This document shows, piece after piece, positions 1-64,000 of a stretch of DNA of 64,000 bases (positions within the stretch are counted from its first letter, which is position 1; every line of letters starts with the position of its first letter). The DNA is from Desulfatiglans anilini DSM 4660. Its GTDB lineage: Bacteria; Desulfobacterota; DSM-4660; Desulfatiglandales; Desulfatiglandaceae. Position numbers and translations under genes: made by a program. The DNA lies in assembly GCF_000422285.1 (NCBI RefSeq), contig NZ_AULM01000004.1:124001-188000 (forward strand), written 5' to 3'. The notes beneath the pieces are model-generated. The model saw only the letters and a list, made by a program, of their open reading frames with translations. It was not told the DNA's origin and did not search any database.

Positions 1-633
1 CCGGTCCTCAACGACATCAGCCTGGAGATTCCCGAGCGTGACTTTCTGGCCCTCATGGGCCCTTCCGGATCGGGGAAAAGCACCCTGCTGAACCTCATAG
101 CCGGCCTCGACCGCGCGGACAGCGGCATCATCCGTGTGGCCGGGGTCATCATCACAGGGCTTTCCGAGATCGAGCTGGCCCACTGGCGGGCCCAGAACGT
201 CGGTTTCATCTTCCAGTTCTACAACCTGATCCCCGTTCTGACCGCTTTTGAAAACGTCGAACTTCCGCTCCTGCTGACCGACCTCCCCAAGAGGGCGCGC
301 CGTGAACATGTCAAGACCGCACTCGCGCTGGTCAAACTGGATGACCGCATGGACCACCGCCCGGGACAGCTGTCCGGCGGCCAGCAGCAGCGGGTGGCCA
401 TCGCGCGCGCGGTCGTCACCGACCCCGCCATCCTGGTCGCCGATGAGCCCACTGGAGACCTCGACCGGCGATCGGCCGACGATGTTCTCAACCTGATGGA
501 GCGTTTGACCAGCGACCTCGGCAAAACCGTCATTATGGTAACCCATGACCCGCGCGCGGCTGAACGGGCCCGCACCCTGAAGGTCCTCGACAAGGGTATC
601 CTCGCCAATGCTTCTGAAGCTCCTCTTGCGTAA
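1..633 (+). CDS. ABC transporter ATP-binding protein (LolD/MacB type), 5' end outside the window
   Basis: ATPase of an ABC3-type exporter that works with FtsX-like permeases. The frame is open from base 1, so the start lies upstream of the window. Visible in order: Walker [10 protein letters not shown] (bases 58-84), the Q-loop region [10 protein letters not shown], the signature [14 protein letters not shown], Walker [13 protein letters not shown] and the switch histidine in MVTHDP. Only the first beta strands are missing. The stop lies 26 nt inside the next gene, so translation is probably coupled to the two permeases that follow. This arrangement is typical of LolCDE/MacB-like machines that move lipoproteins, peptides or small molecules across or out of the inner membrane. 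The substrate cannot be told from sequence, and no MacA-like adaptor lies downstream. Confidence 0.93.
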
Positions 634-1762
634 CACCTTTCGATCCCGTCTGCGCAGCGCCCTCACCGTTAGCGGCGTGGCCGTCGCCATCCTTGCCTTC
701 GGCCTCCTGAGGACGGTCATCGAAACGTGGTACGCCGGTGCCGACGCCACTTCCGCCACACGGCTCGTCACCCGCAACGCCATCTCGCTCATCTTTCCCC
801 TGCCGATCGCCTACCTTGAGAAGATCCGCAGCGTAGACAACGTGAAGACCGTTTCCTACGGCATCTGGTTTGGGGGGCGATACATCGACGAAAAGCACTT
901 TTTTGCCAACTTCGCCGTCGAACCCCGCACCTACCTCGAGCTTTATCCGGAATTTGTCCTGCCTGAAAAGCAAAAAGAGGCCTTTTTCCGCAACCGCAAA
1001 GGGTGCATCGCCGGAAGGCGGCTGGCCGAAAGGTTCGGGTGGCGCATCGGAGACAGCATCACCCTCCAGGGGACCATCTACCCGGGAAACTGGGACCTCA
1101 CCCTTCTGGGCATATACGAAGGGCGTGAGCCGACCACCGACGAGCGGCAGTTTTTTCTGCACTGGGACTACCCGAACGAAACCCTGAAAAAACTGGGTCT
1201 GCCGAGGGCGGATCAGGTAGGCTTCTACATGATCGGCATCGAGGATCCCGATCGTGCTGCCGCCACGTCGGAGGCCATCGACAAACTGTTCAGGAATTCC
1301 TATGCCGAAACCCTGACGGAAACGGAAAAGGCCTTTTCCCTCGGTTTCATCGCCATGGGCGAGGCTATTCTGACGGCGATTCAACTGGTTTCCCTGGTGG
1401 TGATCATCATCATCATGGCGGTTGTCGCGAACACCATGGCTATGAGTGTGCGGGAGCGCTCAGGTGAATACGCGGTCTTCAAGACCCTCGGCTTCGGTAG
1501 ATTTTTTCTGGGGCGGCTCATCCTGGGGGAATCGCTGCTGATCACCGGAATGGGCGGGATTTTGGGAATCCTCCTCACCTTCCCTGCAGCGGACCTCTTT
1601 GCCGATGCACTCGCGGATTATTTCCCGGCCTTCTTCGTCAAACAAGAGACCCTTATACTCGATGGGGTCGCGGTCCTGGCCGTGGGGTTGGCGGCATCCG
1701 TCATCCCCATCTGGAGAACCTTGAACGTTCGCATCACCGATGCGCTGGGCAGGATCGGATAG
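608..1762 (+). CDS. FtsX-like ABC permease, first of a pair
   Basis: 384-residue MacB/FtsX-fold permease. One N-terminal membrane segment (about residues 14-34, [14 protein letters not shown]) is followed by a periplasmic MacB_PCD-like domain of about 210 residues. Three C-terminal membrane segments follow, the first containing [20 protein letters not shown]. The stretch after it ([14 protein letters not shown]) is the coupling region usual in FtsX permeases. It starts inside the ATPase gene (26-nt overlap) and ends 6 nt before the second permease. The two permeases probably form a heterodimer over the ATPase dimer. The transported substrate is unknown. Confidence 0.9.
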
Positions 1763-1768
1763 CCTCAC

Positions 1769-2929
1769 ATGAAACTGCTCTTCTTTTACAGCTTCAGAAA
1801 CCTCCTGACGCGCAGGCTTACGACCTTTCTGACCACCGGAGGGATGGCCCTGGTCGTCTTCGTCTTCGCCGCCATCGTCATGCTCGCCGACGGACTGCAA
1901 AAGACGCTGGTCGACACGGGCGCAGCGGACAACATCGTGGTCATCCGACGCTCGGCCTTATCCGAGGTCCAGAGCGCCATCGAACGCGACAAGGCCGCGA
2001 TCGTCGAAACCGACCCGGGCATTGCACTCGGCCCTAGCGGAGAGCGGCTTCTGGCGAAAGAATTGATCGTGTTGATCACCTTGCAGAAGCGCGAAAGCGG
2101 AAACCCTGCAAATGTCGTGATCCGCGGCGGCACGACCCGGTCCCTGCACCTGAGGGACCAGATCACCCTCACGGCCGGACGGCTGCCCCACCCCGGCGCG
2201 CTCGAGATCATGGTGGGTCGAAACGTGGCGGAGCGCTTCGACAACGCCGGGCTCGGGCAGAGTCTTTTCTTCGCCCAGCGGCGGTGGCGCGTGGTCGGCA
2301 TCTTCGATGCCGGCAATACGGGATTCTCCTCCGAGATCTGGGGGGATGTAGATCAACTGATGCAGGCCTTCAGGCGCAACGTCTATTCCTCCATCATCTT
2401 CCGCCTGCGGCAGGCCAACGGCTTCGATGCCGTCTCGGAGCGTATCCTCAACGATCCCCGGCTTACCCTCGACGTCAAACGCGAAAGGGATTTCTACCGG
2501 GAACAGTCGGAGATGATGAGCAAATTCCTGCGCCTTCTCGGCTTCTATCTGACCCTGATCTTCTCGATCGGCGCCGTGGTCGGCGCCATGATCACGATGT
2601 ACGCCGCCGTCGCCAACCGCACCCAGGAAATCGGCACCCTGCGCGCACTCGGGTTCCAGCGCGGCACGATCCTGACGGCCTTTCTCCTCGAATCGCTCCT
2701 CCTGGGACTCCTCGGGGGCCTCGGCGGCCTCTTCTTTTCGAGCTTCCTCCAGTTCTTCACCGTATCGACGACCAACTTCCAAACCTTCTCCGAGTTGGCC
2801 TTCCGCTTCACGCTGACCTCGGCCACCGCCTTGAAGGCGCTCAGCTTCGCCCTCTTCATGGGCTTCCTGGGCGGCATCCTCCCTGCGATCCAGGCCGCCC
2901 GGAAAAACATCGTCGAAGCCCTGCGTTGA
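1769..2929 (+). CDS. FtsX-like ABC permease, second of a pair
   Basis: 386-residue paralogue of the preceding permease with the same layout: N-terminal membrane helix (about 20-42), a long periplasmic domain, then three membrane helices from about residue 260 (FYLTLIFSIGAVVGAMITMY). The signature NRTQEIGTLRALGFQRGTIL joins helices 2 and 3. It is the last gene of the three-gene exporter operon. The next gene, the giant surface protein, is convergent. Whether the exporter serves that protein is unknown; convergent orientation gives no support for it. Confidence 0.9.
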   Translation: MKLLFFYSFRNLLTRRLTTFLTTGGMALVVFVFAAIVMLADGLQKTLVDTGAADNIVVIRRSALSEVQSAIERDKAAIVETDPGIALGPSGERLLAKELIVLITLQKRESGNPANVVIRGGTTRSLHLRDQITLTAGRLPHPGALEIMVGRNVAERFDNAGLGQSLFFAQRRWRVVGIFDAGNTGFSSEIWGDVDQLMQAFRRNVYSSIIFRLRQANGFDAVSERILNDPRLTLDVKRERDFYREQSEMMSKFLRLLGFYLTLIFSIGAVVGAMITMYAAVANRTQEIGTLRALGFQRGTILTAFLLESLLLGLLGGLGGLFFSSFLQFFTVSTTNFQTFSELAFRFTLTSATALKALSFALFMGFLGGILPAIQAARKNIVEALR

Positions 2930-3027
2930 AATACCACGTTTCGACCACCCGACACACCCCGCTCCCCCTCAAAAACAGAGGGTCCTGCCCGGAGCCTCAC
3001 GGCTTTCAGCATAGGAACAAAGCCACA

Positions 3028-3061
3028 AAAAGGCCATTCCCCTCGCGCTTCAGCGCCTTTT
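3028..3061. terminator. Possible weak bidirectional terminator
   Basis: AAAAGGC (3028-3034) and GCCTTTT (3055-3061) form a 7-bp stem with A and T runs at its outer edges. It lies between the convergent exporter operon and the giant gene. The loop is 20 nt and the stem is short, so this is only a plausible terminator. Confidence 0.3.
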
Positions 3062-3139
3062 GACCAAACGGGGACTGCGGCACCGGTGGCTGACAACGCC
3101 AGGCGATGCTGCAACCCCCGTTGAACGCCCGAAATCCTC

Positions 3140-6100
3140 CTACTCTCTTCGGCGCCGCTTCAGCGCAAAGCCGCCGAGAATGGCCAATAGCATGGACATC
3201 ACCACCATGCCCAACCCATCAAGGGCTGGAACCGGCACGGGATGAACGACCTGCGTCACGGCCGAGCCCGTGTTGTTGTCGGACGTCGGATCGGGGCCAT
3301 TGACCCCGTCATCGGCAACCACCGCATTGTTTTCGATCTTCTCCCCGTTCGGAGCAGCCCTGGCGACCAGAACCGCAAACTCCAGATCGAGTGTCTCCCC
3401 GGCGCCAAGCTCACCCACTGAATAGACGCATTCGGTCCCGCCGCGACTTCCGTCAGGACAACTCCAACCGGGCGTGCTTTTTGAGGCCCTGAAAACGGTG
3501 TACTGCGGCACCGTCTCTACGATTTTCACACCCGTCGCATCCTGATCACCCACATTTGCGATCCGTATGGTGTACACAATCAACCCGTTCGGCCCGATCC
3601 GTTCCGGACCCTCTTTGGTGATGGTCAGGTCGGGAGCGGCCGTCACGGGGGTTTCATCGCTGGAAGCATTGTCATCCAGATTGGTATCCTCCCCGTTGGC
3701 CCCGTCATCGGCAATGCCGGCATGGTTGAGAAGGCCTTCTACGCCGGCCGGCAGCGGGTTGACCACCGTCACGGCAAACGCCGCCGCGCCGCCCGCGCCG
3801 CCGCCCTCGAGCGGGCCCACCGCCCATTCATAGACGCTCCCGGCTCCGCCGTCACCGGAAACCAGGCTCCAGCCCGGCGTGCTCGACCCCGCGCTAAAGA
3901 CGGTGTGCTCCGGAACCGTCTCCCGCAGCACGACCCCCGTGGCGCCCTGGTCGCCGTTATTGGCGTACTGCAGCGTGTAGACGATCGTCCCGCCGGGAAC
4001 CCCCGTCGCCCCTCCGTCGGTTTTCACAACTGCCAGGTCCGGCGCCGCTTCCACCGGCGTCTGATCCGTCGACCCGTTGTCGCCCGGGTTCGGATCCGGC
4101 CCGTTCGACCCATCGTCTGTGATGGCCACAGCGTTCACAATCGACTCCACCCCGGCGGGCAGCGGGTCGACCACCTTCACCGCGAAAACCACCGCACCCT
4201 GGTCCCCGACCCCAAGGGATCCGACCATCAGGGTGTATGCTGCGCCCGCGGGGCTGCCGTCTGCGCAGCTCCACCCAGGGGAACTCGACAGCGCGTCAAA
4301 GGTGGTATTTGCCGGCACCGACTCCGTGATCATGACCCCGCTAGCTGGCCAGGTGCCGTTGTTGGATACCGTAAGCTCATAGGCGATCACCTGACCCGGC
4401 GACACCGTGGCGCCATCATCGCTCTTGACGATGGAGAGATCGGGCGCCTTGGGTGTCAGATCCGCCTGATCCTGGTCGTCGTAGTCGTTCAAACCGCCGC
4501 CGCCGGTGCGCCCGCTGTCCTCCTCGCCGGTGGCCCCCGGCATGCTGGACCAGGTCAGGGCCGCCTCATTGACAAGAGGCACCTCCGGCGCCACGTCCGG
4601 CGCGATCAGGACCTGGTAGGTGATCGTAAGGTCGTGGTCGGCAAGGGTCAGCGCCGAGATGCGAAAGGTGAGAACCTGTCCGTCCACCTCCGGCGTCAGG
4701 GGGCTGCCCGTGGCATCCACGTAGCTCAATCCAGCCGGGAGGGTGTCGGTTACGACCAGGTCGTAAGCCGTCGTCCGGCTGTCAGGGGTGTGGAAAATCC
4801 TGAGCGAGACCGTCGCCTTGTTGCCGCGCGACTGCTCCGTCGGGTCCATGGTCTTCTCGACGACCAGATCCGGTTCGACCACCTCGGCTTTCAGAGGCTG
4901 GATGCCGGGTTCTTCGGCGTCGGCATCGAAAAAGCGCACCACTGTTCCCTGCGGCCCCGAAAAGCTGAGCTCCGCATTGTTCAAAAGGGCCGTCCCGTTC
5001 TGGTTCGCAAGGATATTGTCGACACGGACCGGCAGGTCGATGGTGATGAAATCGTTCGATAGGTCACCATCACCCGGGTTGGTCACCCTCCCGAAATCAA
5101 AGGTGAGTTCCTGTCCGTCCTGATCGGGGCCCGGAGGGTCCGTGTAATCGTAACCCATGCCTGCATTGCCCTTCCCGACCACCGCAGGGGGCAGAAAAGT
5201 CACCCCGGCGGGAAGGGTGTCGGTCACGACCAGGTCCTCGATGGTCCCTTGAATGAGTTCGATCGTGAGGCGATAGGTGAAAATTTCCCCTACGGCATAG
5301 GTCGTTCCGGCCGGATCGGGGTGAAAGCGTTTGTCGAGGGCCACCGGATCGGCCACCGTGATGATCTGGCTGTTGGCCGATGTGTTGTAGTTGTCCAGTA
5401 CGGCCGGATCGTTCTGGTCGGAACCGCCCGCTCCTGTCCGCTCATGCGTGTCCTCCCCATCCAGGCTGCTGAATTCCGCCGTCACACGGTTCTGGATCTC
5501 GTCACCGGGGCTCACTTCGATCGTCAAACCGGCGCTGAAAGTGATGGTCACCGACCCGCCCACGGGCACATCGAAGGGATCCGTGTGCCAGCCGTCCGGT
5601 TCCAAATCGACATGGAGCAACGGCGTCTCCGCCCCGCCCGTCACGTTTGTCACCTGCAAGGAAACCACGTTTTCGAGCCCAACCGGGAGGATGTCGCTCA
5701 GAACCACGTCGAAGGCGGTGGTCGAACCCGTGTTGCCCACGACGACGGAAAAATCCACCCCGTTTCCGGCCTGCAGCCCCGTGTAGTTGCTGGTAATGGT
5801 TTTGATCAAGGTAAGAGTGGGTTCCCCAACGACGATGTCGACGCTGTCGACGGGAATGTCGTGGGTGGCGCCGCCCTCATCCGCGTCGTCCACCTGGAAG
5901 AGCGCGTCGTTGGACAGTCGGGTCCCGTCCTGATTGGTCAGAAGGTTCTCCACGCGGGCCGAATAGCTCAAGCGCACATACTTCTGAACCCCCGGATCGT
6001 CATTGGTGATGTCACCGAGGGTGAAGGTGACCGTTTGCGCCTGCACGGCAACCAGCGGCGGGTCGTGTTCGACCGCGACCCCGTCGGCGCTCACCAGCCC

Positions 6101-9100
6101 GGCCGAGCCGGCGATGAAGCTCAGCCCGGCATCCAGGGTGTCCGTCACCACCGCGTTATAGCCGGCCGCCCAGTTGCCGGTCAGCAGGACATCGTAGGTC
6201 ACCACATCACCGATGGCATACCGGGTCTTGGGGTCGACAATCGCTTTAACGGCGTTGATCGCCCCTACCACCACCCGCTCGCTGTCCTCGGCCCTGTAAT
6301 CATTGGGTCCGGCCCCGGAACCGTTGCGCTCTCCCGTTTCCTCACCGGAGACGCCGGGCGCAGCATCGCCGGTCCCGTTCGGTCCTGGCACGCTCGTAAA
6401 GGTCACCTGCGCCGTGTTGTCGATCAGGGTGCCGGGAGGAGGCTCCGCCCCTGTGGTGACCGTGTAGACCACCACCACCTGGCCGCCCACCGGGAACCGA
6501 TCCACCGACACATCGAGGGCGTCGGCCGTGCTGTTGTCGTAAACATCGCCCGCCACGACACCCCCTGAAGGGCTGATGGATTCAACCACCAGGCCGGCGT
6601 ACTGCAGAGGCAGGACGTCCCGAATGCGGACATCGTAGCCGGGGGCCGCATAAGGGCCCGCAGGGTTGACCACCGTCACCGTGAAGGTGACCTCGCCCCC
6701 GGAAGGAAAGACCGCCAGCGGCAGCCCGGACTTGACCACCTGGATGCCCGGTTCAATTACGGTCACGGGCAGATCGGCAGGGGTCAGCATCTGGGTCTGG
6801 CTCAACCCGTTCCAGTAACTGAAGCCCCCCTGGTCGTTCAGGACCGTTCCGGCCTGGTTGCCGGCGACATTCGCCACAACGGCCTTGAGTTCGAGGATAT
6901 AGGCCCCCGGGCTGCCGTCCGAGTTGATCACATCCCCCAGAAACACCGAGACGTTCCCATCGCTGTACGCCAGGTCCACCCCGTCCGTGAGAGGCACGTA
7001 CACGCCGCTCGGGGCCATGTTGACCCCCCCGGGATCGGCCGAGGCGCTCAGCCCCGTTTCAAAAACCCGTGCCAGACGGCCGCTGTCTGCAACATAGACA
7101 AGACCGTCCGGGAGCGCATCCGAAACTTCCGCATGCAGCGTGGTCCCGGAAGGCACATATACCGTGACACGGTAGGTCAACACCTCGCCGATCATCACCT
7201 GGGCGCCGGCGCTGTCCGGCTCGCTCGAAGCCTCGAGGGTCTTCGACAGCCCCGAAGGCTGCCCGACCGTGCTCCCGGGAATCGCCACCGGCGTCAGATT
7301 CGGGTTCTTCCCGTCCCCGTCATAGCCGTTGTCGTCGCTCGGCACATCTTCCAGTTCATTTGAAGCCACGCTTCCCTGGTTGAGCAGAATAGTCCCATCG
7401 GCCGTACCTAAATCGACTGTCACCCGGAAACTGATCAAAACGACATCCCCGGGATAAACATCCCCGACGTTGACCTCCACCGGGGCCTGGCTCACAACCA
7501 CGCCCTGGCTCGCGACGACCGATCCCGGCACAATGGTCGTGTGAGTCGGTATCGGATCCCTGAAACGGACGTCGGTTGCCGGGGCAGCGCCCTTGTTGCT
7601 GAGCGTCACCGTGTAAACGATGGATTCCCCCGGGTTCACCAGGCCATCCGGGTAAACGTCCGAGAAAAGACGCCAGCGCTTCTGGAGATCGAGCAGGGGT
7701 GCGCCTTCCCCGTCCACAGACGAAAAGACGGTGGGTTGGGCTCCATCCGTCGGGTCGCCGTTTCCGTCCGAGGGCACCGGTCCGGTCTCCGCCGAGTCGG
7801 CAATCCCCTGGTTCTCGAAGGAGCCGACGGCGTCCACCTCGACCTCGAACCAGATATACTCCAACCCGGAGACAGGAACAGCCATGCCAGTCAACTGGAG
7901 GGCCTGTCCGGCCACGTGGAGCAGCCCGCTCGTAGCCACGCTGCTGCCCGTGTAGAGAAGCCCCGAGGGGATCTCATCCGCGAAGGTGACTTCGCTCAAC
8001 GCCGTGCTTCCCGTATTCTCGAAGACAACCCAGTACCGCATGGTGTCTCCGAGCGTGACGCTTCCGCTGTCGTCGGCGTCGTTCACCCACTCGACGAATT
8101 TCCACACGTAAAGCCCGGCTTCGAGGGGCGCCCCGCCGACGACGATCTCCGTCGGCTGATCGCCGTTCTGATCGTTGCCGTCCCAGTCGGTGGGTTCGGG
8201 GATCGTCTGGTCGCTGTCGACGCTACCCTGGTTCCAGAGAACCGTACCCGGCAAGGCCCCCGCATTGACCGTAACCAGAAAATGGATGACCACCTCCTCC
8301 CCCTGCGCCATGTCCCCCGCACGGACCACGAGCAGAGGCAATCCACCGTCCTCCACCGTGCCCTTGCTGCTCGCGAGGCTCCCAGCCACATAGGTCGTGA
8401 AATCCGGCACCCGATCCTCGAAAACGACATTCGTCGCGCCGCCGTTCGTATTCGTAAGCGTGATCGTGTAGCGAACCGTGTCCCCCGGCGTCACGCTCTG
8501 GCTCGCATCGGGGTCCGCCTCGAGGGCCCAGACCTTCTTCGCATCGATGAAGGCCGCCGTGGTCGGAATCACCGTATCCCGGGCCTCATCGCCGTAGTCG
8601 TTCAGGCCGCCGGGGGCATCGGCCCCGTTCCGGCCGTCATCGGCCCCGCCTGTAGCGCCGGGGATGCTCGCCCAGGAAAGTAGGGCCAGGTTCGTGAGGC
8701 CTGTCCCCACGGGGGCATCACTATCGATCCGCGCACGGTAGGTGAACTGCCACAGGCCGTTGTCGGGCGCCCCCCGTGTGAGGGCCGCTTTCCTGAATTC
8801 GAGTTTCTGCCCATCCACTGTGTAATCGCCGCCTGCAACAGGCGTGTCCACAAACGTGAGGCCATCCGGGAGCGTGTCGGTCACCACGATGTCGAAGGCA
8901 TCCGCGTGGCTTTCCCCCGTGTGGACGACCGTCAGGGTGAATTCCACGAGGTCGCCGAGCGACTGCTGCTCGGGCAGGACGTTCTTCGTCACCGAAAGAT
9001 CCGGTTCAATGACCGTAATAGGTACGCCCTCGATCACGTCGGGCGTTCCGGGGTCGTCATCGAAATCCACCCTCACGGGAGTCTCCCCGTACTCCAGGTA

Positions 9101-12100
9101 GACATAGGAGCCGTCGGCATGTTCTCCGTTCGAAAGGACTTTTCCGTCCTGGTTTTCCAGGATGTTGTCCACCCGGGCCGTGATCTCGATGTCGAAATAG
9201 TCGTTGGCCCCGTCCCCGTCCGGTGCATTGGTCACGTCACCGAAATCGAAGCGGATGCTCTGCCCGTCGACGAAAGGGCTGCCCCCGGCGTTCTCGAAGC
9301 TGATGCCCGCATGAGCTGAAACGAGGTGGCTCACGTAGCTCAGACCCGGCGGCAGGGTGTCGTTTACCAGGGACAGGGAGGGGATCGTCCCCTCGATGAT
9401 GGCGATCCGCAATCGGTACGTGACCGTCTCTCCGACCGCGTACCCGGTCCTGCCTGCCGGGATGGTCTTATCGAGGGCGATATCCGCATTGACGGTGATG
9501 GACTTGGAGGCGGACTCCTCATAGTTGTTCAGATCCGCGTCGTCGTCGTCATCCACTTCGCCCGGCCCCGATGAGTTGTCACGGCCGCCGTCCACCAGAC
9601 TCGTGTAGGAGGCCCTCACCCCATTGGTCAAGACCTGCCCCGGGGTCACGGTCGCCGTGAGCCTCGAATCGAAGCGGATCGTGATGCGCGCGCCGGGGTC
9701 CATCTGGACCGTGTCGGATGCATCCCCGGAGGAGATGCTCGCCAGATCGAGCGTATCGTCCGTGTTCTGGGTTGTGCCCACGTGGAGGTGGGCCGCCGTC
9801 ACCGGCGTGGAGGTGCCGTTCAGAAAGACCGCCGCGCCCTCGGTGAGGAGTTCGAGGTTGCTGATGAGATACAAGCCCCGGTCGGGATGCGCCGGATCCC
9901 GCGGAAGCACATCCTTCCAGTCCACCTGGTAGGCGGTGGTGCTTCCTGTGTTGACGATGGTCACTTCCCAGGACACGGTGTCCCCGGCATCGGACCCGGC
10001 AGCCCCGGCCGTCGCGATCTTCTGGATCTCGAGGTTCGGCTCCCCGACGCGAACCTGCGCCGACACCGGCTCCAAGGACACGGTCTTGCCGGGATCAGCC
10101 GGGTCCTCATAGCTGAGGACCGCGCTGTTGGTCAGGAGTTTGCCGTCCTGGTTGGCCGGTTCGTTCTTCACCTCGACCTGGTATTCAATGACGATGGCGC
10201 CGGCCGTGGGGATCGTGATGGTGCCGAAATCGAAGGTCAGCGTATTCGAACTCACGTTGTAGTGGAAAAAGCCCGGGTCGTTCGCCTCGGTGAGAGGAGC
10301 CTTGGAAGCGCCGGCACCGTCCGGGAGGCTCACGGCAAGGGTGCCCGCCAGAAAGGCGGTGAGCGGGACGCCGGATTCGGCGGGAAGCGTGTCAAGCACC
10401 TTGAATGCGTTGGTGGTTCCGGCAGGGACTTCCAACGTAATCCTGAAAGTCGGCCGGGAGCCGATGGCATAGCGGGTCTCGGCCCCCAATCGCTCCTTCG
10501 CGATCGCCGGCGTCAGAATGGCCACCTCGGCCCCATCCTGCCCGTAAAGATCGTTGGCGCCGCCGCCCGTACCGTTCCGTTCGCCGTCTTGCGCGCCGGA
10601 TCCGCCGGGCGCAGCATCGCCGGTCCCGCGCTCACCGGGCAGACTGCTGGTGTCAAAGCGCGCCGTGTTGGGAATCACCTGCCCATACTTCACACCCTGG
10701 GTGAGGGTCGCCCGGTAGCTCACCTGGACGCACTCCCCCGGATCCAGGCGGTCGATCGTCCCCGCCAGGGTGTTGCCGGAGAAGGCGGCCGCAACCACGG
10801 CGCCGGTCGCGCCCGGGTCGATATCGACAACCTGTGGATCGCCGTATTCCACCGGCAGCGAGTCCTCGAAGGACCAGTCGAAGGCCGGGGTGGCGCCGGG
10901 ACCTGTGGCATCGTTGCAGATATCCAGCGTAAAAGTGATGATCGACCCGGCCTCTCCGCTTCCGGGCGCCGCCGCTTTTGCGATGGCGGGCACCGGTTCG
11001 GCCACGATGACCGTCAGTGAATCGCCTTTGCTGGTCCGTGCCTGCCCCGCCGCAGTCACCCAGCTCATCCGCCCCTGATCCATGAGGTTCACATCGGTGT
11101 AATTCCCCGCTATGTTTCTGACCACGCATTTCAGGGTGAGAAGATACTCGGCCGCCACGGCGCCGTTGTTCTGGACATCACCGAGCGCGATGGAAACGCC
11201 CCAGGTTTCCGCCGTCAGGTCCACGGATACCGGATTCCCCGGAACGTTTGCATTGATGCCGCCCGGGTCGATGACAGACAACAGGGATTCGCTCGAACGG
11301 TCGAGCATCGCGCTGCCCGCGATGAAACCGAGGCCGCCCGGAAGTTCGTCCCCCAGCGTCACACTCCGGGTCAGGCCCGGGGGCAAACTGAAGCGAACCC
11401 GGTACTCCACCACCTCGCCGATGGCGACACGGCTACCGTTGGTGAATTCCTCCGAAGTGCCGAGGATCTCCTTGGTCCCCGTGCCTGCCGGGCTGGTCGT
11501 GATCGAGTCGCTCCCCGAGGCGGAAGGCTCTCGGTCGTAGGCCGGATCATCGAACTCGGGGTCCGTTCCCGGCAGGGAATGGCCGGCGGCGGTGGCCGTG
11601 TTCACAAAGGTCGAACCGGTCACCACACTCTGGCTCAGGTTCACGGTAAAGGTGAAAGAGCGCGACTGCCCAGCCGGGAGGTCGCCCGTGTAGCTCAGGG
11701 CGCACGTGCCGAATCCGCCGGGGGTGAACCCCCCGTCGTCCGTGTTGAGGGTCGTGGTGCAGTCGTAGACGGCCGGGTCCAGACTGTCTGCCACCGTCAC
11801 GCCATAAGCCGGCCCGTCCCCGGTGTTCCAAACCGTCAGGGTCATAGCCACGGATTCACCGCCCACGAGATTGGTATCGGGGTTGATCACCTTGACAATG
11901 GTCAGCTTCGGTTCGGTGAGGGTCGTGGCCGCGGTGGCGGAATCCGTGAAGCTCGCATCCGCCGTGCCGTCTCCCGTGAAGTCGATGCCGAACTGGGCAT
12001 CGATCCGGTTCGTGAGGAGTGTTCCACTCTGGTTGGCGGACACGTTGTTCACGCGAACCTTCACCCGGTACCGGAAGGTCTTGGGCCCGGCGAAATCGCC

Positions 12101-15100
12101 CAGCGTCCATGTCAGGACCTGGCCCGTCTGCGTAGGCGCGATGGCGAAGTCGCCGCCGTCCTGCGCCGCCGAGACGAAGGTCGTGTTGGGCGGCAGGGTG
12201 TCCGTGAAGATCACCGCTTTGAAGGTGTCCGTGTTTTTGAAGACCGCCTCGATGGTGTAGGTCAGTTCCTCGCCGATGTTGGCGTTTTCCTTGTCCACCG
12301 TTTTGGTGAGCTCGAACCCCGCCGTATAGGCGCTCGTTTCGTCATGGGTGTAAGTGCAGGTGGCCGTGCCTCCCTGGTCTTCGCACGTCCCCTCGACCGT
12401 CGCCCGGTTCAGGAGGGAGCCCTCCCCCACGGTGGCTTCCACGGTGACCGTGTGGGTTCCGCCGTTGGCGGCGATGGGTCCCGGGATCACCCATGTGCCA
12501 ATGTTTCCGCTCCAGCTGGCCCCCGCGCTCGCCGGGTTCGAAAAACCCCCGCTCAACACGTCCGTCAGAACGATATCGGAAGCCGGGGCATCCCCCTTGT
12601 TCGTGAGGGTGATGGTCCAGGAGGCGGTGCCCTCGTCGGGAACGGTTTGGGTCTGCGGGGTCTTGACGATGTCGATGTCGGGCTGTGCCGGATCGATGAC
12701 ATCCTCGTCCGCAGCGCTGTAGTCCCCGCCGCAGGTGTCGTCATAGTCGAAAGCGACCTGCCTGCCGAGGTCGGGAATCGGAACATCCGCCGGATCGATG
12801 CCGTCATTGACCGCTGTGGTATCGCAGTAACGGGGGTCGCTTAGATCCACCTTGGCCCAGTAATGGATGGTGATGGTCTCCCCGGGGTAAATCCGGTCGA
12901 TATTGGAGGAATCCCACGTCGGGCTGCCTCCGGCCACGCCGGCGCAGTTGAGGGAAAAAGCATGGGTGGCACCGCCCGGCGTGCCGGTGGCCGCGACTGT
13001 GCATGCACCGGAAGGGTCGAACACATAGCCGGCCGGCAAAGTATCGACGATGCTTTGCACGATGGCGGTCGCCCCGCTGTTGGTGATCGTGATGGTGACG
13101 AGCCCCCCGCAGGTGGTCCAGGCCCCGTGGGTTGCGCTGACCTCGCCCCCCGCGAAATCCGGCCGGGTGCGGAGCGCCACGCTGTCGCTGACGGTTTCGA
13201 GCGCCGGCGCCGCGCAGCAGCCGTAGACCGCCGAGGCGGTGTTGACCGTCAAGTCCCCGCATTCGCCCGCATCGACCGTGGTGCTGAAGGTCACCTGGCA
13301 GTCTTCCCCGACCGGAAGATCTCCGATCCCGCATCCGGCACCGAAAAAGTCGCCCGACAAGCAGGTCCCGCAAGTGGATGTGAACGTTCCCCCCACAAGG
13401 GTCACGTTGGCAGGCAACGCATCGGCGATGAGGACGTCTTTCGCCGGGTATTCCCCGTCGCTCGTAAAGGTGATCTGCCACTCCACGACATCGCCCGGAT
13501 CCGCATCGACTTCGTCACGGGTCCATCCCGTGTCCTTGGTAGCGTTCCGGCCCTCCTTGAGCACCGTCACCCGCGGGTCGGCCGGCTGCGCGGCATAGAT
13601 CTTCGGGGCCGAAGCGCTGCGCGGCTCTCCGGGGAGGACCTCGCAGGGCCGGTCGTACCACCCGGTCGCCTCGGCCTGCTTGTTGGACGATGCGTAGCGG
13701 GCGCCGCTCGTGCAGTCGCCGCCGGGGATGCTGACCTTGAACGTGAGCTGAATGTCGCTCCCCGGCTTCATGGCCCGGTCGCCGTCACCGTTGACCGGCA
13801 AGACCTCGCTGAAATCCCAGATGATCCGCTGGCGCTGGACCTCGAAGGGGTCCGAGGGGTTGGCGATCTCCGTGGTAATGGTCGGTATGAGTTCCGCCGG
13901 GCTCGTCCCATAGCCGTTGCTGTGCACAGCGGAGGTGCTGCCCGTCACGTAGGCCACGCCGGGCGGCAGCAACTCCACCAGGCGGACGTTGTAGACGTCC
14001 GTCTTCCCGGTGTTCCGGGCGGTGATGGCGAAGTCCGTTTCGTCCCCGCAGTAATCGATGGGATCTCCCGTGTGCTCCAAGATCACGAGGTCGGATTGGG
14101 TCAGAACAACAACGCTCGAAAGGGCTTTCTCGCTGCAGGTCTCTCCCCTGCAACCCCATGCGACTCGGGCATCGATGTCGAGGTTGTCGCATCCGACGAG
14201 CCGCATGGTCACCTGGATCACTTCCTGGGCCCCGGGCGCGATCTCGTCGAACGCGAAGGTCACGGTGTGGTCTCCCACCGCCCCGGTGGCTGGGGGAACG
14301 TCGCTCGAGAAATAGACGAGATCGGTGTCGAGGTCCAGGGTCACGACCGTGTTGACCATGGGCCCCGAACCGCCGTTGACGACGTAGATGTTCTGAACCG
14401 GGTAGGGTGTTGCGGCGAAGATCTTGGCAGGCACCAGATGGAGCGTCGGTTCACCCGTTTTCATGAAGATCGGCTGATCGGTCGCCACCGGGATCGCGCG
14501 CACCGGCGGATCGGTGCCGTTTTCGCAGAGATTGTTGTAGCGCCCGTCAGCGCCCCAATCGAGCGGGCTCTCGCAGTCGTGCTGCATGCGGAAGGTGATC
14601 GTCCCCTGGGGCTTGATGTCGCCCAATTCCCACGTGCGGGTCCCGTCTCCGTTGTCTACCGGCTCGAAGACCGCGATGGCGTTCCCGGAAAGATCCTGGA
14701 GGCCGGAAAAGCTCACCGTTTCGATGTAGGTGTAATGCCCCCTGGTATCGAGCGTAATCTCCGCGTCGTAGCCGCCGCGGAACCCTCCCAGATCGATGGT
14801 GTACTCACGGATTTCGCAGGCGTTGATGAGCGGCGGCCCGCCGACGGAAAGGGTCAGGCGGGCGCCCTCCACAGTAAAACCGGTGCTCACATCGTATACA
14901 GGGGAATCCACGCACCCCGTCCCGTCCGGGTCCGGCACCTCGAGGGTGGCGTGGGCGGTGTAGTCGCCTTCTTCGTTGTCAAACGAATGCGCATACCGGA
15001 CACAGACGACCGTGCCGCCTGCATTGGGCGCGGGCACGCCCGTGTCCTCCAGGGGATCGAGGGGATCGAGCGAGAGGGGGAAGTCGGGGGAGCTGAAAAG

Positions 15101-16963
15101 GCCGGTGCGGTCGACGCCATTGACCGTGATTTCCAGGATCGTGGCGTCCTTCGAAGGCGCTTCATCCAGGAACGCATCGAGTTTCATGCCGGTCCAGGCG
15201 GCCGGGGCGCCGCTGTCGAAGACGTAACACGCCCGGAAGGTGATGTCCGAACAGACGTCATTGTCGGAAAGCCTTTGAACGGAGGAGCTCTGGGTCACGT
15301 CACCCGCCGTGTCGGTCAGGAAGGTGCTGAAGGTTGCGGGCTCGTTGACGCCCGGGCAGCCGCGGCAGTCGTCCGGGACCGAACTCACCGTCACCGTGTT
15401 CGCATACGACCGGAAGGCCGCGCACGGCTCCGTACCGGGCGGGGCATCCAGCACGACGGTGTATTCGACGCTTTCCCCGTTGGCCTTGAACGTGTGGGTC
15501 CATTGGACGGCGTCGCCGTCATGATCCCCGCCCCCCGCATCGACCAGGCTGAAACCGTAGGGGTGGTCACCGACGTCGGGGTAATCGTCCGTAATCGTGA
15601 CCTCATGAGGCAGCACGCCCTCCGGCCCCGTGTAGGTGACGCGGATCGTGTAGGTCAGGTCCGTATCCCCCACCTCGGCCGTCGCGGGACCCGATTTCTC
15701 GATGGTGAAAGTGGGCTTGGGCGCCGGTTCGAGTTCCCAGAGACCGGGGCCTTGGACCGGCGGACTGTAAATGGTTCCGAAGACGGGGCCGCACTCGTTG
15801 GTATATTGGGGCAGATAGAGGATCGCCGCACTCGGCGTCGGCGAACAGTCGCCCGGGGGGCCGAGGGCGCCGGCGGTGACCTGGAAGGTGAAGTTCAAGC
15901 TCCCGCCGGCCGCAACGTCCGGCATCGAAAACGTGGCGGTGCTGGGGTCGAAGCTCACCTCCGCGTTGCTGATCCCGCTGACCACCCAATCCGCGGGCCA
16001 GTTCCGCATCTCCAGGGTGAAATTTTCAGCCGGCCCCTCCCCGCTGTTTTGAATCGTCACAGCGGCCTGCGACCCCGCGCAGTAATCGATGGCACCCGGC
16101 GGAGTCACCGTGATGTCGACCACAGGTTCCCTGATCTCCAAAGCCACCGAGGCGGTGGCCGCGAGCGGCGTCGCAATGCACAGGGTCTCGCCGTCCCCCC
16201 AGACTACCGATACCTCGTTGATCAGGCTGTCGCGGTCGCACCCGGTCACATAGGCCATGATCGTGTAAACGGCCCGGTTTTCCGGCGCCTCGAAACCGAT
16301 CGGGCCGGTGTCCCACGTAACCGGCGTTCCCGCCGTGAGCGGGTCATCTGGCAGGTCGTGCCCGCTCGGACTGGAGATGCTGTAAAACGTAAAGGCCCCG
16401 CCCAGGGTGAAGGTGATGTCGGCACCTGTCACCAGATCCCCGTTGCCCGCGTTTTCAACCGTCAGGGTCCAGGAAACCAGGTCTCCCACGTTGGCGTCCG
16501 TCACCGCATTCTCCAAGGTCACGGCCAGAAAGGGGCTGCCAACGAAGACAGGGGTCGAGTCGGCCTCGGCGCCGCCCGGCTCCACCCGGGCGAATATCTG
16601 CTGCCCGGTGCCCGCGCCGCACACGGGCCGCGCCTTGAAGGTGAGCGCAAAAGAGCCCCCGGCGGCGGGCACGGTGATGTCGTCCAGACTCAGTTTGTGG
16701 GGCGAGAAGGACTCCACAGCCCCGCCGTCATCGGTCACCTTGAAATCATCCGGGATCTCGAGGATGAGTGAGACGCCTGTCACAGGCGACGCCTCGTCGC
16801 TGGTGACTGCCACTTGCCAGGTTCCTTCCTGGCCGATGGTCAGATCCGTGCTTTGCTGCGTGAAGGAAACCTGAAGGGCCGCTACGGCCGAAGACGGCAC
16901 GAGAAGCGCGGCTAGAAAACAAAACACGATCAGTGCCCACTTCGACGTCACGGCCTTGCACAT
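3140..16963 (-). CDS. Giant secreted DUF11-repeat surface protein with IPTL-CTERM-like tail (4,607 aa)
   Basis: Predicted cell-surface or matrix protein. The start chosen is the ATG at 16963: AGGAGG lies 5 nt upstream (16969-16974) and the first 28 residues form a clean signal peptide (LIVFCFLAALLVPSSAVA). An upstream ATG in frame adds 75 residues without signal features. The body is a long series of beta-sandwich repeats, at least two dozen of the DUF11/TIGR01451 kind, recognisable by 'VTYTVTVxNxG...VVTDTLPxGLxFV' cores separated by Asp/Asn/Gly-rich linkers. The last three repeats (about 130 aa each) are closely alike and begin PDL(S/A/T)(I/V). The C-terminus is VPALDGLG, a hydrophobic helix and KRRRRE, which matches the IPTL-CTERM/PEP-CTERM type of sorting signal. 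No exosortase gene is in the window. Cysteines are frequent in the first half but absent from roughly residue 2,400 to 4,200. Likely role (inference): adhesin or stalk-like surface fibre. Confidence 0.92.
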   Translation of the reverse strand: MCKAVTSKWALIVFCFLAALLVPSSAVAALQVSFTQQSTDLTIGQEGTWQVAVTSDEASPVTGVSLILEIPDDFKVTDDGGAVESFSPHKLSLDDITVPAAGGSFALTFKARPVCGAGTGQQIFARVEPGGAEADSTPVFVGSPFLAVTLENAVTDANVGDLVSWTLTVENAGNGDLVTGADITFTLGGAFTFYSISSPSGHDLPDDPLTAGTPVTWDTGPIGFEAPENRAVYTIMAYVTGCDRDSLINEVSVVWGDGETLCIATPLAATASVALEIREPVVDITVTPPGAIDYCAGSQAAVTIQNSGEGPAENFTLEMRNWPADWVVSGISNAEVSFDPSTATFSMPDVAAGGSLNFTFQVTAGALGPPGDCSPTPSAAILYLPQYTNECGPVFGTIYSPPVQGPGLWELEPAPKPTFTIEKSGPATAEVGDTDLTYTIRVTYTGPEGVLPHEVTITDDYPDVGDHPYGFSLVDAGGGDHDGDAVQWTHTFKANGESVEYTVVLDAPPGTEPCAAFRSYANTVTVSSVPDDCRGCPGVNEPATFSTFLTDTAGDVTQSSSVQRLSDNDVCSDITFRACYVFDSGAPAAWTGMKLDAFLDEAPSKDATILEITVNGVDRTGLFSSPDFPLSLDPLDPLEDTGVPAPNAGGTVVCVRYAHSFDNEEGDYTAHATLEVPDPDGTGCVDSPVYDVSTGFTVEGARLTLSVGGPPLINACEIREYTIDLGGFRGGYDAEITLDTRGHYTYIETVSFSGLQDLSGNAIAVFEPVDNGDGTRTWELGDIKPQGTITFRMQHDCESPLDWGADGRYNNLCENGTDPPVRAIPVATDQPIFMKTGEPTLHLVPAKIFAATPYPVQNIYVVNGGSGPMVNTVVTLDLDTDLVYFSSDVPPATGAVGDHTVTFAFDEIAPGAQEVIQVTMRLVGCDNLDIDARVAWGCRGETCSEKALSSVVVLTQSDLVILEHTGDPIDYCGDETDFAITARNTGKTDVYNVRLVELLPPGVAYVTGSTSAVHSNGYGTSPAELIPTITTEIANPSDPFEVQRQRIIWDFSEVLPVNGDGDRAMKPGSDIQLTFKVSIPGGDCTSGARYASSNKQAEATGWYDRPCEVLPGEPRSASAPKIYAAQPADPRVTVLKEGRNATKDTGWTRDEVDADPGDVVEWQITFTSDGEYPAKDVLIADALPANVTLVGGTFTSTCGTCLSGDFFGAGCGIGDLPVGEDCQVTFSTTVDAGECGDLTVNTASAVYGCCAAPALETVSDSVALRTRPDFAGGEVSATHGAWTTCGGLVTITITNSGATAIVQSIVDTLPAGYVFDPSGACTVAATGTPGGATHAFSLNCAGVAGGSPTWDSSNIDRIYPGETITIHYWAKVDLSDPRYCDTTAVNDGIDPADVPIPDLGRQVAFDYDDTCGGDYSAADEDVIDPAQPDIDIVKTPQTQTVPDEGTASWTITLTNKGDAPASDIVLTDVLSGGFSNPASAGASWSGNIGTWVIPGPIAANGGTHTVTVEATVGEGSLLNRATVEGTCEDQGGTATCTYTHDETSAYTAGFELTKTVDKENANIGEELTYTIEAVFKNTDTFKAVIFTDTLPPNTTFVSAAQDGGDFAIAPTQTGQVLTWTLGDFAGPKTFRYRVKVRVNNVSANQSGTLLTNRIDAQFGIDFTGDGTADASFTDSATAATTLTEPKLTIVKVINPDTNLVGGESVAMTLTVWNTGDGPAYGVTVADSLDPAVYDCTTTLNTDDGGFTPGGFGTCALSYTGDLPAGQSRSFTFTVNLSQSVVTGSTFVNTATAAGHSLPGTDPEFDDPAYDREPSASGSDSITTSPAGTGTKEILGTSEEFTNGSRVAIGEVVEYRVRFSLPPGLTRSVTLGDELPGGLGFIAGSAMLDRSSESLLSVIDPGGINANVPGNPVSVDLTAETWGVSIALGDVQNNGAVAAEYLLTLKCVVRNIAGNYTDVNLMDQGRMSWVTAAGQARTSKGDSLTVIVAEPVPAIAKAAAPGSGEAGSIITFTLDICNDATGPGATPAFDWSFEDSLPVEYGDPQVVDIDPGATGAVVAAAFSGNTLAGTIDRLDPGECVQVSYRATLTQGVKYGQVIPNTARFDTSSLPGERGTGDAAPGGSGAQDGERNGTGGGANDLYGQDGAEVAILTPAIAKERLGAETRYAIGSRPTFRITLEVPAGTTNAFKVLDTLPAESGVPLTAFLAGTLAVSLPDGAGASKAPLTEANDPGFFHYNVSSNTLTFDFGTITIPTAGAIVIEYQVEVKNEPANQDGKLLTNSAVLSYEDPADPGKTVSLEPVSAQVRVGEPNLEIQKIATAGAAGSDAGDTVSWEVTIVNTGSTTAYQVDWKDVLPRDPAHPDRGLYLISNLELLTEGAAVFLNGTSTPVTAAHLHVGTTQNTDDTLDLASISSGDASDTVQMDPGARITIRFDSRLTATVTPGQVLTNGVRASYTSLVDGGRDNSSGPGEVDDDDDADLNNYEESASKSITVNADIALDKTIPAGRTGYAVGETVTYRLRIAIIEGTIPSLSLVNDTLPPGLSYVSHLVSAHAGISFENAGGSPFVDGQSIRFDFGDVTNAPDGDGANDYFDIEITARVDNILENQDGKVLSNGEHADGSYVYLEYGETPVRVDFDDDPGTPDVIEGVPITVIEPDLSVTKNVLPEQQSLGDLVEFTLTVVHTGESHADAFDIVVTDTLPDGLTFVDTPVAGGDYTVDGQKLEFRKAALTRGAPDNGLWQFTYRARIDSDAPVGTGLTNLALLSWASIPGATGGADDGRNGADAPGGLNDYGDEARDTVIPTTAAFIDAKKVWALEADPDASQSVTPGDTVRYTITLTNTNGGATNVVFEDRVPDFTTYVAGSLASSKGTVEDGGLPLLVVRAGDMAQGEEVVIHFLVTVNAGALPGTVLWNQGSVDSDQTIPEPTDWDGNDQNGDQPTEIVVGGAPLEAGLYVWKFVEWVNDADDSGSVTLGDTMRYWVVFENTGSTALSEVTFADEIPSGLLYTGSSVATSGLLHVAGQALQLTGMAVPVSGLEYIWFEVEVDAVGSFENQGIADSAETGPVPSDGNGDPTDGAQPTVFSSVDGEGAPLLDLQKRWRLFSDVYPDGLVNPGESIVYTVTLSNKGAAPATDVRFRDPIPTHTTIVPGSVVASQGVVVSQAPVEVNVGDVYPGDVVLISFRVTVDLGTADGTILLNQGSVASNELEDVPSDDNGYDGDGKNPNLTPVAIPGSTVGQPSGLSKTLEASSEPDSAGAQVMIGEVLTYRVTVYVPSGTTLHAEVSDALPDGLVYVADSGRLARVFETGLSASADPGGVNMAPSGVYVPLTDGVDLAYSDGNVSVFLGDVINSDGSPGAYILELKAVVANVAGNQAGTVLNDQGGFSYWNGLSQTQMLTPADLPVTVIEPGIQVVKSGLPLAVFPSGGEVTFTVTVVNPAGPYAAPGYDVRIRDVLPLQYAGLVVESISPSGGVVAGDVYDNSTADALDVSVDRFPVGGQVVVVYTVTTGAEPPPGTLIDNTAQVTFTSVPGPNGTGDAAPGVSGEETGERNGSGAGPNDYRAEDSERVVVGAINAVKAIVDPKTRYAIGDVVTYDVLLTGNWAAGYNAVVTDTLDAGLSFIAGSAGLVSADGVAVEHDPPLVAVQAQTVTFTLGDITNDDPGVQKYVRLSYSARVENLLTNQDGTRLSNDALFQVDDADEGGATHDIPVDSVDIVVGEPTLTLIKTITSNYTGLQAGNGVDFSVVVGNTGSTTAFDVVLSDILPVGLENVVSLQVTNVTGGAETPLLHVDLEPDGWHTDPFDVPVGGSVTITFSAGLTIEVSPGDEIQNRVTAEFSSLDGEDTHERTGAGGSDQNDPAVLDNYNTSANSQIITVADPVALDKRFHPDPAGTTYAVGEIFTYRLTIELIQGTIEDLVVTDTLPAGVTFLPPAVVGKGNAGMGYDYTDPPGPDQDGQELTFDFGRVTNPGDGDLSNDFITIDLPVRVDNILANQNGTALLNNAELSFSGPQGTVVRFFDADAEEPGIQPLKAEVVEPDLVVEKTMDPTEQSRGNKATVSLRIFHTPDSRTTAYDLVVTDTLPAGLSYVDATGSPLTPEVDGQVLTFRISALTLADHDLTITYQVLIAPDVAPEVPLVNEAALTWSSMPGATGEEDSGRTGGGGLNDYDDQDQADLTPKAPDLSIVKSDDGATVSPGQVIAYELTVSNNGTWPASGVMITESVPANTTFDALSSSPGWSCADGSPAGAAYTLMVGSLGVGDQGAVVFAVKVVDPLPAGVESIVNAVAITDDGSNGPDPNPGDNGSTDQTPVEAAPDLAVVKTDGGATGVPGGTIVYTLQYANNGDQGATGVVLRETVPEHTVFSAGSSTPGWSLVSGDGGAGSVYEWAVGPLEGGGAGGAAAFAVTVVNPLPAGVEGLLNHAGIADDGANGEDTNLDDNASSDETPVTAAPDLTITKEGPERIGPNGLIVYTIRIANVGDQDATGVKIVETVPQYTVFRASKSTPGWSCPDGSRGGTECVYSVGELGAGETLDLEFAVLVARAAPNGEKIENNAVVADDGVNGPDPTSDNNTGSAVTQVVHPVPVPALDGLGMVVMSMLLAILGGFALKRRRRE
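4480..11480 (-). repeat. Large intragenic block duplication in the giant gene
   Basis: Two blocks of about 2.8-2.9 kb occur in the same orientation with the same order of domains: roughly 11480-8590 and 7250-4480 (offset about 4.1-4.2 kb). Landmarks recur in order: a 'TG(D)AAPG.SG...ERNG(S/T)G' linker, a 'RYAIG' module, a 'VNTGSTTA' module, a 'YAVGE..TYRL' module with 'EGTI/QGTI', and a module ending GLNDY. Three further domains (about 7250-8590) lie between the blocks. The copies are clearly diverged, so the duplication is old. Block ends are approximate. Confidence 0.6.
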
Positions 16964-18022
16964 TTCTGCCTCCTGAAAGAGAAAAAACCGAATCGCTTCA
17001 GACCTTCCCCCGGCGGCGACCTTCCGTCCCCATGAAACCACTGGAACGCGAAAAGCCAATCCATCGGGAGACTGCAGGAAATCCTGGACGATCAGCAAAA
17101 CGACGGAAAGGCAAAGACGCCCCGCCGCCGGAGCCTTAAAACCAAAAGCAATCCATCCGCAGATCAAGAATCCAGGATAACGCCTCAAAGATGAAAGCTT
17201 TGGAAAAGCTCAAAAACCTATCCGAAAAAGCAACGTCACCCATTTGACCGAAGGACAAAATGCGGTTTACAAAACCCTGAGATAAAGGGCCTTTGCCTTA
17301 CCGGCAAGTCAGAGAAAACAAAACTTTCAGAACCTCATCGAGCAGGCATGCGGTATGGCTCTGCTCTTGGGGGAACCATTTGTTCGATGTGCCAAAGTTC
17401 CCACTAAAAGCTATTTGGATCCCGAACCGACCACGGGGGTGCTCACCGCTCAACCGGTTCGGATGGGGTACAACCCGGCGCTTCCGGGCAACCCGCAGCG
17501 ATACCCTGAAAATGGAGTTTATTCGTGCTTGCAAACTAACGCGAAGGAAACTTTCAAGAAAAATCCGAGCAACCTTATACTCTAATTGAGAACAATGTGC
17601 AATAAAACTGTTGTAATACGATGCTCCGATGTGCCAAGCCCTGGTTTACCTTGAATCATCAGGCTGGAACCTTTCCTCTTCGATGGGGCATCGCCAATGC
17701 ACACCAGCCAAATAGGAGTTCCAGGACAATCAAAGAAATGAGATGGGCAGATCCGAGGCCAAGGGGATCCCAGAGGCGTCCTTTCAGGACGCAACGGAGC
17801 GGCTGAACGGGTTTACAGCACCGCAGTGAAAACTTTAAACTGCCGTTACCTTTCAAAAGGGATTCAAATGGTTCCGGGACGGACCTTGATAGGACGGATT
17901 GTCGGCCTACGGCGTGGGAATTTCATTAGAGGTTGATTTTTTTCGCCTATGTTACACGGAAAATAGCGCATTCCATGTTTATGGGTGAACCGCAAATCAG
18001 CCCGGCAGATCCGGCCGCAAAC
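16964..18022. other. Gene-poor stretch upstream of the giant gene
   Basis: About 1 kb with no gene that can be supported. It must hold the promoter of the giant gene, but no convincing -35/-10 pair could be chosen. The part around 17200-17960 is visibly more AT-rich than its surroundings. Short open frames here (for example 17355-17585) resemble no family I recognise and lack good ribosome binding sites, so they are not called. A compact hairpin lies at 17776-17792. Confidence 0.6.
17776..17792. repeat. Short perfect hairpin in the gap
   Basis: GCGTCCT (17776-17782) and AGGACGC (17786-17792) form a 7-bp stem with a TTC loop. Nothing nearby says whether it acts as RNA or is a repeat end. Confidence 0.5.
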
Positions 18023-18035
18023 CCACCTAGAGTGT

Positions 18036-18203
18036 CCATCCGGAAATGATTTTCCGGTACAACCCAATTTCCAATCCGGAAATGTGGGGTTTTTCCCCAT
18101 ATCAAGGAAATCAAGTGTTTGCACGGAGGCGACCTGCAGGTCGCCGCACAAGCAAACGTGCAGGTTGACACCGAGATGGGCCAAAAAGACCATTTCCGGA
18201 TGG
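18036..18203. repeat. Intergenic palindromic element, copy R1
   Basis: 168-bp element. The ends are inverted copies of CCATCCGGAAATG (left) and CATTTCCGGATGG (right). Its centre is a long stem, GGCGACC/GGTCGCC around TGCA, inside GTTTGC...GCAAAC, with a further pair CCCAT/ATGGG outside it. It is flanked by direct repeats CCACCTAGAGTGT (18023-18035) and CCACCTAGGGTGT (18207-18219), 12 of 13 identical, which look like a target-site duplication. The right copy contains the stop codon of the EtfA fusion gene. It may also serve as a transcript end for that operon. Confidence 0.8.
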
Positions 18204-18210
18204 AAACCAC

Positions 18211-19875
18211 CTAGGGTGTGTATAAAACGACCAGGCAGCGGGTCGGTTCGTTCGAGACGCTCTTCAGCTTGTGCGGGATGTCGGAGTTGAAGTGGCGGGA
18301 ATCCCCTGGTTTGAGGTGGTGGGCGCGGTTGCCCAGGGTGAGCATGAGCTCCCCTTCCATGACGAAGATGAACTCTTCGCCTTCGTGCTTGTAGGCCACC
18401 GGCTTGTGGGTCTGGCGGGATTCGATGGTGATGAGGAAGGCGCGCAGGTGGTCGTTCTCGGCCCCCGGGCTGAGGGTCTGGTAGGAGTAGTTCCGGGTCC
18501 GCTTGACAAACGCCTGCGCGCGCAGATCCCGGAGGAGCGTCTTCTGCTCCTGGCGCAGGAACAGGCCGGGGTCGATCTTCAAGGCGTTTGCGAAACGGAG
18601 CAGAAAACCGACGGGGGGCGTCAGGAGGCCCTCCTCCACCTGGCGGATGAATTCCGGGGATTCGTCCGTCGCCTCGGCCAGGGCCTCCAGGGACCAGCCG
18701 TACTGCGCACGAAGGCGGGCAAAACGCGCTCCGAAACCATCCCCCTGTCCGCCGCCCGCCGCTTCGGTCAAGGCATCCGCCATGCGCCGCAGAGTCAACT
18801 GCTGCACGGCCTCGGTCAGATGGGGCAGAAATATCCGTGCATCTGCGACCACGCCGATATCGGCCACCTGGAAGATGGGCGCTTCCGCGTCCCGGTTGAC
18901 GGCCACAATGGTCCCGGCCTCGCCGATCCCGGCCGTGTACTGCACGGCGCCGGAGGTGCCGATGGAAAAGAGCAGCCTCGGGTGGACCCGCTTTCCGGTC
19001 TGCCCGATCAGCCGCTCCTCCTCAACCCAGCGGGAGAACACCGGCGGCCGGGTCGCACCGACCTCCCCGCCGAGCGCAGCGGCCAGATCCCGAACGAGTC
19101 CGAATCCTTCCATATTCCCGAGGCCGGCCCCGCCGACGACCACGACCTCCGCCTCCTCGAGCGACTGACCGCGCTCTGCTTCGGCCGCAACCTCGAGGAG
19201 CGTGCACCCGCCCTGCTCCTGGATCCCTTCCCATGCAAAAGATTCCAGAAGCCCGGGTGCCCCGCGCTCCCCGCCAGGCATCCAGGCATACGGGTCCACG
19301 GTAACCAGGCCGGTCACGGCGTCATCGGCGAACACGATCTTGGCCGTAACCGTTCCTCCCCAGGCCGGACATCGTGCCTTGACGCGGCCCCCCTCGACCT
19401 CGAGGCGGATGCAGTCGGCGATCAGGCCCGACCCCGTCAGCGCCGAGACGCGGGCCGCCGTCTCGCGGCCAAGTTCCGTCAGGGGAAAGACCACCAGGCG
19501 GGGTCCGAGCACAGCGATCCGGTCGGCCAGCGCCTGTGCGAGAGCGCCCGCGGGCGCACCGCCCGACCATGGGATGCGATAGAGATGGACATCATCCGCC
19601 CCGCCGGCCGCGGCGGCCTCCGCCGCCTCCTCCACCGGGACAGCCTCGACTGCAGGGGGGGTCGACTCGTCCAGCCGCTCGAGGGCCGTCAGCACCATGA
19701 CCGTTCGACCGCCAAGGGAGGAAGCCGCCCCGCGCGCGGCGTTCAAGGCCCGCAGGCTCAATCCGTAAAGGGCCTCGGTCCGGCGGTCGCCGAAGACCCA
19801 GACGGCGTTTTCAGCCGCATGCTGCAAGTCTCTCGCCCCAGCCCCTTCTTGGAGCGTCTTTTCCGGTTGGTTCAT
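18211..19875 (-). CDS. etfA: Electron transfer flavoprotein alpha subunit fused to XRE helix-turn-helix and cupin
   Basis: 554 residues, far longer than a normal EtfA (about 310-340). Residues about 25-200 are the ETF alpha N-terminal domain. About 242-355 is the FAD domain, with VGGAGLGNMEGF, ATRPP, GQTGK (291-295), IGTSGAVQY, VAVNRDAEAPIF and AD.GVV.D, so FAD binding appears intact. About 380-440 is an XRE-type helix-turn-helix (FARLRAQYGWSLEALAEATD). About 475-554 is a cupin with HEGEEFIFVMEGEL (H497, E501, G508) and H535. The frame is continuous, so this is a true fusion. Its ATG overlaps the etfB stop (ATGA). Expected to pair with EtfB and take electrons from the adjacent acyl-CoA dehydrogenase. 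The XRE-cupin part resembles SutR/PuuR-like regulators and suggests, by inference, that the protein also binds DNA in response to a ligand. Confidence 0.93.
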   Translation of the reverse strand: MNQPEKTLQEGAGARDLQHAAENAVWVFGDRRTEALYGLSLRALNAARGAASSLGGRTVMVLTALERLDESTPPAVEAVPVEEAAEAAAAGGADDVHLYRIPWSGGAPAGALAQALADRIAVLGPRLVVFPLTELGRETAARVSALTGSGLIADCIRLEVEGGRVKARCPAWGGTVTAKIVFADDAVTGLVTVDPYAWMPGGERGAPGLLESFAWEGIQEQGGCTLLEVAAEAERGQSLEEAEVVVVGGAGLGNMEGFGLVRDLAAALGGEVGATRPPVFSRWVEEERLIGQTGKRVHPRLLFSIGTSGAVQYTAGIGEAGTIVAVNRDAEAPIFQVADIGVVADARIFLPHLTEAVQQLTLRRMADALTEAAGGGQGDGFGARFARLRAQYGWSLEALAEATDESPEFIRQVEEGLLTPPVGFLLRFANALKIDPGLFLRQEQKTLLRDLRAQAFVKRTRNYSYQTLSPGAENDHLRAFLITIESRQTHKPVAYKHEGEEFIFVMEGELMLTLGNRAHHLKPGDSRHFNSDIPHKLKSVSNEPTRCLVVLYTP

Positions 19876-20651
19876 CCGATCAGCCCCCTCGCTGCGAGCC
19901 GCTTCGCGATCGTCTGAGCCTGCTCCTTGAGATCGCCTTCCAAAAATTCACACCGGCGCCGGCCGCCGACGGCCGGCGAAACCCCCTGAAGCTGCGTGGG
20001 GGAGCCGGCTTCGCCCACCGCGCCGGCGGGCAGACCGAGATCTGCGAGCGACCATCGTTCGATGGCCCCTTGCCCGAAGGCCGACTCGATCCCGGCCAAA
20101 CCCGCATCGCGCGGTTCGGCACATTTCGGGTGGACGGAGAAAACGCCCGGAAAAGCGAGCCGGTAGGACTCGCGGAAACCGTCGCAACAACGCTCCACCT
20201 TGCACCCATCCGATTCACGGTCGAAGCGCCGCACCCCGGAAACGAAAGGCAGCCCCAGCATGACGGCAACCTGTGCGGGGACCTGCCCGGTGTCGCTGTC
20301 CGCGCTGCGCAGGCCGAAAAGGATCCCATCGACGGGGGCCGCCTTCTTCAGTGCGGCGGCCAGCACCCGCGCGGTGGCGAGGGTGTCCGAACCCGCAAAG
20401 CCGGGATCCGTCAGCAGAATCCCCTTGTCAAACCCTTGGGCGAGGGCCTCGAAAAGCACAAAAGCGCTGCTCTCGGGCCCCATGGACAAGGCCGTCAGAC
20501 GCCCCCCGGCCTCGGCCTTCAAACGCAGGGCCGCCTCCATCGCCGCCCGGTCGAAGGGATTCAGCACACACGTGTCCGAAGACCGGACCGCCCTGCCTGA
20601 CGGGGCCTTCATCATCACCGCCTTGATGCATACCACGATATGACGTTCCAT
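19872..20651 (-). CDS. etfB: Electron transfer flavoprotein beta subunit
   Basis: 259-residue EtfB. Family motifs: CIKAV near the N-terminus, LNPFDRAAMEAALRLK (AMP-site region), ALSMGPESS, ILLTDPGFAGSDTLATARVL and DTGQVPAQVAVMLGLPFVSG. With the alpha subunit it forms the soluble flavoprotein that carries electrons between acyl-CoA dehydrogenases and a membrane or redox acceptor. The stop overlaps the start of the EtfA fusion by 4 nt (ATGA), so the subunits are translationally coupled. The acyl-CoA dehydrogenase lies 115 nt upstream with a palindrome in the gap. Whether the ETF is of a bifurcating type cannot be decided by eye. Confidence 0.93.
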   Translation of the reverse strand: MERHIVVCIKAVMMKAPSGRAVRSSDTCVLNPFDRAAMEAALRLKAEAGGRLTALSMGPESSAFVLFEALAQGFDKGILLTDPGFAGSDTLATARVLAAALKKAAPVDGILFGLRSADSDTGQVPAQVAVMLGLPFVSGVRRFDRESDGCKVERCCDGFRESYRLAFPGVFSVHPKCAEPRDAGLAGIESAFGQGAIERWSLADLGLPAGAVGEAGSPTQLQGVSPAVGGRRRCEFLEGDLKEQAQTIAKRLAARGLIG

Positions 20652-20707
20652 TCATTCCATCCTCAGCCGGACGTTCGATCAACGCCGATCCTCCACCGGC
20701 CCTGCCA

Positions 20708-20739
20708 TTTTCCGTCCGATCCAGCGACCGATCGGAAAA
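20708..20739. promoter_or_regulatory. Imperfect 14-4-14 palindrome between acad and etfB
   Basis: TTTTCCGTCCGATC (20708-20721) and GACCGATCGGAAAA (20726-20739) are inverted copies with 11 of 14 positions matching and a 4-nt centre. It sits in the only sizeable gap (115 nt) between acad and etfB. It could be an operator, for example for the XRE-cupin domain encoded two genes downstream, or an mRNA hairpin setting relative expression. It is not followed by a U run on the coding strand, so it is a poor terminator. Confidence 0.4.
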
Positions 20740-20766
20740 ACGGGAGCGACGCACCAGCTCCGTTCG

Positions 20767-21909
20767 CTATTCCTCCAGGAGTCCCCTGGCAACCACCAGC
20801 CGGTGGACCTCGCTCGTCCCCTCGTAGATCCTCGTCACCCGGGCATCGCGGTAATAGCGCTCCACGGGATAGGCCTTCGAATAGCCGTAGCCCCCATGAA
20901 TCTGGAGGGCCTTGTCGGTCACCTCCGAGGCCGCCTCGGCTGCGTACAGCTTGGCCATGGCCGCCGCCTGTCCGAAAGACTTGCCCTGATCTCGGAGTCG
21001 GGCCGACCGGTAGACGAGAAGGCGCGAGGCCTCCACCCGGGCCGCCATGTCCGCCAGCATCCCCCCCACGGCCTGGTGCTGCCCGATGGGGACGCCGAAC
21101 TGCCGCCTCTGACGGGCGTACAGGACCCCCTCTTCCAGAGCGGCCTGGGAGATGCCGACCGCCTGGGCGGCGATGCCCATCCGGCCGGCATCGAGCGCCG
21201 CGAGACCGATTTTCAGCCCCATGCCCTCCCTTCCGAGCAGGTTTTCGGCGGGAACGGGACAGTCATAGAGCCGGATGGAACTGACCGGGTTCGCACGCAC
21301 GCCGCAGAGGTCCTCGAGATCCCCGACCACGAAACCCGGCGTTCCACGCTCGGCCACGACCACGCTGATACCCTTGCGGCCCGCTTTGGGGTCCGTCCGG
21401 GCGAAGATCAGGCACACATCGGCGACGCCCCCGTTGGTCACGAACACCTTGTTGGCATTGACGATGTAATGATCCCCGTTGCGGATGGCGGTCGCCTCGA
21501 TGCCGGCCGCATCGGAGCCGGCGTTCGGTTCGGTCAGGCAAAAGGCGCCGATCTTCTGCCCCCTGGCGAGCGGCGGCACCCATTTCCGCTTCTGCTCCCC
21601 GCTCCCGAAGGCCATGAGCGGGTAGACCGCCACGCTGTTGTGCACCGTCACGCAGAGGCCCAGTCCGGCGCAGACCCGGGAGATCTCCTCGATGACGACG
21701 CAGTAGCAGACCGCGTCCATCCCCGCCCCGCCCAGCTCATGCGGGACCTGGATGCCGAAATACCCCAGGCGGCCCATCTTTTCGACCACCTCCCAGGGAA
21801 AGGAGGCCTCCTGGTCGATCTGCCGGGCGATGGGCCGCAGCTCCCGCTCGCAGAATCCCCGCACCGAGCGGCGCACGGCGCGGCCCTTTTCCGTGAGAAA
21901 TGTGTCCAT
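20767..21909 (-). CDS. Acyl-CoA dehydrogenase
   Basis: FAD-dependent acyl-CoA dehydrogenase that forms an alpha,beta-enoyl-CoA and passes electrons to ETF. 380 residues from the ATG at 21909 (MDTFLTEKG), the usual family length. A TTG at 21954 would add 15 residues and is less likely. Motifs: [52 protein letters not shown] and [16 protein letters not shown], whose Glu is at the position of the catalytic base of short-chain dehydrogenases. The acyl substrate is not predictable. The adjacent etfB-etfA genes make these its likely partners. Confidence 0.93.
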
Positions 21910-21950
21910 CGTCTTTCTACCTGCCCCTTTTTGCCTTTCGGGAGACGGAT

Positions 21951-22406
21951 TCAACCCACCAGCCAGCCCTGATTCACCTGGAAGGCCTTCTTCAGCATCC
22001 GGAGCGCACCCTTCTTGTCCTGCGGCCGCTTGACCATGATGCGGGTCTCCCCCATCACGAAGGTCAGATAGCTTTGAAACTTGACATGGCTGACCGCGGA
22101 AAAATCCTCGCTGACGCGGCCCCGTTCATCCGGAAATTGAAAGGTGATCCTGCGATTCCCGAAGTCCAGATCGATCCACTCGACAAACCGCCGCCGGTAA
22201 AAGAGGACCAGGGCATAGAAGGGGCCCACAAAAAAGGTGCCCTTGAGAGCGGCGGCGAACCAATCGCCGTCGTTCGACCCGAAGATCAGAAAAACGACGA
22301 TCAGGTAAACAGTGACGGCAATCGGTTGAAGATGCCTGAAAAAAAACCGTTCCTCTCCAGGCATGGAAAATGAGTGTACATCAGACCGCGCATCCCCCTC
22401 GGCCAT
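21951..22406 (-). CDS. Small membrane protein with PH-like soluble tail, unknown function
   Basis: 151 residues from the ATG at 22406, which overlaps the stop of the upstream PEP-synthase-like gene as TGATG with GGAGG 7 nt away. A GTG one codon earlier is also possible. Two hydrophobic segments (about 28-44, PIAVTVYLIVVFLIF, and 54-70, LKGTFFVGPFYALVLFY) are followed by a soluble domain of alternating beta strands (VEWIDLDFGNRRITFQF; VKFQSYLTFVMGETRIMVK). This is the pattern of bacterial PH/YcxB-like membrane proteins. The tight overlap suggests it works with the PEP-synthase-like protein. No specific role can be assigned. Confidence 0.75.
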   Translation of the reverse strand: MAEGDARSDVHSFSMPGEERFFFRHLQPIAVTVYLIVVFLIFGSNDGDWFAAALKGTFFVGPFYALVLFYRRRFVEWIDLDFGNRRITFQFPDERGRVSEDFSAVSHVKFQSYLTFVMGETRIMVKRPQDKKGALRMLKKAFQVNQGWLVG

Positions 22407-25084
22407 CACCCCGCCTCCCTCTTCAAACGCTCCTGCTTCTCCATGCCGGCCTCCCGATGAAGCCTTCTGAGAACCTCCAGGTCGTGCAGGATCTTGCTGC
22501 GATAGCGGCTGACGGAGGCCCCGTCCTTCATGATCATATCCAACTGACGCGTGTGGATGGTCAGATATCCCAAGGCCTTCAGGTTTTCCTCCATCTCATC
22601 GCGCGCGCGGTCCTCGATCCGCGCGATGAGCATGTCCTCCTTCACCTCGACCCGGAACCCCTGGTTTTCAAGGATATCGGCGATAAAGAGGATCCGCCGC
22701 TGACGCCGTTCATCGTCTGCGGCCCCGCCCTTGAAATGAAAACTGGCGTAGTTTTCGCTCGGACGGTCGCTCACCAGGGCCTCCGCCGTCGAAAAGTGGA
22801 AGCCCAGCCGGGAGGTCAGGCTGCAATAGTTCCTGGAGATCATGAAGTAGTTCCGCTCGGCGTACCGGGACCGCACCCCGGTGACCAGGTCCGTGTTGGT
22901 GGTCGCCTGGAACATGACAGAGAGCATGCCTCTCCCGTCGACCGGCGGGGGGCCTGCCCACGGCTTGAAACGGATTCCCTCCCAGATCGCCCGCATCGGG
23001 ATCGAAACGATGTTTTCGAGCGCCACACGCCTCCCCTGCACCTCCTCCCTGAACCCGTCATCCAGGTTCAGGACCCACCACTGCATGGGCACCTCGCACA
23101 CGAGCTGCTTGCTCGAGCGCTCGGGGAAATCGTGCTCCTTGCCGAAGAGGAACATCTCCGCCACGGCCTTCTCGTGGCAGAAGCGGGTAATGTCATGGAA
23201 GGTCCGGCAGTTTTCGGGCTTGAAGTCCATCGAATCGGGGTCGAGAAGATTCAAGGGCACGATCAGGGCTGCAGCCCCTTGAAGCGCCTTGTAAACCGGA
23301 CTGCCCTCCATCAGGTTGCGGCGGCAGACAGGCGCACGCCCCAGGAGGGCCTCCGCCCGCCCGTCGTAAAGGGTCCGGCCCTCCGCATCCACAGTCACGA
23401 TTCGCCCCTCTTCCAGACTGTCCATCACCCCTTCGAGGCCGAAGAGCGCCGGGACTCCAAATTCGCGGGCCACGTTGGCGAGGTGCCCCGCAATGCCCCC
23501 CTGCTCAGTGACCACCGCCGCGGCACGGCTCAGAAGGGTCGCCCATCGCGGCAGAGACTGGGAAGCCACCAGAACAGCCCCTTCAGGAAACCGGAGGGTG
23601 TCCATGTCCTTCCGCACCTTGAAGACGGGTCCAACACCCACCCCGGGGCTGGCCGTCACACCGCCGCTCGCGATTCCTCGAACGCCATCCGCAGCGCCGA
23701 CAACCCTCGCAGCGTCTTGCGGCCCCGGCTCCGTGCGCTGCTCCAAGGGTCTGCACTGCAGAATCACCAGCCTGCCCTCCCCGTCGACGGCCCATTCAAT
23801 GTCCTGTGCGACCCCGTAGTACGCCTCGAGACGCCTGGCCAGCAAGGCGAGTTCGATCGCCTGTTCATCCGTCAGAGAGGGTTTGTCCGCCTCCTCGTCC
23901 AGGCCATCCAGCCGGCAGACCCCCTCGGCCGGATAGCAGACGAACTTCTCCCGCTTGCGGGAAACATCCCGATGGTGGATGACGGGCGGATCTTCCCTCC
24001 CGACGACGAAAAGGTCCGTGGGCGTGCTGCCGTCGACGACCGACTTGGGCAGCCCCCACACCGCATGGATCATCACGGCGTCATCGCGGATATCCACCGG
24101 ATTGCGGGAATAGGTCACCCCGCCCGCCACGGCATCGACCATGGCCATACACGCGACACACATGGCTACATCTTCGTCGCGGATCCCCCGGTTGAGGCGA
24201 TAGGCCATGGCCGTCAACCCATACTTGCTGGCGACGATCTCCCTATAGGCGTCGAAGAGGTTCTCCCTGCTGACATTCAGCTGCGAGCGATACTGGCCTG
24301 CAAAGGACACCCCTTCCAGATCCTCCCCGAGGGCGCTGCTGCGCATGGCTACGGTCACCCCCGGATTTTCCTTCTCCTGGAGGGCCCGGTAGGCTGCTGT
24401 CAGAGCCTCCTCGAGCTCAGGCGGCATGGGGGCTTGAATAATCAGCTGCTGAATGGAGGCGCTCAAGGCGTAGAGTTGATCGAGGCGCTCCACATCCGTT
24501 GCCTGAATGCGCCGGTCGATCTCCGGCTGCAGCTCGCTGTGGGCCATGAACCGCTGGTAAGCCGCAGCCGTGATGGCAAAGCCGTTGGGAACCCGGATGT
24601 TCAGCCGGTTTCGGACCTCGCCCAGGTTGGCGATCTTCCCCCCGACCTGATCCGCGAGGTTCCGGTCGACAGCCTCGAGCGGGAGGGTCCATTCTCCCTC
24701 CCATAGGTGGACACCGGTCTGAAGGAATGGATTCAGCTGTTTCTGGATGGTCTTGAAGCGGTCGAACAGGACGGCGTACTTGTCTTGGGACAACTCATTG
24801 ATGTGCTTAGTGATCTTGAAAACGCTGGTCGAGACGGCAATACAGCGCGAACGGACGAAGTGCATCCCGAAGGGCGCCGACCCCCTCAGGGCGCCTTCCA
24901 TCTCCGCCATCGTGTCGAGCGCCTGATTGTTGGCGCTCAGGAGCAGTTTGAACTGATGGTACCGTGCCCTGAAGTCGTTGCGCAGACTTTCCACATCTCC
25001 GCTGAAAGACCCGGCTCCCCGTCTAAAGCACGAACTCAGAAATGCTTTGATACGCCGCATCATCAGCCTGATCCCATCCCGCAT
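22406..25084 (-). CDS. PEP synthase/PPDK-like protein with an unrecognised C-terminal domain
   Basis: 892 residues. About 1-140 is helical and not recognised. About 145-460 is the ATP-grasp pyruvate phosphate dikinase N-terminal domain (GGKIANLGEV, VPNGFAIT, MRSSALGEDLEGVSFAGQY). About 500-580 is the swivelling phosphohistidine domain, VTEQGGIAGHLANVAREFG, with the acceptor His near residue 530. The last 300 residues do not show the TIM-barrel PEP/pyruvate domain of true PEP synthase (no GGxxCGQ-like end). So phosphotransfer from ATP to His is likely, but the final acceptor is unknown. Rifampin phosphotransferase and water dikinase relatives share the first two domains. It is first in a run of five minus-strand genes that reaches the EtfA fusion. 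Confidence 0.85.
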   Translation of the reverse strand: MRDGIRLMMRRIKAFLSSCFRRGAGSFSGDVESLRNDFRARYHQFKLLLSANNQALDTMAEMEGALRGSAPFGMHFVRSRCIAVSTSVFKITKHINELSQDKYAVLFDRFKTIQKQLNPFLQTGVHLWEGEWTLPLEAVDRNLADQVGGKIANLGEVRNRLNIRVPNGFAITAAAYQRFMAHSELQPEIDRRIQATDVERLDQLYALSASIQQLIIQAPMPPELEEALTAAYRALQEKENPGVTVAMRSSALGEDLEGVSFAGQYRSQLNVSRENLFDAYREIVASKYGLTAMAYRLNRGIRDEDVAMCVACMAMVDAVAGGVTYSRNPVDIRDDAVMIHAVWGLPKSVVDGSTPTDLFVVGREDPPVIHHRDVSRKREKFVCYPAEGVCRLDGLDEEADKPSLTDEQAIELALLARRLEAYYGVAQDIEWAVDGEGRLVILQCRPLEQRTEPGPQDAARVVGAADGVRGIASGGVTASPGVGVGPVFKVRKDMDTLRFPEGAVLVASQSLPRWATLLSRAAAVVTEQGGIAGHLANVAREFGVPALFGLEGVMDSLEEGRIVTVDAEGRTLYDGRAEALLGRAPVCRRNLMEGSPVYKALQGAAALIVPLNLLDPDSMDFKPENCRTFHDITRFCHEKAVAEMFLFGKEHDFPERSSKQLVCEVPMQWWVLNLDDGFREEVQGRRVALENIVSIPMRAIWEGIRFKPWAGPPPVDGRGMLSVMFQATTNTDLVTGVRSRYAERNYFMISRNYCSLTSRLGFHFSTAEALVSDRPSENYASFHFKGGAADDERRQRRILFIADILENQGFRVEVKEDMLIARIEDRARDEMEENLKALGYLTIHTRQLDMIMKDGASVSRYRSKILHDLEVLRRLHREAGMEKQERLKREAG

Positions 25085-25189
25085 CTCCCGGCAGCGACCC
25101 AGGCACCCCGCCAGAAAACGGAAGCCAAAGGCCCCGGATGCAACCGGCGACCTTTGGCTCCCCTGTGCACCGCCTGGAACCAGCGGACG

Positions 25190-25876
25190 TCAGTGTCCGA
25201 ACTTCAACCCGAGGCCCTCGAACAGGTAAAGGATCCCGAAGCCATACCAGACCGTGTAAATCACATAAAACACCAGAGAGAAAATCACCACGCCGAACCG
25301 ATCCCCGATCTTCTGGGGCTGGATCCCGTAGTAGTTATAGGAGGCCTCCACCGCCTTCTGGCGGACCAGATCCACCATCTCGGCCGCCTTGAAGGCCTTC
25401 TGCTTGGTGAGATCTGTGTTCATCTCCTTGAGGGCCCTGTACCAGTTGTAAAGGGCGAGCTTTTCCTCATAGCCGTATTTTCCGGCCACCTTCGCGCCGT
25501 CATTGTGATACATGGCGTCTGCATCATCAAGGCATTTCTCCATGATTCGGCCAAGGTCCCCCTTGACGTTGAGAGACGCCCCTTCCACCACGGTCTCCGC
25601 TCCGCCGGCCTGAAGAAGCAGGGCCGTCTGCCGGGCGGTCTGCTCGTCCGCCGTTTCGAGGGCCAGATCCACCGTGGTTCCGATGAACTTGTCGCTCGTC
25701 TCTTTCACCTTGGGGATATAGTAAGCGGACCCCTTGGAGATGGAATTGTAGAGGGCATCGAGGTACTCGAGGCCGTTGTGGCCCTTGAAAACCGGTGAGA
25801 AAAAGATGACCAGCACGATGAAGAAGGCCACCATCATGACCAGGCCTTTCGTTAGACTGGATTTCTGAGTCGACAT
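25190..25876 (-). CDS. Membrane protein of unknown function next to TauE permease
   Basis: 228 residues, ATG at 25876, only 2 nt after the permease stop, so surely co-transcribed. One membrane helix near the N-terminus (LVMMVAFFIVLVIFFSP) and one at the C-terminus (VVIFSLVFYVIYTVWYGFGI) flank a soluble, mostly helical, Lys/Ala/Glu-rich domain of about 150 residues, probably on the outer face. I do not recognise the family. Its position suggests an accessory subunit or sensor for the TauE transporter. Confidence 0.8.
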   Translation of the reverse strand: MSTQKSSLTKGLVMMVAFFIVLVIFFSPVFKGHNGLEYLDALYNSISKGSAYYIPKVKETSDKFIGTTVDLALETADEQTARQTALLLQAGGAETVVEGASLNVKGDLGRIMEKCLDDADAMYHNDGAKVAGKYGYEEKLALYNWYRALKEMNTDLTKQKAFKAAEMVDLVRQKAVEASYNYYGIQPQKIGDRFGVVIFSLVFYVIYTVWYGFGILYLFEGLGLKFGH

Positions 25877-25878
25877 GA

Positions 25879-27201
25879 TTAGACCTCCTCCCCGCGCAGT
25901 TTACGTATATTGCTCAGAAACGTGGAAATCACCCAGACCGAAAACCCCCCGATCACCACGAAGAACGCCCAGATACCGATCTTGTCGAGCAGGGCGCCCG
26001 TTTGCGGGGATATCGGCAGGATCTCCATCTGGCCCAGTTTTCCCGGGAGCGCGAAGATCCGGTTGACGAAGCCGGCGAGCACCGCCATGGCATAAAACCC
26101 GCGGATCGTGATCCCTTTGACCACCTTGGTCACCAGGGCCCCGATCTGCACCCCGAGGAGGGATCCGAGCAGCATGCCCATGGCCAGGGTGTAGAAGATG
26201 AAGCCGAAGATGGCGTACTGGCTGATCGCCGCATAACCCGCGGTGAAGATGATCTGGAAGATGTCCGTACCGACCGTCGTCATCGAGGAGACGCCGAGCA
26301 TGTAAACGAAGATCGGAAAGGTTAGAAACCCGCCGCCCACGCCCATGATGCCGGCGGCAAGGCCTACCAAGGCCCCGCTCAGGACCAGGAAGACCCAGGA
26401 GATGCTCCGCCCCCCGGGCGTGAAATCGAAGTCGAATTTGACCATGGGCGGAATCTTGACCCCCTGCAGTTTGCGGGGCAGGTTGCCGAGCTCGGTGCCT
26501 TCGTCACGGCCGCCGTGGGCGTCCATGTGGGCATCGCCTTCCGGAACGTCCCCGCCGAGCGGCGCCCGCTTCTTACCCGCCTGCCTGGCGCGCAGGAAGT
26601 CCAGCAGGGCGTACAGCCCGAGGAAACCCAGCATGAGGGAATAAATGGTCGTGATGAAGGCATCGCTCAGGACGGGGTTGATCTCGTAGAGCATCCGGTT
26701 GATCAACCCCCCCGCCGTAGCCCCCAGGATCGCGCCGATCAGAAAAACGAGGGCCAGCGGCACCGACACATTGCCGAGCTTCCGATGGATCACGCTCCCC
26801 ATGATGGCCTTGGCGAAGATGTGGAAGAGATCGGTCCCCACCGCCAGGATGCCCTTGATGCCTGCGCTCATGAGGGCCGGAGCGATGATGAACCCGCCGC
26901 CGGCTCCGATGCACCCTGTGATCAGCCCCGCGCCGAGCCCGATCAGGATAGAGACGATAAAGATCCCCGTTGAATAAAAAGCCGGGCTGTAGGCCTTCTT
27001 GCCCCCGAGGAACTGGGGCATGGTCTCCCCGATCTGCTCCGCGAAGGCGATGCCCCCGATCACCACCGGCACGAGCAGCAGGCCAAGCAAGGCCAGCCGC
27101 TTACGGTCCCCCAGGATCGTATGTGATACGTCCAATTCCCAGCGCGCGTGGGCCTGCGCACCTGCCATCATAAAACGTCCCCATTGCCGAAAGAAACCCA
27201 T
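25879..27201 (-). CDS. TauE/SafE-family permease (sulfite/sulfur-compound exporter type)
   Basis: 440 residues from the ATG at 27201 with GGAGGT 8 nt upstream. Two homologous halves each carry the family signature: GLGAGLITGCIGAGGGFIIA and AAGIMGVGGGFLTFPIFVY followed by VGTDIFQIIFTAG. Around ten membrane helices are interrupted by a charged cytoplasmic loop (about residues 210-260). It starts with a soluble segment (GFFRQWGRFMMAG...) also seen in long TauE forms. Known relatives move sulfite, sulfoacetate or other organosulfur anions. The substrate here is unknown. It is co-transcribed with the 228-residue membrane protein and followed upstream by a receiver gene. Confidence 0.9.
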   Translation of the reverse strand: MGFFRQWGRFMMAGAQAHARWELDVSHTILGDRKRLALLGLLLVPVVIGGIAFAEQIGETMPQFLGGKKAYSPAFYSTGIFIVSILIGLGAGLITGCIGAGGGFIIAPALMSAGIKGILAVGTDLFHIFAKAIMGSVIHRKLGNVSVPLALVFLIGAILGATAGGLINRMLYEINPVLSDAFITTIYSLMLGFLGLYALLDFLRARQAGKKRAPLGGDVPEGDAHMDAHGGRDEGTELGNLPRKLQGVKIPPMVKFDFDFTPGGRSISWVFLVLSGALVGLAAGIMGVGGGFLTFPIFVYMLGVSSMTTVGTDIFQIIFTAGYAAISQYAIFGFIFYTLAMGMLLGSLLGVQIGALVTKVVKGITIRGFYAMAVLAGFVNRIFALPGKLGQMEILPISPQTGALLDKIGIWAFFVVIGGFSVWVISTFLSNIRKLRGEEV

Positions 27202-27285
27202 CTGCAATCAACCTCCAGTCCATATACGCAACAGTGGTTCCGTTCTCTCTTAAGCAGTCTTCGGCCTACCGCCGCCCCCGCTCCA

Positions 27286-27702
27286 TCAATCCGGCGCCTG
27301 CGGTGCTTTCTTTCGTGCGTTGATCTTTTCCTGATGAATGCGCCTCTTTTTGCAGGCGTCTTGGATCTTGTAAAGCAGTTGGTCAAAATCGACCGGCTTC
27401 ATCAGGTAGTCGAAGGCCGCCAGCTCCATTCCAACAATGGCCACACCCACATCGGCGTGGCCGGTCAGCATGATCACCTCCACGAGCGGATGGCGACGCT
27501 TGATCTCGCGCAGCGTTTCGATGCCATCCATCCCGGGCATTTTGACATCCAACACAACGACATCTATACCAGGATGTTTCTCTAAGTGGTCGAGCGCCTC
27601 CTCTCCAGATTTCACGCCGGCGACATCCACCTCCCGCTTCTTCATGCGTTTGAGCAGCGTCTCCAGGAAGTCTGTCTCATCGTCAACGAACAGCACGTTC
27701 AT
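27286..27702 (-). CDS. Single-domain response regulator (CheY-like receiver)
   Basis: 138 residues starting at MNVLFVDDE (ATG 27702, GGAG upstream). A start 9 codons earlier is possible but adds nothing recognisable. The acidic pair DD (residues 7-8), the phosphoacceptor Asp in VVVLDVKMPGMDG, the Thr in MLTGHAD and the Lys in YLMKPVDF are all present. There is no output domain; after the receiver comes only a basic tail (KKRRIHQEKINARKK). It is 85 nt upstream of the TauE gene on the same strand. It probably signals by protein contact, with a kinase elsewhere. Confidence 0.9.
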   Translation of the reverse strand: MNVLFVDDETDFLETLLKRMKKREVDVAGVKSGEEALDHLEKHPGIDVVVLDVKMPGMDGIETLREIKRRHPLVEVIMLTGHADVGVAIVGMELAAFDYLMKPVDFDQLLYKIQDACKKRRIHQEKINARKKAPQAPD

Positions 27703-27937
27703 CCCTGACTCCAAAATTCCCCTCCACACTGGAACAGGCGCTTCGGGAAGGCAGCCCGTGGGCGCCTTTCCAGCCGCTGGGCAGAGGGCCCAAAAGCCTC
27801 CACCGCTTTGTAATATTTTTCACAAAACCTTTTAAGGCAAAAAATGATGAAATGCAAACGTTATCGAAACAATACGTAAAAAAAAATGAGGGGCGGGGGA
27901 AAGCCGGCGGGAGGACGCAGTCCCCCTCAAAATTCGC

Positions 27938-27967
27938 TTGACGCGTTCGGCTCCGAGCTTCTATGCT
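27938..27967 (+). promoter_or_regulatory. Candidate sigma-70 promoter for the carrier/E1 operon
   Basis: TTGACG (27938-27943) and TATGCT (27962-27967) are separated by 18 nt. This would start transcripts about 155 nt before the first carrier gene, giving a long leader. No experimental start is known. Confidence 0.5.
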
Positions 27968-27974
27968 AAATTTT

Positions 27975-28130
27975 TGTTTACTTCCGGACTGGAAATTTCA
28001 TGTGTCCAGTGTATTTTTGACTTGGACACGGGTTTGTTTCCCGTCGGATTTGGTTTTCCAACGTTCAGAACACCTGGTCATCGGGCGGTTCCCCCGAGGA
28101 AGACGATCGCCCGGACCTTCAGGCCGGTTC
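27975..28130 (+). promoter_or_regulatory. Structured leader upstream of the MoaD-like genes
   Basis: The untranslated region holds successive inverted repeats: TTCC/GGAA near 27984-27996, GTGTCCA/TGGACAC (7 bp) near 28000-28027, ACGGG/CCCGT near 28026-28042, and CGGGCG/CGCCCG near 28082-28113. It does not match the Moco RNA consensus as I know it. It could be an unrecognised riboswitch or attenuator, or chance structure in GC-rich DNA. Confidence 0.35.
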
Positions 28131-28370
28131 ATGACGCTTACCGTGTGGCTCAGCTCCTCCCTGCGCAGGACTGCCCCGGGCTACGACCCCGCCAACGGCA
28201 TGGCGGTGGAGGCCGCCCCGGGGGCCTCGGTGGCGGACATCTGCCAGGCGATCGGCGTCGATCCATCGGCCGTCAAGATCGTCATGGTGGATGGGCGGGC
28301 CCGTTCAATGGACCACCGGCTCGAAGGCCACGAACGGGTTGCACTCTTTCCACCGGTCGGCGGAGGTTGA
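28131..28370 (+). CDS. MoaD/ThiS-family sulfur carrier with C-terminal GGG
   Basis: 79-residue ubiquitin-like protein. Beta-grasp pattern: MTLTVWLSSSL, then VEAAPGASVADICQAIGVDP, VKIVMVDGRARSMD, and RVALFPPVGGG at the end. The Gly-Gly tail is the site that an E1-like enzyme adenylates and loads with sulfur. An ATG further upstream in frame is not supported. The last Gly codons (GGC GGA GGT) also form the Shine-Dalgarno of the next gene. Gene order with a second carrier and a ThiF/HesA protein matches clusters that serve molybdopterin or tungstopterin enzymes such as aldehyde:ferredoxin oxidoreductases. No such oxidoreductase is in the window. Confidence 0.85.
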   Translation: MTLTVWLSSSLRRTAPGYDPANGMAVEAAPGASVADICQAIGVDPSAVKIVMVDGRARSMDHRLEGHERVALFPPVGGG

Positions 28371-28371
28371 T

Positions 28372-28722
28372 ATGCCCGAAACCCACTCAGGAGACCAGGT
28401 AGAAATCGTCGTTTTCGGATCTCTCCAACTTTCCCGGCACCGGAAGGGCCTGCCGGCCAGGGTGCTTCTCCCGATTCCGGAATCGGGGGCGGCTGCCCAC
28501 TCGCTCCTCGAACCGATGGGGATATCACCGGACGAGGTCGAGGCCGTCTTCCGCAACGGCCGGGTTGTCAATATCTACGACCCGGTGTTTCCCGGCGACC
28601 GGGTCGCCTTTTTCCCCTATGGGACCCCCGGCCCCTACAGGGTGTTCCTGGGCATGGCGCGTGAAAACATCCGGCGCGCCGAAAAGGAACAACCCGCTCC
28701 CGAAAAGGGCAGCCGCCCGTGA
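28372..28722 (+). CDS. Second MoaD-like protein lacking a Gly-Gly tail
   Basis: 116 residues, ATG 1 nt after the previous stop with GGAGG 5 nt upstream. Beta-grasp features: VEIVVFGSLQL, VFRNGRVVNIYDPVFPGD and RVAFFPYGTPGPYRVFLGM. Where a carrier would end in Gly-Gly this one continues about 30 residues (ENIRRAEKEQ...) to a Ser-Arg-Pro end. It therefore cannot be loaded in the usual way. It may be a structural partner, as with non-conjugating MoaD relatives. It overlaps the E1-like gene by 4 nt (GTGA). Confidence 0.8.
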   Translation: MPETHSGDQVEIVVFGSLQLSRHRKGLPARVLLPIPESGAAAHSLLEPMGISPDEVEAVFRNGRVVNIYDPVFPGDRVAFFPYGTPGPYRVFLGMARENIRRAEKEQPAPEKGSRP

Positions 28723-29648
28723 GTATCTTCCTTTCTGAAGAACAGTCGGCCCTCCTCGAAAACGCCGCTGAATCCGTCCTCCAGCCCTCCGGCGAAGCGC
28801 TTCGCATTCTCCGGGAAAAGACGGCGGCCGAACTGGTGGAAAAGTGGGGCATGACCTTGCGCGCCGTTCACGAAGCCGCCATGCATCTCGGCATCTACCC
28901 CGCGCGCTACACCCGCAACCGAGGCTCCATCTCTCTCGAGGAGCAGATCGGGCTGTCGCATGCACAGGTGAGCGTCATCGGCGCCGGCGGTCTGGGGGGA
29001 ACCGTCATCGAACTCCTTGCCCGCCTCGGGGTCGGGCGCATCGTGGTGGCCGACCACGACCGTTTCGACGAAACCAATCTCAACCGGCAGGCCCTGAGCC
29101 GGGCCGGGAATCTCGGCGCATTCAAGGCTGAAGAGGCCGTACGCGCCGTTCAGTCGATCAACCCGGCCGTCGAGGTCATCGCCCGTACCACCCGGCTGAC
29201 CAGCACCAACGCAGAAGAATTCCTCACAGGCTCCCTCACGGCGGTCGATGCCCTCGACAACATCCCCGACCGCTTTCTGCTCGAGTCCGCCGCCCGAAGG
29301 CTCGGCATTCCTCTGGTGCACGCAGCCTTGGCGGGCTTCGAAGGGCAGCTGATGACCATCTTCCCGGAAGACCGGGGGCTCGAACTCCTCTATGGGAAAC
29401 CGCCGGCCGGCAGGACCCGCTCCGCCGCCCCGGAGGCCGTGCTCGGCGTCCCCACCCCTACGCCCGCCCTCTTGGCCACGCTCCAAACCATGGAGGTGCT
29501 CAAGATCCTCACCGGCCGCGGGCGGCCGATCCGCAACGCCATGCTGCACGTCGACCTCGGAACGGGGTCTTTCGATACCTTCAGTTTCGATCCGTCTCCC
29601 CGTCAGGAGAGAGGCGGTCGAACGTCAGGGCAAGCTGCTGAGCAATGA
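28719..29648 (+). CDS. ThiF/MoeB/HesA-family E1-like adenylyltransferase
   Basis: 309 residues, GTG start overlapping the previous stop. Residues 1-70 are a helical extension (EALRILREKTAAELVEKWG...ARYTRNRGS). Then come SLEEQIGLSHAQVSVIGAGG with the nucleotide-binding GAGGLG (88-93), VADHDRFDETNLNRQAL (ATP and Arg finger region), a conserved Asp in DALDNIPDRF, and a C-terminal part lacking the paired CxxC zinc motifs of MoeB/ThiF. Predicted to adenylate the Gly-Gly carrier two genes upstream for sulfur transfer. The last 68 bp overlap the convergent DUF72 gene. Confidence 0.88.
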   Translation: MSIFLSEEQSALLENAAESVLQPSGEALRILREKTAAELVEKWGMTLRAVHEAAMHLGIYPARYTRNRGSISLEEQIGLSHAQVSVIGAGGLGGTVIELLARLGVGRIVVADHDRFDETNLNRQALSRAGNLGAFKAEEAVRAVQSINPAVEVIARTTRLTSTNAEEFLTGSLTAVDALDNIPDRFLLESAARRLGIPLVHAALAGFEGQLMTIFPEDRGLELLYGKPPAGRTRSAAPEAVLGVPTPTPALLATLQTMEVLKILTGRGRPIRNAMLHVDLGTGSFDTFSFDPSPRQERGGRTSGQAAEQ

Positions 29649-30603
29649 GCGGGGCGTTGCCCCCTGAACGATTGTTGATCACGACGTACGCCCTGGCTTC
29701 TTGGGCCACCGCCGCCTGGAGGATTCGGGCCGTGTCCGGGATCATCCGTCGATCCAGCATCCCATCGACCAGGTGGTCGAAAGGGAAGGCGCGGGCATAG
29801 GCATCCTCGTAGCGAACCCTGCGGGGGGTCATGAGCCGGATGACATAGGTGTGTTCTCGATTCCTGCAGCGCCGCCCGGACAGATTGAACTGCTGCTCCA
29901 AGGAAGGCAGCCAGGTCCAGTGGGAAAGCACCTGGCCCACCCCGCGGGCCTCGAGGACATCCAGGACGGCGGGGTGCCAGAGCGAAGGGGTGCGCAGCTC
30001 CACGTGATAGCGGCCGTCCTCGGGCAGGGAGCCGAAAAACGCGTCCAGGTTTTCGGCGTGATCAGCTGGTTCGGGGCGCTCATTCCGGCGCTGGTATTCC
30101 TGCTCGAAGATCAGGGCGGCCAGCCAAGGCCCGGTCAACGCCAGAGCGGGTTCATAGAACCGCTGCGTAAAGAACGCGCTGTCCAGATAGGCTTCATTCT
30201 CTACAAAGCCGCCCGCGCGGTGGAGCTTCCGGGCGAAAACCGCCTGAGGCACCTTCAGGATCAGCCTGTCCGAGGAACCGAGGCATCCGGCATAGGTCTC
30301 CAAGGTCCGGTATGTGCGTGTCGGCCGTCCCGTTGCATCGAGAAGCGGCTCGTAGAAGGTAAAGTCCAACTCCAGGGTGCGGAAGTGTTGAAAGTAGTCC
30401 CGCACGCTCTCCACCGGCAGCACCTCTTCGACGAACCGTTTCCCGCCGAGGCGCCTGGTGCGGCGGGTGATTTTCGGGCGCCAGGCTTCCGGATAGATCT
30501 GTCCGATCCACCCGGCATACCGGTCGCTGGCTGTCCCGATACAGACCAAGGGATGAATGTCCCTGAACTGATAGCCTTCGAACGGGAACGTCGAACGAGC
30601 CAT
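29581..30603 (-). CDS. DUF72-family protein (YecE-like)
   Basis: 340 residues from the ATG at 30603, preceded by GGGAGGGG. TIM-barrel DUF72 family: CIGTASDRYAGWIGQIYP near the N-terminus, YFQHFRTLELDFTFYEPL, the central DRLILKVPQAVFARKLH, and the diagnostic C-terminal YVVINNRSGGNAPLIAQQ. The biochemical activity of the family is not established. It is convergent with the E1-like gene and shares 68 bp with it, so the two 3' ends are antisense to each other. Confidence 0.88.
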   Translation of the reverse strand: MARSTFPFEGYQFRDIHPLVCIGTASDRYAGWIGQIYPEAWRPKITRRTRRLGGKRFVEEVLPVESVRDYFQHFRTLELDFTFYEPLLDATGRPTRTYRTLETYAGCLGSSDRLILKVPQAVFARKLHRAGGFVENEAYLDSAFFTQRFYEPALALTGPWLAALIFEQEYQRRNERPEPADHAENLDAFFGSLPEDGRYHVELRTPSLWHPAVLDVLEARGVGQVLSHWTWLPSLEQQFNLSGRRCRNREHTYVIRLMTPRRVRYEDAYARAFPFDHLVDGMLDRRMIPDTARILQAAVAQEARAYVVINNRSGGNAPLIAQQLALTFDRLSPDGETDRN

Positions 30604-30806
30604 GGCTGCCACCCCTCCCCGCAATACCTCTCAGCATACTGCAAGACGCCGCGATTGCAAGCGGATTGAGCCCGTCCCGGCGCTTGCCTTTCCTTCGGAA
30701 GCGGAGTATCCTATAGCGGTTCGCAGTTTTTGCACAAAGGGCCCTTTCCCGGTCCGAAGCAATATGCCGTGTGCGGATGAAAAGCGTTTCCAGACAAGGA
30801 GGCACC

Positions 30807-31625
30807 ATGGCTTCCCCTCCCCCTATACGCTATGATTCCGGTGATGATCAGGCCAGGGATAAACTCTCTCGCCTGATGAAGCTCCGAACAGGGACTCCAT
30901 CAGGCACTCCACCGGAACAGGTTCAGATGGAAGGCCCCGACACAGGGCAGAAAAACCAGCCGATCGAACCGGAAGGCCGCTCCCTTTTCGGGGGAAGCAA
31001 GCTCAAATGGATCCTTTTCCTCATCTTCGTTCTGTATGCCCTGATCGCCCGCTACTATGAGCCGCTTCTCCAGAAGATGGGCTCCTATCTGGCCGTCTCG
31101 GATGAGCCGCGCCAGGTCGATCTCGCCGTCATCAGCTTGGGAAACCCGCTTGACCGCACACTGACCGCCGCGGACTGGTACAACGAAAAACGGACAAAAA
31201 CGATCTTTGTCGGCCGGACGGCGCCGCCGGACGGCGCGGAGGAGTTTCTCGCGCGGAGGCTCCCTCTCAGGGAAGAGCGGGACCGGATCCTCCGTTGGCT
31301 CGAAGCCCTCCAGGTTCCCTCATCGGCCTGTCTCCTCGACGACACCTATCTCGAGGACGTCACAGCCGAATCCATCACCGTCAAGCGCATCGCCACGGAG
31401 AACCGCCACCGGCGCATCGCCGTAATCACCGCACCGCTTGAAGGCCGCAGGATCGCAAGCATTTACCGCGATGCCTTCAAAGACACAACGATCGACATCC
31501 TGATCATACCATCCTCTTATTCCTCCAAAGGAGAAGAGGCCTGGTGGCGCTCTTCCGCGGGGAGGGAAGCGGTGCTGACCGAATACGTGCGATTGGCACT
31601 CACCGCCGTCTCAAGCAGCCGGTGA
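30807..31625 (+). CDS. Membrane-anchored DUF218 (YdcF/SanA-like) protein
   Basis: 272 residues from the ATG at 30807 with AAGGAGG 4 nt upstream. A cytoplasmic Pro/Gln-rich N-terminus (about 65 residues) is followed by one membrane helix (WILFLIFVLYALIARYY) and a DUF218-like domain: LAVISLGNPLDRTLTAADWY, TIFVGRTAPPDG, LLDDTYLEDVTAES and IAVITAPLEGRRIASIYRDA, ending WWRSSAGREAVLTEY. Relatives include SanA/ElyC/YdcF, linked to envelope integrity. The usual GG in the first loop is replaced, so remote homology is likely and the activity is uncertain. Confidence 0.75.
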   Translation: MASPPPIRYDSGDDQARDKLSRLMKLRTGTPSGTPPEQVQMEGPDTGQKNQPIEPEGRSLFGGSKLKWILFLIFVLYALIARYYEPLLQKMGSYLAVSDEPRQVDLAVISLGNPLDRTLTAADWYNEKRTKTIFVGRTAPPDGAEEFLARRLPLREERDRILRWLEALQVPSSACLLDDTYLEDVTAESITVKRIATENRHRRIAVITAPLEGRRIASIYRDAFKDTTIDILIIPSSYSSKGEEAWWRSSAGREAVLTEYVRLALTAVSSSR

Positions 31626-31803
31626 AGCAGGGGACAGGCCTGTGACCGCCCAAGGACCCGGAGGGCCGAAGGGGCGATGTCCATGGGGGACGGGGTCCCG
31701 CCATCCGCCGCAGCCGGCATCGCGGCTCGCGGGCTGCCGCACCCTGGGACGAGAGGGGATATTTTGATTGACAGCCACTGGAACGCTTGCTAGCTTTTTT
31801 TAG

Positions 31804-31850
31804 AGGCTGAAGCACCGCCAACCTGATCCGGCACATGATCCTCGCGGCAA
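31804..31850 (+). promoter_or_regulatory. Possible diverged TPP riboswitch core upstream of thiC
   Basis: GAGGCTGA, then ACC, then AACCTGATCCGG (about 31819-31830), then CACATGATCC and CGCGG follow in the order of the TPP aptamer (CUGAGA ... ACC ... GAACCUGAUCYGG ... UAAUGCC.GCG). CGAGA upstream (near 31751) and TCTCG (near 31856) could close a P1 stem. Several consensus positions differ (CTGAAG for CTGAGA; CACATG for TAATGC). The site lies 225 nt before the thiC start. It may be a degenerate riboswitch or chance similarity. Confidence 0.35.
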
Positions 31851-32030
31851 TCTCTTCTCGACGTGCACCCCCCCATTCGGAACGACAGACCGAGACGACC
31901 CGGGCGATGCGCAGTGTCGCATCGGAAGGTGCCGCACACAGTGCGATCCGGCGCCCGGATGGTCCTGCCCATCGAGGCCGCTTTGACAGCCGGCCTCGAG
32001 GCGCCTCCGTGCACCGCCGGTGCCTGCGCC

Positions 32031-32050
32031 CCGCCCTCTTGACAGGGCGG
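32031..32050 (+). promoter_or_regulatory. Hairpin just before the thiC ribosome binding site
   Basis: CCGCCCT (32031-32037) and AGGGCGG (32044-32050) form a perfect 7-bp stem with a 6-nt loop, 25 nt before the thiC ATG. A second hairpin GCACC/GGTGC lies just upstream (about 32011-32023). They may form the expression platform of the leader. There is no U run. Confidence 0.4.
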
Positions 32051-32075
32051 ATTTCTGCAGAAAAAGGGAACTTTC

Positions 32076-33359
32076 ATGACTCAGTTAGCAGCAGCACGCT
32101 CGGGTGTGATCACACCCGAGATGAAAACCGTGGCAGAAAAAGAACGGGTCGACGAACATTGGCTGCGGGAGCAGATCGCCGCAGGCAGGGTCGTCATCCC
32201 TGCCAACCGGAATCATCGGGCCCTCTCCCCCTGCGGCATCGGAGAAGGCCTTACGGTCAAGGTCAACGCCAACATCGGGACCTCATCCGACCATGCCGTC
32301 CTGTCCGAGGAACTGGACAAGTTGAAGGTCTCCGTCGAGGCCGGGGCGGACGCGGTCATGGACCTGTCCACAGGAGGGGACATCAACCGCACCCGCCTCG
32401 AGGTGGTCAAGGCCTCCCCCATTCCGGTCGGGACCGTCCCCATCTACCAGGCGGTCGTGGAAACCACCGAAGAAAAGGGGGGGCTGATCCACCTGACCGT
32501 CGATAAGATCTTCGAGGTCATCGAACGCCAGGCCCAGGACGGGGTCGATTTCATCACGGTCCACTGCGGTTTGACGCGGGCGGCGCTCGAGATGCTCCGG
32601 AAGGAAGGGCGCACCACCGACATCGTCAGCCGAGGGGGCGCCTTTCTGACGACCTGGATGCTCTATCACGACCGCGAAAATCCGCTCTACGAGCACTATG
32701 ACCGCCTCCTCGAACTCGCTGCACGCTATGATCTCACCCTGAGCCTTGGAGACGGCCTGCGCCCGGGCTGCATCGCGGACGCGACCGATCGGGCCCAGAT
32801 CCATGAACTGATGACCCTCGGACACCTGACCCAGCTCGCCTGGGAAAAAGACGTGCAGGTGATGATCGAAGGCCCCGGACACGTGCCGCTAAATCAGATC
32901 GAAACCAACATCATTTTGCAGAAACAGTTGTGCCACCATGCGCCGTTTTACGTGCTCGGGCCGCTCGTGACCGATATCGCCGCCGGCTACGACCACGTCG
33001 CGTGCGCCATCGGCGGCGCCCTGGCCGCGTGGGCCGGGGCGGACTTCCTCTGCTATGTGACGCCGGCCGAGCACCTGTGCCTCCCGAGCGTGGAGGACGT
33101 CAGGGAAGGCGTGGTCGTCACCCGGATCGCCGCACACGCCGCGGACATCGCCCGGGGGAACCGGCACGCCATCGAGCGCGACCACCAGATGTCTGTCGCA
33201 CGCAAGAACCTCGACTGGGGGCGTCAGATGGAACTGGCGATCGATCCGAAAAAGGCCAGGAAATACCGGGATGAGCATCCGCCGGGCGAGGACGATGTGT
33301 GCACCATGTGCGGCAAATATTGCGCGATCAAGCAGGTCAGGGAATATTTCAAGAGTTGA
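32076..33359 (+). CDS. thiC: Phosphomethylpyrimidine synthase, short form
   Basis: Radical-SAM enzyme that rearranges aminoimidazole ribotide to the pyrimidine (HMP-P) of thiamine. 427 residues, the short form usual in anaerobes. Motifs: VNANIGTSSD, DAVMDLSTGGDINRTR, PVGTVPIYQAV, DFITVHCGL, VSRGGAFL, LGDGLRPGC, VMIEGPGHVPLNQIE, YVLGPLVTDIAAGYDH and CYVTPAEHL. The C-terminal cluster motif is CTMCGKYC (C409, C412, C416). A ThiC paralogue, BzaF, makes 5-hydroxybenzimidazole for cobamides in some anaerobes and cannot be excluded from sequence alone. The possible TPP-like leader favours thiC. The start has AAGGGAA upstream. It is convergent with mnmE, 15 nt away. Confidence 0.9.
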   Translation: MTQLAAARSGVITPEMKTVAEKERVDEHWLREQIAAGRVVIPANRNHRALSPCGIGEGLTVKVNANIGTSSDHAVLSEELDKLKVSVEAGADAVMDLSTGGDINRTRLEVVKASPIPVGTVPIYQAVVETTEEKGGLIHLTVDKIFEVIERQAQDGVDFITVHCGLTRAALEMLRKEGRTTDIVSRGGAFLTTWMLYHDRENPLYEHYDRLLELAARYDLTLSLGDGLRPGCIADATDRAQIHELMTLGHLTQLAWEKDVQVMIEGPGHVPLNQIETNIILQKQLCHHAPFYVLGPLVTDIAAGYDHVACAIGGALAAWAGADFLCYVTPAEHLCLPSVEDVREGVVVTRIAAHAADIARGNRHAIERDHQMSVARKNLDWGRQMELAIDPKKARKYRDEHPPGEDDVCTMCGKYCAIKQVREYFKS

Positions 33360-33374
33360 CCGGGCGGGCGCCGA

Positions 33375-34769
33375 TCACTTTCCGATGCAAAACCGGCTGA
33401 AGATCTCGTCGAGGACCGCCTCGTGCGGCACCTCTCCGATAATCCCGCCCAGGGCGTCGAGGCCGGTCTGAAGCTCGAAGGCGACGATTTCAGAAGGATC
33501 TCCCGACTGGATACCCTGGAGCGCGCGCCTGAAGGCCGCCGCCGCATTTTCTAGAGCCTGCTTGTGCCGGAGGTTGGGAGCGACGTCCGAGCCTACGCTT
33601 CCGCTTTCTGAAGACAGGACCCTGTCTTTGATGGCCTGGCGCAGTTCCTCCATCCCCTCGCCGGTCAGGGCGGAGACCCTGACGGTCTGACAGGCTGCCA
33701 GACGCTCTTCGCCGCCACGGCCGATCCGCGGCGGAAGGTCGATCTTGTTGCGGATCACCAGATGGCTCCTGCCCTTGCAGTAACCGAGCAATTCCAGGTC
33801 GTCCGGTGCAAGGGCCCGGCTCTGATCGATCACCAGCAGGATCAGATCGGCCTCCCCCAGCCTCCGGCGGGAGTGCTCGAGGCCGATCCGCTCCGCCGGA
33901 TTCCGGGCGCGCCTGAATCCGGCTGTGTCCATCAGCCGCAGGGGGACGCCGTCCAGGTTGAGCAGCGTCTCGATCACATCGCGGGTGGTTCCTGGGCTGG
34001 GTGTAACGATCGCCCGGTCTTCATCGATCAAGCGATTCAAGAGGCTGGACTTGCCGGCGTTGACCCGCCCGGCGAGCACCGTTCCAACACCGTCCACCCA
34101 CACCCGGCGCCTGTGCGCCGCCAACAGCCTCTCGATCGGCTGCAGAAGCCCCTCCCTGACCGCCTTCAGAAGATCCAAAGGGTCGAATCCGGTCTCTTCC
34201 TCCTCCATGAAATCAATGGCCGATTCCACCTGCGCGAGGACCGCCACCGCCGTTTCACGCAGCGATGCAATCTCATTCCTGAGACGACCCTGAATCTGGC
34301 GGGACGCCATCACCAGACCCTGCTCGGACCGGGATTGGATGAGGTCCATGACCGCTTCGGCCTGGGTCAGATCGATACGCCCGTTCAAATAGGCCCTCAG
34401 AGTGAACTCCCCCGGCCGGGCAGGCCTCGCGCCGGCTTCGACCGTCAGCCGAAGGATCTTCGAAAGCAGCACGTAGCCGCCGTGCGAGTTGATCTCGGCG
34501 TAATCCTCACACGTGTAGGAATGCGGAGACGACATGAAGCTCACCAGGACCTCGTCGAGGACTTCCCGGGTTTCAGGATCGATGATGTGCCCGTAATAGA
34601 GGCGCTGTGGCGACCAGCGGGCGGTTGCATGTCTGGGGCGGAAAAGACCCCCGACGATCGCATGGGCCGCGGGTCCGCTCACCCGCACGATGCCGATCCC
34701 TCCCGGACCGGCGGGCGTGGCGATGGCGGAGATGGTGTCGTTGGCGGCAGGGTCAGGCGTGCCGATCAT
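33375..34769 (-). CDS. mnmE: tRNA modification GTPase MnmE (TrmE)
   Basis: 464 residues. With MnmG it adds the carboxymethylaminomethyl group to U34 of certain tRNAs. The N-terminal tetrahydrofolate-binding domain includes DTISAIATPAGPGGIGIVRV. A helical domain flanks the GTPase domain, which has G1 GRVNAGKSSLLN, G3 DTAGFR and G4 NKIDLP. The C-terminus ends FCIGK, the conserved Cys motif. It is last in the rpmH-rnpA-yidD-yidC-jag-mnmE order found in many bacteria. A terminator separates it from jag, so it may have its own promoter. Confidence 0.97.
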   Translation of the reverse strand: MIGTPDPAANDTISAIATPAGPGGIGIVRVSGPAAHAIVGGLFRPRHATARWSPQRLYYGHIIDPETREVLDEVLVSFMSSPHSYTCEDYAEINSHGGYVLLSKILRLTVEAGARPARPGEFTLRAYLNGRIDLTQAEAVMDLIQSRSEQGLVMASRQIQGRLRNEIASLRETAVAVLAQVESAIDFMEEEETGFDPLDLLKAVREGLLQPIERLLAAHRRRVWVDGVGTVLAGRVNAGKSSLLNRLIDEDRAIVTPSPGTTRDVIETLLNLDGVPLRLMDTAGFRRARNPAERIGLEHSRRRLGEADLILLVIDQSRALAPDDLELLGYCKGRSHLVIRNKIDLPPRIGRGGEERLAACQTVRVSALTGEGMEELRQAIKDRVLSSESGSVGSDVAPNLRHKQALENAAAAFRRALQGIQSGDPSEIVAFELQTGLDALGGIIGEVPHEAVLDEIFSRFCIGK

Positions 34770-34816
34770 GTGAGATGCCTTCGGTCGCCCGGCACAGGGG
34801 CCGGTGCCATAGATTC

Positions 34817-34862
34817 AAAAAGCCGCCTGCAGCGCAGGAAGCGCGGCGCAAAAGGCGGCTTT
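34817..34862 (-). terminator. Intrinsic terminator after jag
   Basis: AAAGCCGCCT (34819-34828) and AGGCGGCTTT (34853-34862) form a 10-bp stem. On the minus strand the stem is followed by TTTTT (34821-34817). It lies between jag and mnmE. Confidence 0.8.
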
Positions 34863-34878
34863 CAGCATGAAACGATCT

Positions 34879-35679
34879 TTAATGGAGTCGATCTGAGCGA
34901 TTGTCTCCCCCCGACCGCTTGGGCATGATAACGATCTTCTTGAGCATCCCCTCTCCGCGGCTGCGCGTGTCCAGATCCGCATCGTCACGCAGCGTCAGAT
35001 GGACGATCCTCCGGTCATAGGGGTTCAGCGGGTTGGTGCTCACCGGTTTCTTGAGCCGCTTGGCCTTTTCTCCCATCCGGAGGGCCATCTCGATCAGGGA
35101 ATCCCGCCGCCGCTGACGGTAGTTCTCGGAGTCGACCACCACCTGCACCCGCCGCTCGAGCGTTTTGTTGACGATCTTGTTCACAATGAACTGCAGTGCG
35201 TCGAGCGTACGCCCCTTCCGGCCGATCAGAAGCCCGGAGGTGTCGCCCGTGATGTTCAGGAGGATGGCGCCGTTGCTGTATTCGACCGCCACAGAGGTGT
35301 CCTTCAATGGAATACATGCAAGGATCTTTTCGAGGGTCTCGCGGGCGACCTTCAGATCATTTTCGTCTTCCGGGAGCGGCGCTTCGGCCGCTTCTTCGGG
35401 GACTTCGGCCGCCTCCCCGGCGCTGGGGGCTTCAGCCGAAAAGGGTTCGGCAGCGGATTGCGGTTCCTGCTCCAGCTCGGGTTCGGACGGAGTCTCTTCC
35501 TCACGCACGGGAATCGTCACCTTGATCTTGGCCTTGCGTCCGCCGACAAGGCCGAAAATCCCTGCAGAGCCCGGTTCGAGGACCTCGATCTCCAGATCTT
35601 CTCTGGCACGGTTCAGCCGACGGCAGGCGTTGGCAATGGCGTCTTCGGTGTTTTTTCCTTCGAATTCATACACTTCCAT
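34879..35679 (-). CDS. jag: Jag/KhpB-family RNA-binding protein
   Basis: 266 residues, ATG with GGAGG 6 nt upstream. An N-terminal Jag domain (MEVYEFEGKNTEDAIANAC), an acidic Glu/Ala/Pro-rich linker (about 65-115), a KH domain (GLLIGRKGRTLDALQFIVNK, the GxxG loop being GRKG) and an R3H domain (MALRMGEKAKRLKKP, then RRIVHLTLRDD) are in the usual order. It binds RNA and, in other bacteria, helps regulate cell-envelope and division genes. It is 16 nt downstream of yidC in the same operon. Confidence 0.95.
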   Translation of the reverse strand: MEVYEFEGKNTEDAIANACRRLNRAREDLEIEVLEPGSAGIFGLVGGRKAKIKVTIPVREEETPSEPELEQEPQSAAEPFSAEAPSAGEAAEVPEEAAEAPLPEDENDLKVARETLEKILACIPLKDTSVAVEYSNGAILLNITGDTSGLLIGRKGRTLDALQFIVNKIVNKTLERRVQVVVDSENYRQRRRDSLIEMALRMGEKAKRLKKPVSTNPLNPYDRRIVHLTLRDDADLDTRSRGEGMLKKIVIMPKRSGGDNRSDRLH

Positions 35680-35695
35680 GCTTTTCCTCCGAATG

Positions 35696-37369
35696 TTATG
35701 CCGGCTTTTTCTGAATGCGGTACTGCTGCCCGATAGAGAGAACGTTGTTCACCAGCCAGTACAGTACCAGGCCCGAGGGGAAATTGATAAACATGAAGGT
35801 AAAGATCAGCGGCAGAAACATCATGATCTTGGCCTGGGCGGGATCTCCCGGAGTCGGAGTCATCTTCTGCTGAATGAACATCGAGGCCCCCATCAGCAAT
35901 GTCAGTACGGGGATACCGGAGGGCGGCGCCATCAAAGGAATGTCGAACGGGAACTGGAAGAGGCGGTCGGGGGCCGAAAGGTCATCGATCCAGAGGAGGA
36001 AGGGCGCGTGCCGCAGTTCTATGGCGCTGCCGAGGATCCTGAAAAGCGCGAAAAAGACCGGAATCTGGATGATCATGGGCAGGCACCCGCTCATCGGGTT
36101 GACCTTGTAGGTCTTATAGAGCCCCATCATCTCCCGATTCATCATCTCTTTGTTGTCTTTGTATTTTTCTCTGATCTTGGCCAGGCGCGGCTGGAGCTTT
36201 TGCATCTCTTTCATGGACTTGTAGCTCTTGTGCGTCAGCGGCCAAAAGATGATCTTCACGAGGATCGTGAGCAGGATGATTGAAAAACCATAGTTGTGGA
36301 TATACTGGTTGAAAAATCTGAGGAGGTGGAGGAGGGGCTTGGCGATGATATCCGTCCAGCCGAAGTCGACCACCCGGTCAAGGTCGCGGCCGACATCCTT
36401 GAGGCTTCCGAGATCCCGCGGACCCAGATAGAGGCCGTATTTCGCAGAAGCCGCCTGGCCCGCTCCGACCGTCACTGCGGATGGAACGTAGATGCCCTGC
36501 AGCCATCCGTTCGCCAGCATTTCAGCCTGAACCCGCCCCTCCGTCAACGGCTCGGGGGGCATCAGGGCCCTCATGAAATAATCGTCTTCATAAGCCAGCC
36601 AGTTGATATGGCCGTTGAACTGTTTCTGCTCGGAAGGATCCTCCAGCTTCACCTCTTCGAGGCTTCTGTCCTGATACAAGACCAGCCCGACATAGCTGTA
36701 GTATCCCTTCTTTTCCTTCGGCGGAACGGCCGTCAGCCCCGCCTTGAAGGCGCCGGTCACAGGAGCGGTGCCCTCGTTCCTGACCTCGCTTTCGACTTCG
36801 ACGGCATACGATCCAGCGCTGAACCGGTAAACCTGCCTGTGGACCAGACCCTCTGGCGCGCGGCGCTCGAAGACCACCTCCTGGGGCCCTCCCCCCTCGG
36901 TGAGCGTCAGGCTGTCAACGCCCGCTTCGAAGGCCAGGTTACGATCCAGGGAGAACGCTTGATCTCCGAACTGGACCCCCGTGAAATCTCCTGCACCCGA
37001 CATGTGGCTCAGCAGCTCGATCCATGGCGACTCAGGGGAATTTGTCTCGCGGTACCGTTTCAGCTTGAAGCTCTTGAAGGTGGGGCCAACATTGGTCATC
37101 ACCGCCCGATAAAGGGGGGTTTCGATCACAATCTCCTTCTGCCCGATCTGCCCGCCGGGGTCTGCGGGCGGCTGGGGCCCGGCAGAAGGCGCAACCGGTT
37201 GCGGAGCCGCCGGATCGACCGCCTGCGTTTCAGCAGGGGCGGACAAAACGCCTTCGGCCGCCGGTTCATTTTGCGGAGGCCTTTCCGCCTCCTTCGGAGC
37301 AAAGAGAAGCGACCACCCGATCAGTACAACGAAGGATAAAACGAATGCCAGTATCGTTCTTTTTTCCAT
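35696..37369 (-). CDS. yidC: Membrane protein insertase YidC
   Basis: 557 residues from MEKRTILAF (ATG 37369). An upstream start would add 54 residues without membrane features. Layout: N-terminal helix (ILAFVLSFVVLIGWSLLF), a Pro/Ala-rich linker, a large periplasmic beta domain (about 75-340), then the conserved insertase core with NYGFSIILLTILVKIIFWPL, a basic cytoplasmic hairpin (SYKSMKEMQKLQPRLAKIRE), GCLPMIIQIPVFFALFRIL and the last helices. It inserts and folds inner-membrane proteins, alone or with Sec. It is between yidD and jag. Confidence 0.97.
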   Translation of the reverse strand: MEKRTILAFVLSFVVLIGWSLLFAPKEAERPPQNEPAAEGVLSAPAETQAVDPAAPQPVAPSAGPQPPADPGGQIGQKEIVIETPLYRAVMTNVGPTFKSFKLKRYRETNSPESPWIELLSHMSGAGDFTGVQFGDQAFSLDRNLAFEAGVDSLTLTEGGGPQEVVFERRAPEGLVHRQVYRFSAGSYAVEVESEVRNEGTAPVTGAFKAGLTAVPPKEKKGYYSYVGLVLYQDRSLEEVKLEDPSEQKQFNGHINWLAYEDDYFMRALMPPEPLTEGRVQAEMLANGWLQGIYVPSAVTVGAGQAASAKYGLYLGPRDLGSLKDVGRDLDRVVDFGWTDIIAKPLLHLLRFFNQYIHNYGFSIILLTILVKIIFWPLTHKSYKSMKEMQKLQPRLAKIREKYKDNKEMMNREMMGLYKTYKVNPMSGCLPMIIQIPVFFALFRILGSAIELRHAPFLLWIDDLSAPDRLFQFPFDIPLMAPPSGIPVLTLLMGASMFIQQKMTPTPGDPAQAKIMMFLPLIFTFMFINFPSGLVLYWLVNNVLSIGQQYRIQKKPA

Positions 37370-37527
37370 GTTCAAAGCTCTTTGGTTTCCGAGGCGCCGC
37401 GAGGGCCTTTCGCCGGCCGGACCGGGGCAGCTCCTGCGGGGCGGGGATTCAAACGGGATGTAGGCAGGAACCGCAAACGGCCGCGCGCTCTCCACGCCTG
37501 CCTTCAGACAAACGCATCCGATTCGGG

Positions 37528-37746
37528 TCAAACCAGAGGGTCATAGCCGCCTGGGTGGAAAGGATGGCACTTCAGGATCCTCAGGAGGGCCAGAGTGCCC
37601 CCTTTTACGATCCCATACTTCATGAAGGCATCCCGGGCATAAGACGAACAGGTTGGATAAAAACGGCAGGAAGGAGGCCACAAAGGCGAGAGAAAACGCT
37701 GATAACACCCGATCAAGCCTACCGGGATATACCGGGCATTAAACAA
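37528..37746 (-). CDS. yidD: Membrane protein insertion efficiency factor YidD
   Basis: 72 residues from a TTG at 37746 preceded by AAGGAA, which overlaps the end of rnpA. A TTG at 37794 would give 88 residues. Family motifs: [50 protein letters not shown]. It helps YidC-dependent membrane insertion and always lies between rnpA and yidC in this operon type. The start is uncertain. Confidence 0.9.
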
Positions 37747-38089
37747 ACAATTCCTTATCGAAAAAGATCTCCTCAAGCTCTTCAACAACCTCAAAGAGGC
37801 TCAGGCTGCCGGCTTCCTTCTTTGCGATGATCAGAACATCATAGCCCCGGGGAAATTCGACCTTGTGCAGCCTGAAAAATTCGCGCATCAGGCGTTTGGC
37901 GCGATTCCGCTGGACGGCGTTGCCTGTCCTTCTGCTGGCCGTGACCCCCAACCGTGTGCATCCCAGCCCATTACGCAGGCATTTGACAACAAAATGCCTG
38001 CTTTGCCGGCGCTTTCCCAACTGATCGACATGGATAAAATCCGGCCGGGCCAATAACCTTTCGTTTTTCGGCAGGGAAAAATCGCCCAT
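37739..38089 (-). CDS. rnpA: Ribonuclease P protein component
   Basis: 116 residues from [13 protein letters not shown] (ATG 38089). A GTG at 38116 with AGGGG upstream is an alternative that adds 9 residues. Motifs: a basic RNA-binding helix [17 protein letters not shown] and [10 protein letters not shown]. The protein subunit of RNase P binds M1 RNA to mature tRNA 5' ends. It follows rpmH by 34 nt; its 3' end overlaps yidD. Confidence 0.95.
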
Positions 38090-38123
38090 CTCTGAACCGC
38101 AGAGGGCCGGATCCACAAGGCCC

Positions 38124-38258
38124 CTATACGGTCAAACGCTTGCGCCCCTTCGCCCTGCGGCGCCTCAAGACATTGATCCCGCCCCGTGTTTTCATGCGGG
38201 CCCTGAAGCCATGAGTCCGTGCTCTCTTGATATTGCTGGGTTGATAGGTTCTTTTCAT
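38124..38258 (-). CDS. rpmH: Large ribosomal subunit protein bL34
   Basis: 44-residue gene read directly from the minus strand: [18 protein letters not shown], then the basic tail ending [13 protein letters not shown]. This is a canonical, full-length bL34. Start ATG 38258 with GAGG 5 nt upstream, stop TAG 38126-38124. It heads the rpmH-rnpA-yidD-yidC-jag series. dnaA, its usual divergent neighbour, is replaced here by a repeat element and the mre cluster. Confidence 0.97.
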
Positions 38259-38475
38259 GATTCCTCACCATCTGCTATGGAGATGAACGGTATTCCCCGT
38301 CCGGAAGCGCCTGACGGGATCATGCCCGCCGGCAGGTCCGAAAGCCCCGGATGCAGCATCCGTGGCCAGCCGGACAGGTCGATCTCCGGCTCATCAGCGA
38401 TCCCCCCCAATGACCCGGCCCGAACACGTCAACACGGGTCTCCTGCGGGGGCTTCCCGAACGATTCTAATGTCAT

Positions 38476-38648
38476 CCATCCGCGGAAATGATTCCCCGGT
38501 AGAACCCGGTTTCCAATCCGGAAATGAGAGTTTTTAGCCAATATCAAGGAAATCAAGCGTTTGCGCGGAGGCGACCTGCTGCAGGTCGCCTCACAACCAA
38601 ACGTGCAGATTGACGCCGAGATTGGCTAAAAAGACCATTTCCGGGTGG
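38476..38648. repeat. Intergenic palindromic element, copy R2
   Basis: 173 bp between the divergent rpmH and mreB genes. Ends CCATCCGCGGAAATG and CATTTCCGGGTGG. The inner pair TTTTTAGCCAAT/ATTGGCTAAAAA is a perfect 12-bp inverted repeat. The centre is GGCGACCTGCTGCAGGTCGCC. Possible flanking duplication CTAATGT (38466-38472) and CTAAAGT (38652-38658), 6 of 7. Confidence 0.8.
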
Positions 38649-38722
38649 AAACTAAAGTAAATGGGTATTTAAGCATCCGCTCCGGGAGATGTCAAGGCAA
38701 ATCATTTTGGCCATTTTTGTGT

Positions 38723-38751
38723 TTGATCATTCATGCAATTTCCTTTAATAA
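38723..38751 (+). promoter_or_regulatory. Candidate sigma-70 promoter for mreB
   Basis: TTGATC (38723-38728) and TAATAA (38746-38751) with a 17-nt spacer in AT-rich sequence, 41 nt before the mreB start. Confidence 0.55.
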
Positions 38752-38773
38752 GATAAGATTGATGTGTCGCTGA

Positions 38774-39829
<1,056 letters not shown>

Positions 39830-40010
39830 CCGGTCTCCCCTCCCAAAAAAGGCTTTTTGACCCATGTCGGAAGCGCAGCGCCGAGCCGCCCGCCCTCTTC
39901 GGGATAAGGGGCTTCCGCGATGCAGATGGATTGGAGAGAGCATTTATTACCGGTGCCCTGCCGAGAAAAGCGCCTCATTGTATTGAACCGAATCGGAATG
40001 CCTGGATGCT

Positions 40011-40859
40011 GTGAGCTTTTTTCGCAGAATTTGGATATGGGTTTTTTTTCTGGCCTTCGTCCTGTTCCTCTTTTCATCGAGCCCGAACAGCGGCAACAGC
40101 TGGAGTTCGCTTGAGAGGCTGTTTGTCGAGCTTACCGCCCCTCTTCAGAATTTGTTCACCCGGACGGTCCAGGCGACCAAGGATTTCTGGCTCGACTATT
40201 TCTATCTTGTCGATGTGCGCCAGGAAAACGAGCGTTTCAAAGCCGAAATCCAATCTCTCAGGATGGAGAATCAGCGCTATCGGGAGATGGCAGCTGGCTA
40301 CGAGCGCCTGCAGAACCTGCTCCAATTCCGGCGCACCATCGCCCATCCGGTTCTCGCCGCCCGTGTGATCGGCCGGGATCCGAGCGGCTGGTTCAAGTCC
40401 ATCATCATCGACAAGGGTGCAAAAGACGGATTGACCGCCAGCATGCCCGTGGTCAATGCCGACGGCCTTGTGGGGCGTATCGTAGCCGTTTCACCCCATT
40501 ATGCCCAAGTTCTTCTCCTGATCGACCAGAACAGCGCCGTGGACATCCTCATCCTGCCGTCACGGGATCGGGGAATCCTGCGGGGGCAATCTTCGGAAGC
40601 CTGTCGATTGGAATACGTCGCAAAAGCTTCGAGCGTCCGGAAAGGCGATCCGGTTATCACCTCCGGGCTCGCCGGCGTCTTTCCCAAAGGCATCCCGGTC
40701 GGCCATGTCCTGACCGTTGCGGAACCCCGCGGCGAGCTGTTCAAGGAGGTCACCCTCAGAACCGCTGTGGATTTTTCGAAGCTCGAAGAAGTGCTGGTCA
40801 TTTTGAAACCCAGGGAGGAAGAGACATCCATCTTCAGGAACGAACAAACAGACAAGTAG
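40011..40859 (+). CDS. mreC: Rod shape-determining protein MreC
   Basis: 282 residues, GTG start. A short cytoplasmic end, a membrane helix (IWVFFLAFVLFLFS), a coiled coil (about 60-95, RQENERFKAEIQSLRMENQR) and the periplasmic beta domain (ARVIGRDPSGWFKSIIIDKG; GDPVITSGLAGVFPKGIPVG). It couples MreB filaments to the penicillin-binding protein 2/RodA synthase encoded downstream. Confidence 0.95.
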   Translation: MSFFRRIWIWVFFLAFVLFLFSSSPNSGNSWSSLERLFVELTAPLQNLFTRTVQATKDFWLDYFYLVDVRQENERFKAEIQSLRMENQRYREMAAGYERLQNLLQFRRTIAHPVLAARVIGRDPSGWFKSIIIDKGAKDGLTASMPVVNADGLVGRIVAVSPHYAQVLLLIDQNSAVDILILPSRDRGILRGQSSEACRLEYVAKASSVRKGDPVITSGLAGVFPKGIPVGHVLTVAEPRGELFKEVTLRTAVDFSKLEEVLVILKPREEETSIFRNEQTDK

Positions 40860-40861
40860 TT

Positions 40862-41380
40862 TTGCACACCTTCCTTTGGCTCCTGGGTCTGACCTACACC
40901 CTTCTGAGGGGAAACCTTGCCGAACGGTTCGACGTCCTTTTTTCTCACCTGGACATCCTGACGGTCCTGACGGTCTATGCCTTCTACGCCTTCGGGGCTG
41001 TCTCCGCAGGCGTATTCGCACTTGCGCAGGGGCTCTGCATGGACCTTTTCAGCCATGGGAAGGCCGGCCTATTTCCTCTCCTGTATCTCACCACGGTGGC
41101 GGCGGTAGCTGTTCTTCGGCGTCTTTTCGAACTCGGAAACCCCAAAGGCCAGGTGATCATCTGCACCGCCGCGGAAATCTGCATTCATACCGTTCGAGTA
41201 TTTCTCTTCATCCTGCTCTTCCCGGCGCTCTCTCCCTCGTTTCAATCCTTCTTGAACTCAGCCCTGATTTCTGCCACCATGACAGGGCTGTCAGGGCCGA
41301 TCATCTTCCTCCTGCTTGACCGGCTGGGCGCCGTCCTGGCGAAAGGCGCCACCAGCGCACCGAATGGGAAGATCGAGTGA
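40862..41380 (+). CDS. mreD: Rod shape-determining protein MreD
   Basis: 172-residue integral membrane protein with about five helices (for example VFALAQGLCMDLFSHGKAGL, the family's conserved DxxS region). TTG start 2 nt after the mreC stop, so translation is probably coupled. The start context TTTGCACACCTTC recurs exactly at the next gene's TTG start. Sequence conservation of MreD is low; the call rests on topology and gene order. Confidence 0.9.
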   Translation: MHTFLWLLGLTYTLLRGNLAERFDVLFSHLDILTVLTVYAFYAFGAVSAGVFALAQGLCMDLFSHGKAGLFPLLYLTTVAAVAVLRRLFELGNPKGQVIICTAAEICIHTVRVFLFILLFPALSPSFQSFLNSALISATMTGLSGPIIFLLLDRLGAVLAKGATSAPNGKIE

Positions 41381-41458
41381 CGTCTGCCTGCCGGCTGAGC
41401 AGCGCCCTGCCGCTTCCTTTCAACCGAACATCGAACAGATGATGGAGAAGCAATCGAT

Positions 41459-43330
41459 TTGCACACCTTCGGGTCTGATTCCACCTCTGCTAAAATCCTG
41501 CACCGGCATATCCGGATCGCAGTGGTGCTGGCGTTTTCGGCCTTCGCCGTGCTGATGCTGCGGCTGTGGTTCCTGCAGATCCTGCAGGGGCCGACGTTCA
41601 GGGAAAAATCCGAGAACAACCGAATCCGGCTCCGCGATATCGCTCCTTTCCGGGGGATGATTCTCGACCGCAACGGAGAGGTCCTGGCCGACAACAGGCC
41701 GGCGTATGATCTTTACTTCATCCCTGAAGAGGTTCAAGACCAGGACCGGCTTTTGAACGAACTGTCTCAAATGACGGGTCTCGATCCGCTCAAGGCACGA
41801 GCTGCCATCGACAAGACAGGCGCCCGTTACCCCTTTCTGCCCGTCTGCCTCATCCGTGACATGCAGCGCGATCAATTGGCGAAGGTGGAGACGCATCTTT
41901 ATGACATGCCCGGCCTGTTCATTCAGGTGCAGCCGCAGCGGCACTATGTCTGGGATGACTTCGCCACCCATCTCATCGGATATGTCGGCGAAATCACGGA
42001 ACAACAACTGAAAAGCGGCCGTTTTGCCGATAACAAGCCGGGAGACCTCATCGGAAAATCCGGCATCGAGGCCCGCTGGCAGGCCCATTTGGGCGGCGTC
42101 CGGGGCGGCGAACAGGTGGAAGTCGACGCCTCGGGCCGCCAAATCAGGGTTGTTTCCCGCAAGGCCCCCCTTCCAGGGGCCAACGTCCACCTCACCATCG
42201 ACCGCAGGCTTCAGAGTGTCGCAGAAGATTGCCTCGCGGGTAAAACGGGCGCCATCGTGGCGCTGGACCCGGCCAGCGGCCAGGTTCTGGCGCTCGCGAG
42301 CAGCCCCGATTACGACCCTAACGTCTTTGTCGGCGGCATCGACAGGACCCTCTGGAAGGCAATGATCAGTGCCGAATCGAGCCCTCTGCAAAACAGGGCC
42401 CTGTGCGGTCAATATCCACCGGGATCCATATTCAAGATCGTGGTCGCCCTGGCCGGACTTCAGGAAGGGCTGATAACCCCCTCCGAAACGGCCTTCTGCA
42501 ACGGCGTGTACGCCATAGGAAATTACAAATACCGCTGCTGGAGGCGGCAGGGTCACGGCCACATGGACCTGCAGCAGGCCCTCGTGCAGTCCTGTGATGT
42601 CTATTTCTACCTTCTCGGCAAAAAGCTGGGCATCGAGCGGATCGCGCGCTATGCGCGTGCTTTCGGGCTGGGGCAGCCTACCGGCTTCGACGCAGGGGAC
42701 GAAAAGGCAGGATTGATCCCCGACAACGACTGGAAGAAAAAAACCTACGGCGTATCCTGGCAATTGGGAGAAACCCTGATCTCGTCCATAGGACAAAGCT
42801 TCGTCCTCGTGACCCCGATCCAGATGGCCACCCTCTTTTCAGCCGTCTTCAACGGCGGCCTCATTTATCAACCGCAGGTCACGAAAGAGGTGGTCGGCAG
42901 GAACAACGAAACGATCTTCCGGTTCGAACCGGTGGTCAAACAGAAGGTGCCCATCGACAAGGCCCATCTCGAGCGGGTCAAGCAAGCCCTGGTCGGTGTG
43001 GTCGAAGGTCCGCGGGGCACCGGCTCACGCTGCAGGATCGAGGGATGTTCCGTTGGTGGCAAAACCGGGACCGCTCAGGTTGTCGCCCTTGAAAAAGCGA
43101 AGCATTATGAAGACGAATCGGACATCCCCTGGCGGTACAGGGACCATGCTTGGTTCGTGGCCGTCGCACCGGCCGAGGATCCCAGAATCGCGGTCGCCGT
43201 TCTCGTCGAGCACGGGGGCCATGGGGGAAGCGCGGCCGCCCCGCTGGCCAAAACGGTGATCGAATCCTATATGGAATCCCCCGTGCGATCCGCCGGCGAA
43301 ACCGGCAGACCGAAAGATACATCGGGGTAA
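41459..43330 (+). CDS. mrdA: Penicillin-binding protein 2 (elongation transpeptidase)
   Basis: 623 residues. TTG start with GGAG about 10 nt upstream. One N-terminal helix (IAVVLAFSAFAVLMLRLWF), the PBP dimerisation domain (FRGMILDRNGEVLADNRPAY) and the transpeptidase domain with SxxK in PPGSIFK (Ser near 323), SxD/N-type SCD (near 377) and KTGTAQ (near 533). Cross-links peptidoglycan during cylinder elongation together with RodA. The SxN motif reads S-C-D, as in many PBP2 proteins. Followed 3 nt later by rodA. Confidence 0.97.
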   Translation: MHTFGSDSTSAKILHRHIRIAVVLAFSAFAVLMLRLWFLQILQGPTFREKSENNRIRLRDIAPFRGMILDRNGEVLADNRPAYDLYFIPEEVQDQDRLLNELSQMTGLDPLKARAAIDKTGARYPFLPVCLIRDMQRDQLAKVETHLYDMPGLFIQVQPQRHYVWDDFATHLIGYVGEITEQQLKSGRFADNKPGDLIGKSGIEARWQAHLGGVRGGEQVEVDASGRQIRVVSRKAPLPGANVHLTIDRRLQSVAEDCLAGKTGAIVALDPASGQVLALASSPDYDPNVFVGGIDRTLWKAMISAESSPLQNRALCGQYPPGSIFKIVVALAGLQEGLITPSETAFCNGVYAIGNYKYRCWRRQGHGHMDLQQALVQSCDVYFYLLGKKLGIERIARYARAFGLGQPTGFDAGDEKAGLIPDNDWKKKTYGVSWQLGETLISSIGQSFVLVTPIQMATLFSAVFNGGLIYQPQVTKEVVGRNNETIFRFEPVVKQKVPIDKAHLERVKQALVGVVEGPRGTGSRCRIEGCSVGGKTGTAQVVALEKAKHYEDESDIPWRYRDHAWFVAVAPAEDPRIAVAVLVEHGGHGGSAAAPLAKTVIESYMESPVRSAGETGRPKDTSG

Positions 43331-43333
43331 AGC

Positions 43334-44437
43334 ATGATCGACCGCAGACTCATTCAGAACTTCGATTGGCTCCTGCTCTTCATGATTGCAGGCATCGCCG
43401 TCATGAGCATTGCCAACCTTTACAGCGCCACTTACGCCGTGCGGGACATCGGCGGGTCTCAGGTCTTTTACAAACAGATCTACTGGTTCCTGATCGGGTT
43501 CAGCTTCCTGCTGATCATGACGACCTTCAACTACACCCATTTGGAACGTTTCGCCTACCCTGCTTACGCGATATCCATCCTGCTTCTGGTTCTCGTCCTG
43601 GTGGTCGGCAAAGTCACCTCGGGTTCTCAACGCTGGATCGCCCTCGGGCCAGTCACGTTCCAGCCCTCGGAATTAGCGAAATTCACGCTCGTCCTGGTCC
43701 TGGCCAAATTCATTTGTAATCGGGGAATGCAGAGAAGCTATCATTTGAGAGATCTCTGGCAGCCCTTCCTCCTGATCGCCCTGCCTGCAGCCCTGATTCT
43801 CAAGGAGCCCGATCTCGGAACGGCACTCCTCCTGGTTGCAGTGGGCGGATCCATGATCCTGGTAGTCGGTATTCACTGGAAATCCTTACTGATTATTCTC
43901 TGCTCCACCATGGCCGCAGCCCCGCTGATCTGGATGAAGCTGAAGCCCTACCAGCAAACCCGAATCCTGACCTTCCTCAACCCGGACCTGGACCCGCTGG
44001 GATCGAGTTACCACATCAATCAATCCAAAATTGCGATCGGGTCCGGGCTCTTCTGGGGCAAGGGCTTCCTTCACGGCACCCAGACGCGGCTTCATTTTCT
44101 GCCGGAGCAGCACACAGACTTCGCCTTTTCGGTGCTGGCCGAGGAATGGGGCCTTCTCGGAGCCGGTTTTCTGCTGATGTTCTACCTCGGCGTCATCATC
44201 TGGGGCCTGATGATCGCCGCCAACTCGCGGGACCGGTTCGGCTCCGTGCTGGCCATCGGGATCGTGGCCATCGTCTTCTGGCAGGTCCTGATCAATGTCG
44301 GCATGGTGACGGGGATCCTGCCCGTCGTGGGCATTCCACTGGTCCTTTTCAGCTACGGGGGCTCATCCCTCGTCACCACCATGATCCTGCTCGGGCTGCT
44401 GATGAACATCAGCATGCGCCGATTCATGTTTCAATAG
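43334..44437 (+). CDS. rodA: Peptidoglycan glycosyltransferase RodA
   Basis: 367-residue SEDS protein with ten or so membrane helices. Signatures: GSQRWIALGPVTFQPSELAK, KEPDLGTALLL, LPEQHTDFAFSVLAEEWG and GIPLVLFSYGGSSLVTTM. It polymerises lipid II into glycan strands in complex with PBP2. Last gene of the rod-shape cluster; ubiE follows after 108 nt. Confidence 0.97.
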   Translation: MIDRRLIQNFDWLLLFMIAGIAVMSIANLYSATYAVRDIGGSQVFYKQIYWFLIGFSFLLIMTTFNYTHLERFAYPAYAISILLLVLVLVVGKVTSGSQRWIALGPVTFQPSELAKFTLVLVLAKFICNRGMQRSYHLRDLWQPFLLIALPAALILKEPDLGTALLLVAVGGSMILVVGIHWKSLLIILCSTMAAAPLIWMKLKPYQQTRILTFLNPDLDPLGSSYHINQSKIAIGSGLFWGKGFLHGTQTRLHFLPEQHTDFAFSVLAEEWGLLGAGFLLMFYLGVIIWGLMIAANSRDRFGSVLAIGIVAIVFWQVLINVGMVTGILPVVGIPLVLFSYGGSSLVTTMILLGLLMNISMRRFMFQ

Positions 44438-44545
44438 AATGAGAATTTTTCATCCCCAAACGAGCGTCTTGAACCTTGCAAGGCAGACGCGCCGGGTTTT
44501 GCCGCACAACCCAACGCCTTTTTCCGGCCGGATCCGGAGCTGACG

Positions 44546-45292
44546 ATGCCGCCCTCTTCCCCTAAGAAACAGCCCCCTTTCAAGGCCGCAGGAGCAAACG
44601 ATCCCCGCCCGGAGGTCCGGCGGATGTTCAGCGAAATTTCGGCCCGCTACGATCTGATGAATCGGCTGATGACCTTTGACCGCGATCGGAATTGGAAACG
44701 CGAGGTCATCCGGCGCGCGCGCCTGCAATCTGGACACCGTCTGCTGGATGTTGGAACAGGAACGGGAGGCATCGCCTTCGAGGCCCAGAAAAGCTGCCGG
44801 GAGGTCACTATCACTGCCGTGGATTTTACCCGGCCTATGCTCGAGATAGGCCGTGCACGCGATCGGAAAAACACGATATCCTGGTGCCAGGCCGACGCAT
44901 TGCGCCTTCCCTTCGAGGATGCGGCCTTCGATGCCGTCACCTCGGGCTACCTCATTCGGAACGTCCCCGACCCGCTGCGGGCTTTCGAAGAGCAGATGCG
45001 CGTCCTCAAGCCGGGGGGGCGCGTGGTATGCCTCGACACATCCCCGCCGCCGCCAGGGCCGCTAGCGCCTTTCGTCCGCTTCTATCTGCGGCGCGTCATC
45101 CCGTTCCTCGGAGAGATCATTGCGGGCAACCGTTCGGCCTACACCTATCTCCCCGAAACGACCCAAGCCTTCTTCGAACCCGCACGCCTCGCCGCCCTCA
45201 TGCGCGAGGCCGGCTTCGAGCGCGTCTCATACCGGCAATTCATGTTCCATACGATCACGGTCCATACCGGCGAGCGCCCTCTCACACGCTGA
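44546..45292 (+). CDS. ubiE: Demethylmenaquinone/ubiquinone C-methyltransferase
   Basis: 248-residue class I SAM methyltransferase of the UbiE/MenG family. RRMFSEISARYDLMNRLMTF is the family N-terminal signature, LLDVGTGTGGIAFE the SAM motif I, then ADALRLPFEDAAFDAVTSGY and IRNVPDPLRAFEEQMRVLKP. In an anaerobe the product is most likely menaquinone, so menG (2-demethylmenaquinone methyltransferase) fits the expected role better than ubiquinone synthesis. Same strand as rodA but functionally unrelated. The residues AYTYLPETTQAFFEP near the C-terminus are typical. Confidence 0.93.
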   Translation: MPPSSPKKQPPFKAAGANDPRPEVRRMFSEISARYDLMNRLMTFDRDRNWKREVIRRARLQSGHRLLDVGTGTGGIAFEAQKSCREVTITAVDFTRPMLEIGRARDRKNTISWCQADALRLPFEDAAFDAVTSGYLIRNVPDPLRAFEEQMRVLKPGGRVVCLDTSPPPPGPLAPFVRFYLRRVIPFLGEIIAGNRSAYTYLPETTQAFFEPARLAALMREAGFERVSYRQFMFHTITVHTGERPLTR

Positions 45293-45322
45293 GCCTCAGG
45301 ACCTTATCGGGCAAAAAACCGC

Positions 45323-46234
45323 TTATGAAGGAAGGATGCCTTCGATCAGCCTCAGCAGATGATCGCGGCGCCGCATGCCGGTTATCCAAGCCTCCGGCAC
45401 CCCTTGCATTCCGTTGTGCGCCCCCAGCACCAAACCCGCCAGCATGCCGCGGCCGGCGCTGTCGCCTCCGCCCATGACACCCTGAACCAGGGCCTCCTTC
45501 AGGTTGTCCGGATATTTCTCGATCAAATGGATCACCCCCGGAAACGCCTCCGGGGCGTGGCAGCTCTGGCCGAAAGCGAGGATCGCCTTGACGCTCTCTC
45601 TTTCGACCGATCCACGGCCTTGCTGAACCCATTTCTCGATCACGGACCCGGTGTAATGCTCTTTCACCACATCGGAGATCGCATCCCCGGGGGTCTGTCC
45701 ATGCAGGATCGCGTGGACCACGCGGGCGAAAAACTCGGCGCTCTCGACGGTCCACTGATCGGCGTGGGTCATGCGGGTCTGCTCCCTGGCGGACGCCACG
45801 AGGGCGCCGAGATCATCCGCATACAGGTAGACGAGGGGGGCGATGCGTGCAGCCCCGGCCAGGTCGTTCGAAGGGGAGCCGGGGTCGCGCCAGGTCTTCC
45901 CCTCCGCATAGCGTGAAAGGGTCATCCGGGTGGCCTGATCCACATATCCTTCATAGCCATTGAACAAGGCACGCCAGCGCTCGGAGAAGTCCCGCAGGTC
46001 AAACCGCTGGAGGTCCGCCAGGGATTCGAGCAGCACCAGCATCTGGTCCCCGTAGTGCGTGAAGTCCCCTTTCGTCTTTGTTGGATGGTAGGAATCGGGC
46101 GACGGTCCCAGCAAGTTCTCGATCCGCCCGAAACGCTTCAGGATCTGATTCGTGTCATAGATCCAGTGTGCACCGAGGGCCAGTGCGTCCCCCGCAAAAG
46201 ACGCCAAAACAGCCGCCTTGGATCGCTCTTTCAT
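45323..46234 (-). CDS. ADP-ribosylglycohydrolase-fold protein of the J1-crystallin/selenoprotein J type
   Basis: 303 residues from MKERSKAAV (ATG 46234, AAAGGGGAAA upstream). The fold signature starts FAGDALALGAHWIYD and closes GGDSAGRGMLAGLVLGAHNG. The metal-ligand motif TDDT of DraG/ARH enzymes is replaced by THYGDQ in the segment KGDFTHYGDQM. The HWIYD and GGDSAGRG wording is that of the J1-crystallin branch, whose members are not known as ADP-ribose hydrolases. No ADP-ribosyltransferase is nearby. It is convergent with ubiE, 30 nt apart. The function is unknown. Confidence 0.85.
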   Translation of the reverse strand: MKERSKAAVLASFAGDALALGAHWIYDTNQILKRFGRIENLLGPSPDSYHPTKTKGDFTHYGDQMLVLLESLADLQRFDLRDFSERWRALFNGYEGYVDQATRMTLSRYAEGKTWRDPGSPSNDLAGAARIAPLVYLYADDLGALVASAREQTRMTHADQWTVESAEFFARVVHAILHGQTPGDAISDVVKEHYTGSVIEKWVQQGRGSVERESVKAILAFGQSCHAPEAFPGVIHLIEKYPDNLKEALVQGVMGGGDSAGRGMLAGLVLGAHNGMQGVPEAWITGMRRRDHLLRLIEGILPS

Positions 46235-46432
46235 ATGAATTTCCCCTTTGCCGGATGGCTGCCAATCATTCCATCCCAAACGTCGATCCACCTGCAATAC
46301 ATGAATACGTCCTTGCCGTCGGGCATTCCCCATTACTGAGGGGCATCCGGCACCCGCTGAGCGCCCTCGCCCACTCGAGGGGATCTCATCCCGGCCGGTC
46401 GCAGTTCGGCCGATACGGGCATCAACCCATGC

Positions 46433-46486
46433 CCATCCGGAAATGATTTACCGATACAACCTCGTTTCCAGACCGGAAATATGGTC
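46433..46486. repeat. Left-end fragment of the intergenic element (R6)
   Basis: CCATCCGGAAATGATTTACC and the following CAGACCGGAAATATGG match the left third of copy R1. The central hairpin and right end are absent. It lies between the ADP-ribosylglycohydrolase-like gene and the lipoprotein gene. Confidence 0.6.
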
Positions 46487-46687
46487 GGATCCCTTTGATC
46501 CCGCCCGAACATCTTCTTACGGACCAAACATTCACCCCTGGTTATTCGCCATTTCTTGACGGACGTTACTCCGGCAGCATCCTGCGCCCCTCTGCGACCC
46601 CTGTTCAACCCAGCCACCCAAATACGCTTTTCCGTTAAAATAGTATGAATTCTCAAGAGGAAAGGCAAACATTCTCTCACATTCCGC

Positions 46688-46714
46688 TTGACTGAAGATC
46701 AACTTTGCTATAGT
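46688..46714 (+). promoter_or_regulatory. Candidate promoter for the VWA-OmpA lipoprotein
   Basis: TTGACT (46688-46693) and TATAGT (46709-46714) with a 15-nt spacer, shorter than ideal, in a clearly AT-rich stretch. About 180 nt of leader precede the gene. Confidence 0.4.
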
Positions 46715-46894
46715 TTGGCCTTTATGCCGATTTGGCTCTGCGCCTGGAAGCATGCAGCGTTGGAGAGCCGTAAGGCCTATTCGCAACATGGATGGCCGTT
46801 TTTTTCACAAGAGTCCGGTGTACCTGAACGGATCTGCAGTAGAGGTTTGGGTTTAAGCTTTTGGACCAAAAACATTTTTCAGGAGGTAGTGGTG

Positions 46895-48067
46895 ATGCGT
46901 AGATCTTTTTTCATGGCGTTTCTTTTGATTGCGGTAGGGGCTTTCTTTGTTGGGTGTGCGACAGCGCCCCAACCCCTGGCGCCTTTCCAGGCGTATGACC
47001 TGAACCCAAAAGTCAAATCGGGGGATTACACCCAAAGCGTTGACAATTTCGTCGTGGTCTTTGATGGCTCCACCTCCATGTCAGACAAGTGCCAGGGGCA
47101 CAAGAAGCTGGATCTCGCGCGCGAAGTAGTGAACCGCATGAACCAGACGATCCCCGCCATCAAGCTCAACGGAGCGTTGCGCACCTTCGGGCAGGGCTCC
47201 TGCATCCCCGGGGACCCGACCTCCGTCATCTATGGACCGGCCCCTTACGTGAGCGCCGACATGGCCAAGGCGATCGCCAAGATCACCTGCACCGGCGGCA
47301 ACACCCCCCTCGGAGAAGCGATGGAAGCCTCCGCTGCTGAGTTGAAGGCCATGCAGGGCCCAACCGCCATGATCATCTTCAGCGACGGCGAAGCCACTGA
47401 CAAGGCCGTTCCTGCGGCCGAAGCCCTCAAGAAGGAATTCCCCGGGCTCTGCATCTACACGGTTCAGATCGGCGACAGCAAAACCGGGAAGGCCGTCCTC
47501 GATGAAGTCGCCAAGGCCGGGAATTGCGGATTTGCGACCAACGCCAAGGACATCATGGGCGGCGCCGAGATGGCCGCTTTCGTCGAAAAGGTCTTCCTGA
47601 CCAAGGGTGAAAAACCGAAGGCCGTTGGAAGACTTGACAGCGACGGCGACGGCGTGCCCGACGATATCGATCAGTGCCCCGGCACCCCCAAGGGAGCCAA
47701 GGTGGATGAGAGAGGCTGCTGGGTCATTCCGAACGTCCTCTTCGACTTCGACAAAGACACCGTCAAGCCCCAGTACCAGGGTGTCCTCGACGACGTTGTA
47801 CGCGTCCTCAAACTCAATCCCAACGTCATGATTCAGTTGGATGGACATACGGACAGCATCGGCACCGAACAGTACAACATGGGCCTCTCCCAGAGGCGGT
47901 CCAACTCCGTCAAGAAATACCTCGAGAAGGCCGGCATCGTTTCGGGTCGTCTGACCACCAAGGCCTACGGTGAGTCCAAGCCGATCGCCCCGAACAAGAT
48001 CGACGGCAAGGATAATCCGGCTGGCAGGGCAAAGAATCGGCGCGTCGAGTTGTCGCCTGTCTTCTAG
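46895..48067 (+). CDS. Outer-membrane lipoprotein with VWA, calcium-binding and OmpA-like domains
   Basis: 390 residues from the ATG at 46895 with GGAGG 8 nt upstream. A lipoprotein signal ends at Cys21 (AVGAFFVGC). About 50-230 is a von Willebrand A domain whose MIDAS motif is DGSTSMS (D57, S59, S61). About 245-275 is a thrombospondin type-3-like calcium loop (DSDGDGVPDDIDQCPGTP). About 285-390 is an OmpA/Pal domain (LFDFDKDTVKPQYQ, LDGHTDSIGTEQYNMGLSQR) that binds peptidoglycan. The protein probably bridges outer membrane and cell wall while its VWA face binds a partner in a metal-dependent way. A strong hairpin terminator follows. Confidence 0.9.
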   Translation: MRRSFFMAFLLIAVGAFFVGCATAPQPLAPFQAYDLNPKVKSGDYTQSVDNFVVVFDGSTSMSDKCQGHKKLDLAREVVNRMNQTIPAIKLNGALRTFGQGSCIPGDPTSVIYGPAPYVSADMAKAIAKITCTGGNTPLGEAMEASAAELKAMQGPTAMIIFSDGEATDKAVPAAEALKKEFPGLCIYTVQIGDSKTGKAVLDEVAKAGNCGFATNAKDIMGGAEMAAFVEKVFLTKGEKPKAVGRLDSDGDGVPDDIDQCPGTPKGAKVDERGCWVIPNVLFDFDKDTVKPQYQGVLDDVVRVLKLNPNVMIQLDGHTDSIGTEQYNMGLSQRRSNSVKKYLEKAGIVSGRLTTKAYGESKPIAPNKIDGKDNPAGRAKNRRVELSPVF

Positions 48068-48106
48068 ATCGTCCTCAGCTTAAACTAAACCTGAACCAGC
48101 AAAGAT

Positions 48107-48145
48107 CCGAACGGCGACCCCTTCAAGGAAGGGGTTTCCGTTCGG
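48107..48145 (+). terminator. Hairpin terminator after the lipoprotein gene
   Basis: Nested stem: CCGAACGG (48107-48114) with CCGTTCGG (48138-48145), and ACCCCTT with AAGGGGT inside. About 15 bp in total, 40 nt after the stop. The following sequence is not strongly T-rich. Confidence 0.65.
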
Positions 48146-48240
48146 ATCGGCTGGTTGTCTCATTCTGATCTCCCTGTCACTGAAACCGGCCTGTTTCAAC
48201 ACCGGTATCCCGGCTGCATTTCCCCGTTTCATAACCGTGT

Positions 48241-48427
48241 CCATCCGGAAACCAGGATTTTTCTTTACATCCTTCGGGTGCTCAGTCCCACCGCATCGCG
48301 GCGGGTCCCGGTTTGGCCAAGATCAAGGAAATCCAACGCTTGTGTGGAGGCGACCTTCAGGTCGCCTCCGCACAAGCAAACGTGCAGATCGACGCCGAGA
48401 TTGGCAAAAAAGGCCCTTTCCGGATGG
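48241..48427. repeat. Intergenic palindromic element, copy R3
   Basis: 187 bp between the lipoprotein gene and mscS. Ends CCATCCGGAAA and CTTTCCGGATGG, core GGAGGCGACC/GGTCGCCTCC around TTCA, and the TTGGCCAA...ATTGGC pair. In place of the second CCGGAAATG box of R1 and R2 it carries an extra module with TTCGGGTGCTCAGTCCCACC and GGCGGGTCC, shared with R4 and R5. Confidence 0.75.
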
Positions 48428-48550
48428 AAACCAACTCCGGCCGATCGACCCGGCCCCGGAGCGGCTGCAGGGTAAAAGAAGAACCCGGCAGTCTGCCGCT
48501 TTTTCAACCTGCCTCAAGCCTGAGCCATTCAGGCTGGAAAGGAGTTGTCC

Positions 48551-49357
48551 ATGCAGGATTCTCTTCAAGTTGTTATGCATTATCTAACCACATACGGCAT
48601 CAATGTAATCGGCGCCATTATCATTCTGATCCTCGGTAAGATCGGTGCCGGAATCGCCCGAAGGATCGTCACCAGAGTCCTTCGCAAGTCCAATACCGAT
48701 GCCTCGGTGATCTCGTTTGTCGCCGGTCTGGCGTATACGTTGGTCCTCGTTTTTGCCGTATTGGCCGCCCTCGCCAAATTCGGCGTGCAGACCACCTCAT
48801 TCATCGCCGTCCTGGGCGCCGCCGGTCTGGCCGTCGGCCTGGCGCTGCAGGGCTCCCTTGCCAACTTTGCGGCCGGTTTTCTTTTGCTGGTCCTGCGTCC
48901 ATTCAAGACCGACGACTACATCGATGCCGCCGGGGTAAGCGGCAGTGTAAAGGAGATCCATCTCTTCACCACCACGCTGGTGACACCCGACAACATCAAA
49001 ATCATCGTCCCCAACAGCAAGATCTTCGCCGATACCATCAAAAACTTTTCGGCATACGATATACGCCGCCTTGATATGGTCTTTGGCATCGGTTATGGAT
49101 CCTCCATTGAAAAGGCCATCGAGGTGCTCCAAGACCTCCTCAAGAAGGATCCCCGAATCCTGGCGGAGCCCGAGCTGCAAATCGTAGTCGCGGAACTGGC
49201 CGATTCCAGCGTGAACCTCTTTGTACGTCCATGGGTCAAAAAGACCGACTATTGGGATGTGAAATTCGATTTCACCCATGCCGTCAAGAAGGCATTCGAT
49301 CAAAACGACATCGAAATTCCCTTTCCTCAGCGCACCATCCACATGGTCAACCCATAG
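48551..49357 (+). CDS. mscS: Small-conductance mechanosensitive channel (MscS family)
   Basis: 268 residues, ATG with AAAGGAG 6 nt upstream. Three membrane helices, the third being the pore helix AAGLAVGLALQGSLANFAAG with the Gly/Ala ridge, then the beta domain (VKEIHLFTTTLVTPDNIKII, IVPNSKIF). This is the length of E. coli MscS. It opens on membrane tension and releases solutes during osmotic downshock. Followed by a strong terminator. Confidence 0.95.
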   Translation: MQDSLQVVMHYLTTYGINVIGAIIILILGKIGAGIARRIVTRVLRKSNTDASVISFVAGLAYTLVLVFAVLAALAKFGVQTTSFIAVLGAAGLAVGLALQGSLANFAAGFLLLVLRPFKTDDYIDAAGVSGSVKEIHLFTTTLVTPDNIKIIVPNSKIFADTIKNFSAYDIRRLDMVFGIGYGSSIEKAIEVLQDLLKKDPRILAEPELQIVVAELADSSVNLFVRPWVKKTDYWDVKFDFTHAVKKAFDQNDIEIPFPQRTIHMVNP

Positions 49358-49387
49358 GCCGGCATCGTTCCAGGGTGCTATAATCAA

Positions 49388-49419
49388 AGAGCCGCGCGGT
49401 TCAAAAACCGCGCGGCTCT
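49388..49419. terminator. Strong bidirectional terminator between mscS and groEL
   Basis: AGAGCCGCGCGGTT (49388-49401) and AACCGCGCGGCTCT (49406-49419) form a perfect 14-bp stem with a CAAA loop. On the minus strand it is followed by TTTGATTATA, so it can end groEL transcripts as well as mscS. A second stem AGCCCC/GGGGCT lies at about 49434-49461 on the groEL side. Confidence 0.85.
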
Positions 49420-49494
49420 TCTCTGCGAGTCGAAAGCCCCGATTATTGCGGAACAGGGGCTGCCGGACTATGTTTCCGGACGGGGGATCACTGA

Positions 49495-51120
49495 TCAGTA
49501 CATGTCATCATCCGGGGGCATGGGCGGGGCCGCCGACTTTTTCTTGGCCGGTTTTTCAGCAACCATGGCCTCCGTGGTCATGAGCAATCCTGCCACTGAA
49601 GCAGCATTCTGCAGTGCAAAACGAGTCACTTTGGTGGGATCGATGACACCAGCCTCAATCAGATCCTCGTAAACGCCCGTATCGGCATTGAACCCATAGG
49701 CGCCGCTTCCTTCGAGCACCTTCTGAATCACGACCGATCCCTCGAAGCCCGCGTTGTTTGCGATCTGCCGCACCGGCTCTTCGAGCGCACGCTTGACAAG
49801 ATCCAAGCCCAGCTCTTCATCGCCTTCAAAATGCGCATCTCCCAGCGATTTGATCACCCGAGCAAAGGCCACGCCGCCCCCGGGAACAATGCCTTCTTCG
49901 ACCGCCGCGCGGGTGGCGTTCAAGGCGTCTTCGACACGATCCTTGCGCTCTTTCATCTCAGTCTCGGTCGCAGCCCCCACACTGATGACCGCCACGCCGC
50001 CGATCAGCTTGGCAAGGCGCTCCTGAAGCTTTTCCCGGTCATAATCGCTTGTGGTCTCCTCGATCTGAGCCCGAATCTGCTTGACCCGGCCATCCAGCGC
50101 CTCACGGCTCCCGCCGCCGTCAACGATGGTGGTATTGTCTTTGTTCACCGAGATCCGCTTGGCCGTGCCCAGATCCTGGACCGTGATGTTCTCGAGTTTG
50201 ATCCCGAGGTCCTCGCTGATGACCTGACCACCGGTCAGAATCGCGATATCCTGCAGCATGGCTTTGCGCCGGTCGCCGAAGCCGGGGGCCTTTACGGCTG
50301 CGCACTGCAGCGTTCCGCGCAGCTTGTTGACCACCAGAGTCGCAAGGGCCTCACCCTCCACATCCTCCGCGAGGATCAAGAGGGGTTTGTTCATCCGGGC
50401 GATCTGCTCCAGAATCGGAACCAGATCCTTCATGCTGCTGATCTTTTTCTCGCTGAGCAGGATGAAGGGCTCCTCGAGATGGACCTCCATCTTCTCAGGG
50501 TCAGTCACAAAATAGGGGCTGACATATCCACGGTCGAACTGCATCCCCTCGACGATCTCCAGGGTGGTCTCCATGCTTTTGGCCTCTTCGACCGTAATCA
50601 CCCCTTCTTTACCGACCTTCTCCATGGCCTCGGAAATGATGTTTCCGATGGTCTTGTCATTATTGGCGGAGATCGTTCCGACCTGCGCGATTTCCCTTTT
50701 CTCTTTAGTGGGTTTGGAGATCTTTTTCAACTCCGCCACCACCAGCTCCACAGCCTTGTCGATCCCGCGCTTGACCGCCATAGGGTTGGCGCCTGCCGCC
50801 ACCAGTTTGGACCCTTCACGAAAAACCGCCTGGGCGAGGATCGTGGCCGTGGTCGTTCCGTCCCCGGCAACGTCCGAGGTCTTCGAAGCGACCTCCCTGA
50901 CCATCTGAGCGCCCATGTTTTCGAACTTGTCTTCGAGATCGATCTCCTTTGCAACCGTCACACCGTCCTTGGTGATCTTCGGAGCGCCCCAGGACTTCTC
51001 GATCAGCACATTCCTCCCCTTCGGACCCAATGTAACCTTTACCGCATTGGCAAGGGTGTCGACGCCCTTCAGGATCTTCTCCCTGGCAGCTGCACTGTAT
51101 TTGATATCTTTACCAGCCAT
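49495..51120 (-). CDS. groEL: Chaperonin GroEL (Hsp60)
   Basis: 541 residues from MAGKDIKYS (ATG 51120). The ATP site ([20 protein letters not shown] and [12 protein letters not shown]), the conserved DGVTVAKEI and [13 protein letters not shown] are present. The C-terminus reads [16 protein letters not shown], so the usual repeated Gly-Gly-Met tail is absent. Double-ring ATP-driven folding chamber that works with GroES. In the groES-groEL operon (15-nt gap). Confidence 0.98.
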
Positions 51121-51134
51121 TGCCCCATTCCTCC

Positions 51135-51425
51135 TCAAGCTTCCACAATCGCCAAAATGTCATCCTCACGCATGATCAAATGTTCCACACCATCGATCTT
51201 GATCTCATTGCCCGCATACTTACTGAACAAGACACGGTCGTTTTCCTTGACCTCCATCGGGATCCTTTCGGCTTTGTCATTCAGTTTCCCGACGCCAACC
51301 GCGATCACCCGGCCCTCCTGCGGCTTCTCTTTGGCCGTGTCCGGGATAATGAGGCCGCCCGGTGTCTTCTCCTCTTCTTCGATGCGAAGCACCACCACGC
51401 GATCATTCAACGGTCTGATATTCAT
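51135..51425 (-). CDS. groES: Co-chaperonin GroES (Hsp10)
   Basis: 96 residues from [12 protein letters not shown] (ATG 51425, GGAGG 10 nt upstream; a TTG two codons earlier is possible). Mobile-loop region [20 protein letters not shown], then GRVIAVGVG and [11 protein letters not shown]. It caps the GroEL chamber. The upstream 135 nt before repeat R4 should hold the promoter. Neither a CIRCE element (TTAGCACTC-N9-GAGTGCTAA) nor a clear sigma-32 promoter was found there. Confidence 0.97.
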
Positions 51426-51570
51426 GCGCAAAAAACCTCCTCAGGTAAAAAGTTCTGAAGGCTGAGCCGCCTTCCTGCTGGATTAAACCCCCTGCAACAC
51501 CTGGGTCCTTTTAAACGGAAAAGGGATTCGCCGCCTCCTGCAAAATTCCCGCGAGAAAGCTAAGCAGTTT

Positions 51571-51789
51571 CCATCCGGAAATGTCTTCTTGGCCAATCCC
51601 AGCGTCAATCCGCACGCTTGCTTGTGCGGCGACCTAGAGTCCGCCTCCGCGCAAACGCTTGATCTCCTTGATCTTGGCCAAACCGGGACCCGCCCCGCAG
51701 GGGTGGGACTGAGCACCCGAAGGGTGTGAAGAAAAATCCTCTTTTCCGGATTGGAAACCGGGTTTTACCGGGAAATCATTTTCGGATGG
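51571..51789. repeat. Intergenic palindromic element, copy R4 (reverse orientation)
   Basis: 219 bp upstream of groES, in opposite orientation to R1-R3. Ends CCATCCGGAAATG and ATTTTCGGATGG. It carries both the second CCGGATTGG box and the extra hairpin module (GGGACCCGCCCCGCAGGGG, GCACCCGAAGGGTG). It is flanked by perfect 10-bp direct repeats AAGCTAAGCA at 51557-51566 and 51790-51799. Confidence 0.8.
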
Positions 51790-51845
51790 AAGCTAAGCAC
51801 CATTTATGCCTTGTCAAGCGCCGCGTTGTGCTCTGAGATGCATTT

Positions 51846-52063
51846 CCATCCGGAAATGGTCTTTTTGGCCAATCCCGGCCTCAATCTGCATATTTGCTTG
51901 TGCGGCACCCACCAGGTCGGCTCCGCGCAAACGATTGCTTTCCTTGATCTTGGCCGAACCGGAACCCGCCCCGCAGGGGTGGGACGAAGCACGCGAAGCG
52001 TGTGAGGCAACCCGGACCCTCCGCGAAGCGGTGGAACTGAGCACCCGAAGGGCCCATGGATGG
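51846..52063. repeat. Intergenic palindromic element, copy R5 (reverse orientation)
   Basis: 218 bp, 57 bp after R4 in the same orientation and ending 17 nt from the yqeB stop. Left end CCATCCGGAAATGG; right end only GGATGG. The GGTCGGC core hairpin is damaged. The hairpin module is expanded: CACGCGAAGCGTG, CCGCGAAGCGG and GCACCCGAAGGGC follow one another. Confidence 0.75.
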
Positions 52064-52079
52064 CCCAGATTCGACCCAC

Positions 52080-52892
52080 TCAAGCGGCGAAAACCCTGAA
52101 GATCGCCTCCAACACACCGCCGCCGACAGCCAGGGCCTTTTCGGATATGGTGAAGCAGTGTTCCACATGACCTCGAGGGTCGATGTCGCCGATCTTCATC
52201 CCGTTCTTCACAAGGACTCCATCATGGATCATCCCCCGCAAGACACCCTTGACAAGGGCGGGAACGGCTACACCACCAACCTCACCGATGCGCTCCCCCG
52301 AGTCGACCATGCGGCCGATCTCGCTTTCAGCCTTCCACACCCCGTCTTTCGGCGCCCGCAGGACCCGGTCCCGCGTCACCCCCTCGACCGCCCCCGGAAC
52401 GCCTGTATCAGCCTGAGCCGCCCCGGCGATGATGACACGGCCCAGAAAATGTCCACGGTTCGTCTCGATGACGCAATGGGCATCCTTCCCTGCCTCGAAT
52501 CCAGGGCCCAGGGCGATGCAGAGGGGTGCCATCGACAGGCTGCTCCCCGTGTTCTTTTTAGCCAGAATGGCATCCACCATGACATCGGGCTTCAAGCGGC
52601 CGCCGATCTCGAAAGCGGGGTCCACGTACACAGGCAGCCTGCGCTCCCGCCAAAGGCCTTGCGCCGCATCGGGGTCCTCGACCCGGACGGCCTCGATCCC
52701 TTCGACCACCGTCCTGCCGTCGTATACAGCCTCGGAAAAGGAAACCGTACGCCTGACCGTCAACGGCTGCGCAATCTCCGTCACGAAAATTTTGAAGCCG
52801 GACTGGTGAAGACGGTACGCTACGCCGGAGGCAATGTCTCCCCCTCCTCTGACACCCACGATCACCTGAGACACATCTATTCGTTTCCGCAT
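52080..52892 (-). CDS. yqeB: YqeB-family selenium-dependent molybdenum hydroxylase maturation protein
   Basis: 270 residues, ATG 52892 with GAGAGGG upstream. GVRGGGDIASGVAYRLHQSG is the nucleotide-binding N-terminus. TEIAQPLTVRRTVSFSEAVY and the ending HCFTISEKALAVGGGVLEAI are hallmarks of the YqeB (EF2563) family. The family co-occurs with selenium-dependent molybdenum hydroxylases such as xanthine or nicotinate dehydrogenases, and probably helps insert the labile selenium. No yqeC, selD or hydroxylase gene is in the window, so it is an orphan here. Confidence 0.88.
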   Translation of the reverse strand: MRKRIDVSQVIVGVRGGGDIASGVAYRLHQSGFKIFVTEIAQPLTVRRTVSFSEAVYDGRTVVEGIEAVRVEDPDAAQGLWRERRLPVYVDPAFEIGGRLKPDVMVDAILAKKNTGSSLSMAPLCIALGPGFEAGKDAHCVIETNRGHFLGRVIIAGAAQADTGVPGAVEGVTRDRVLRAPKDGVWKAESEIGRMVDSGERIGEVGGVAVPALVKGVLRGMIHDGVLVKNGMKIGDIDPRGHVEHCFTISEKALAVGGGVLEAIFRVFAA

Positions 52893-53232
52893 GATTCAAA
52901 CCCTCTCGACATTTGCATCCCAAAAAGGAAACACCGGCCCGCTCCGCTCAAATCGGCAGACCGGCCGAACACAAACCCCTTCGGCAGAGATTCCTCGGAA
53001 AGGTCCGGGGAAATTCCCCTCTCCCTTCGTCCGCTTCCTTTCCGCTCGAGCGCGGTTGTCGAACTCGAGCCGCAGCCAGTAAATGGCCACCCGGAACCAG
53101 GATTCCCTGCGGCCGCTCAGGGAGATTTCACATCCTTCGTCTTTTGTCAATCACATTCCCGCCAGGAAAGAATGCCGCGAAGCTCAGCAGGCCTTGCCTC
53201 AAGATGTTTTTCCCAGACCTCTGAACAGCGGC
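52893..53232. other. Intergenic region with nothing recognised
   Basis: 340 bp between the mutY stop and the yqeB start. Apart from the yqeB ribosome binding site next to 52893, no repeat, RNA or small gene could be supported. It should carry the yqeB promoter and the end of the mutY transcript. Confidence 0.5.
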
Positions 53233-54366
53233 TTATTCAAGGCACTGTTCAGCGCCCCCGGGAAAAGCCGCGGCCAGGATCTTCCTTTCCAATTTCGAGA
53301 CCGGCAGTTCCGCCAGCCCGGCCCCTGCCGCCCAACGCCACTCGATCCCGTCACCCGGCATTCCCTGGGACGGATCCCACATCCACCTGAAGAGGCGGAC
53401 CTTCAATCTGAAATGGGTATAGGCATGGGAGACCTCCCCGATGAATTCCGCCTCCGGCACGGCCAGGCCAAGATCCGCCTTCATCCCCCGCCGGAGCGCC
53501 TCCCTGTCGGATTCGCCCGGCGCAACCTCCCCGCCCGGGAAGCGCCACAAACCACCCAACAACCCTTTTCCGGGGCGCTTCAACATCAGGAGGGCACCCT
53601 CGGCATTGCTGACCACCCCCAAGGCCATCTTGCGGACCGGGGTCCTGCGAACCCTCGCCGCAGCCGGCAGCTCCGCCTCGAGACCCTCTCGCCGTGCAAG
53701 ACAATGCTCTTCGACGGGGCAGGAAGCGCATTCCGGGCGCCTGGGGATGCAGACGGCCGCGCCGAGATCCATCAGGGCCTGATTGAAGGCACCAGGGTCC
53801 TCCGTTGGCACCAAGGCAGCCGCCGCCGATTCGATGGCCTGCAGCGCCTCTCGTTGTCCCGGTGGCTGTCTGATGCACGCAAGCCGGCACAGGATGCGCC
53901 GCACATTGCCGTCGATCGCCGGAACGGGCTGCCCGAAAGCGATGCTCAGGATCGCACCGGCCGTATAGGGGCCGATGCCCGGAAGGGCCATCAGGGCCGC
54001 CCTGTCCTCAGGCAAGCTCCCGTCGTACATCCGGCAGACGCGATTCGCCGCCTCGTGCAGTGCGCGGGCGCGGGAGTAGTAGCCCAGGTTTTCCCACGCC
54101 TTGAGGACCGCATCCAGGGGGGCCTTCGCCAAGGCCCGGCAATCGGGAAACCGCTCGATGAATTGTTGGTAATAGGGGATCACGGTGTGGACCTGAGTCT
54201 GCTGCAGCATGATCTCCGAGAGCCAGATGCGGTAGGGATCCTTCGTGTGCCTCCACGGCAGGTCGCGCCCGTTGGCCCGGTACCACGCCAGCAGGCTTCG
54301 TCTCAGACCCGGCAGCCCCCCGGCAGAAGGGAACCCCGCCCCCCCTGGCGACAGGCACGGCCTCAC
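53233..54366 (-). CDS. mutY: Adenine DNA glycosylase MutY
   Basis: 377 residues from a GTG at 54366 that overlaps the rarA stop (GTGA) and has AAGGAGG just upstream. An open frame extends further upstream, inside rarA, but is not homologous. Motifs: SEIMLQQTQV (catalytic Glu51), helix-hairpin-helix LPGIGPYTAGAILSIAF with the catalytic Asp in AIDGNVRR, and the [4Fe-4S] ligands C-x6-C-x2-C-x5-C in CIPRRPECASCPVEEHC. The C-terminal NUDIX-like domain (about 235-377) recognises 8-oxoG. It removes A opposite 8-oxoG. Confidence 0.96.
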   Translation of the reverse strand: MRPCLSPGGAGFPSAGGLPGLRRSLLAWYRANGRDLPWRHTKDPYRIWLSEIMLQQTQVHTVIPYYQQFIERFPDCRALAKAPLDAVLKAWENLGYYSRARALHEAANRVCRMYDGSLPEDRAALMALPGIGPYTAGAILSIAFGQPVPAIDGNVRRILCRLACIRQPPGQREALQAIESAAAALVPTEDPGAFNQALMDLGAAVCIPRRPECASCPVEEHCLARREGLEAELPAAARVRRTPVRKMALGVVSNAEGALLMLKRPGKGLLGGLWRFPGGEVAPGESDREALRRGMKADLGLAVPEAEFIGEVSHAYTHFRLKVRLFRWMWDPSQGMPGDGIEWRWAAGAGLAELPVSKLERKILAAAFPGGAEQCLE

Positions 54367-55679
54367 GCCTCCTCCTTTTTCTTGAGGAGTCTTTTGAAGG
54401 AAGCGAGGCGCCGATCGATCTCCCGTTCGAACCCCCGCTGCGCCGGGGTGTAAAAGACCGCTTCCATGAGCTTGTCCGGCAGATAGGTTTGGGCGACCAG
54501 GGCACCGGGGTGGTCGTGGGGATACAGGTAGCCTTTTCCGTAGCCGAGTTCCTTCATCAGGCGGGTCGGGGCGTTGCGGATGTGCAGGGGAACCGAAAGC
54601 GCTCCATGCTGCTCGATCGCAGCACGGACCCGCTTCTCGGCCATATAGAGGGCATTGCTCTTCGGCGCGGCAGCCAGGTAGACGGCGGCCTGCATCAGCG
54701 CCAGCCGCGCCTCGGGCGGGCCGACCTTCTCCCACGCCTCGAAAGCAGCCAATGCGGCCGGCAGAGCCTGAGGGTCAGCGAGCCCGACGTCCTCCGATGC
54801 GAAACGGATCATGCGGCGGGCGATGAACAGGGCGTCCTCCCCCGCTTCAAGCATCCGGTACAGCCAATAGACCGCCGCCTGGGCATCCCCTCCCCTCAGA
54901 CTCTTATGAAAAGCGGAGATCAGGTTGTAGTGCTCCTCCCCGGCCTTGTCGTATGCCAATGCCTTCCGGCTGAGGGCCTGTTCCAATTCCCCGGTCTCTA
55001 GCGGCTTTTCAGGTTCAGGACCGGCCAGGTGGTAATCGGCGGCCGCTTCGAGATCGTTCAGGGCCACACGGGCGTCGCCCTGCGAAAGACTCACCAGGAA
55101 ATCCAGCGCCTCCGGGGTCAATCGCAACCCCATTTCCCCGAGACCCTTTTCTTTATCTGCCAGCGCGCGTTCCAGGAGTCTCCGGATATCCTGATCCGAC
55201 AAGGGCTTCAGCGTCATCACCCGCGCCCTGGAAAGAAGCGGGGCAATCACCTCGAAGGAAGGATTCTCGGTCGTCGCCCCGACCAGGACGATCAGGCCGT
55301 TTTCCAAGTGGGGAAGAAAGGCGTCCTGCTGAGCCTTGTTCAAGCGATGGATCTCGTCCACAAAGAGAAGCGTAGCCCTGCCGCTGCGCTCCTTTTCCTT
55401 CTGAGCCGCCTCGACGACCTCACGCAGGTCCTTGACGCCGGAGGTGACCGCCGAAAAAGAACGGAACGGCAATCGGCTGTACCGCTCCATGAGTCTCGCG
55501 AGCGTCGTCTTGCCGCTGCCGGGAGGCCCCCAGAGGATGACCGAACTCATGCGCCCGGATTCCAGGGCCCTTGCCAGAGGCCTGTCCGAGCCCAGGAGAT
55601 GCCCCTGCCCCACCATCTCCTCCAAAGCGGCGGGGCGCATTCTCTCAGCGAGCGGGGCACCCTTTCGATCTGCAGACAT
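54363..55679 (-). CDS. rarA: Replication-associated recombination protein A (RarA/MgsA)
   Basis: 438-residue AAA+ ATPase, ATG 55679 (a TTG at 55688 would add three residues). Walker A WGPPGSGKTTLAR, Walker B LLFVDEIHRLNKAQQDAFLP, sensor GATTENPSFEV, arginine finger LLSRARVMTL. The C-terminal tetramerisation domain has HKSLRGGDAQAAVYWLYRM and YPHDHPGALVAQTYLP. It acts at stalled replication forks. 3' end overlaps mutY by 4 nt; 5' side follows the kinase gene by 5 nt. Confidence 0.96.
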   Translation of the reverse strand: MSADRKGAPLAERMRPAALEEMVGQGHLLGSDRPLARALESGRMSSVILWGPPGSGKTTLARLMERYSRLPFRSFSAVTSGVKDLREVVEAAQKEKERSGRATLLFVDEIHRLNKAQQDAFLPHLENGLIVLVGATTENPSFEVIAPLLSRARVMTLKPLSDQDIRRLLERALADKEKGLGEMGLRLTPEALDFLVSLSQGDARVALNDLEAAADYHLAGPEPEKPLETGELEQALSRKALAYDKAGEEHYNLISAFHKSLRGGDAQAAVYWLYRMLEAGEDALFIARRMIRFASEDVGLADPQALPAALAAFEAWEKVGPPEARLALMQAAVYLAAAPKSNALYMAEKRVRAAIEQHGALSVPLHIRNAPTRLMKELGYGKGYLYPHDHPGALVAQTYLPDKLMEAVFYTPAQRGFEREIDRRLASFKRLLKKKEEA

Positions 55680-55684
55680 GCCGC

Positions 55685-57241
55685 TCAAAGCTGCTTGTCC
55701 TCCCGGCCCAGCGACGTGCTGATGGCACGCATCAGCCCATCCAGATGCAGCGGTTTGAAGGCAATCAAATCCGCTCCCAACTCCTTCATACGTGCCTGTC
55801 CCGGCTGACGGCCCTTCGTCTTGAGCACCACCAGCAACGTCCCGAGATTCTTTTTACGAAGCCTGGGCAGAAGGATCGCAGGGTCCCATTCCTTATTGTC
55901 TGCGTCCATCACCAGCATGTCGTAGCGACCCCTGCGGGGAGCCCTCAGCACCTGTTGGAGACGGGAGGCCTCCGTCACCCGGCATCCCTTGTCATTCAAA
56001 ACTTCACAGAGAAGGCGTCTGATCATCGCGTCGTCCGAGCACACCAGCACCTCTTGCCCTTTCAGCCTGCTGGAGCACGCGCGGGCCCCCATCGTCCTGG
56101 GTGCGGCCACTGCGGGCAGTTGCATCACGACCTGGGTTCCCCCGCCGGGCGGGCTGACCAGTTCAATGGCCCCCCCGTGTCGATTGAACACGCAGGAGGC
56201 CAACGGGAGGCCCATACCGAGACGGCCGCCATCCCTCGTCGTAAAAAAGGGCTCGAAAACCCTCTGCCGCACCGTTTCGCTGATCCCCGGTCCGTTGTCC
56301 AGTACATAGACCCAGGCATGACCAAGATTCTCCTCCATAGACACATGAACTTCTCCACTTTTACCCACCGCTTCGAGGGCGTTTTCGATGACCGCAGCGA
56401 AGGCCTCTTTCAGATGCGCCCCATTCCCCTGCACATGGACATCCGTCCGCAGATGCGTTTGGATCTTCGGCCCCCCGTTTTCGGAGCCGGTGCGCCGGCG
56501 CCAGTCGATGCACGCCTCTTCAAGCGCCTCCTGGACCAGATTCTTCAAGGCCCGAGGATGCTTCTCTCTGCCGACCGCTGCAGCGCGACAAAGCTTCTCG
56601 ACCTGTCGCAGGACCTGCACTCCCCGCCTCAGGGACTCCGGGGCCGAACCCTGTGAGCGGTCGGACTGTGCGCCGCCCCCGGAAGCTACGACTATTTCAT
56701 CGAGAAGCATCTCCACGAGCGGACCCGCTTCAGACGTCACCACCCTGGCGAGATCCAGGGCCCCTCTCATCCTCTCAGCGCGCAGCAGCTCGGCTTCACT
56801 CAAGGCCCGCTCCCCGCACTCGATGACGCCCAGAAGGAAGGCGCGCCGCCCCATGTGAAGGATCTTCCGCACGAAGACCTCGCACAAGATGCGCCGGCCA
56901 TTCTTGTCGACCAGATCGGCACGATAGCGGTCCGGCGCCACCTTGCCTATCGATCGCTTGTGGTGGATGGCGCTGACTTCCTTCGCGCAGTCCGGATGCA
57001 CGAAGTCCATGAAGGACCGGCCCTGAAGCTGCCCAGAGTCCACGCCGAGACCCTCCTCCGCCGCCATGTTGTTTAAAACGATCTTCCCGTCTTGCACCAC
57101 TGCAACGGCGACAGGGACAGCCTCCAGAAGACCGTTTGCCGCATCGAGGGATTTTCTGAGCTGCCTGATCTCGCTGTTGGCCTGAACGAGTTTTTCCTTC
57201 AAACGGACTATGTCCTTCTGAAGTCGCTCATGATGCTTCAT
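55685..57241 (-). CDS. PAS-hybrid histidine kinase-like protein with C-terminal receiver
   Basis: 518 residues from the ATG at 57241 (GAGGGG upstream). A coiled coil (about 1-35), a PAS domain (about 36-145, NGLLEAVPVAVAVVQDGKIV), a helical region and an HATPase_c domain (about 265-380: N box IENALEA, G1 DNGPGISE, FEPFFTT, then GRLGMGLPLA) are followed by a receiver-like domain (about 395-515) with DD, phosphoacceptor Asp in MLVMDADN and Lys in AFKPLH. No membrane helix, so cytosolic. No standard H-box (H-E-[IL]-x-N-P-L) is visible before the ATPase. It is 5 nt upstream of rarA. Confidence 0.85.
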   Translation of the reverse strand: MKHHERLQKDIVRLKEKLVQANSEIRQLRKSLDAANGLLEAVPVAVAVVQDGKIVLNNMAAEEGLGVDSGQLQGRSFMDFVHPDCAKEVSAIHHKRSIGKVAPDRYRADLVDKNGRRILCEVFVRKILHMGRRAFLLGVIECGERALSEAELLRAERMRGALDLARVVTSEAGPLVEMLLDEIVVASGGGAQSDRSQGSAPESLRRGVQVLRQVEKLCRAAAVGREKHPRALKNLVQEALEEACIDWRRRTGSENGGPKIQTHLRTDVHVQGNGAHLKEAFAAVIENALEAVGKSGEVHVSMEENLGHAWVYVLDNGPGISETVRQRVFEPFFTTRDGGRLGMGLPLASCVFNRHGGAIELVSPPGGGTQVVMQLPAVAAPRTMGARACSSRLKGQEVLVCSDDAMIRRLLCEVLNDKGCRVTEASRLQQVLRAPRRGRYDMLVMDADNKEWDPAILLPRLRKKNLGTLLVVLKTKGRQPGQARMKELGADLIAFKPLHLDGLMRAISTSLGREDKQL

Positions 57242-57364
57242 TACATGCCCCTCTAAAATCCGGTTGTAAATAGGCATATCAGCCGACGGGCGGGCTTGCC
57301 CGGCCACCTTTGCACAAATGCCTGTCTCCTCGAACACGACCGAATCGCGGCCACACCCAAGAAT

Positions 57365-57388
57365 GCCGCCTGAGCGGGCTCAGGCGGC
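57365..57388. other. Perfect hairpin in the gap between the kinase gene and dnaE
   Basis: GCCGCCTGAGC (57365-57375) and GCTCAGGCGGC (57378-57388) form an 11-bp inverted repeat. It lies in the 700-bp region 57242-57941 between divergent genes, where nothing else was recognised. There is no T run on either side, so terminator function is doubtful. Confidence 0.5.
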
Positions 57389-57941
57389 CAAGGAAGCGAA
57401 GCCCGCCCTGGAATCGTAGGGACCGATCGGGTGCAGCCTGTCACGCATCCGGGGCCCGCCCGCGGGGATTCAATCGAACAAGCACCTGAGAGGAGTAAAA
57501 GCCATCCTTTCCGGAGCCGAAACCCCGGGCATCCAGGCAGCCAACCCGAGATGGACAACGAACCGGGACCGGGCATCGGCGGCACCGGAAGACACCAAAA
57601 CAGGGCACGATGCGCAGCATCTGCGGACGTAGAAAGGACTGCAGGGCCCGGCGGCAGCCGGCTTCACCTGCGGAGTCGTCATTTCAAAGGAAGCGGATCG
57701 ATTTGAAAAGGGCCTTGCTGAAGGCACGGCTATACCGTATCATAAAACGGCCGCGAAGACCATAAAAGCCGCTCTTGAACCCGGACCGTACGAACTTTCT
57801 GCCAAGGGGCGGAGGCCTGGACATGGCCCGCAGACCCCGCTCCCCGGCTGCCGCCGGACGGCGAAAGCGGCAGCCCCGGGCGCGGACGGATCCGCACGAA
57901 CCATCGCATCGCGGTCATTGTGGCATCCAATCGGAGGAATC

Positions 57942-60900
57942 GTGACAGCCCCAAACCCCTTCGTCCATCTCCATGTACACACCGAATTCAGCCTCCTCGA
58001 CGGGGCCATCCGGATCGGACAGATGCTGGACAAGGCTTCGACGCTCGGGATGAACGCCGTAGCGGTGACCGATCACGGGAACATGTTCGGAACCGTCCAG
58101 TTCTCACAGCAGGCAGCCAAAGCCGGCATCAAGCCCATTATCGGATGCGAAGTCTACCTCGCCCCGGGCGACCGGCGCGACCGCTCTCCGGCCCCGGATG
58201 GCAGCCCCAACGCCTATCACCTGATCCTGCTCGTTACGAACCTGGAAGGGTACCGCAACCTGTGCCGCCTGGTGACGCTCGGCCACCTGGAAGGCTTTTA
58301 CTACCACCCCCGCGTGGATATGGCGCTCCTGAGGGAGCATCATCAGGGCCTCATCGCCCTGTCGGCCTGCCTCAAGGGCGTCGTTCCCCATCTGATCCAG
58401 CAGGGGAGGATAGAAGCGGCCCGTGAAAAGGCATTGGAATTGGCGGCGATCTTCGATCACGACCGGTTTTTCCTCGAGGTCCAGGCGAATCGGATGCCCG
58501 AACAGATCGCCTTGAACCGCGCCCTCAGAGAGCTCTCCGGCGATCTGTCCCTGCCTCTGGCGGCGACCAACGATTGCCACTACCTCAACCGGGCCGATGC
58601 CGAGGCCCATGACGTGCTCCTGTGCATCCAGACCGGCAAAACCCTCGAAGATGAAAAGCGCATGCGCTTCCCCTCGGACGAGTTCTACTTCAAATCCCAG
58701 GAGGAAATGGCCGCGGATCTCCCGGGGTTCGAGGACGCCCTGGCCCATACCGCCGGGATCGCCGAGCGCTGCGACTTCGAGTTGGAGATCGGCCGGTACA
58801 AGTACCCTGTCTTTCATCTGCCCGAAGGACAAAGCCTCGAAGAGCGATTGACCGAAGACGCCGAAAAGGGTCTGGGGGCCCGCTTCGAGGAGTTCGAAGC
58901 CGAAGGCCGCGCCCCTTCCGCCGACCTGATCGGAACCTACCGCGAAAGGCTTGATTATGAACTCGGCGTCATCAAGAAGATGGGCTTTTCCGGCTATTTC
59001 CTGATCGTCGCCGACTTCATCGAATATGCCCGCAGGAAGCAGATCCCGGTCGGTCCCGGCCGCGGATCGGCCGCCGGGTCTCTGGCCGCCTACTGCCTGC
59101 GGATCACGAATATCGACCCGATCCGCTACGGCCTGCTCTTCGAGCGCTTTCTCAATCCGCAGCGCATCAGCATGCCTGATATCGACATCGACTTCTGCAT
59201 CAACGGCCGTGAAGAGGTCATCCAGTATGTCACCGAAAAGTACGGCCGGGACAGCGTCGGACAGATCATCACCTTCGGGACCATGAAGGCCCGCGCGGCT
59301 ATCCGCGACGTCGGGCGCAGCCTCAACATCCCCCTCAAAGACGTCGACCGGATCGCCAAGCTCGTGCCCGAAGGCCCGCGCGTAACGCTCGAACAGGCCC
59401 TCGCGGAAGAGCCCGAGCTTCGCAAACTGGAGCAGAGCGACCCTGCTGTCCGCAAGCTCCTGACCATCTCCCGTTCGCTCGAAGGGCTCTCCCGCCACGC
59501 CTCGACGCATGCCTCCGGCGTCGTAATCTCCGACCGGCCCCTCGTCGAGTACCTGCCGCTTTTCAAAGGGGCACGGGACGAAATCATGACCCAGTTCACC
59601 ATGGACCGGATCGAGCAGCTCGGGCTGATCAAATTCGATTTTCTGGGTCTGAAGACCTTGACCGTGATCCGGCAGGCCCTGGATCTGATCCAGCAGACCA
59701 CCGGCAGAGAGCTGGATCTGGAGAAGATCCCCCTGGACGACCCGGCGACTTATCAACTCTGCTGCGAGGGGAAGACGACGGGGGTCTTCCAGCTGGAAAG
59801 CTCCGGTATGAAGGAGCTGCTGAGACGCCTCAAACCCGGCGTTTTCGAGGACATGGTGGCCCTGGTGGCCCTCTATCGCCCGGGGCCCCTGGGAAGCAAC
59901 ATGGTCGAGGATTTCATCAACGGGAAGCACGGCCACACCAGGATCCGATACCCGCTTCCTCAGCTCGAGCCGATCCTGAAGGAGACCTACGGGGTGATCC
60001 TGTATCAGGAACAGGTGATGAAGATCGCCCAGGTGCTCGCCGACTACAGCCTGGCCGAGGCGGACGAACTGCGCAAGGCCATCGGCAAGAAAAAGGTCGA
60101 GGTCATGGCGCAGCACCAGAACCGCTTTACCGAAGGCGCCGCCAAGAGTGGGGTGGATCCGGCCAAGGCGGAAAACCTCTTCAATCTGATCGAGAAGTTC
60201 GGCGGCTACGGCTTCAACAAATCCCATTCAGCCGCCTACGCCCTGATCGCTTACCAGACAGCCTACCTGAAGGCGCATTTTCCGGTGGAGTTTATGGCCG
60301 CCCTTCTGACCCAGGACATGGGGAACCAGGACAAGACCATCAAGAACATCGCCGAGTGCCGCGAGATGGGGATCCGGATCCTGCCCCCCGACATCAACGA
60401 AAGCCAGGCGGATTTTTCGGTGATCGACGGCAAAATCCGCTTCGGTCTCGCAGCAGTCAAGAATGTGGGCCTCAAGGCGATCGAGGTCGTCATCGAAGAA
60501 AGGGGGGACAGCGGCCCCTTCACCGATCTTTTCGACTTCTGCCGCCGCGTGGAAAGCAGCAAAGTCTCGAAGCGGGTGATCGAATGCCTGATTCAATGCG
60601 GGGCGTTCGACTTTACCGGCCAGTTCCGCTCGAGGCTCTTCGCGGGGCTCGAGGATGTCCTCAAGCGCTGCGGCAAACACAACGATCCGAACCAGCTCAG
60701 CATCTTCGCGGCCATCGAGACACAGAACGGCGGCCCGTCGCACCTCGTGGAGCTTCCCGAGATCGACGAATGGCCCGAAAAAGAGAGACTGGCCCGCGAA
60801 AAAGAAGCCCTCGGATTCTACATCACCGGCCATCCCCTGGACCGCTTTCAACAGGTGGCGGACAGGGTCGCCGACTGCACCGTGCAGGCGCTTTCAACGA

Positions 60901-61451
60901 AGGAAGATAAATCCCTGGTCAAAATCGCCGGCGTCGTCGGAGAGCTCAAGTTGAAACGCACCAAGAAAGGCGACAGGATGGCAGTCTTCCAGCTCGAAGA
61001 CCTGACCGGCTCAATGGAGGTCGTGCTCTTCCCGGAGGCCTTCGCCCGCTGCAGCGCCCTCTTGAAAGGGGACGACCCTATCCTGGTCTGCGGACCGGTG
61101 GAGATCGGCGAAAGCTCCACAAAGATCATCGCTCAGGAGATCGAGGCCCTCAGCGCCGCCCGGCAGCGGTGCGTCAAGGCCATGGCCATCCGTCTGGCCG
61201 AAAAGGAGATCAGCCGTCCGTTGATCGAGGACCTGCGCAACATCGTTTTCCGCTACCCAGGGAGTTGCCGCCTGCTCTTCGCGGTCACCTCGCCGGAGGG
61301 CGGCGAGATACGGATCGCCGCCCACGAGCGCTTCCGGGTCCAGCCCTGTCCCGAACTCCTGGGGGAGATTCAAACGCTCGTGGGAGCCGGCCGCCACGAA
61401 TTTTTTTTCGACCAACCGGCGGCCGATCAGCACCTTGCTCCCTCCGCCTGA
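57942..61451 (+). CDS. dnaE: DNA polymerase III alpha subunit
   Basis: Replicative polymerase, 1,169 residues from the GTG at 57942, which has GGAGG 4 nt upstream. Starts further upstream in frame lack a ribosome binding site. An N-terminal PHP domain (FVHLHVHTEFSLLDG), the catalytic palm with PDIDIDFC near residue 411 (two of the three Asp ligands), PGRGSAAGSLAAYCL, fingers with KFGGYGFNKSHSAAYA, and a C-terminal OB domain (VAGVVGELKLKRTKKGDRMA-like segment near 1,000) are in family order. The PHP metal ligands look conserved. Confidence 0.98.
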   Translation: MTAPNPFVHLHVHTEFSLLDGAIRIGQMLDKASTLGMNAVAVTDHGNMFGTVQFSQQAAKAGIKPIIGCEVYLAPGDRRDRSPAPDGSPNAYHLILLVTNLEGYRNLCRLVTLGHLEGFYYHPRVDMALLREHHQGLIALSACLKGVVPHLIQQGRIEAAREKALELAAIFDHDRFFLEVQANRMPEQIALNRALRELSGDLSLPLAATNDCHYLNRADAEAHDVLLCIQTGKTLEDEKRMRFPSDEFYFKSQEEMAADLPGFEDALAHTAGIAERCDFELEIGRYKYPVFHLPEGQSLEERLTEDAEKGLGARFEEFEAEGRAPSADLIGTYRERLDYELGVIKKMGFSGYFLIVADFIEYARRKQIPVGPGRGSAAGSLAAYCLRITNIDPIRYGLLFERFLNPQRISMPDIDIDFCINGREEVIQYVTEKYGRDSVGQIITFGTMKARAAIRDVGRSLNIPLKDVDRIAKLVPEGPRVTLEQALAEEPELRKLEQSDPAVRKLLTISRSLEGLSRHASTHASGVVISDRPLVEYLPLFKGARDEIMTQFTMDRIEQLGLIKFDFLGLKTLTVIRQALDLIQQTTGRELDLEKIPLDDPATYQLCCEGKTTGVFQLESSGMKELLRRLKPGVFEDMVALVALYRPGPLGSNMVEDFINGKHGHTRIRYPLPQLEPILKETYGVILYQEQVMKIAQVLADYSLAEADELRKAIGKKKVEVMAQHQNRFTEGAAKSGVDPAKAENLFNLIEKFGGYGFNKSHSAAYALIAYQTAYLKAHFPVEFMAALLTQDMGNQDKTIKNIAECREMGIRILPPDINESQADFSVIDGKIRFGLAAVKNVGLKAIEVVIEERGDSGPFTDLFDFCRRVESSKVSKRVIECLIQCGAFDFTGQFRSRLFAGLEDVLKRCGKHNDPNQLSIFAAIETQNGGPSHLVELPEIDEWPEKERLAREKEALGFYITGHPLDRFQQVADRVADCTVQALSTKEDKSLVKIAGVVGELKLKRTKKGDRMAVFQLEDLTGSMEVVLFPEAFARCSALLKGDDPILVCGPVEIGESSTKIIAQEIEALSAARQRCVKAMAIRLAEKEISRPLIEDLRNIVFRYPGSCRLLFAVTSPEGGEIRIAAHERFRVQPCPELLGEIQTLVGAGRHEFFFDQPAADQHLAPSA

Positions 61452-61494
61452 ATACGAAACACCGTGATGTGCCGATGGCAGCCGGCGCCGCCGC

Positions 61495-61758
61495 TCACCG
61501 TCCGCCCATTTCCTCCTCCAGATCGCGTACGTACTGCCCGATCAACACACCGAGGTAGATGCAGACGTTTCCCTCCATGCACGAATCGGCATCCTTCCGG
61601 TTCAGGAAGGCATGCCGCTGATGAGGCCCCTTCTGAAAAGTCACCACCCAGGCGTCTTTGCCCTCGTCCATTACGAGATCCATAGACAGGCCGTATTTGG
61701 CGATCTCGGGATATATCTGCGAAAGCTTTTGTTTGAGATCCTCTTTCGTGTAGCTCAT
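61495..61758 (-). CDS. Small conserved-looking hypothetical protein
   Basis: 87 residues, ATG with AAGGAGGG about 5 nt upstream, a strong site. Starts MSYTKEDLKQKLSQIYPEI and contains a compact alpha/beta domain (LSMDLVMDEGKDAWVVTFQK; HAFLNRKDADSCMEGNVCIY) with two Cys. I do not recognise the family. It may be an acidic single-domain binding protein. Convergent with dnaE, 43 nt apart. Confidence 0.8.
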   Translation of the reverse strand: MSYTKEDLKQKLSQIYPEIAKYGLSMDLVMDEGKDAWVVTFQKGPHQRHAFLNRKDADSCMEGNVCIYLGVLIGQYVRDLEEEMGGR

Positions 61759-62048
61759 GATGACCCTCCTTGGTTTGAGTGGAATTTAAGCGTCATGATA
61801 ACATCAGTGTCATTGATGATAGCATAGATCCAGCTGTACTGCATCACCGAAGCTCGACAGGAGATTTCCTGGTCCGAGTGGAAAAACCCGGCCATATGGG
61901 ATCACCCTTTCCGGATGGAAGCGAGCCGGATTCTCCGCCCCGGGGCTTGCAGGCCCAGGCGTCGACAGGTAATATGCCGGAGGGGATCGGCAAAAGCCCT
62001 CCGAACACCGTAAACCCGCCGGCTGACCTCCGGTATCGAGGAAGACCC

Positions 62049-62351
62049 ATGCCCACTGTCATGATGGAAATTCGCGCTCAGACCGCGATCCTCACCTTGA
62101 ACCGTCCGGACAAACGCAACGCCCTGAACGCGGAACTGCGCGCCGAACTTCGGGAGCACCTGGAGCGTGTCGAGGCTTCGCGGCATATCCGTGGAGTCAT
62201 CGTCACCGGCGCCGGCGAAGCGTTTGCGGCAGGCGGCGAAACCGACGCCCTCGCCGCCTCCCTGTACGCCGATCTTTACCGATCCGAAGATCTGCACGAG
62301 GACCTGAGCGCCTTCCTCGAGAAGCGCAAACCGCAGTTCAAGGGACGGTGA
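62049..62351 (+). pseudogene. Enoyl-CoA hydratase remnant: N-terminus joined to C-terminal tail
   Basis: 100 residues from the ATG at 62049, compared with about 260 in enoyl-CoA hydratases. Residues 1-60 match the family N-terminus (ILTLNRPDKRNALNAELR, VIVTGAGEAFAAGGE). The end EDLHEDLSAFLEKRKPQFKG is the standard C-terminal tail of the family. The middle 150 or so residues, including the second oxyanion-hole Gly and both catalytic Glu positions, are missing, yet the frame is kept. It looks like an in-frame internal deletion. Its 3' end overlaps the convergent neighbour by 14 bp. A reduced functional peptide cannot be excluded. Confidence 0.75.
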
Positions 62352-63261
62352 TCGGAAGGCCGGCGTGTCCATAAGTCGACAAGCTCCCGGCCCGCCGCTC
62401 CGCAAAGCGTCTTTCGAGCTCATGAACTCTCCGTCGGCGATCCGGATCGCCAAGGTAAAGGTACGGATCCGCCTCCATCGAGGGCGCCCGGCCGGCAGCC
62501 CACTTCTCGACCCTAAAAAGGGCCTCGATCGACTTGTCCCAGACCGGATACCCTTGGTCATCCAGGGGCACCACCCCCTCAGGGGGGCGCCTTGAGATGT
62601 TGTTGATATCCACCAGGCGGATCGCGCCTGACCTGTCGACGAGCAGATTGCCCACACCCGACAGATCGGGGAACAGGGCGGCCTCGGCGACAAGCCGCCT
62701 GGTCCTTGCGACGAATATCCGTGCCTTTTCTTTTACAGCCTCGACCTGGATGCCTTCGACCGGGACCCCATCCATCCGTTCGGTCTCACGGGCGATCAGC
62801 CCCAGAAGGGTCTGCAACCGTTGATCGGAGAGTTCGGCCCAGGGGTCGAACACCGCTCCTTCCACATACTCCTGCAGGCCGCAAAGCAGAATCTCCGGAG
62901 GTCCTTCAAAGCTGCAACTGACCAGGAATTCTTCCGAAAGGGCCAGGCACTCCGGACCCAGGAACCGGATCACCTGCCTCACGCCCGAAATCTCTTCTTC
63001 AGCCTCCCGGAGGCCGGGAAACCGGATCCTGAATATCCGCAGGATCTTCAGGGGCTTCGCCTTAGGAAAAACCCTCACGCCGTCCTGCACAAGACCCTCC
63101 CTCTCGCGCCGGACAGCCACCGGATCGAGCACCGCCAGAATATGGGAGCGCAGCCCGGCCCTGGGGTACCGTCTGAAAACGTAGACCGGCGGGTTTCGGA
63201 TGAAGCCGAGCGACAGGACGTCTTCCGGATCCAGATACGGCTTGGTGCGAATGTCCTCCAT
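62338..63261 (-). CDS. Orphan protein with kinase-like C-terminal signature
   Basis: 307 residues, ATG 63261 with GAGGG 7 nt upstream. The first 60 residues include PPVYVFRRYP and SHILAVLDPVAVRREREGL; then a helical region; at about 205-225 SGVGNLLVDRSGAIRLVDIN resembles the 'N...vD..G.i.liDf/n' stretch of protein-kinase-like and RIO/aminoglycoside kinase folds. No glycine-rich loop is clear. It could be a degenerate kinase-like fold. Unknown function. Confidence 0.7.
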   Translation of the reverse strand: MEDIRTKPYLDPEDVLSLGFIRNPPVYVFRRYPRAGLRSHILAVLDPVAVRREREGLVQDGVRVFPKAKPLKILRIFRIRFPGLREAEEEISGVRQVIRFLGPECLALSEEFLVSCSFEGPPEILLCGLQEYVEGAVFDPWAELSDQRLQTLLGLIARETERMDGVPVEGIQVEAVKEKARIFVARTRRLVAEAALFPDLSGVGNLLVDRSGAIRLVDINNISRRPPEGVVPLDDQGYPVWDKSIEALFRVEKWAAGRAPSMEADPYLYLGDPDRRRRVHELERRFAERRAGSLSTYGHAGLPITVP

Positions 63262-63434
63262 GAAGCTGCCCTCAAACAGGCGCTCGTTCGCGCCCCGGTG
63301 AAAAAGCCCGCGCTATTCCCTTCCAAAACGCCGGCTTTTGTGGCAGGGTGGCTTCCAAAAGCGGCGCGGCGCAGTCCGGCCCCTTTTTCCGGCCGCCGCT
63401 TGTTTACGTGAATCGAGGAGATCGAACCCGGTCG

Positions 63435-64000
63435 ATGCCTGCAACCCTTCGCACGCTTTTCAGCGGACGCATGCTCGTGGCCCTGATCATGGGCTTTTCG
63501 AGCGGCCTGCCCCTGCTCCTCACCATCACCGTCCTTCAGGCATGGATGAAAGAGGAAGGGGTCGATCTCTCGGTCATCGGCCTCATGGCCCTGGTCGGCA
63601 TCCCTTACACGGTCAAATTCCTGTGGGCGCCGATCCTGGATCGCTTCACGCTTCCGTTTTTGGGCCGCCGGCGCGGCTGGCTCCTGATCGCGCAGTTCGC
63701 CCTGGCCGCCGCCATTGCGGGGCTCGGCTTTACCGATCCAGTTGAAATGCCCTGGATGGTCGCCTTCGCCGCATTCCTGGTGACGTTTTTCAGCGCCTCC
63801 CAGGATATCGTGATCGATGCCTACCGGCGCGAGGACCTCTCCGACGAGGAGCTCGGGCTCGGGTCTTCTCTTTACATCAACGGGTACCGGGTCGGCATGC
63901 TCCTCGCCTCCGGCGGCGGCCTGATCCTCGCGGACCACCTGTCTTTTACCGCCGTTTACCTGATCATGGCCGGATGCATGCTGCCGGGGATCCTGACGAC
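63435..64000 (+). CDS. ampG: AmpG-family muropeptide permease (partial, runs off the window)
   Basis: MFS transporter that imports anhydromuropeptides for cell-wall recycling. From the ATG at 63435 the frame stays open to base 64000 (188 residues visible). A GTG 27 nt earlier, in frame, is an alternative. Family signatures: LIMGFSSGLPLLLT, LQAWMKEEGVDLSVIGLMAL, YTVKFLWAPILDRF, GRRRGWLLIAQ and FFSASQDIVIDAYRREDLSD. At least five membrane helices are visible. The C-terminal half is outside the window. Confidence 0.9.
   Translation, partial: MPATLRTLFSGRMLVALIMGFSSGLPLLLTITVLQAWMKEEGVDLSVIGLMALVGIPYTVKFLWAPILDRFTLPFLGRRRGWLLIAQFALAAAIAGLGFTDPVEMPWMVAFAAFLVTFFSASQDIVIDAYRREDLSDEELGLGSSLYINGYRVGMLLASGGGLILADHLSFTAVYLIMAGCMLPGILT

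Follow-up and report, generated by a model that had tools for sequence, protein, structure and literature searches.

An ETF Alpha Subunit Fused to an XRE-Cupin Module in Desulfatiglans anilini and Other Desulfobacterota

Genetic and Domain Organization

The locus lies on the reverse strand of the window, a 64,000-nucleotide stretch of the Desulfatiglans anilini DSM 4660 genome, and comprises three genes: one for a short-chain acyl-CoA dehydrogenase (ACAD; 20767..21909, (-); 380 aa from the ATG at 21909), etfB for a 259-aa ETF beta subunit (19872..20651, (-)), and etfA::XRE-cupin (18211..19875, (-)), whose 554-aa product joins an ETF alpha subunit to an XRE-type helix-turn-helix (HTH) and a cupin. 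A preliminary description of this DNA had proposed one continuous 554-residue frame, translationally coupled to etfB in an acyl-CoA dehydrogenase operon. The open reading frame check bears this out, with an ATG start and zero internal stops in 18211-19875 (-); the ATGA overlap of etfB and etfA is seen, and upstream of them the 3' end of the ACAD gene lies 115 nt from etfB.

Pfam matches, all exceeding the curated cut-offs, recover the FAD-binding EtfA, the XRE domain, and the cupin that had been read from the letters: an ETF domain at residues 25-204 (19264..19803, (-); PF01012, 2.3e-20), an ETF_alpha FAD-binding domain at residues 239-317 (18925..19161, (-); PF00766, 7.9e-27, also seen in alignments), an XRE-type HTH at residues 381-437 (18565..18735, (-); HTH_31 381-436, 6.5e-9; HTH_3 387-437, 3.6e-7; net charge about -2), and a cupin barrel at residues 463-554 (18214..18489, (-); PF07883, Cupin_2 486-550, 1.2e-15). 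An AlphaFold2 prediction of the single chain (mean pLDDT 77) likewise shows an ETF-alpha fold, an HTH, and a cupin; with a pTM of 0.43, the relative orientation of the domains is not given by the model. Its EtfA part matches 7koe_B, 5ol2_A, and 4kpu_A at Z 21-23, the first two being fold matches of the ETF domain, and the cupin matches 6b8w_A at Z 15.8. The ETF C-terminal helix runs on to residue 372, ahead of the HTH, and the linker (residues 359-380; 18736..18801, (-)) is the least conserved portion of the fusion, at 33% mean identity, with an MRxLAD stretch conserved in most fusion members. In-frame starts upstream of the HTH, from which a free XRE-cupin might be translated, are present in the fusions, almost none of them with a Shine-Dalgarno-like stretch, and this candidate was set aside.

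Electron-Transfer Partners

The fused protein combines both domains of an ETF alpha subunit and has EtfB encoded alongside. Its ETF_alpha domain aligns with Arg276 and Gln-Thr-Gly 292-294 in place, and with these motif residues intact EtfA is predicted to bind FAD and to accept electrons from the ACAD, which is butyryl-CoA-dehydrogenase-like and keeps the catalytic-type RIYEGTSE motif; Tyr313 stands at the position of a His in most ETFs. EtfB is closest in sequence to bifurcating ETFs and may bind either FAD or AMP. Its motif is DSDTGQV, with Ser where bifurcating ETFs have a glycine reported as invariant (Gly123 in Acidaminococcus EtfB numbering; PMC12630350), and the Ser (DSDT) is shared by nearly all relatives, Gly occurring in L025 and L037 only.

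The best or near-best solved relatives are Bcd-EtfAB of Clostridioides difficile (5ol2) and the caffeyl-CoA reductase-Etf CarCDE (6fah), at 4e-39 and 3e-39 for EtfA, 1e-33 and 3e-31 for EtfB, and 8e-123 and 6e-99 for the ACAD, respectively. They share the gene set and carry DxDTxQV in EtfB, whereas their EtfA is without the HTH-cupin; the D. anilini proteins also differ from them in Ser for Gly123 (PMC12630350) and Tyr313 for His, and bifurcation is here no more than possible.

Distribution and Origin of the Fusion

The ETF alpha-XRE-cupin fusion is a genuine and ancient one, with strong conservation. Full-length fusions are found in at least 36 genomes from nine families of the host's phylum (Desulfobacterota), and named Desulfosarcina and Desulfatitalea strains, including isolates, also carry it. 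The gene order is almost always ACAD-etfB-etfA::XRE-cupin, so that the architecture and operon context first noted at this locus recur elsewhere; the three-gene operon is constant across families, and the flanking genes vary. A sister genome, from a separate single-contig assembly, encodes a full-length fusion 93% identical to that of D. anilini, and at least 35 further genomes encode ones of 37-57% identity, which excludes a sequencing error joining two genes, a flaw that the preliminary description had recognized as fatal to its proposal. A frameshift or misassembly of two genes is ruled out in the same way by the fact that isolates, as well as at least 36 genomes, carry the full-length fusion intact; nothing in favour of such an artefact was found, and its probability is negligible. 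The conservation of the fusion makes it clear that the fusion matters.

One lineage, L030, has the ETF without the XRE-cupin module, which is therefore not essential for electron transfer. A single origin followed by a single later loss fits the trees; the fusion may also have arisen twice. A quick XRE-cupin tree set family f7 (L164-L166) apart from the other fusions, and a tree of the module with all fusions grouped was better than the split tree (p-AU 0.89); in the EtfA tree, a weakly supported branch (77/33) separates the fused and L030 EtfAs from the rest. No description of a fusion between an ETF and an XRE or cupin domain was found in the open-access literature, subscription papers lying outside this coverage, and to that extent the earlier view of the system as a candidate for an undescribed one holds.

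The XRE-Cupin Module

Among the domains of the fusion protein, conservation is highest in the cupin, with a mean pairwise identity of 0.73, compared with 0.70 for the FAD domain, 0.58 for the HTH, and 0.42 for the N-terminal ETF domain. The metal-type His and Glu residues noticed at the outset are fully conserved: Tyr495, His497, Glu500, Glu501, and His535 occur in 35/35 non-redundant fusions, and the H-x3-E...H spacing of His497, Glu501, and His535 is invariant. Such a triad is known from (S)-2-hydroxypropylphosphonic acid epoxidase (HppE), an HTH-cupin protein that the model over HTH and cupin matches (1zzc_B, Z 13.4), as it does many metallo-cupins. The same His/Glu residues are likewise invariant in standalone, regulator-like XRE-cupins, so they need not signal catalysis and the triad is not diagnostic. 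HppE itself acts as a free-standing iron enzyme in fosfomycin synthesis, whereas the D. anilini module sits on an ETF and has regulator-like closest relatives, namely standalone 183-aa XRE-cupins; its nearest unfused relative is an XRE-cupin protein within a beta-oxidation/acyl-CoA mutase operon. The XRE-cupin regulators PsdR, PauR, and PuuR, and the solved 1y9q and 6b8w, have the same folds and the same order of XRE-type HTH followed by Cupin_2. The D. anilini module differs from them in its covalent attachment to a redox subunit, in its acidic HTH surface, and in that no operator was found for it.

As judged from sequence, the HTH fold is retained and its basic surface is lost. The fold and the Pfam match are kept in every full-length fusion member, and the HTH is more conserved than the N-terminal ETF domain. 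Its net charge averages -1.8 in 48 fusions versus +4.1 in 20 standalone relatives, and of the 15 whole or partial domains that the HTH_3 matches of the host genome yielded for measurement, this HTH alone has a negative net charge. The Ser411, Lys415, and Arg430 of the standalone HTH are mostly lost: Ser411 is present in 18/18 standalones versus 2/35 fusions, and a basic residue is found in the fusions at position 415 in 7/35, at position 430 in 9/35, and at position 383 in 4/35. The recognition helix, in contrast, opens with Pro407 and Glu/Asp408, both better conserved in fusions than in standalones, and an entropy test of the contact columns against the rest of the HTH detected no extra relaxation (p 0.46). 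Charge is also a weak argument against DNA binding, since Bacteroidota XRE-cupins, whose DNA-binding status is not established, have acidic HTHs as well. The fused module may still bind DNA, although the sequence speaks somewhat against it.

Operator searches covered about 250 bp upstream of the ACAD gene, in a fused set more divergent than the positive-control set. The same method recovered, as that control, a conserved block CTTGACTT(G/A)AAAA upstream of the standalone XRE-cupin operon, and found no operator common to the fused operons within this region. Palindromic motifs from the EM search scored close to shuffles; a non-palindromic motif scored above shuffles in the whole set and 67, against 56-63 for shuffles, with one sequence per sub-clade, a result so near the shuffles that relatedness explains most of the signal. 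The Desulfosarcina upstream regions share a conserved dyad block, TGGTATCACCA. Genome searches found no enrichment of TGGTATCACCA near related genes; it was rejected as an operator on its few other genomic sites, of which the two inspected adjoin unrelated genes.

Functional Models

The reading that we favour, with just under an even chance of being right, is that the XRE-cupin serves the ETF as an integral ligand sensor and acts on it, the HTH being a remodelled structural or interaction domain. The ACAD and EtfAB would oxidise short-chain acyl-CoA, the ETF handing the electrons on, while the cupin, probably a dimer, would bind a small molecule of short-chain acyl-CoA metabolism, alone or together with a metal. 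The cupin would be joined through the HTH and the extended helix to the FAD-carrying half of EtfA, the half that in known ETFs shifts between partners during electron transfer, and ligand binding would change ETF docking or pairing. Because the DNA-binding surface of an HTH kept for structure or interaction would have been remodelled, control is proposed to fall on the protein and not on the promoter. The intact ETF, ACAD, and EtfB motifs, the conservation of the cupin and of the three-gene operon, the reversal of HTH charge, and the lack of a shared operator support this reading, and HppE, as an HTH-cupin enzyme, offers a precedent by fold. Against it stand the retention of the HTH in all full-length members, the conserved recognition-helix start, contact columns that are not relaxed, the L030 ETF without the module, and the limited region of the operator search.

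Several of these points serve the trigger-enzyme idea of the preliminary description. Developed further, this idea is that EtfA-XRE-cupin, when free, oxidised, or ligand-bound, would bind DNA as a dimer and autoregulate, repressing or activating genes of short-chain acyl-CoA oxidation until electron load or an acyl-CoA-derived ligand freed it. PutA, whose DNA binding has been demonstrated, has a ribbon-helix-helix domain. A flavoenzyme of a catabolic operon, proline dehydrogenase and transcriptional repressor in one (PMC6978683), it resembles the fusion as a catabolic-operon flavoprotein carrying a DNA-binding-type domain, and an ETF would take the place of proline dehydrogenase; the fusion differs in being an electron-carrier flavoprotein with an XRE-type domain and an added cupin, and by this analogy its DNA binding is a proposal. 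The idea gains from characterised XRE-cupins being local transcriptional regulators (PMC10965056), from the HTH fold, Pfam match, and recognition-helix start being kept, and from the strongly conserved promoter block of the operon that holds the nearest standalone. The HTH residues and basic surface that the fusions have lost, the former near-invariant in the nearest standalone, the missing common operator, and the unenriched Desulfosarcina dyad speak against it, and an ETF that binds DNA is somewhat less likely than not. Of the two proposals, the ligand sensor on the ETF has a slight edge over the DNA-binding trigger enzyme. That these ETFs would form a family of ligand- and redox-switched transcription factors, sensing their own electron load and a metabolite and setting gene expression in Desulfobacterota, is rather less likely than not.

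A further, improbable reading makes the cupin a metalloenzyme, or a store of metal, with an HppE-like 2-His/1-Glu site (His497-x3-Glu501...His535) drawing on ETF electrons, for example to turn over a CoA-derived substrate in a metal-dependent, flavin-reduced reaction. The invariant spacing and the match to HppE and many metallo-cupins speak for it, but the same residues are invariant in regulator-like standalones, a candidate substrate is missing, and the known reactions of HppE-like enzymes need an oxidant absent in an anaerobe. Slightly less probable still is hitch-hiking, the XRE-cupin being an independent regulator that shares the polypeptide, or is cleaved from it, with no cross-influence on the ETF: the poorly conserved linker and the loss of the module in L030 would suit it, whereas splits of the fusion are very rare across the nine families that keep it, the linker prolongs the ETF helix and holds MRxLAD in most members, and internal start sites are not well supported.

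Biological Significance

The fusion joins one half of a common electron carrier for short fatty acids to a module that elsewhere serves as a ligand-sensing gene switch, and does so in many sulfate reducers. Desulfosarcina and Desulfatitalea provide cultured members of its family, and the small size of the proteins allows purification, so the DNA-binding and protein-level readings are directly testable. The usual view of ETFs is that they passively link many dehydrogenases to the respiratory chain; if the FAD-carrying half of EtfA bears a conserved, covalently attached sensor, a bacterium would control the carrier, or use the carrier as a sensor, directly.

Fusion Gene and Operon

The open reading frame at 18211–19875 (minus strand) runs through 554 codons from ATG to TAG and encodes, each over the curated Pfam cut-off, an ETF domain (residues 25–204), an ETF_alpha domain (residues 239–317), an XRE-type helix-turn-helix (HTH, residues 381–437), and a Cupin_2 domain (residues 486–550). 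It shares an ATGA overlap with etfB (19872–20651), 115 nt upstream of which lies the 3′ end of an acyl-CoA dehydrogenase (ACAD) gene, for which the ATG at 21909 suffices as start and a longer frame from TTG 21954 is not needed. The preliminary description of an etfA::XRE-cupin fusion is thus borne out in coordinates and content. Directly upstream of ACAD, and perhaps on one transcript with it, lie a 152-residue frame without any family (21951–22409, minus strand) and, overlapping it, the gene for an 892-residue protein with PPDK_N and PEP-utilizers domains, its C-terminal part being unassigned (22406–25084, minus strand).

Immediately downstream of the fusion gene is a 171-bp repeat (18030–18200) with about 40 long copies in the genome, most at 85–90% identity; an ORF-like translation of it also adjoins the standalone XRE-cupin locus of the sister genome (L099, L100). 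Beyond it, a 4682-residue frame (3140–17188, minus strand) with many DUF11 repeats and a hydrophobic-basic C-terminal tail probably encodes a giant surface protein.

In the PDB, ACAD, EtfB, and EtfA alike have their nearest relatives in Bcd-EtfAB from C. difficile and similar complexes. ACAD retains the motif RIYEGTSE, and the EtfA part retains Arg276 and QTG, with Tyr313 where His stands in most ETFs. EtfB retains DxDTxQV but has Ser at a position where glycine is reported as invariant in bifurcating ETFs (PMC12630350).

Distribution and Origin

The fusion is not rare. Strong matches, nearly all full-length fusions, occur in 24 of 85 genomes of the class, and strong matches in 22 of 395 genomes sampled across the phylum; over both lists, full-length fusions are present in at least 36 genomes of nine families, which, together with a sister-genome copy of 93% identity, rules out an artefact. 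A scan of genome contigs added the isolates Desulfosarcina widdelii, D. cetonica, D. alkanivorans, and Desulfatitalea alkaliphila, one Desulfarculaceae MAG, and one MAG labelled Nitrospirota. Two genomes (G054 and G066) carry two fusions each, one of those copies being cut by a contig end. The unit ACAD-etfB-etfA::XRE-cupin is constant and its flanks vary, except that some contigs end within the operon and that no ACAD was called at L034, where the upstream sequence is partly masked. L034, on a chromosome labelled Nitrospirota, is very close to a fusion of the window's order (L112 of G084); either the genome bears a wrong name or the gene was transferred recently.

A tree of EtfA proteins, 48 fused and 13 unfused, places all the fusions and one unfused EtfA (L030 of G032) on one side of a weakly supported branch (77/33). 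This EtfA (L030:7047–8105) is nested among the fusions, ends at residue 352 without HTH-cupin, and belongs to an otherwise similar ACAD-etfB-etfA operon; since a topology test strongly rejects its exclusion from them (p-AU 8e-48), it has probably lost the module naturally. In the tree of XRE-cupins, one side of a branch (99) holds both the fusions and the standalone relatives described below, and the test does not reject the fusions as a monophyletic group by themselves (p-AU 0.89). A single ancient fusion followed by a single loss is the simplest account, with a second, separate fusion possible in family f7 (L164–L166).

Standalone XRE-Cupins

Unfused relatives of the C-terminal module, of about 183 residues and mostly 38–45% identity to it, were found in most examined genomes of the order. 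In 20 fetched loci, as far as the contigs extend, their operon encodes two thiolases (one in some families), an enoyl-CoA hydratase, and an ACAD, along with a methylmalonyl-CoA-mutase-type large subunit, a B12 domain, and a MeaB GTPase, and also a small unassigned protein, the XRE-cupin, and a second ACAD; the window's genome likewise carries it (L105, L136). Upstream of this operon, where a promoter-like sequence has its −35 position, stands the strongly conserved block CTTGACTT(G/A)AAAA with a tandem CTTGA repeat (L128–L139), a candidate operator or promoter element. XRE-cupins of the wider family in Bacteroidota and Treponema mostly adjoin an AMP-binding acyl-CoA synthetase-like gene.

Structure and Conservation of the Module

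An AlphaFold2 model of the fusion, built with 48 sequences (mean pLDDT 77, pTM 0.43), makes the domain folds believable but not their arrangement. With VIA-align, the ETF part matches 7koe_B over 319 residues (Z 23.4), the rmsd of 12.6 indicating that its two halves are placed otherwise than in that structure, and the cupin of an XRE regulator, 6b8w_A, aligns over 93 residues (Z 15.8, rmsd 1.9), followed by 1y9q (Z 14.6) and HppE (1zzc_B, Z 13.4). The modelled linker continues the C-terminal helix of EtfA (residues 346–372).

The cupin is the most conserved domain, with a mean pairwise identity of 0.73, against 0.70 for the FAD domain, 0.58 for the HTH, 0.42 for the N-terminal ETF domain, and 0.33 for the linker. 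Tyr495, His497, Glu500, Glu501, and His535 are present in all 35 non-redundant fusions and all 18 standalones; His490 and His528 are almost invariant too. The H-x3-E...H spacing matches that of the metal triad of HppE, itself among the fold matches. The best reading of these sequences is that the cupin holds a conserved ligand or metal pocket.

Possible DNA Binding or Control of ETF

The preliminary description proposed a trigger enzyme, an ETF subunit that could itself bind DNA. The HTH fold is retained, with conservation above that of the N-terminal ETF domain; where the recognition helix starts, Pro407 and Glu/Asp408 hardly vary among the fusions; and contact columns, picked by homology to 434 repressor, are no more relaxed than the remaining HTH (p 0.46). 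However, this conservation may be structural, because helices in general commonly begin with Thr-Pro-Glu, and Ser411 is kept in only 2 of 35 fusions. The mean net charge of the HTH is −1.8 in fusions versus +4.1 in standalones; among six positions that are basic in almost every standalone, four are basic in at most 12 of the 35 fusions; and the window's HTH is the sole negative one among 15 domains (several partial) from its own genome's HTH_3 matches. Charge alone cannot decide the matter, because XRE-cupins outside the mutase operon (L051–L076, mostly Bacteroidota) have strongly acidic HTHs too (mean −4.0). A search upstream of the fused operons, a more divergent set, found no operator, whereas the standalone operon was positive; in the window, transcription of the operon may also start farther upstream. 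The trigger-enzyme reading, with DNA binding by the fused HTH, seems to us rather less likely than not.

The alternative, a ligand sensor whose output is control of ETF itself, seems to us about evenly poised between right and wrong.

Implications

No description of the ETF and XRE-cupin architecture was found in the open-access literature, the part of the literature covered, and such proteins may already be annotated automatically. A regulator-family module is joined to a carrier subunit in a fusion that is real, ancient, and maintained in a conserved three-gene operon. The mutase-operon context and the acyl-CoA synthetase-like neighbors tie the family of the module to CoA-thioester metabolism, and the cupin would sense a metabolite of the pathway.
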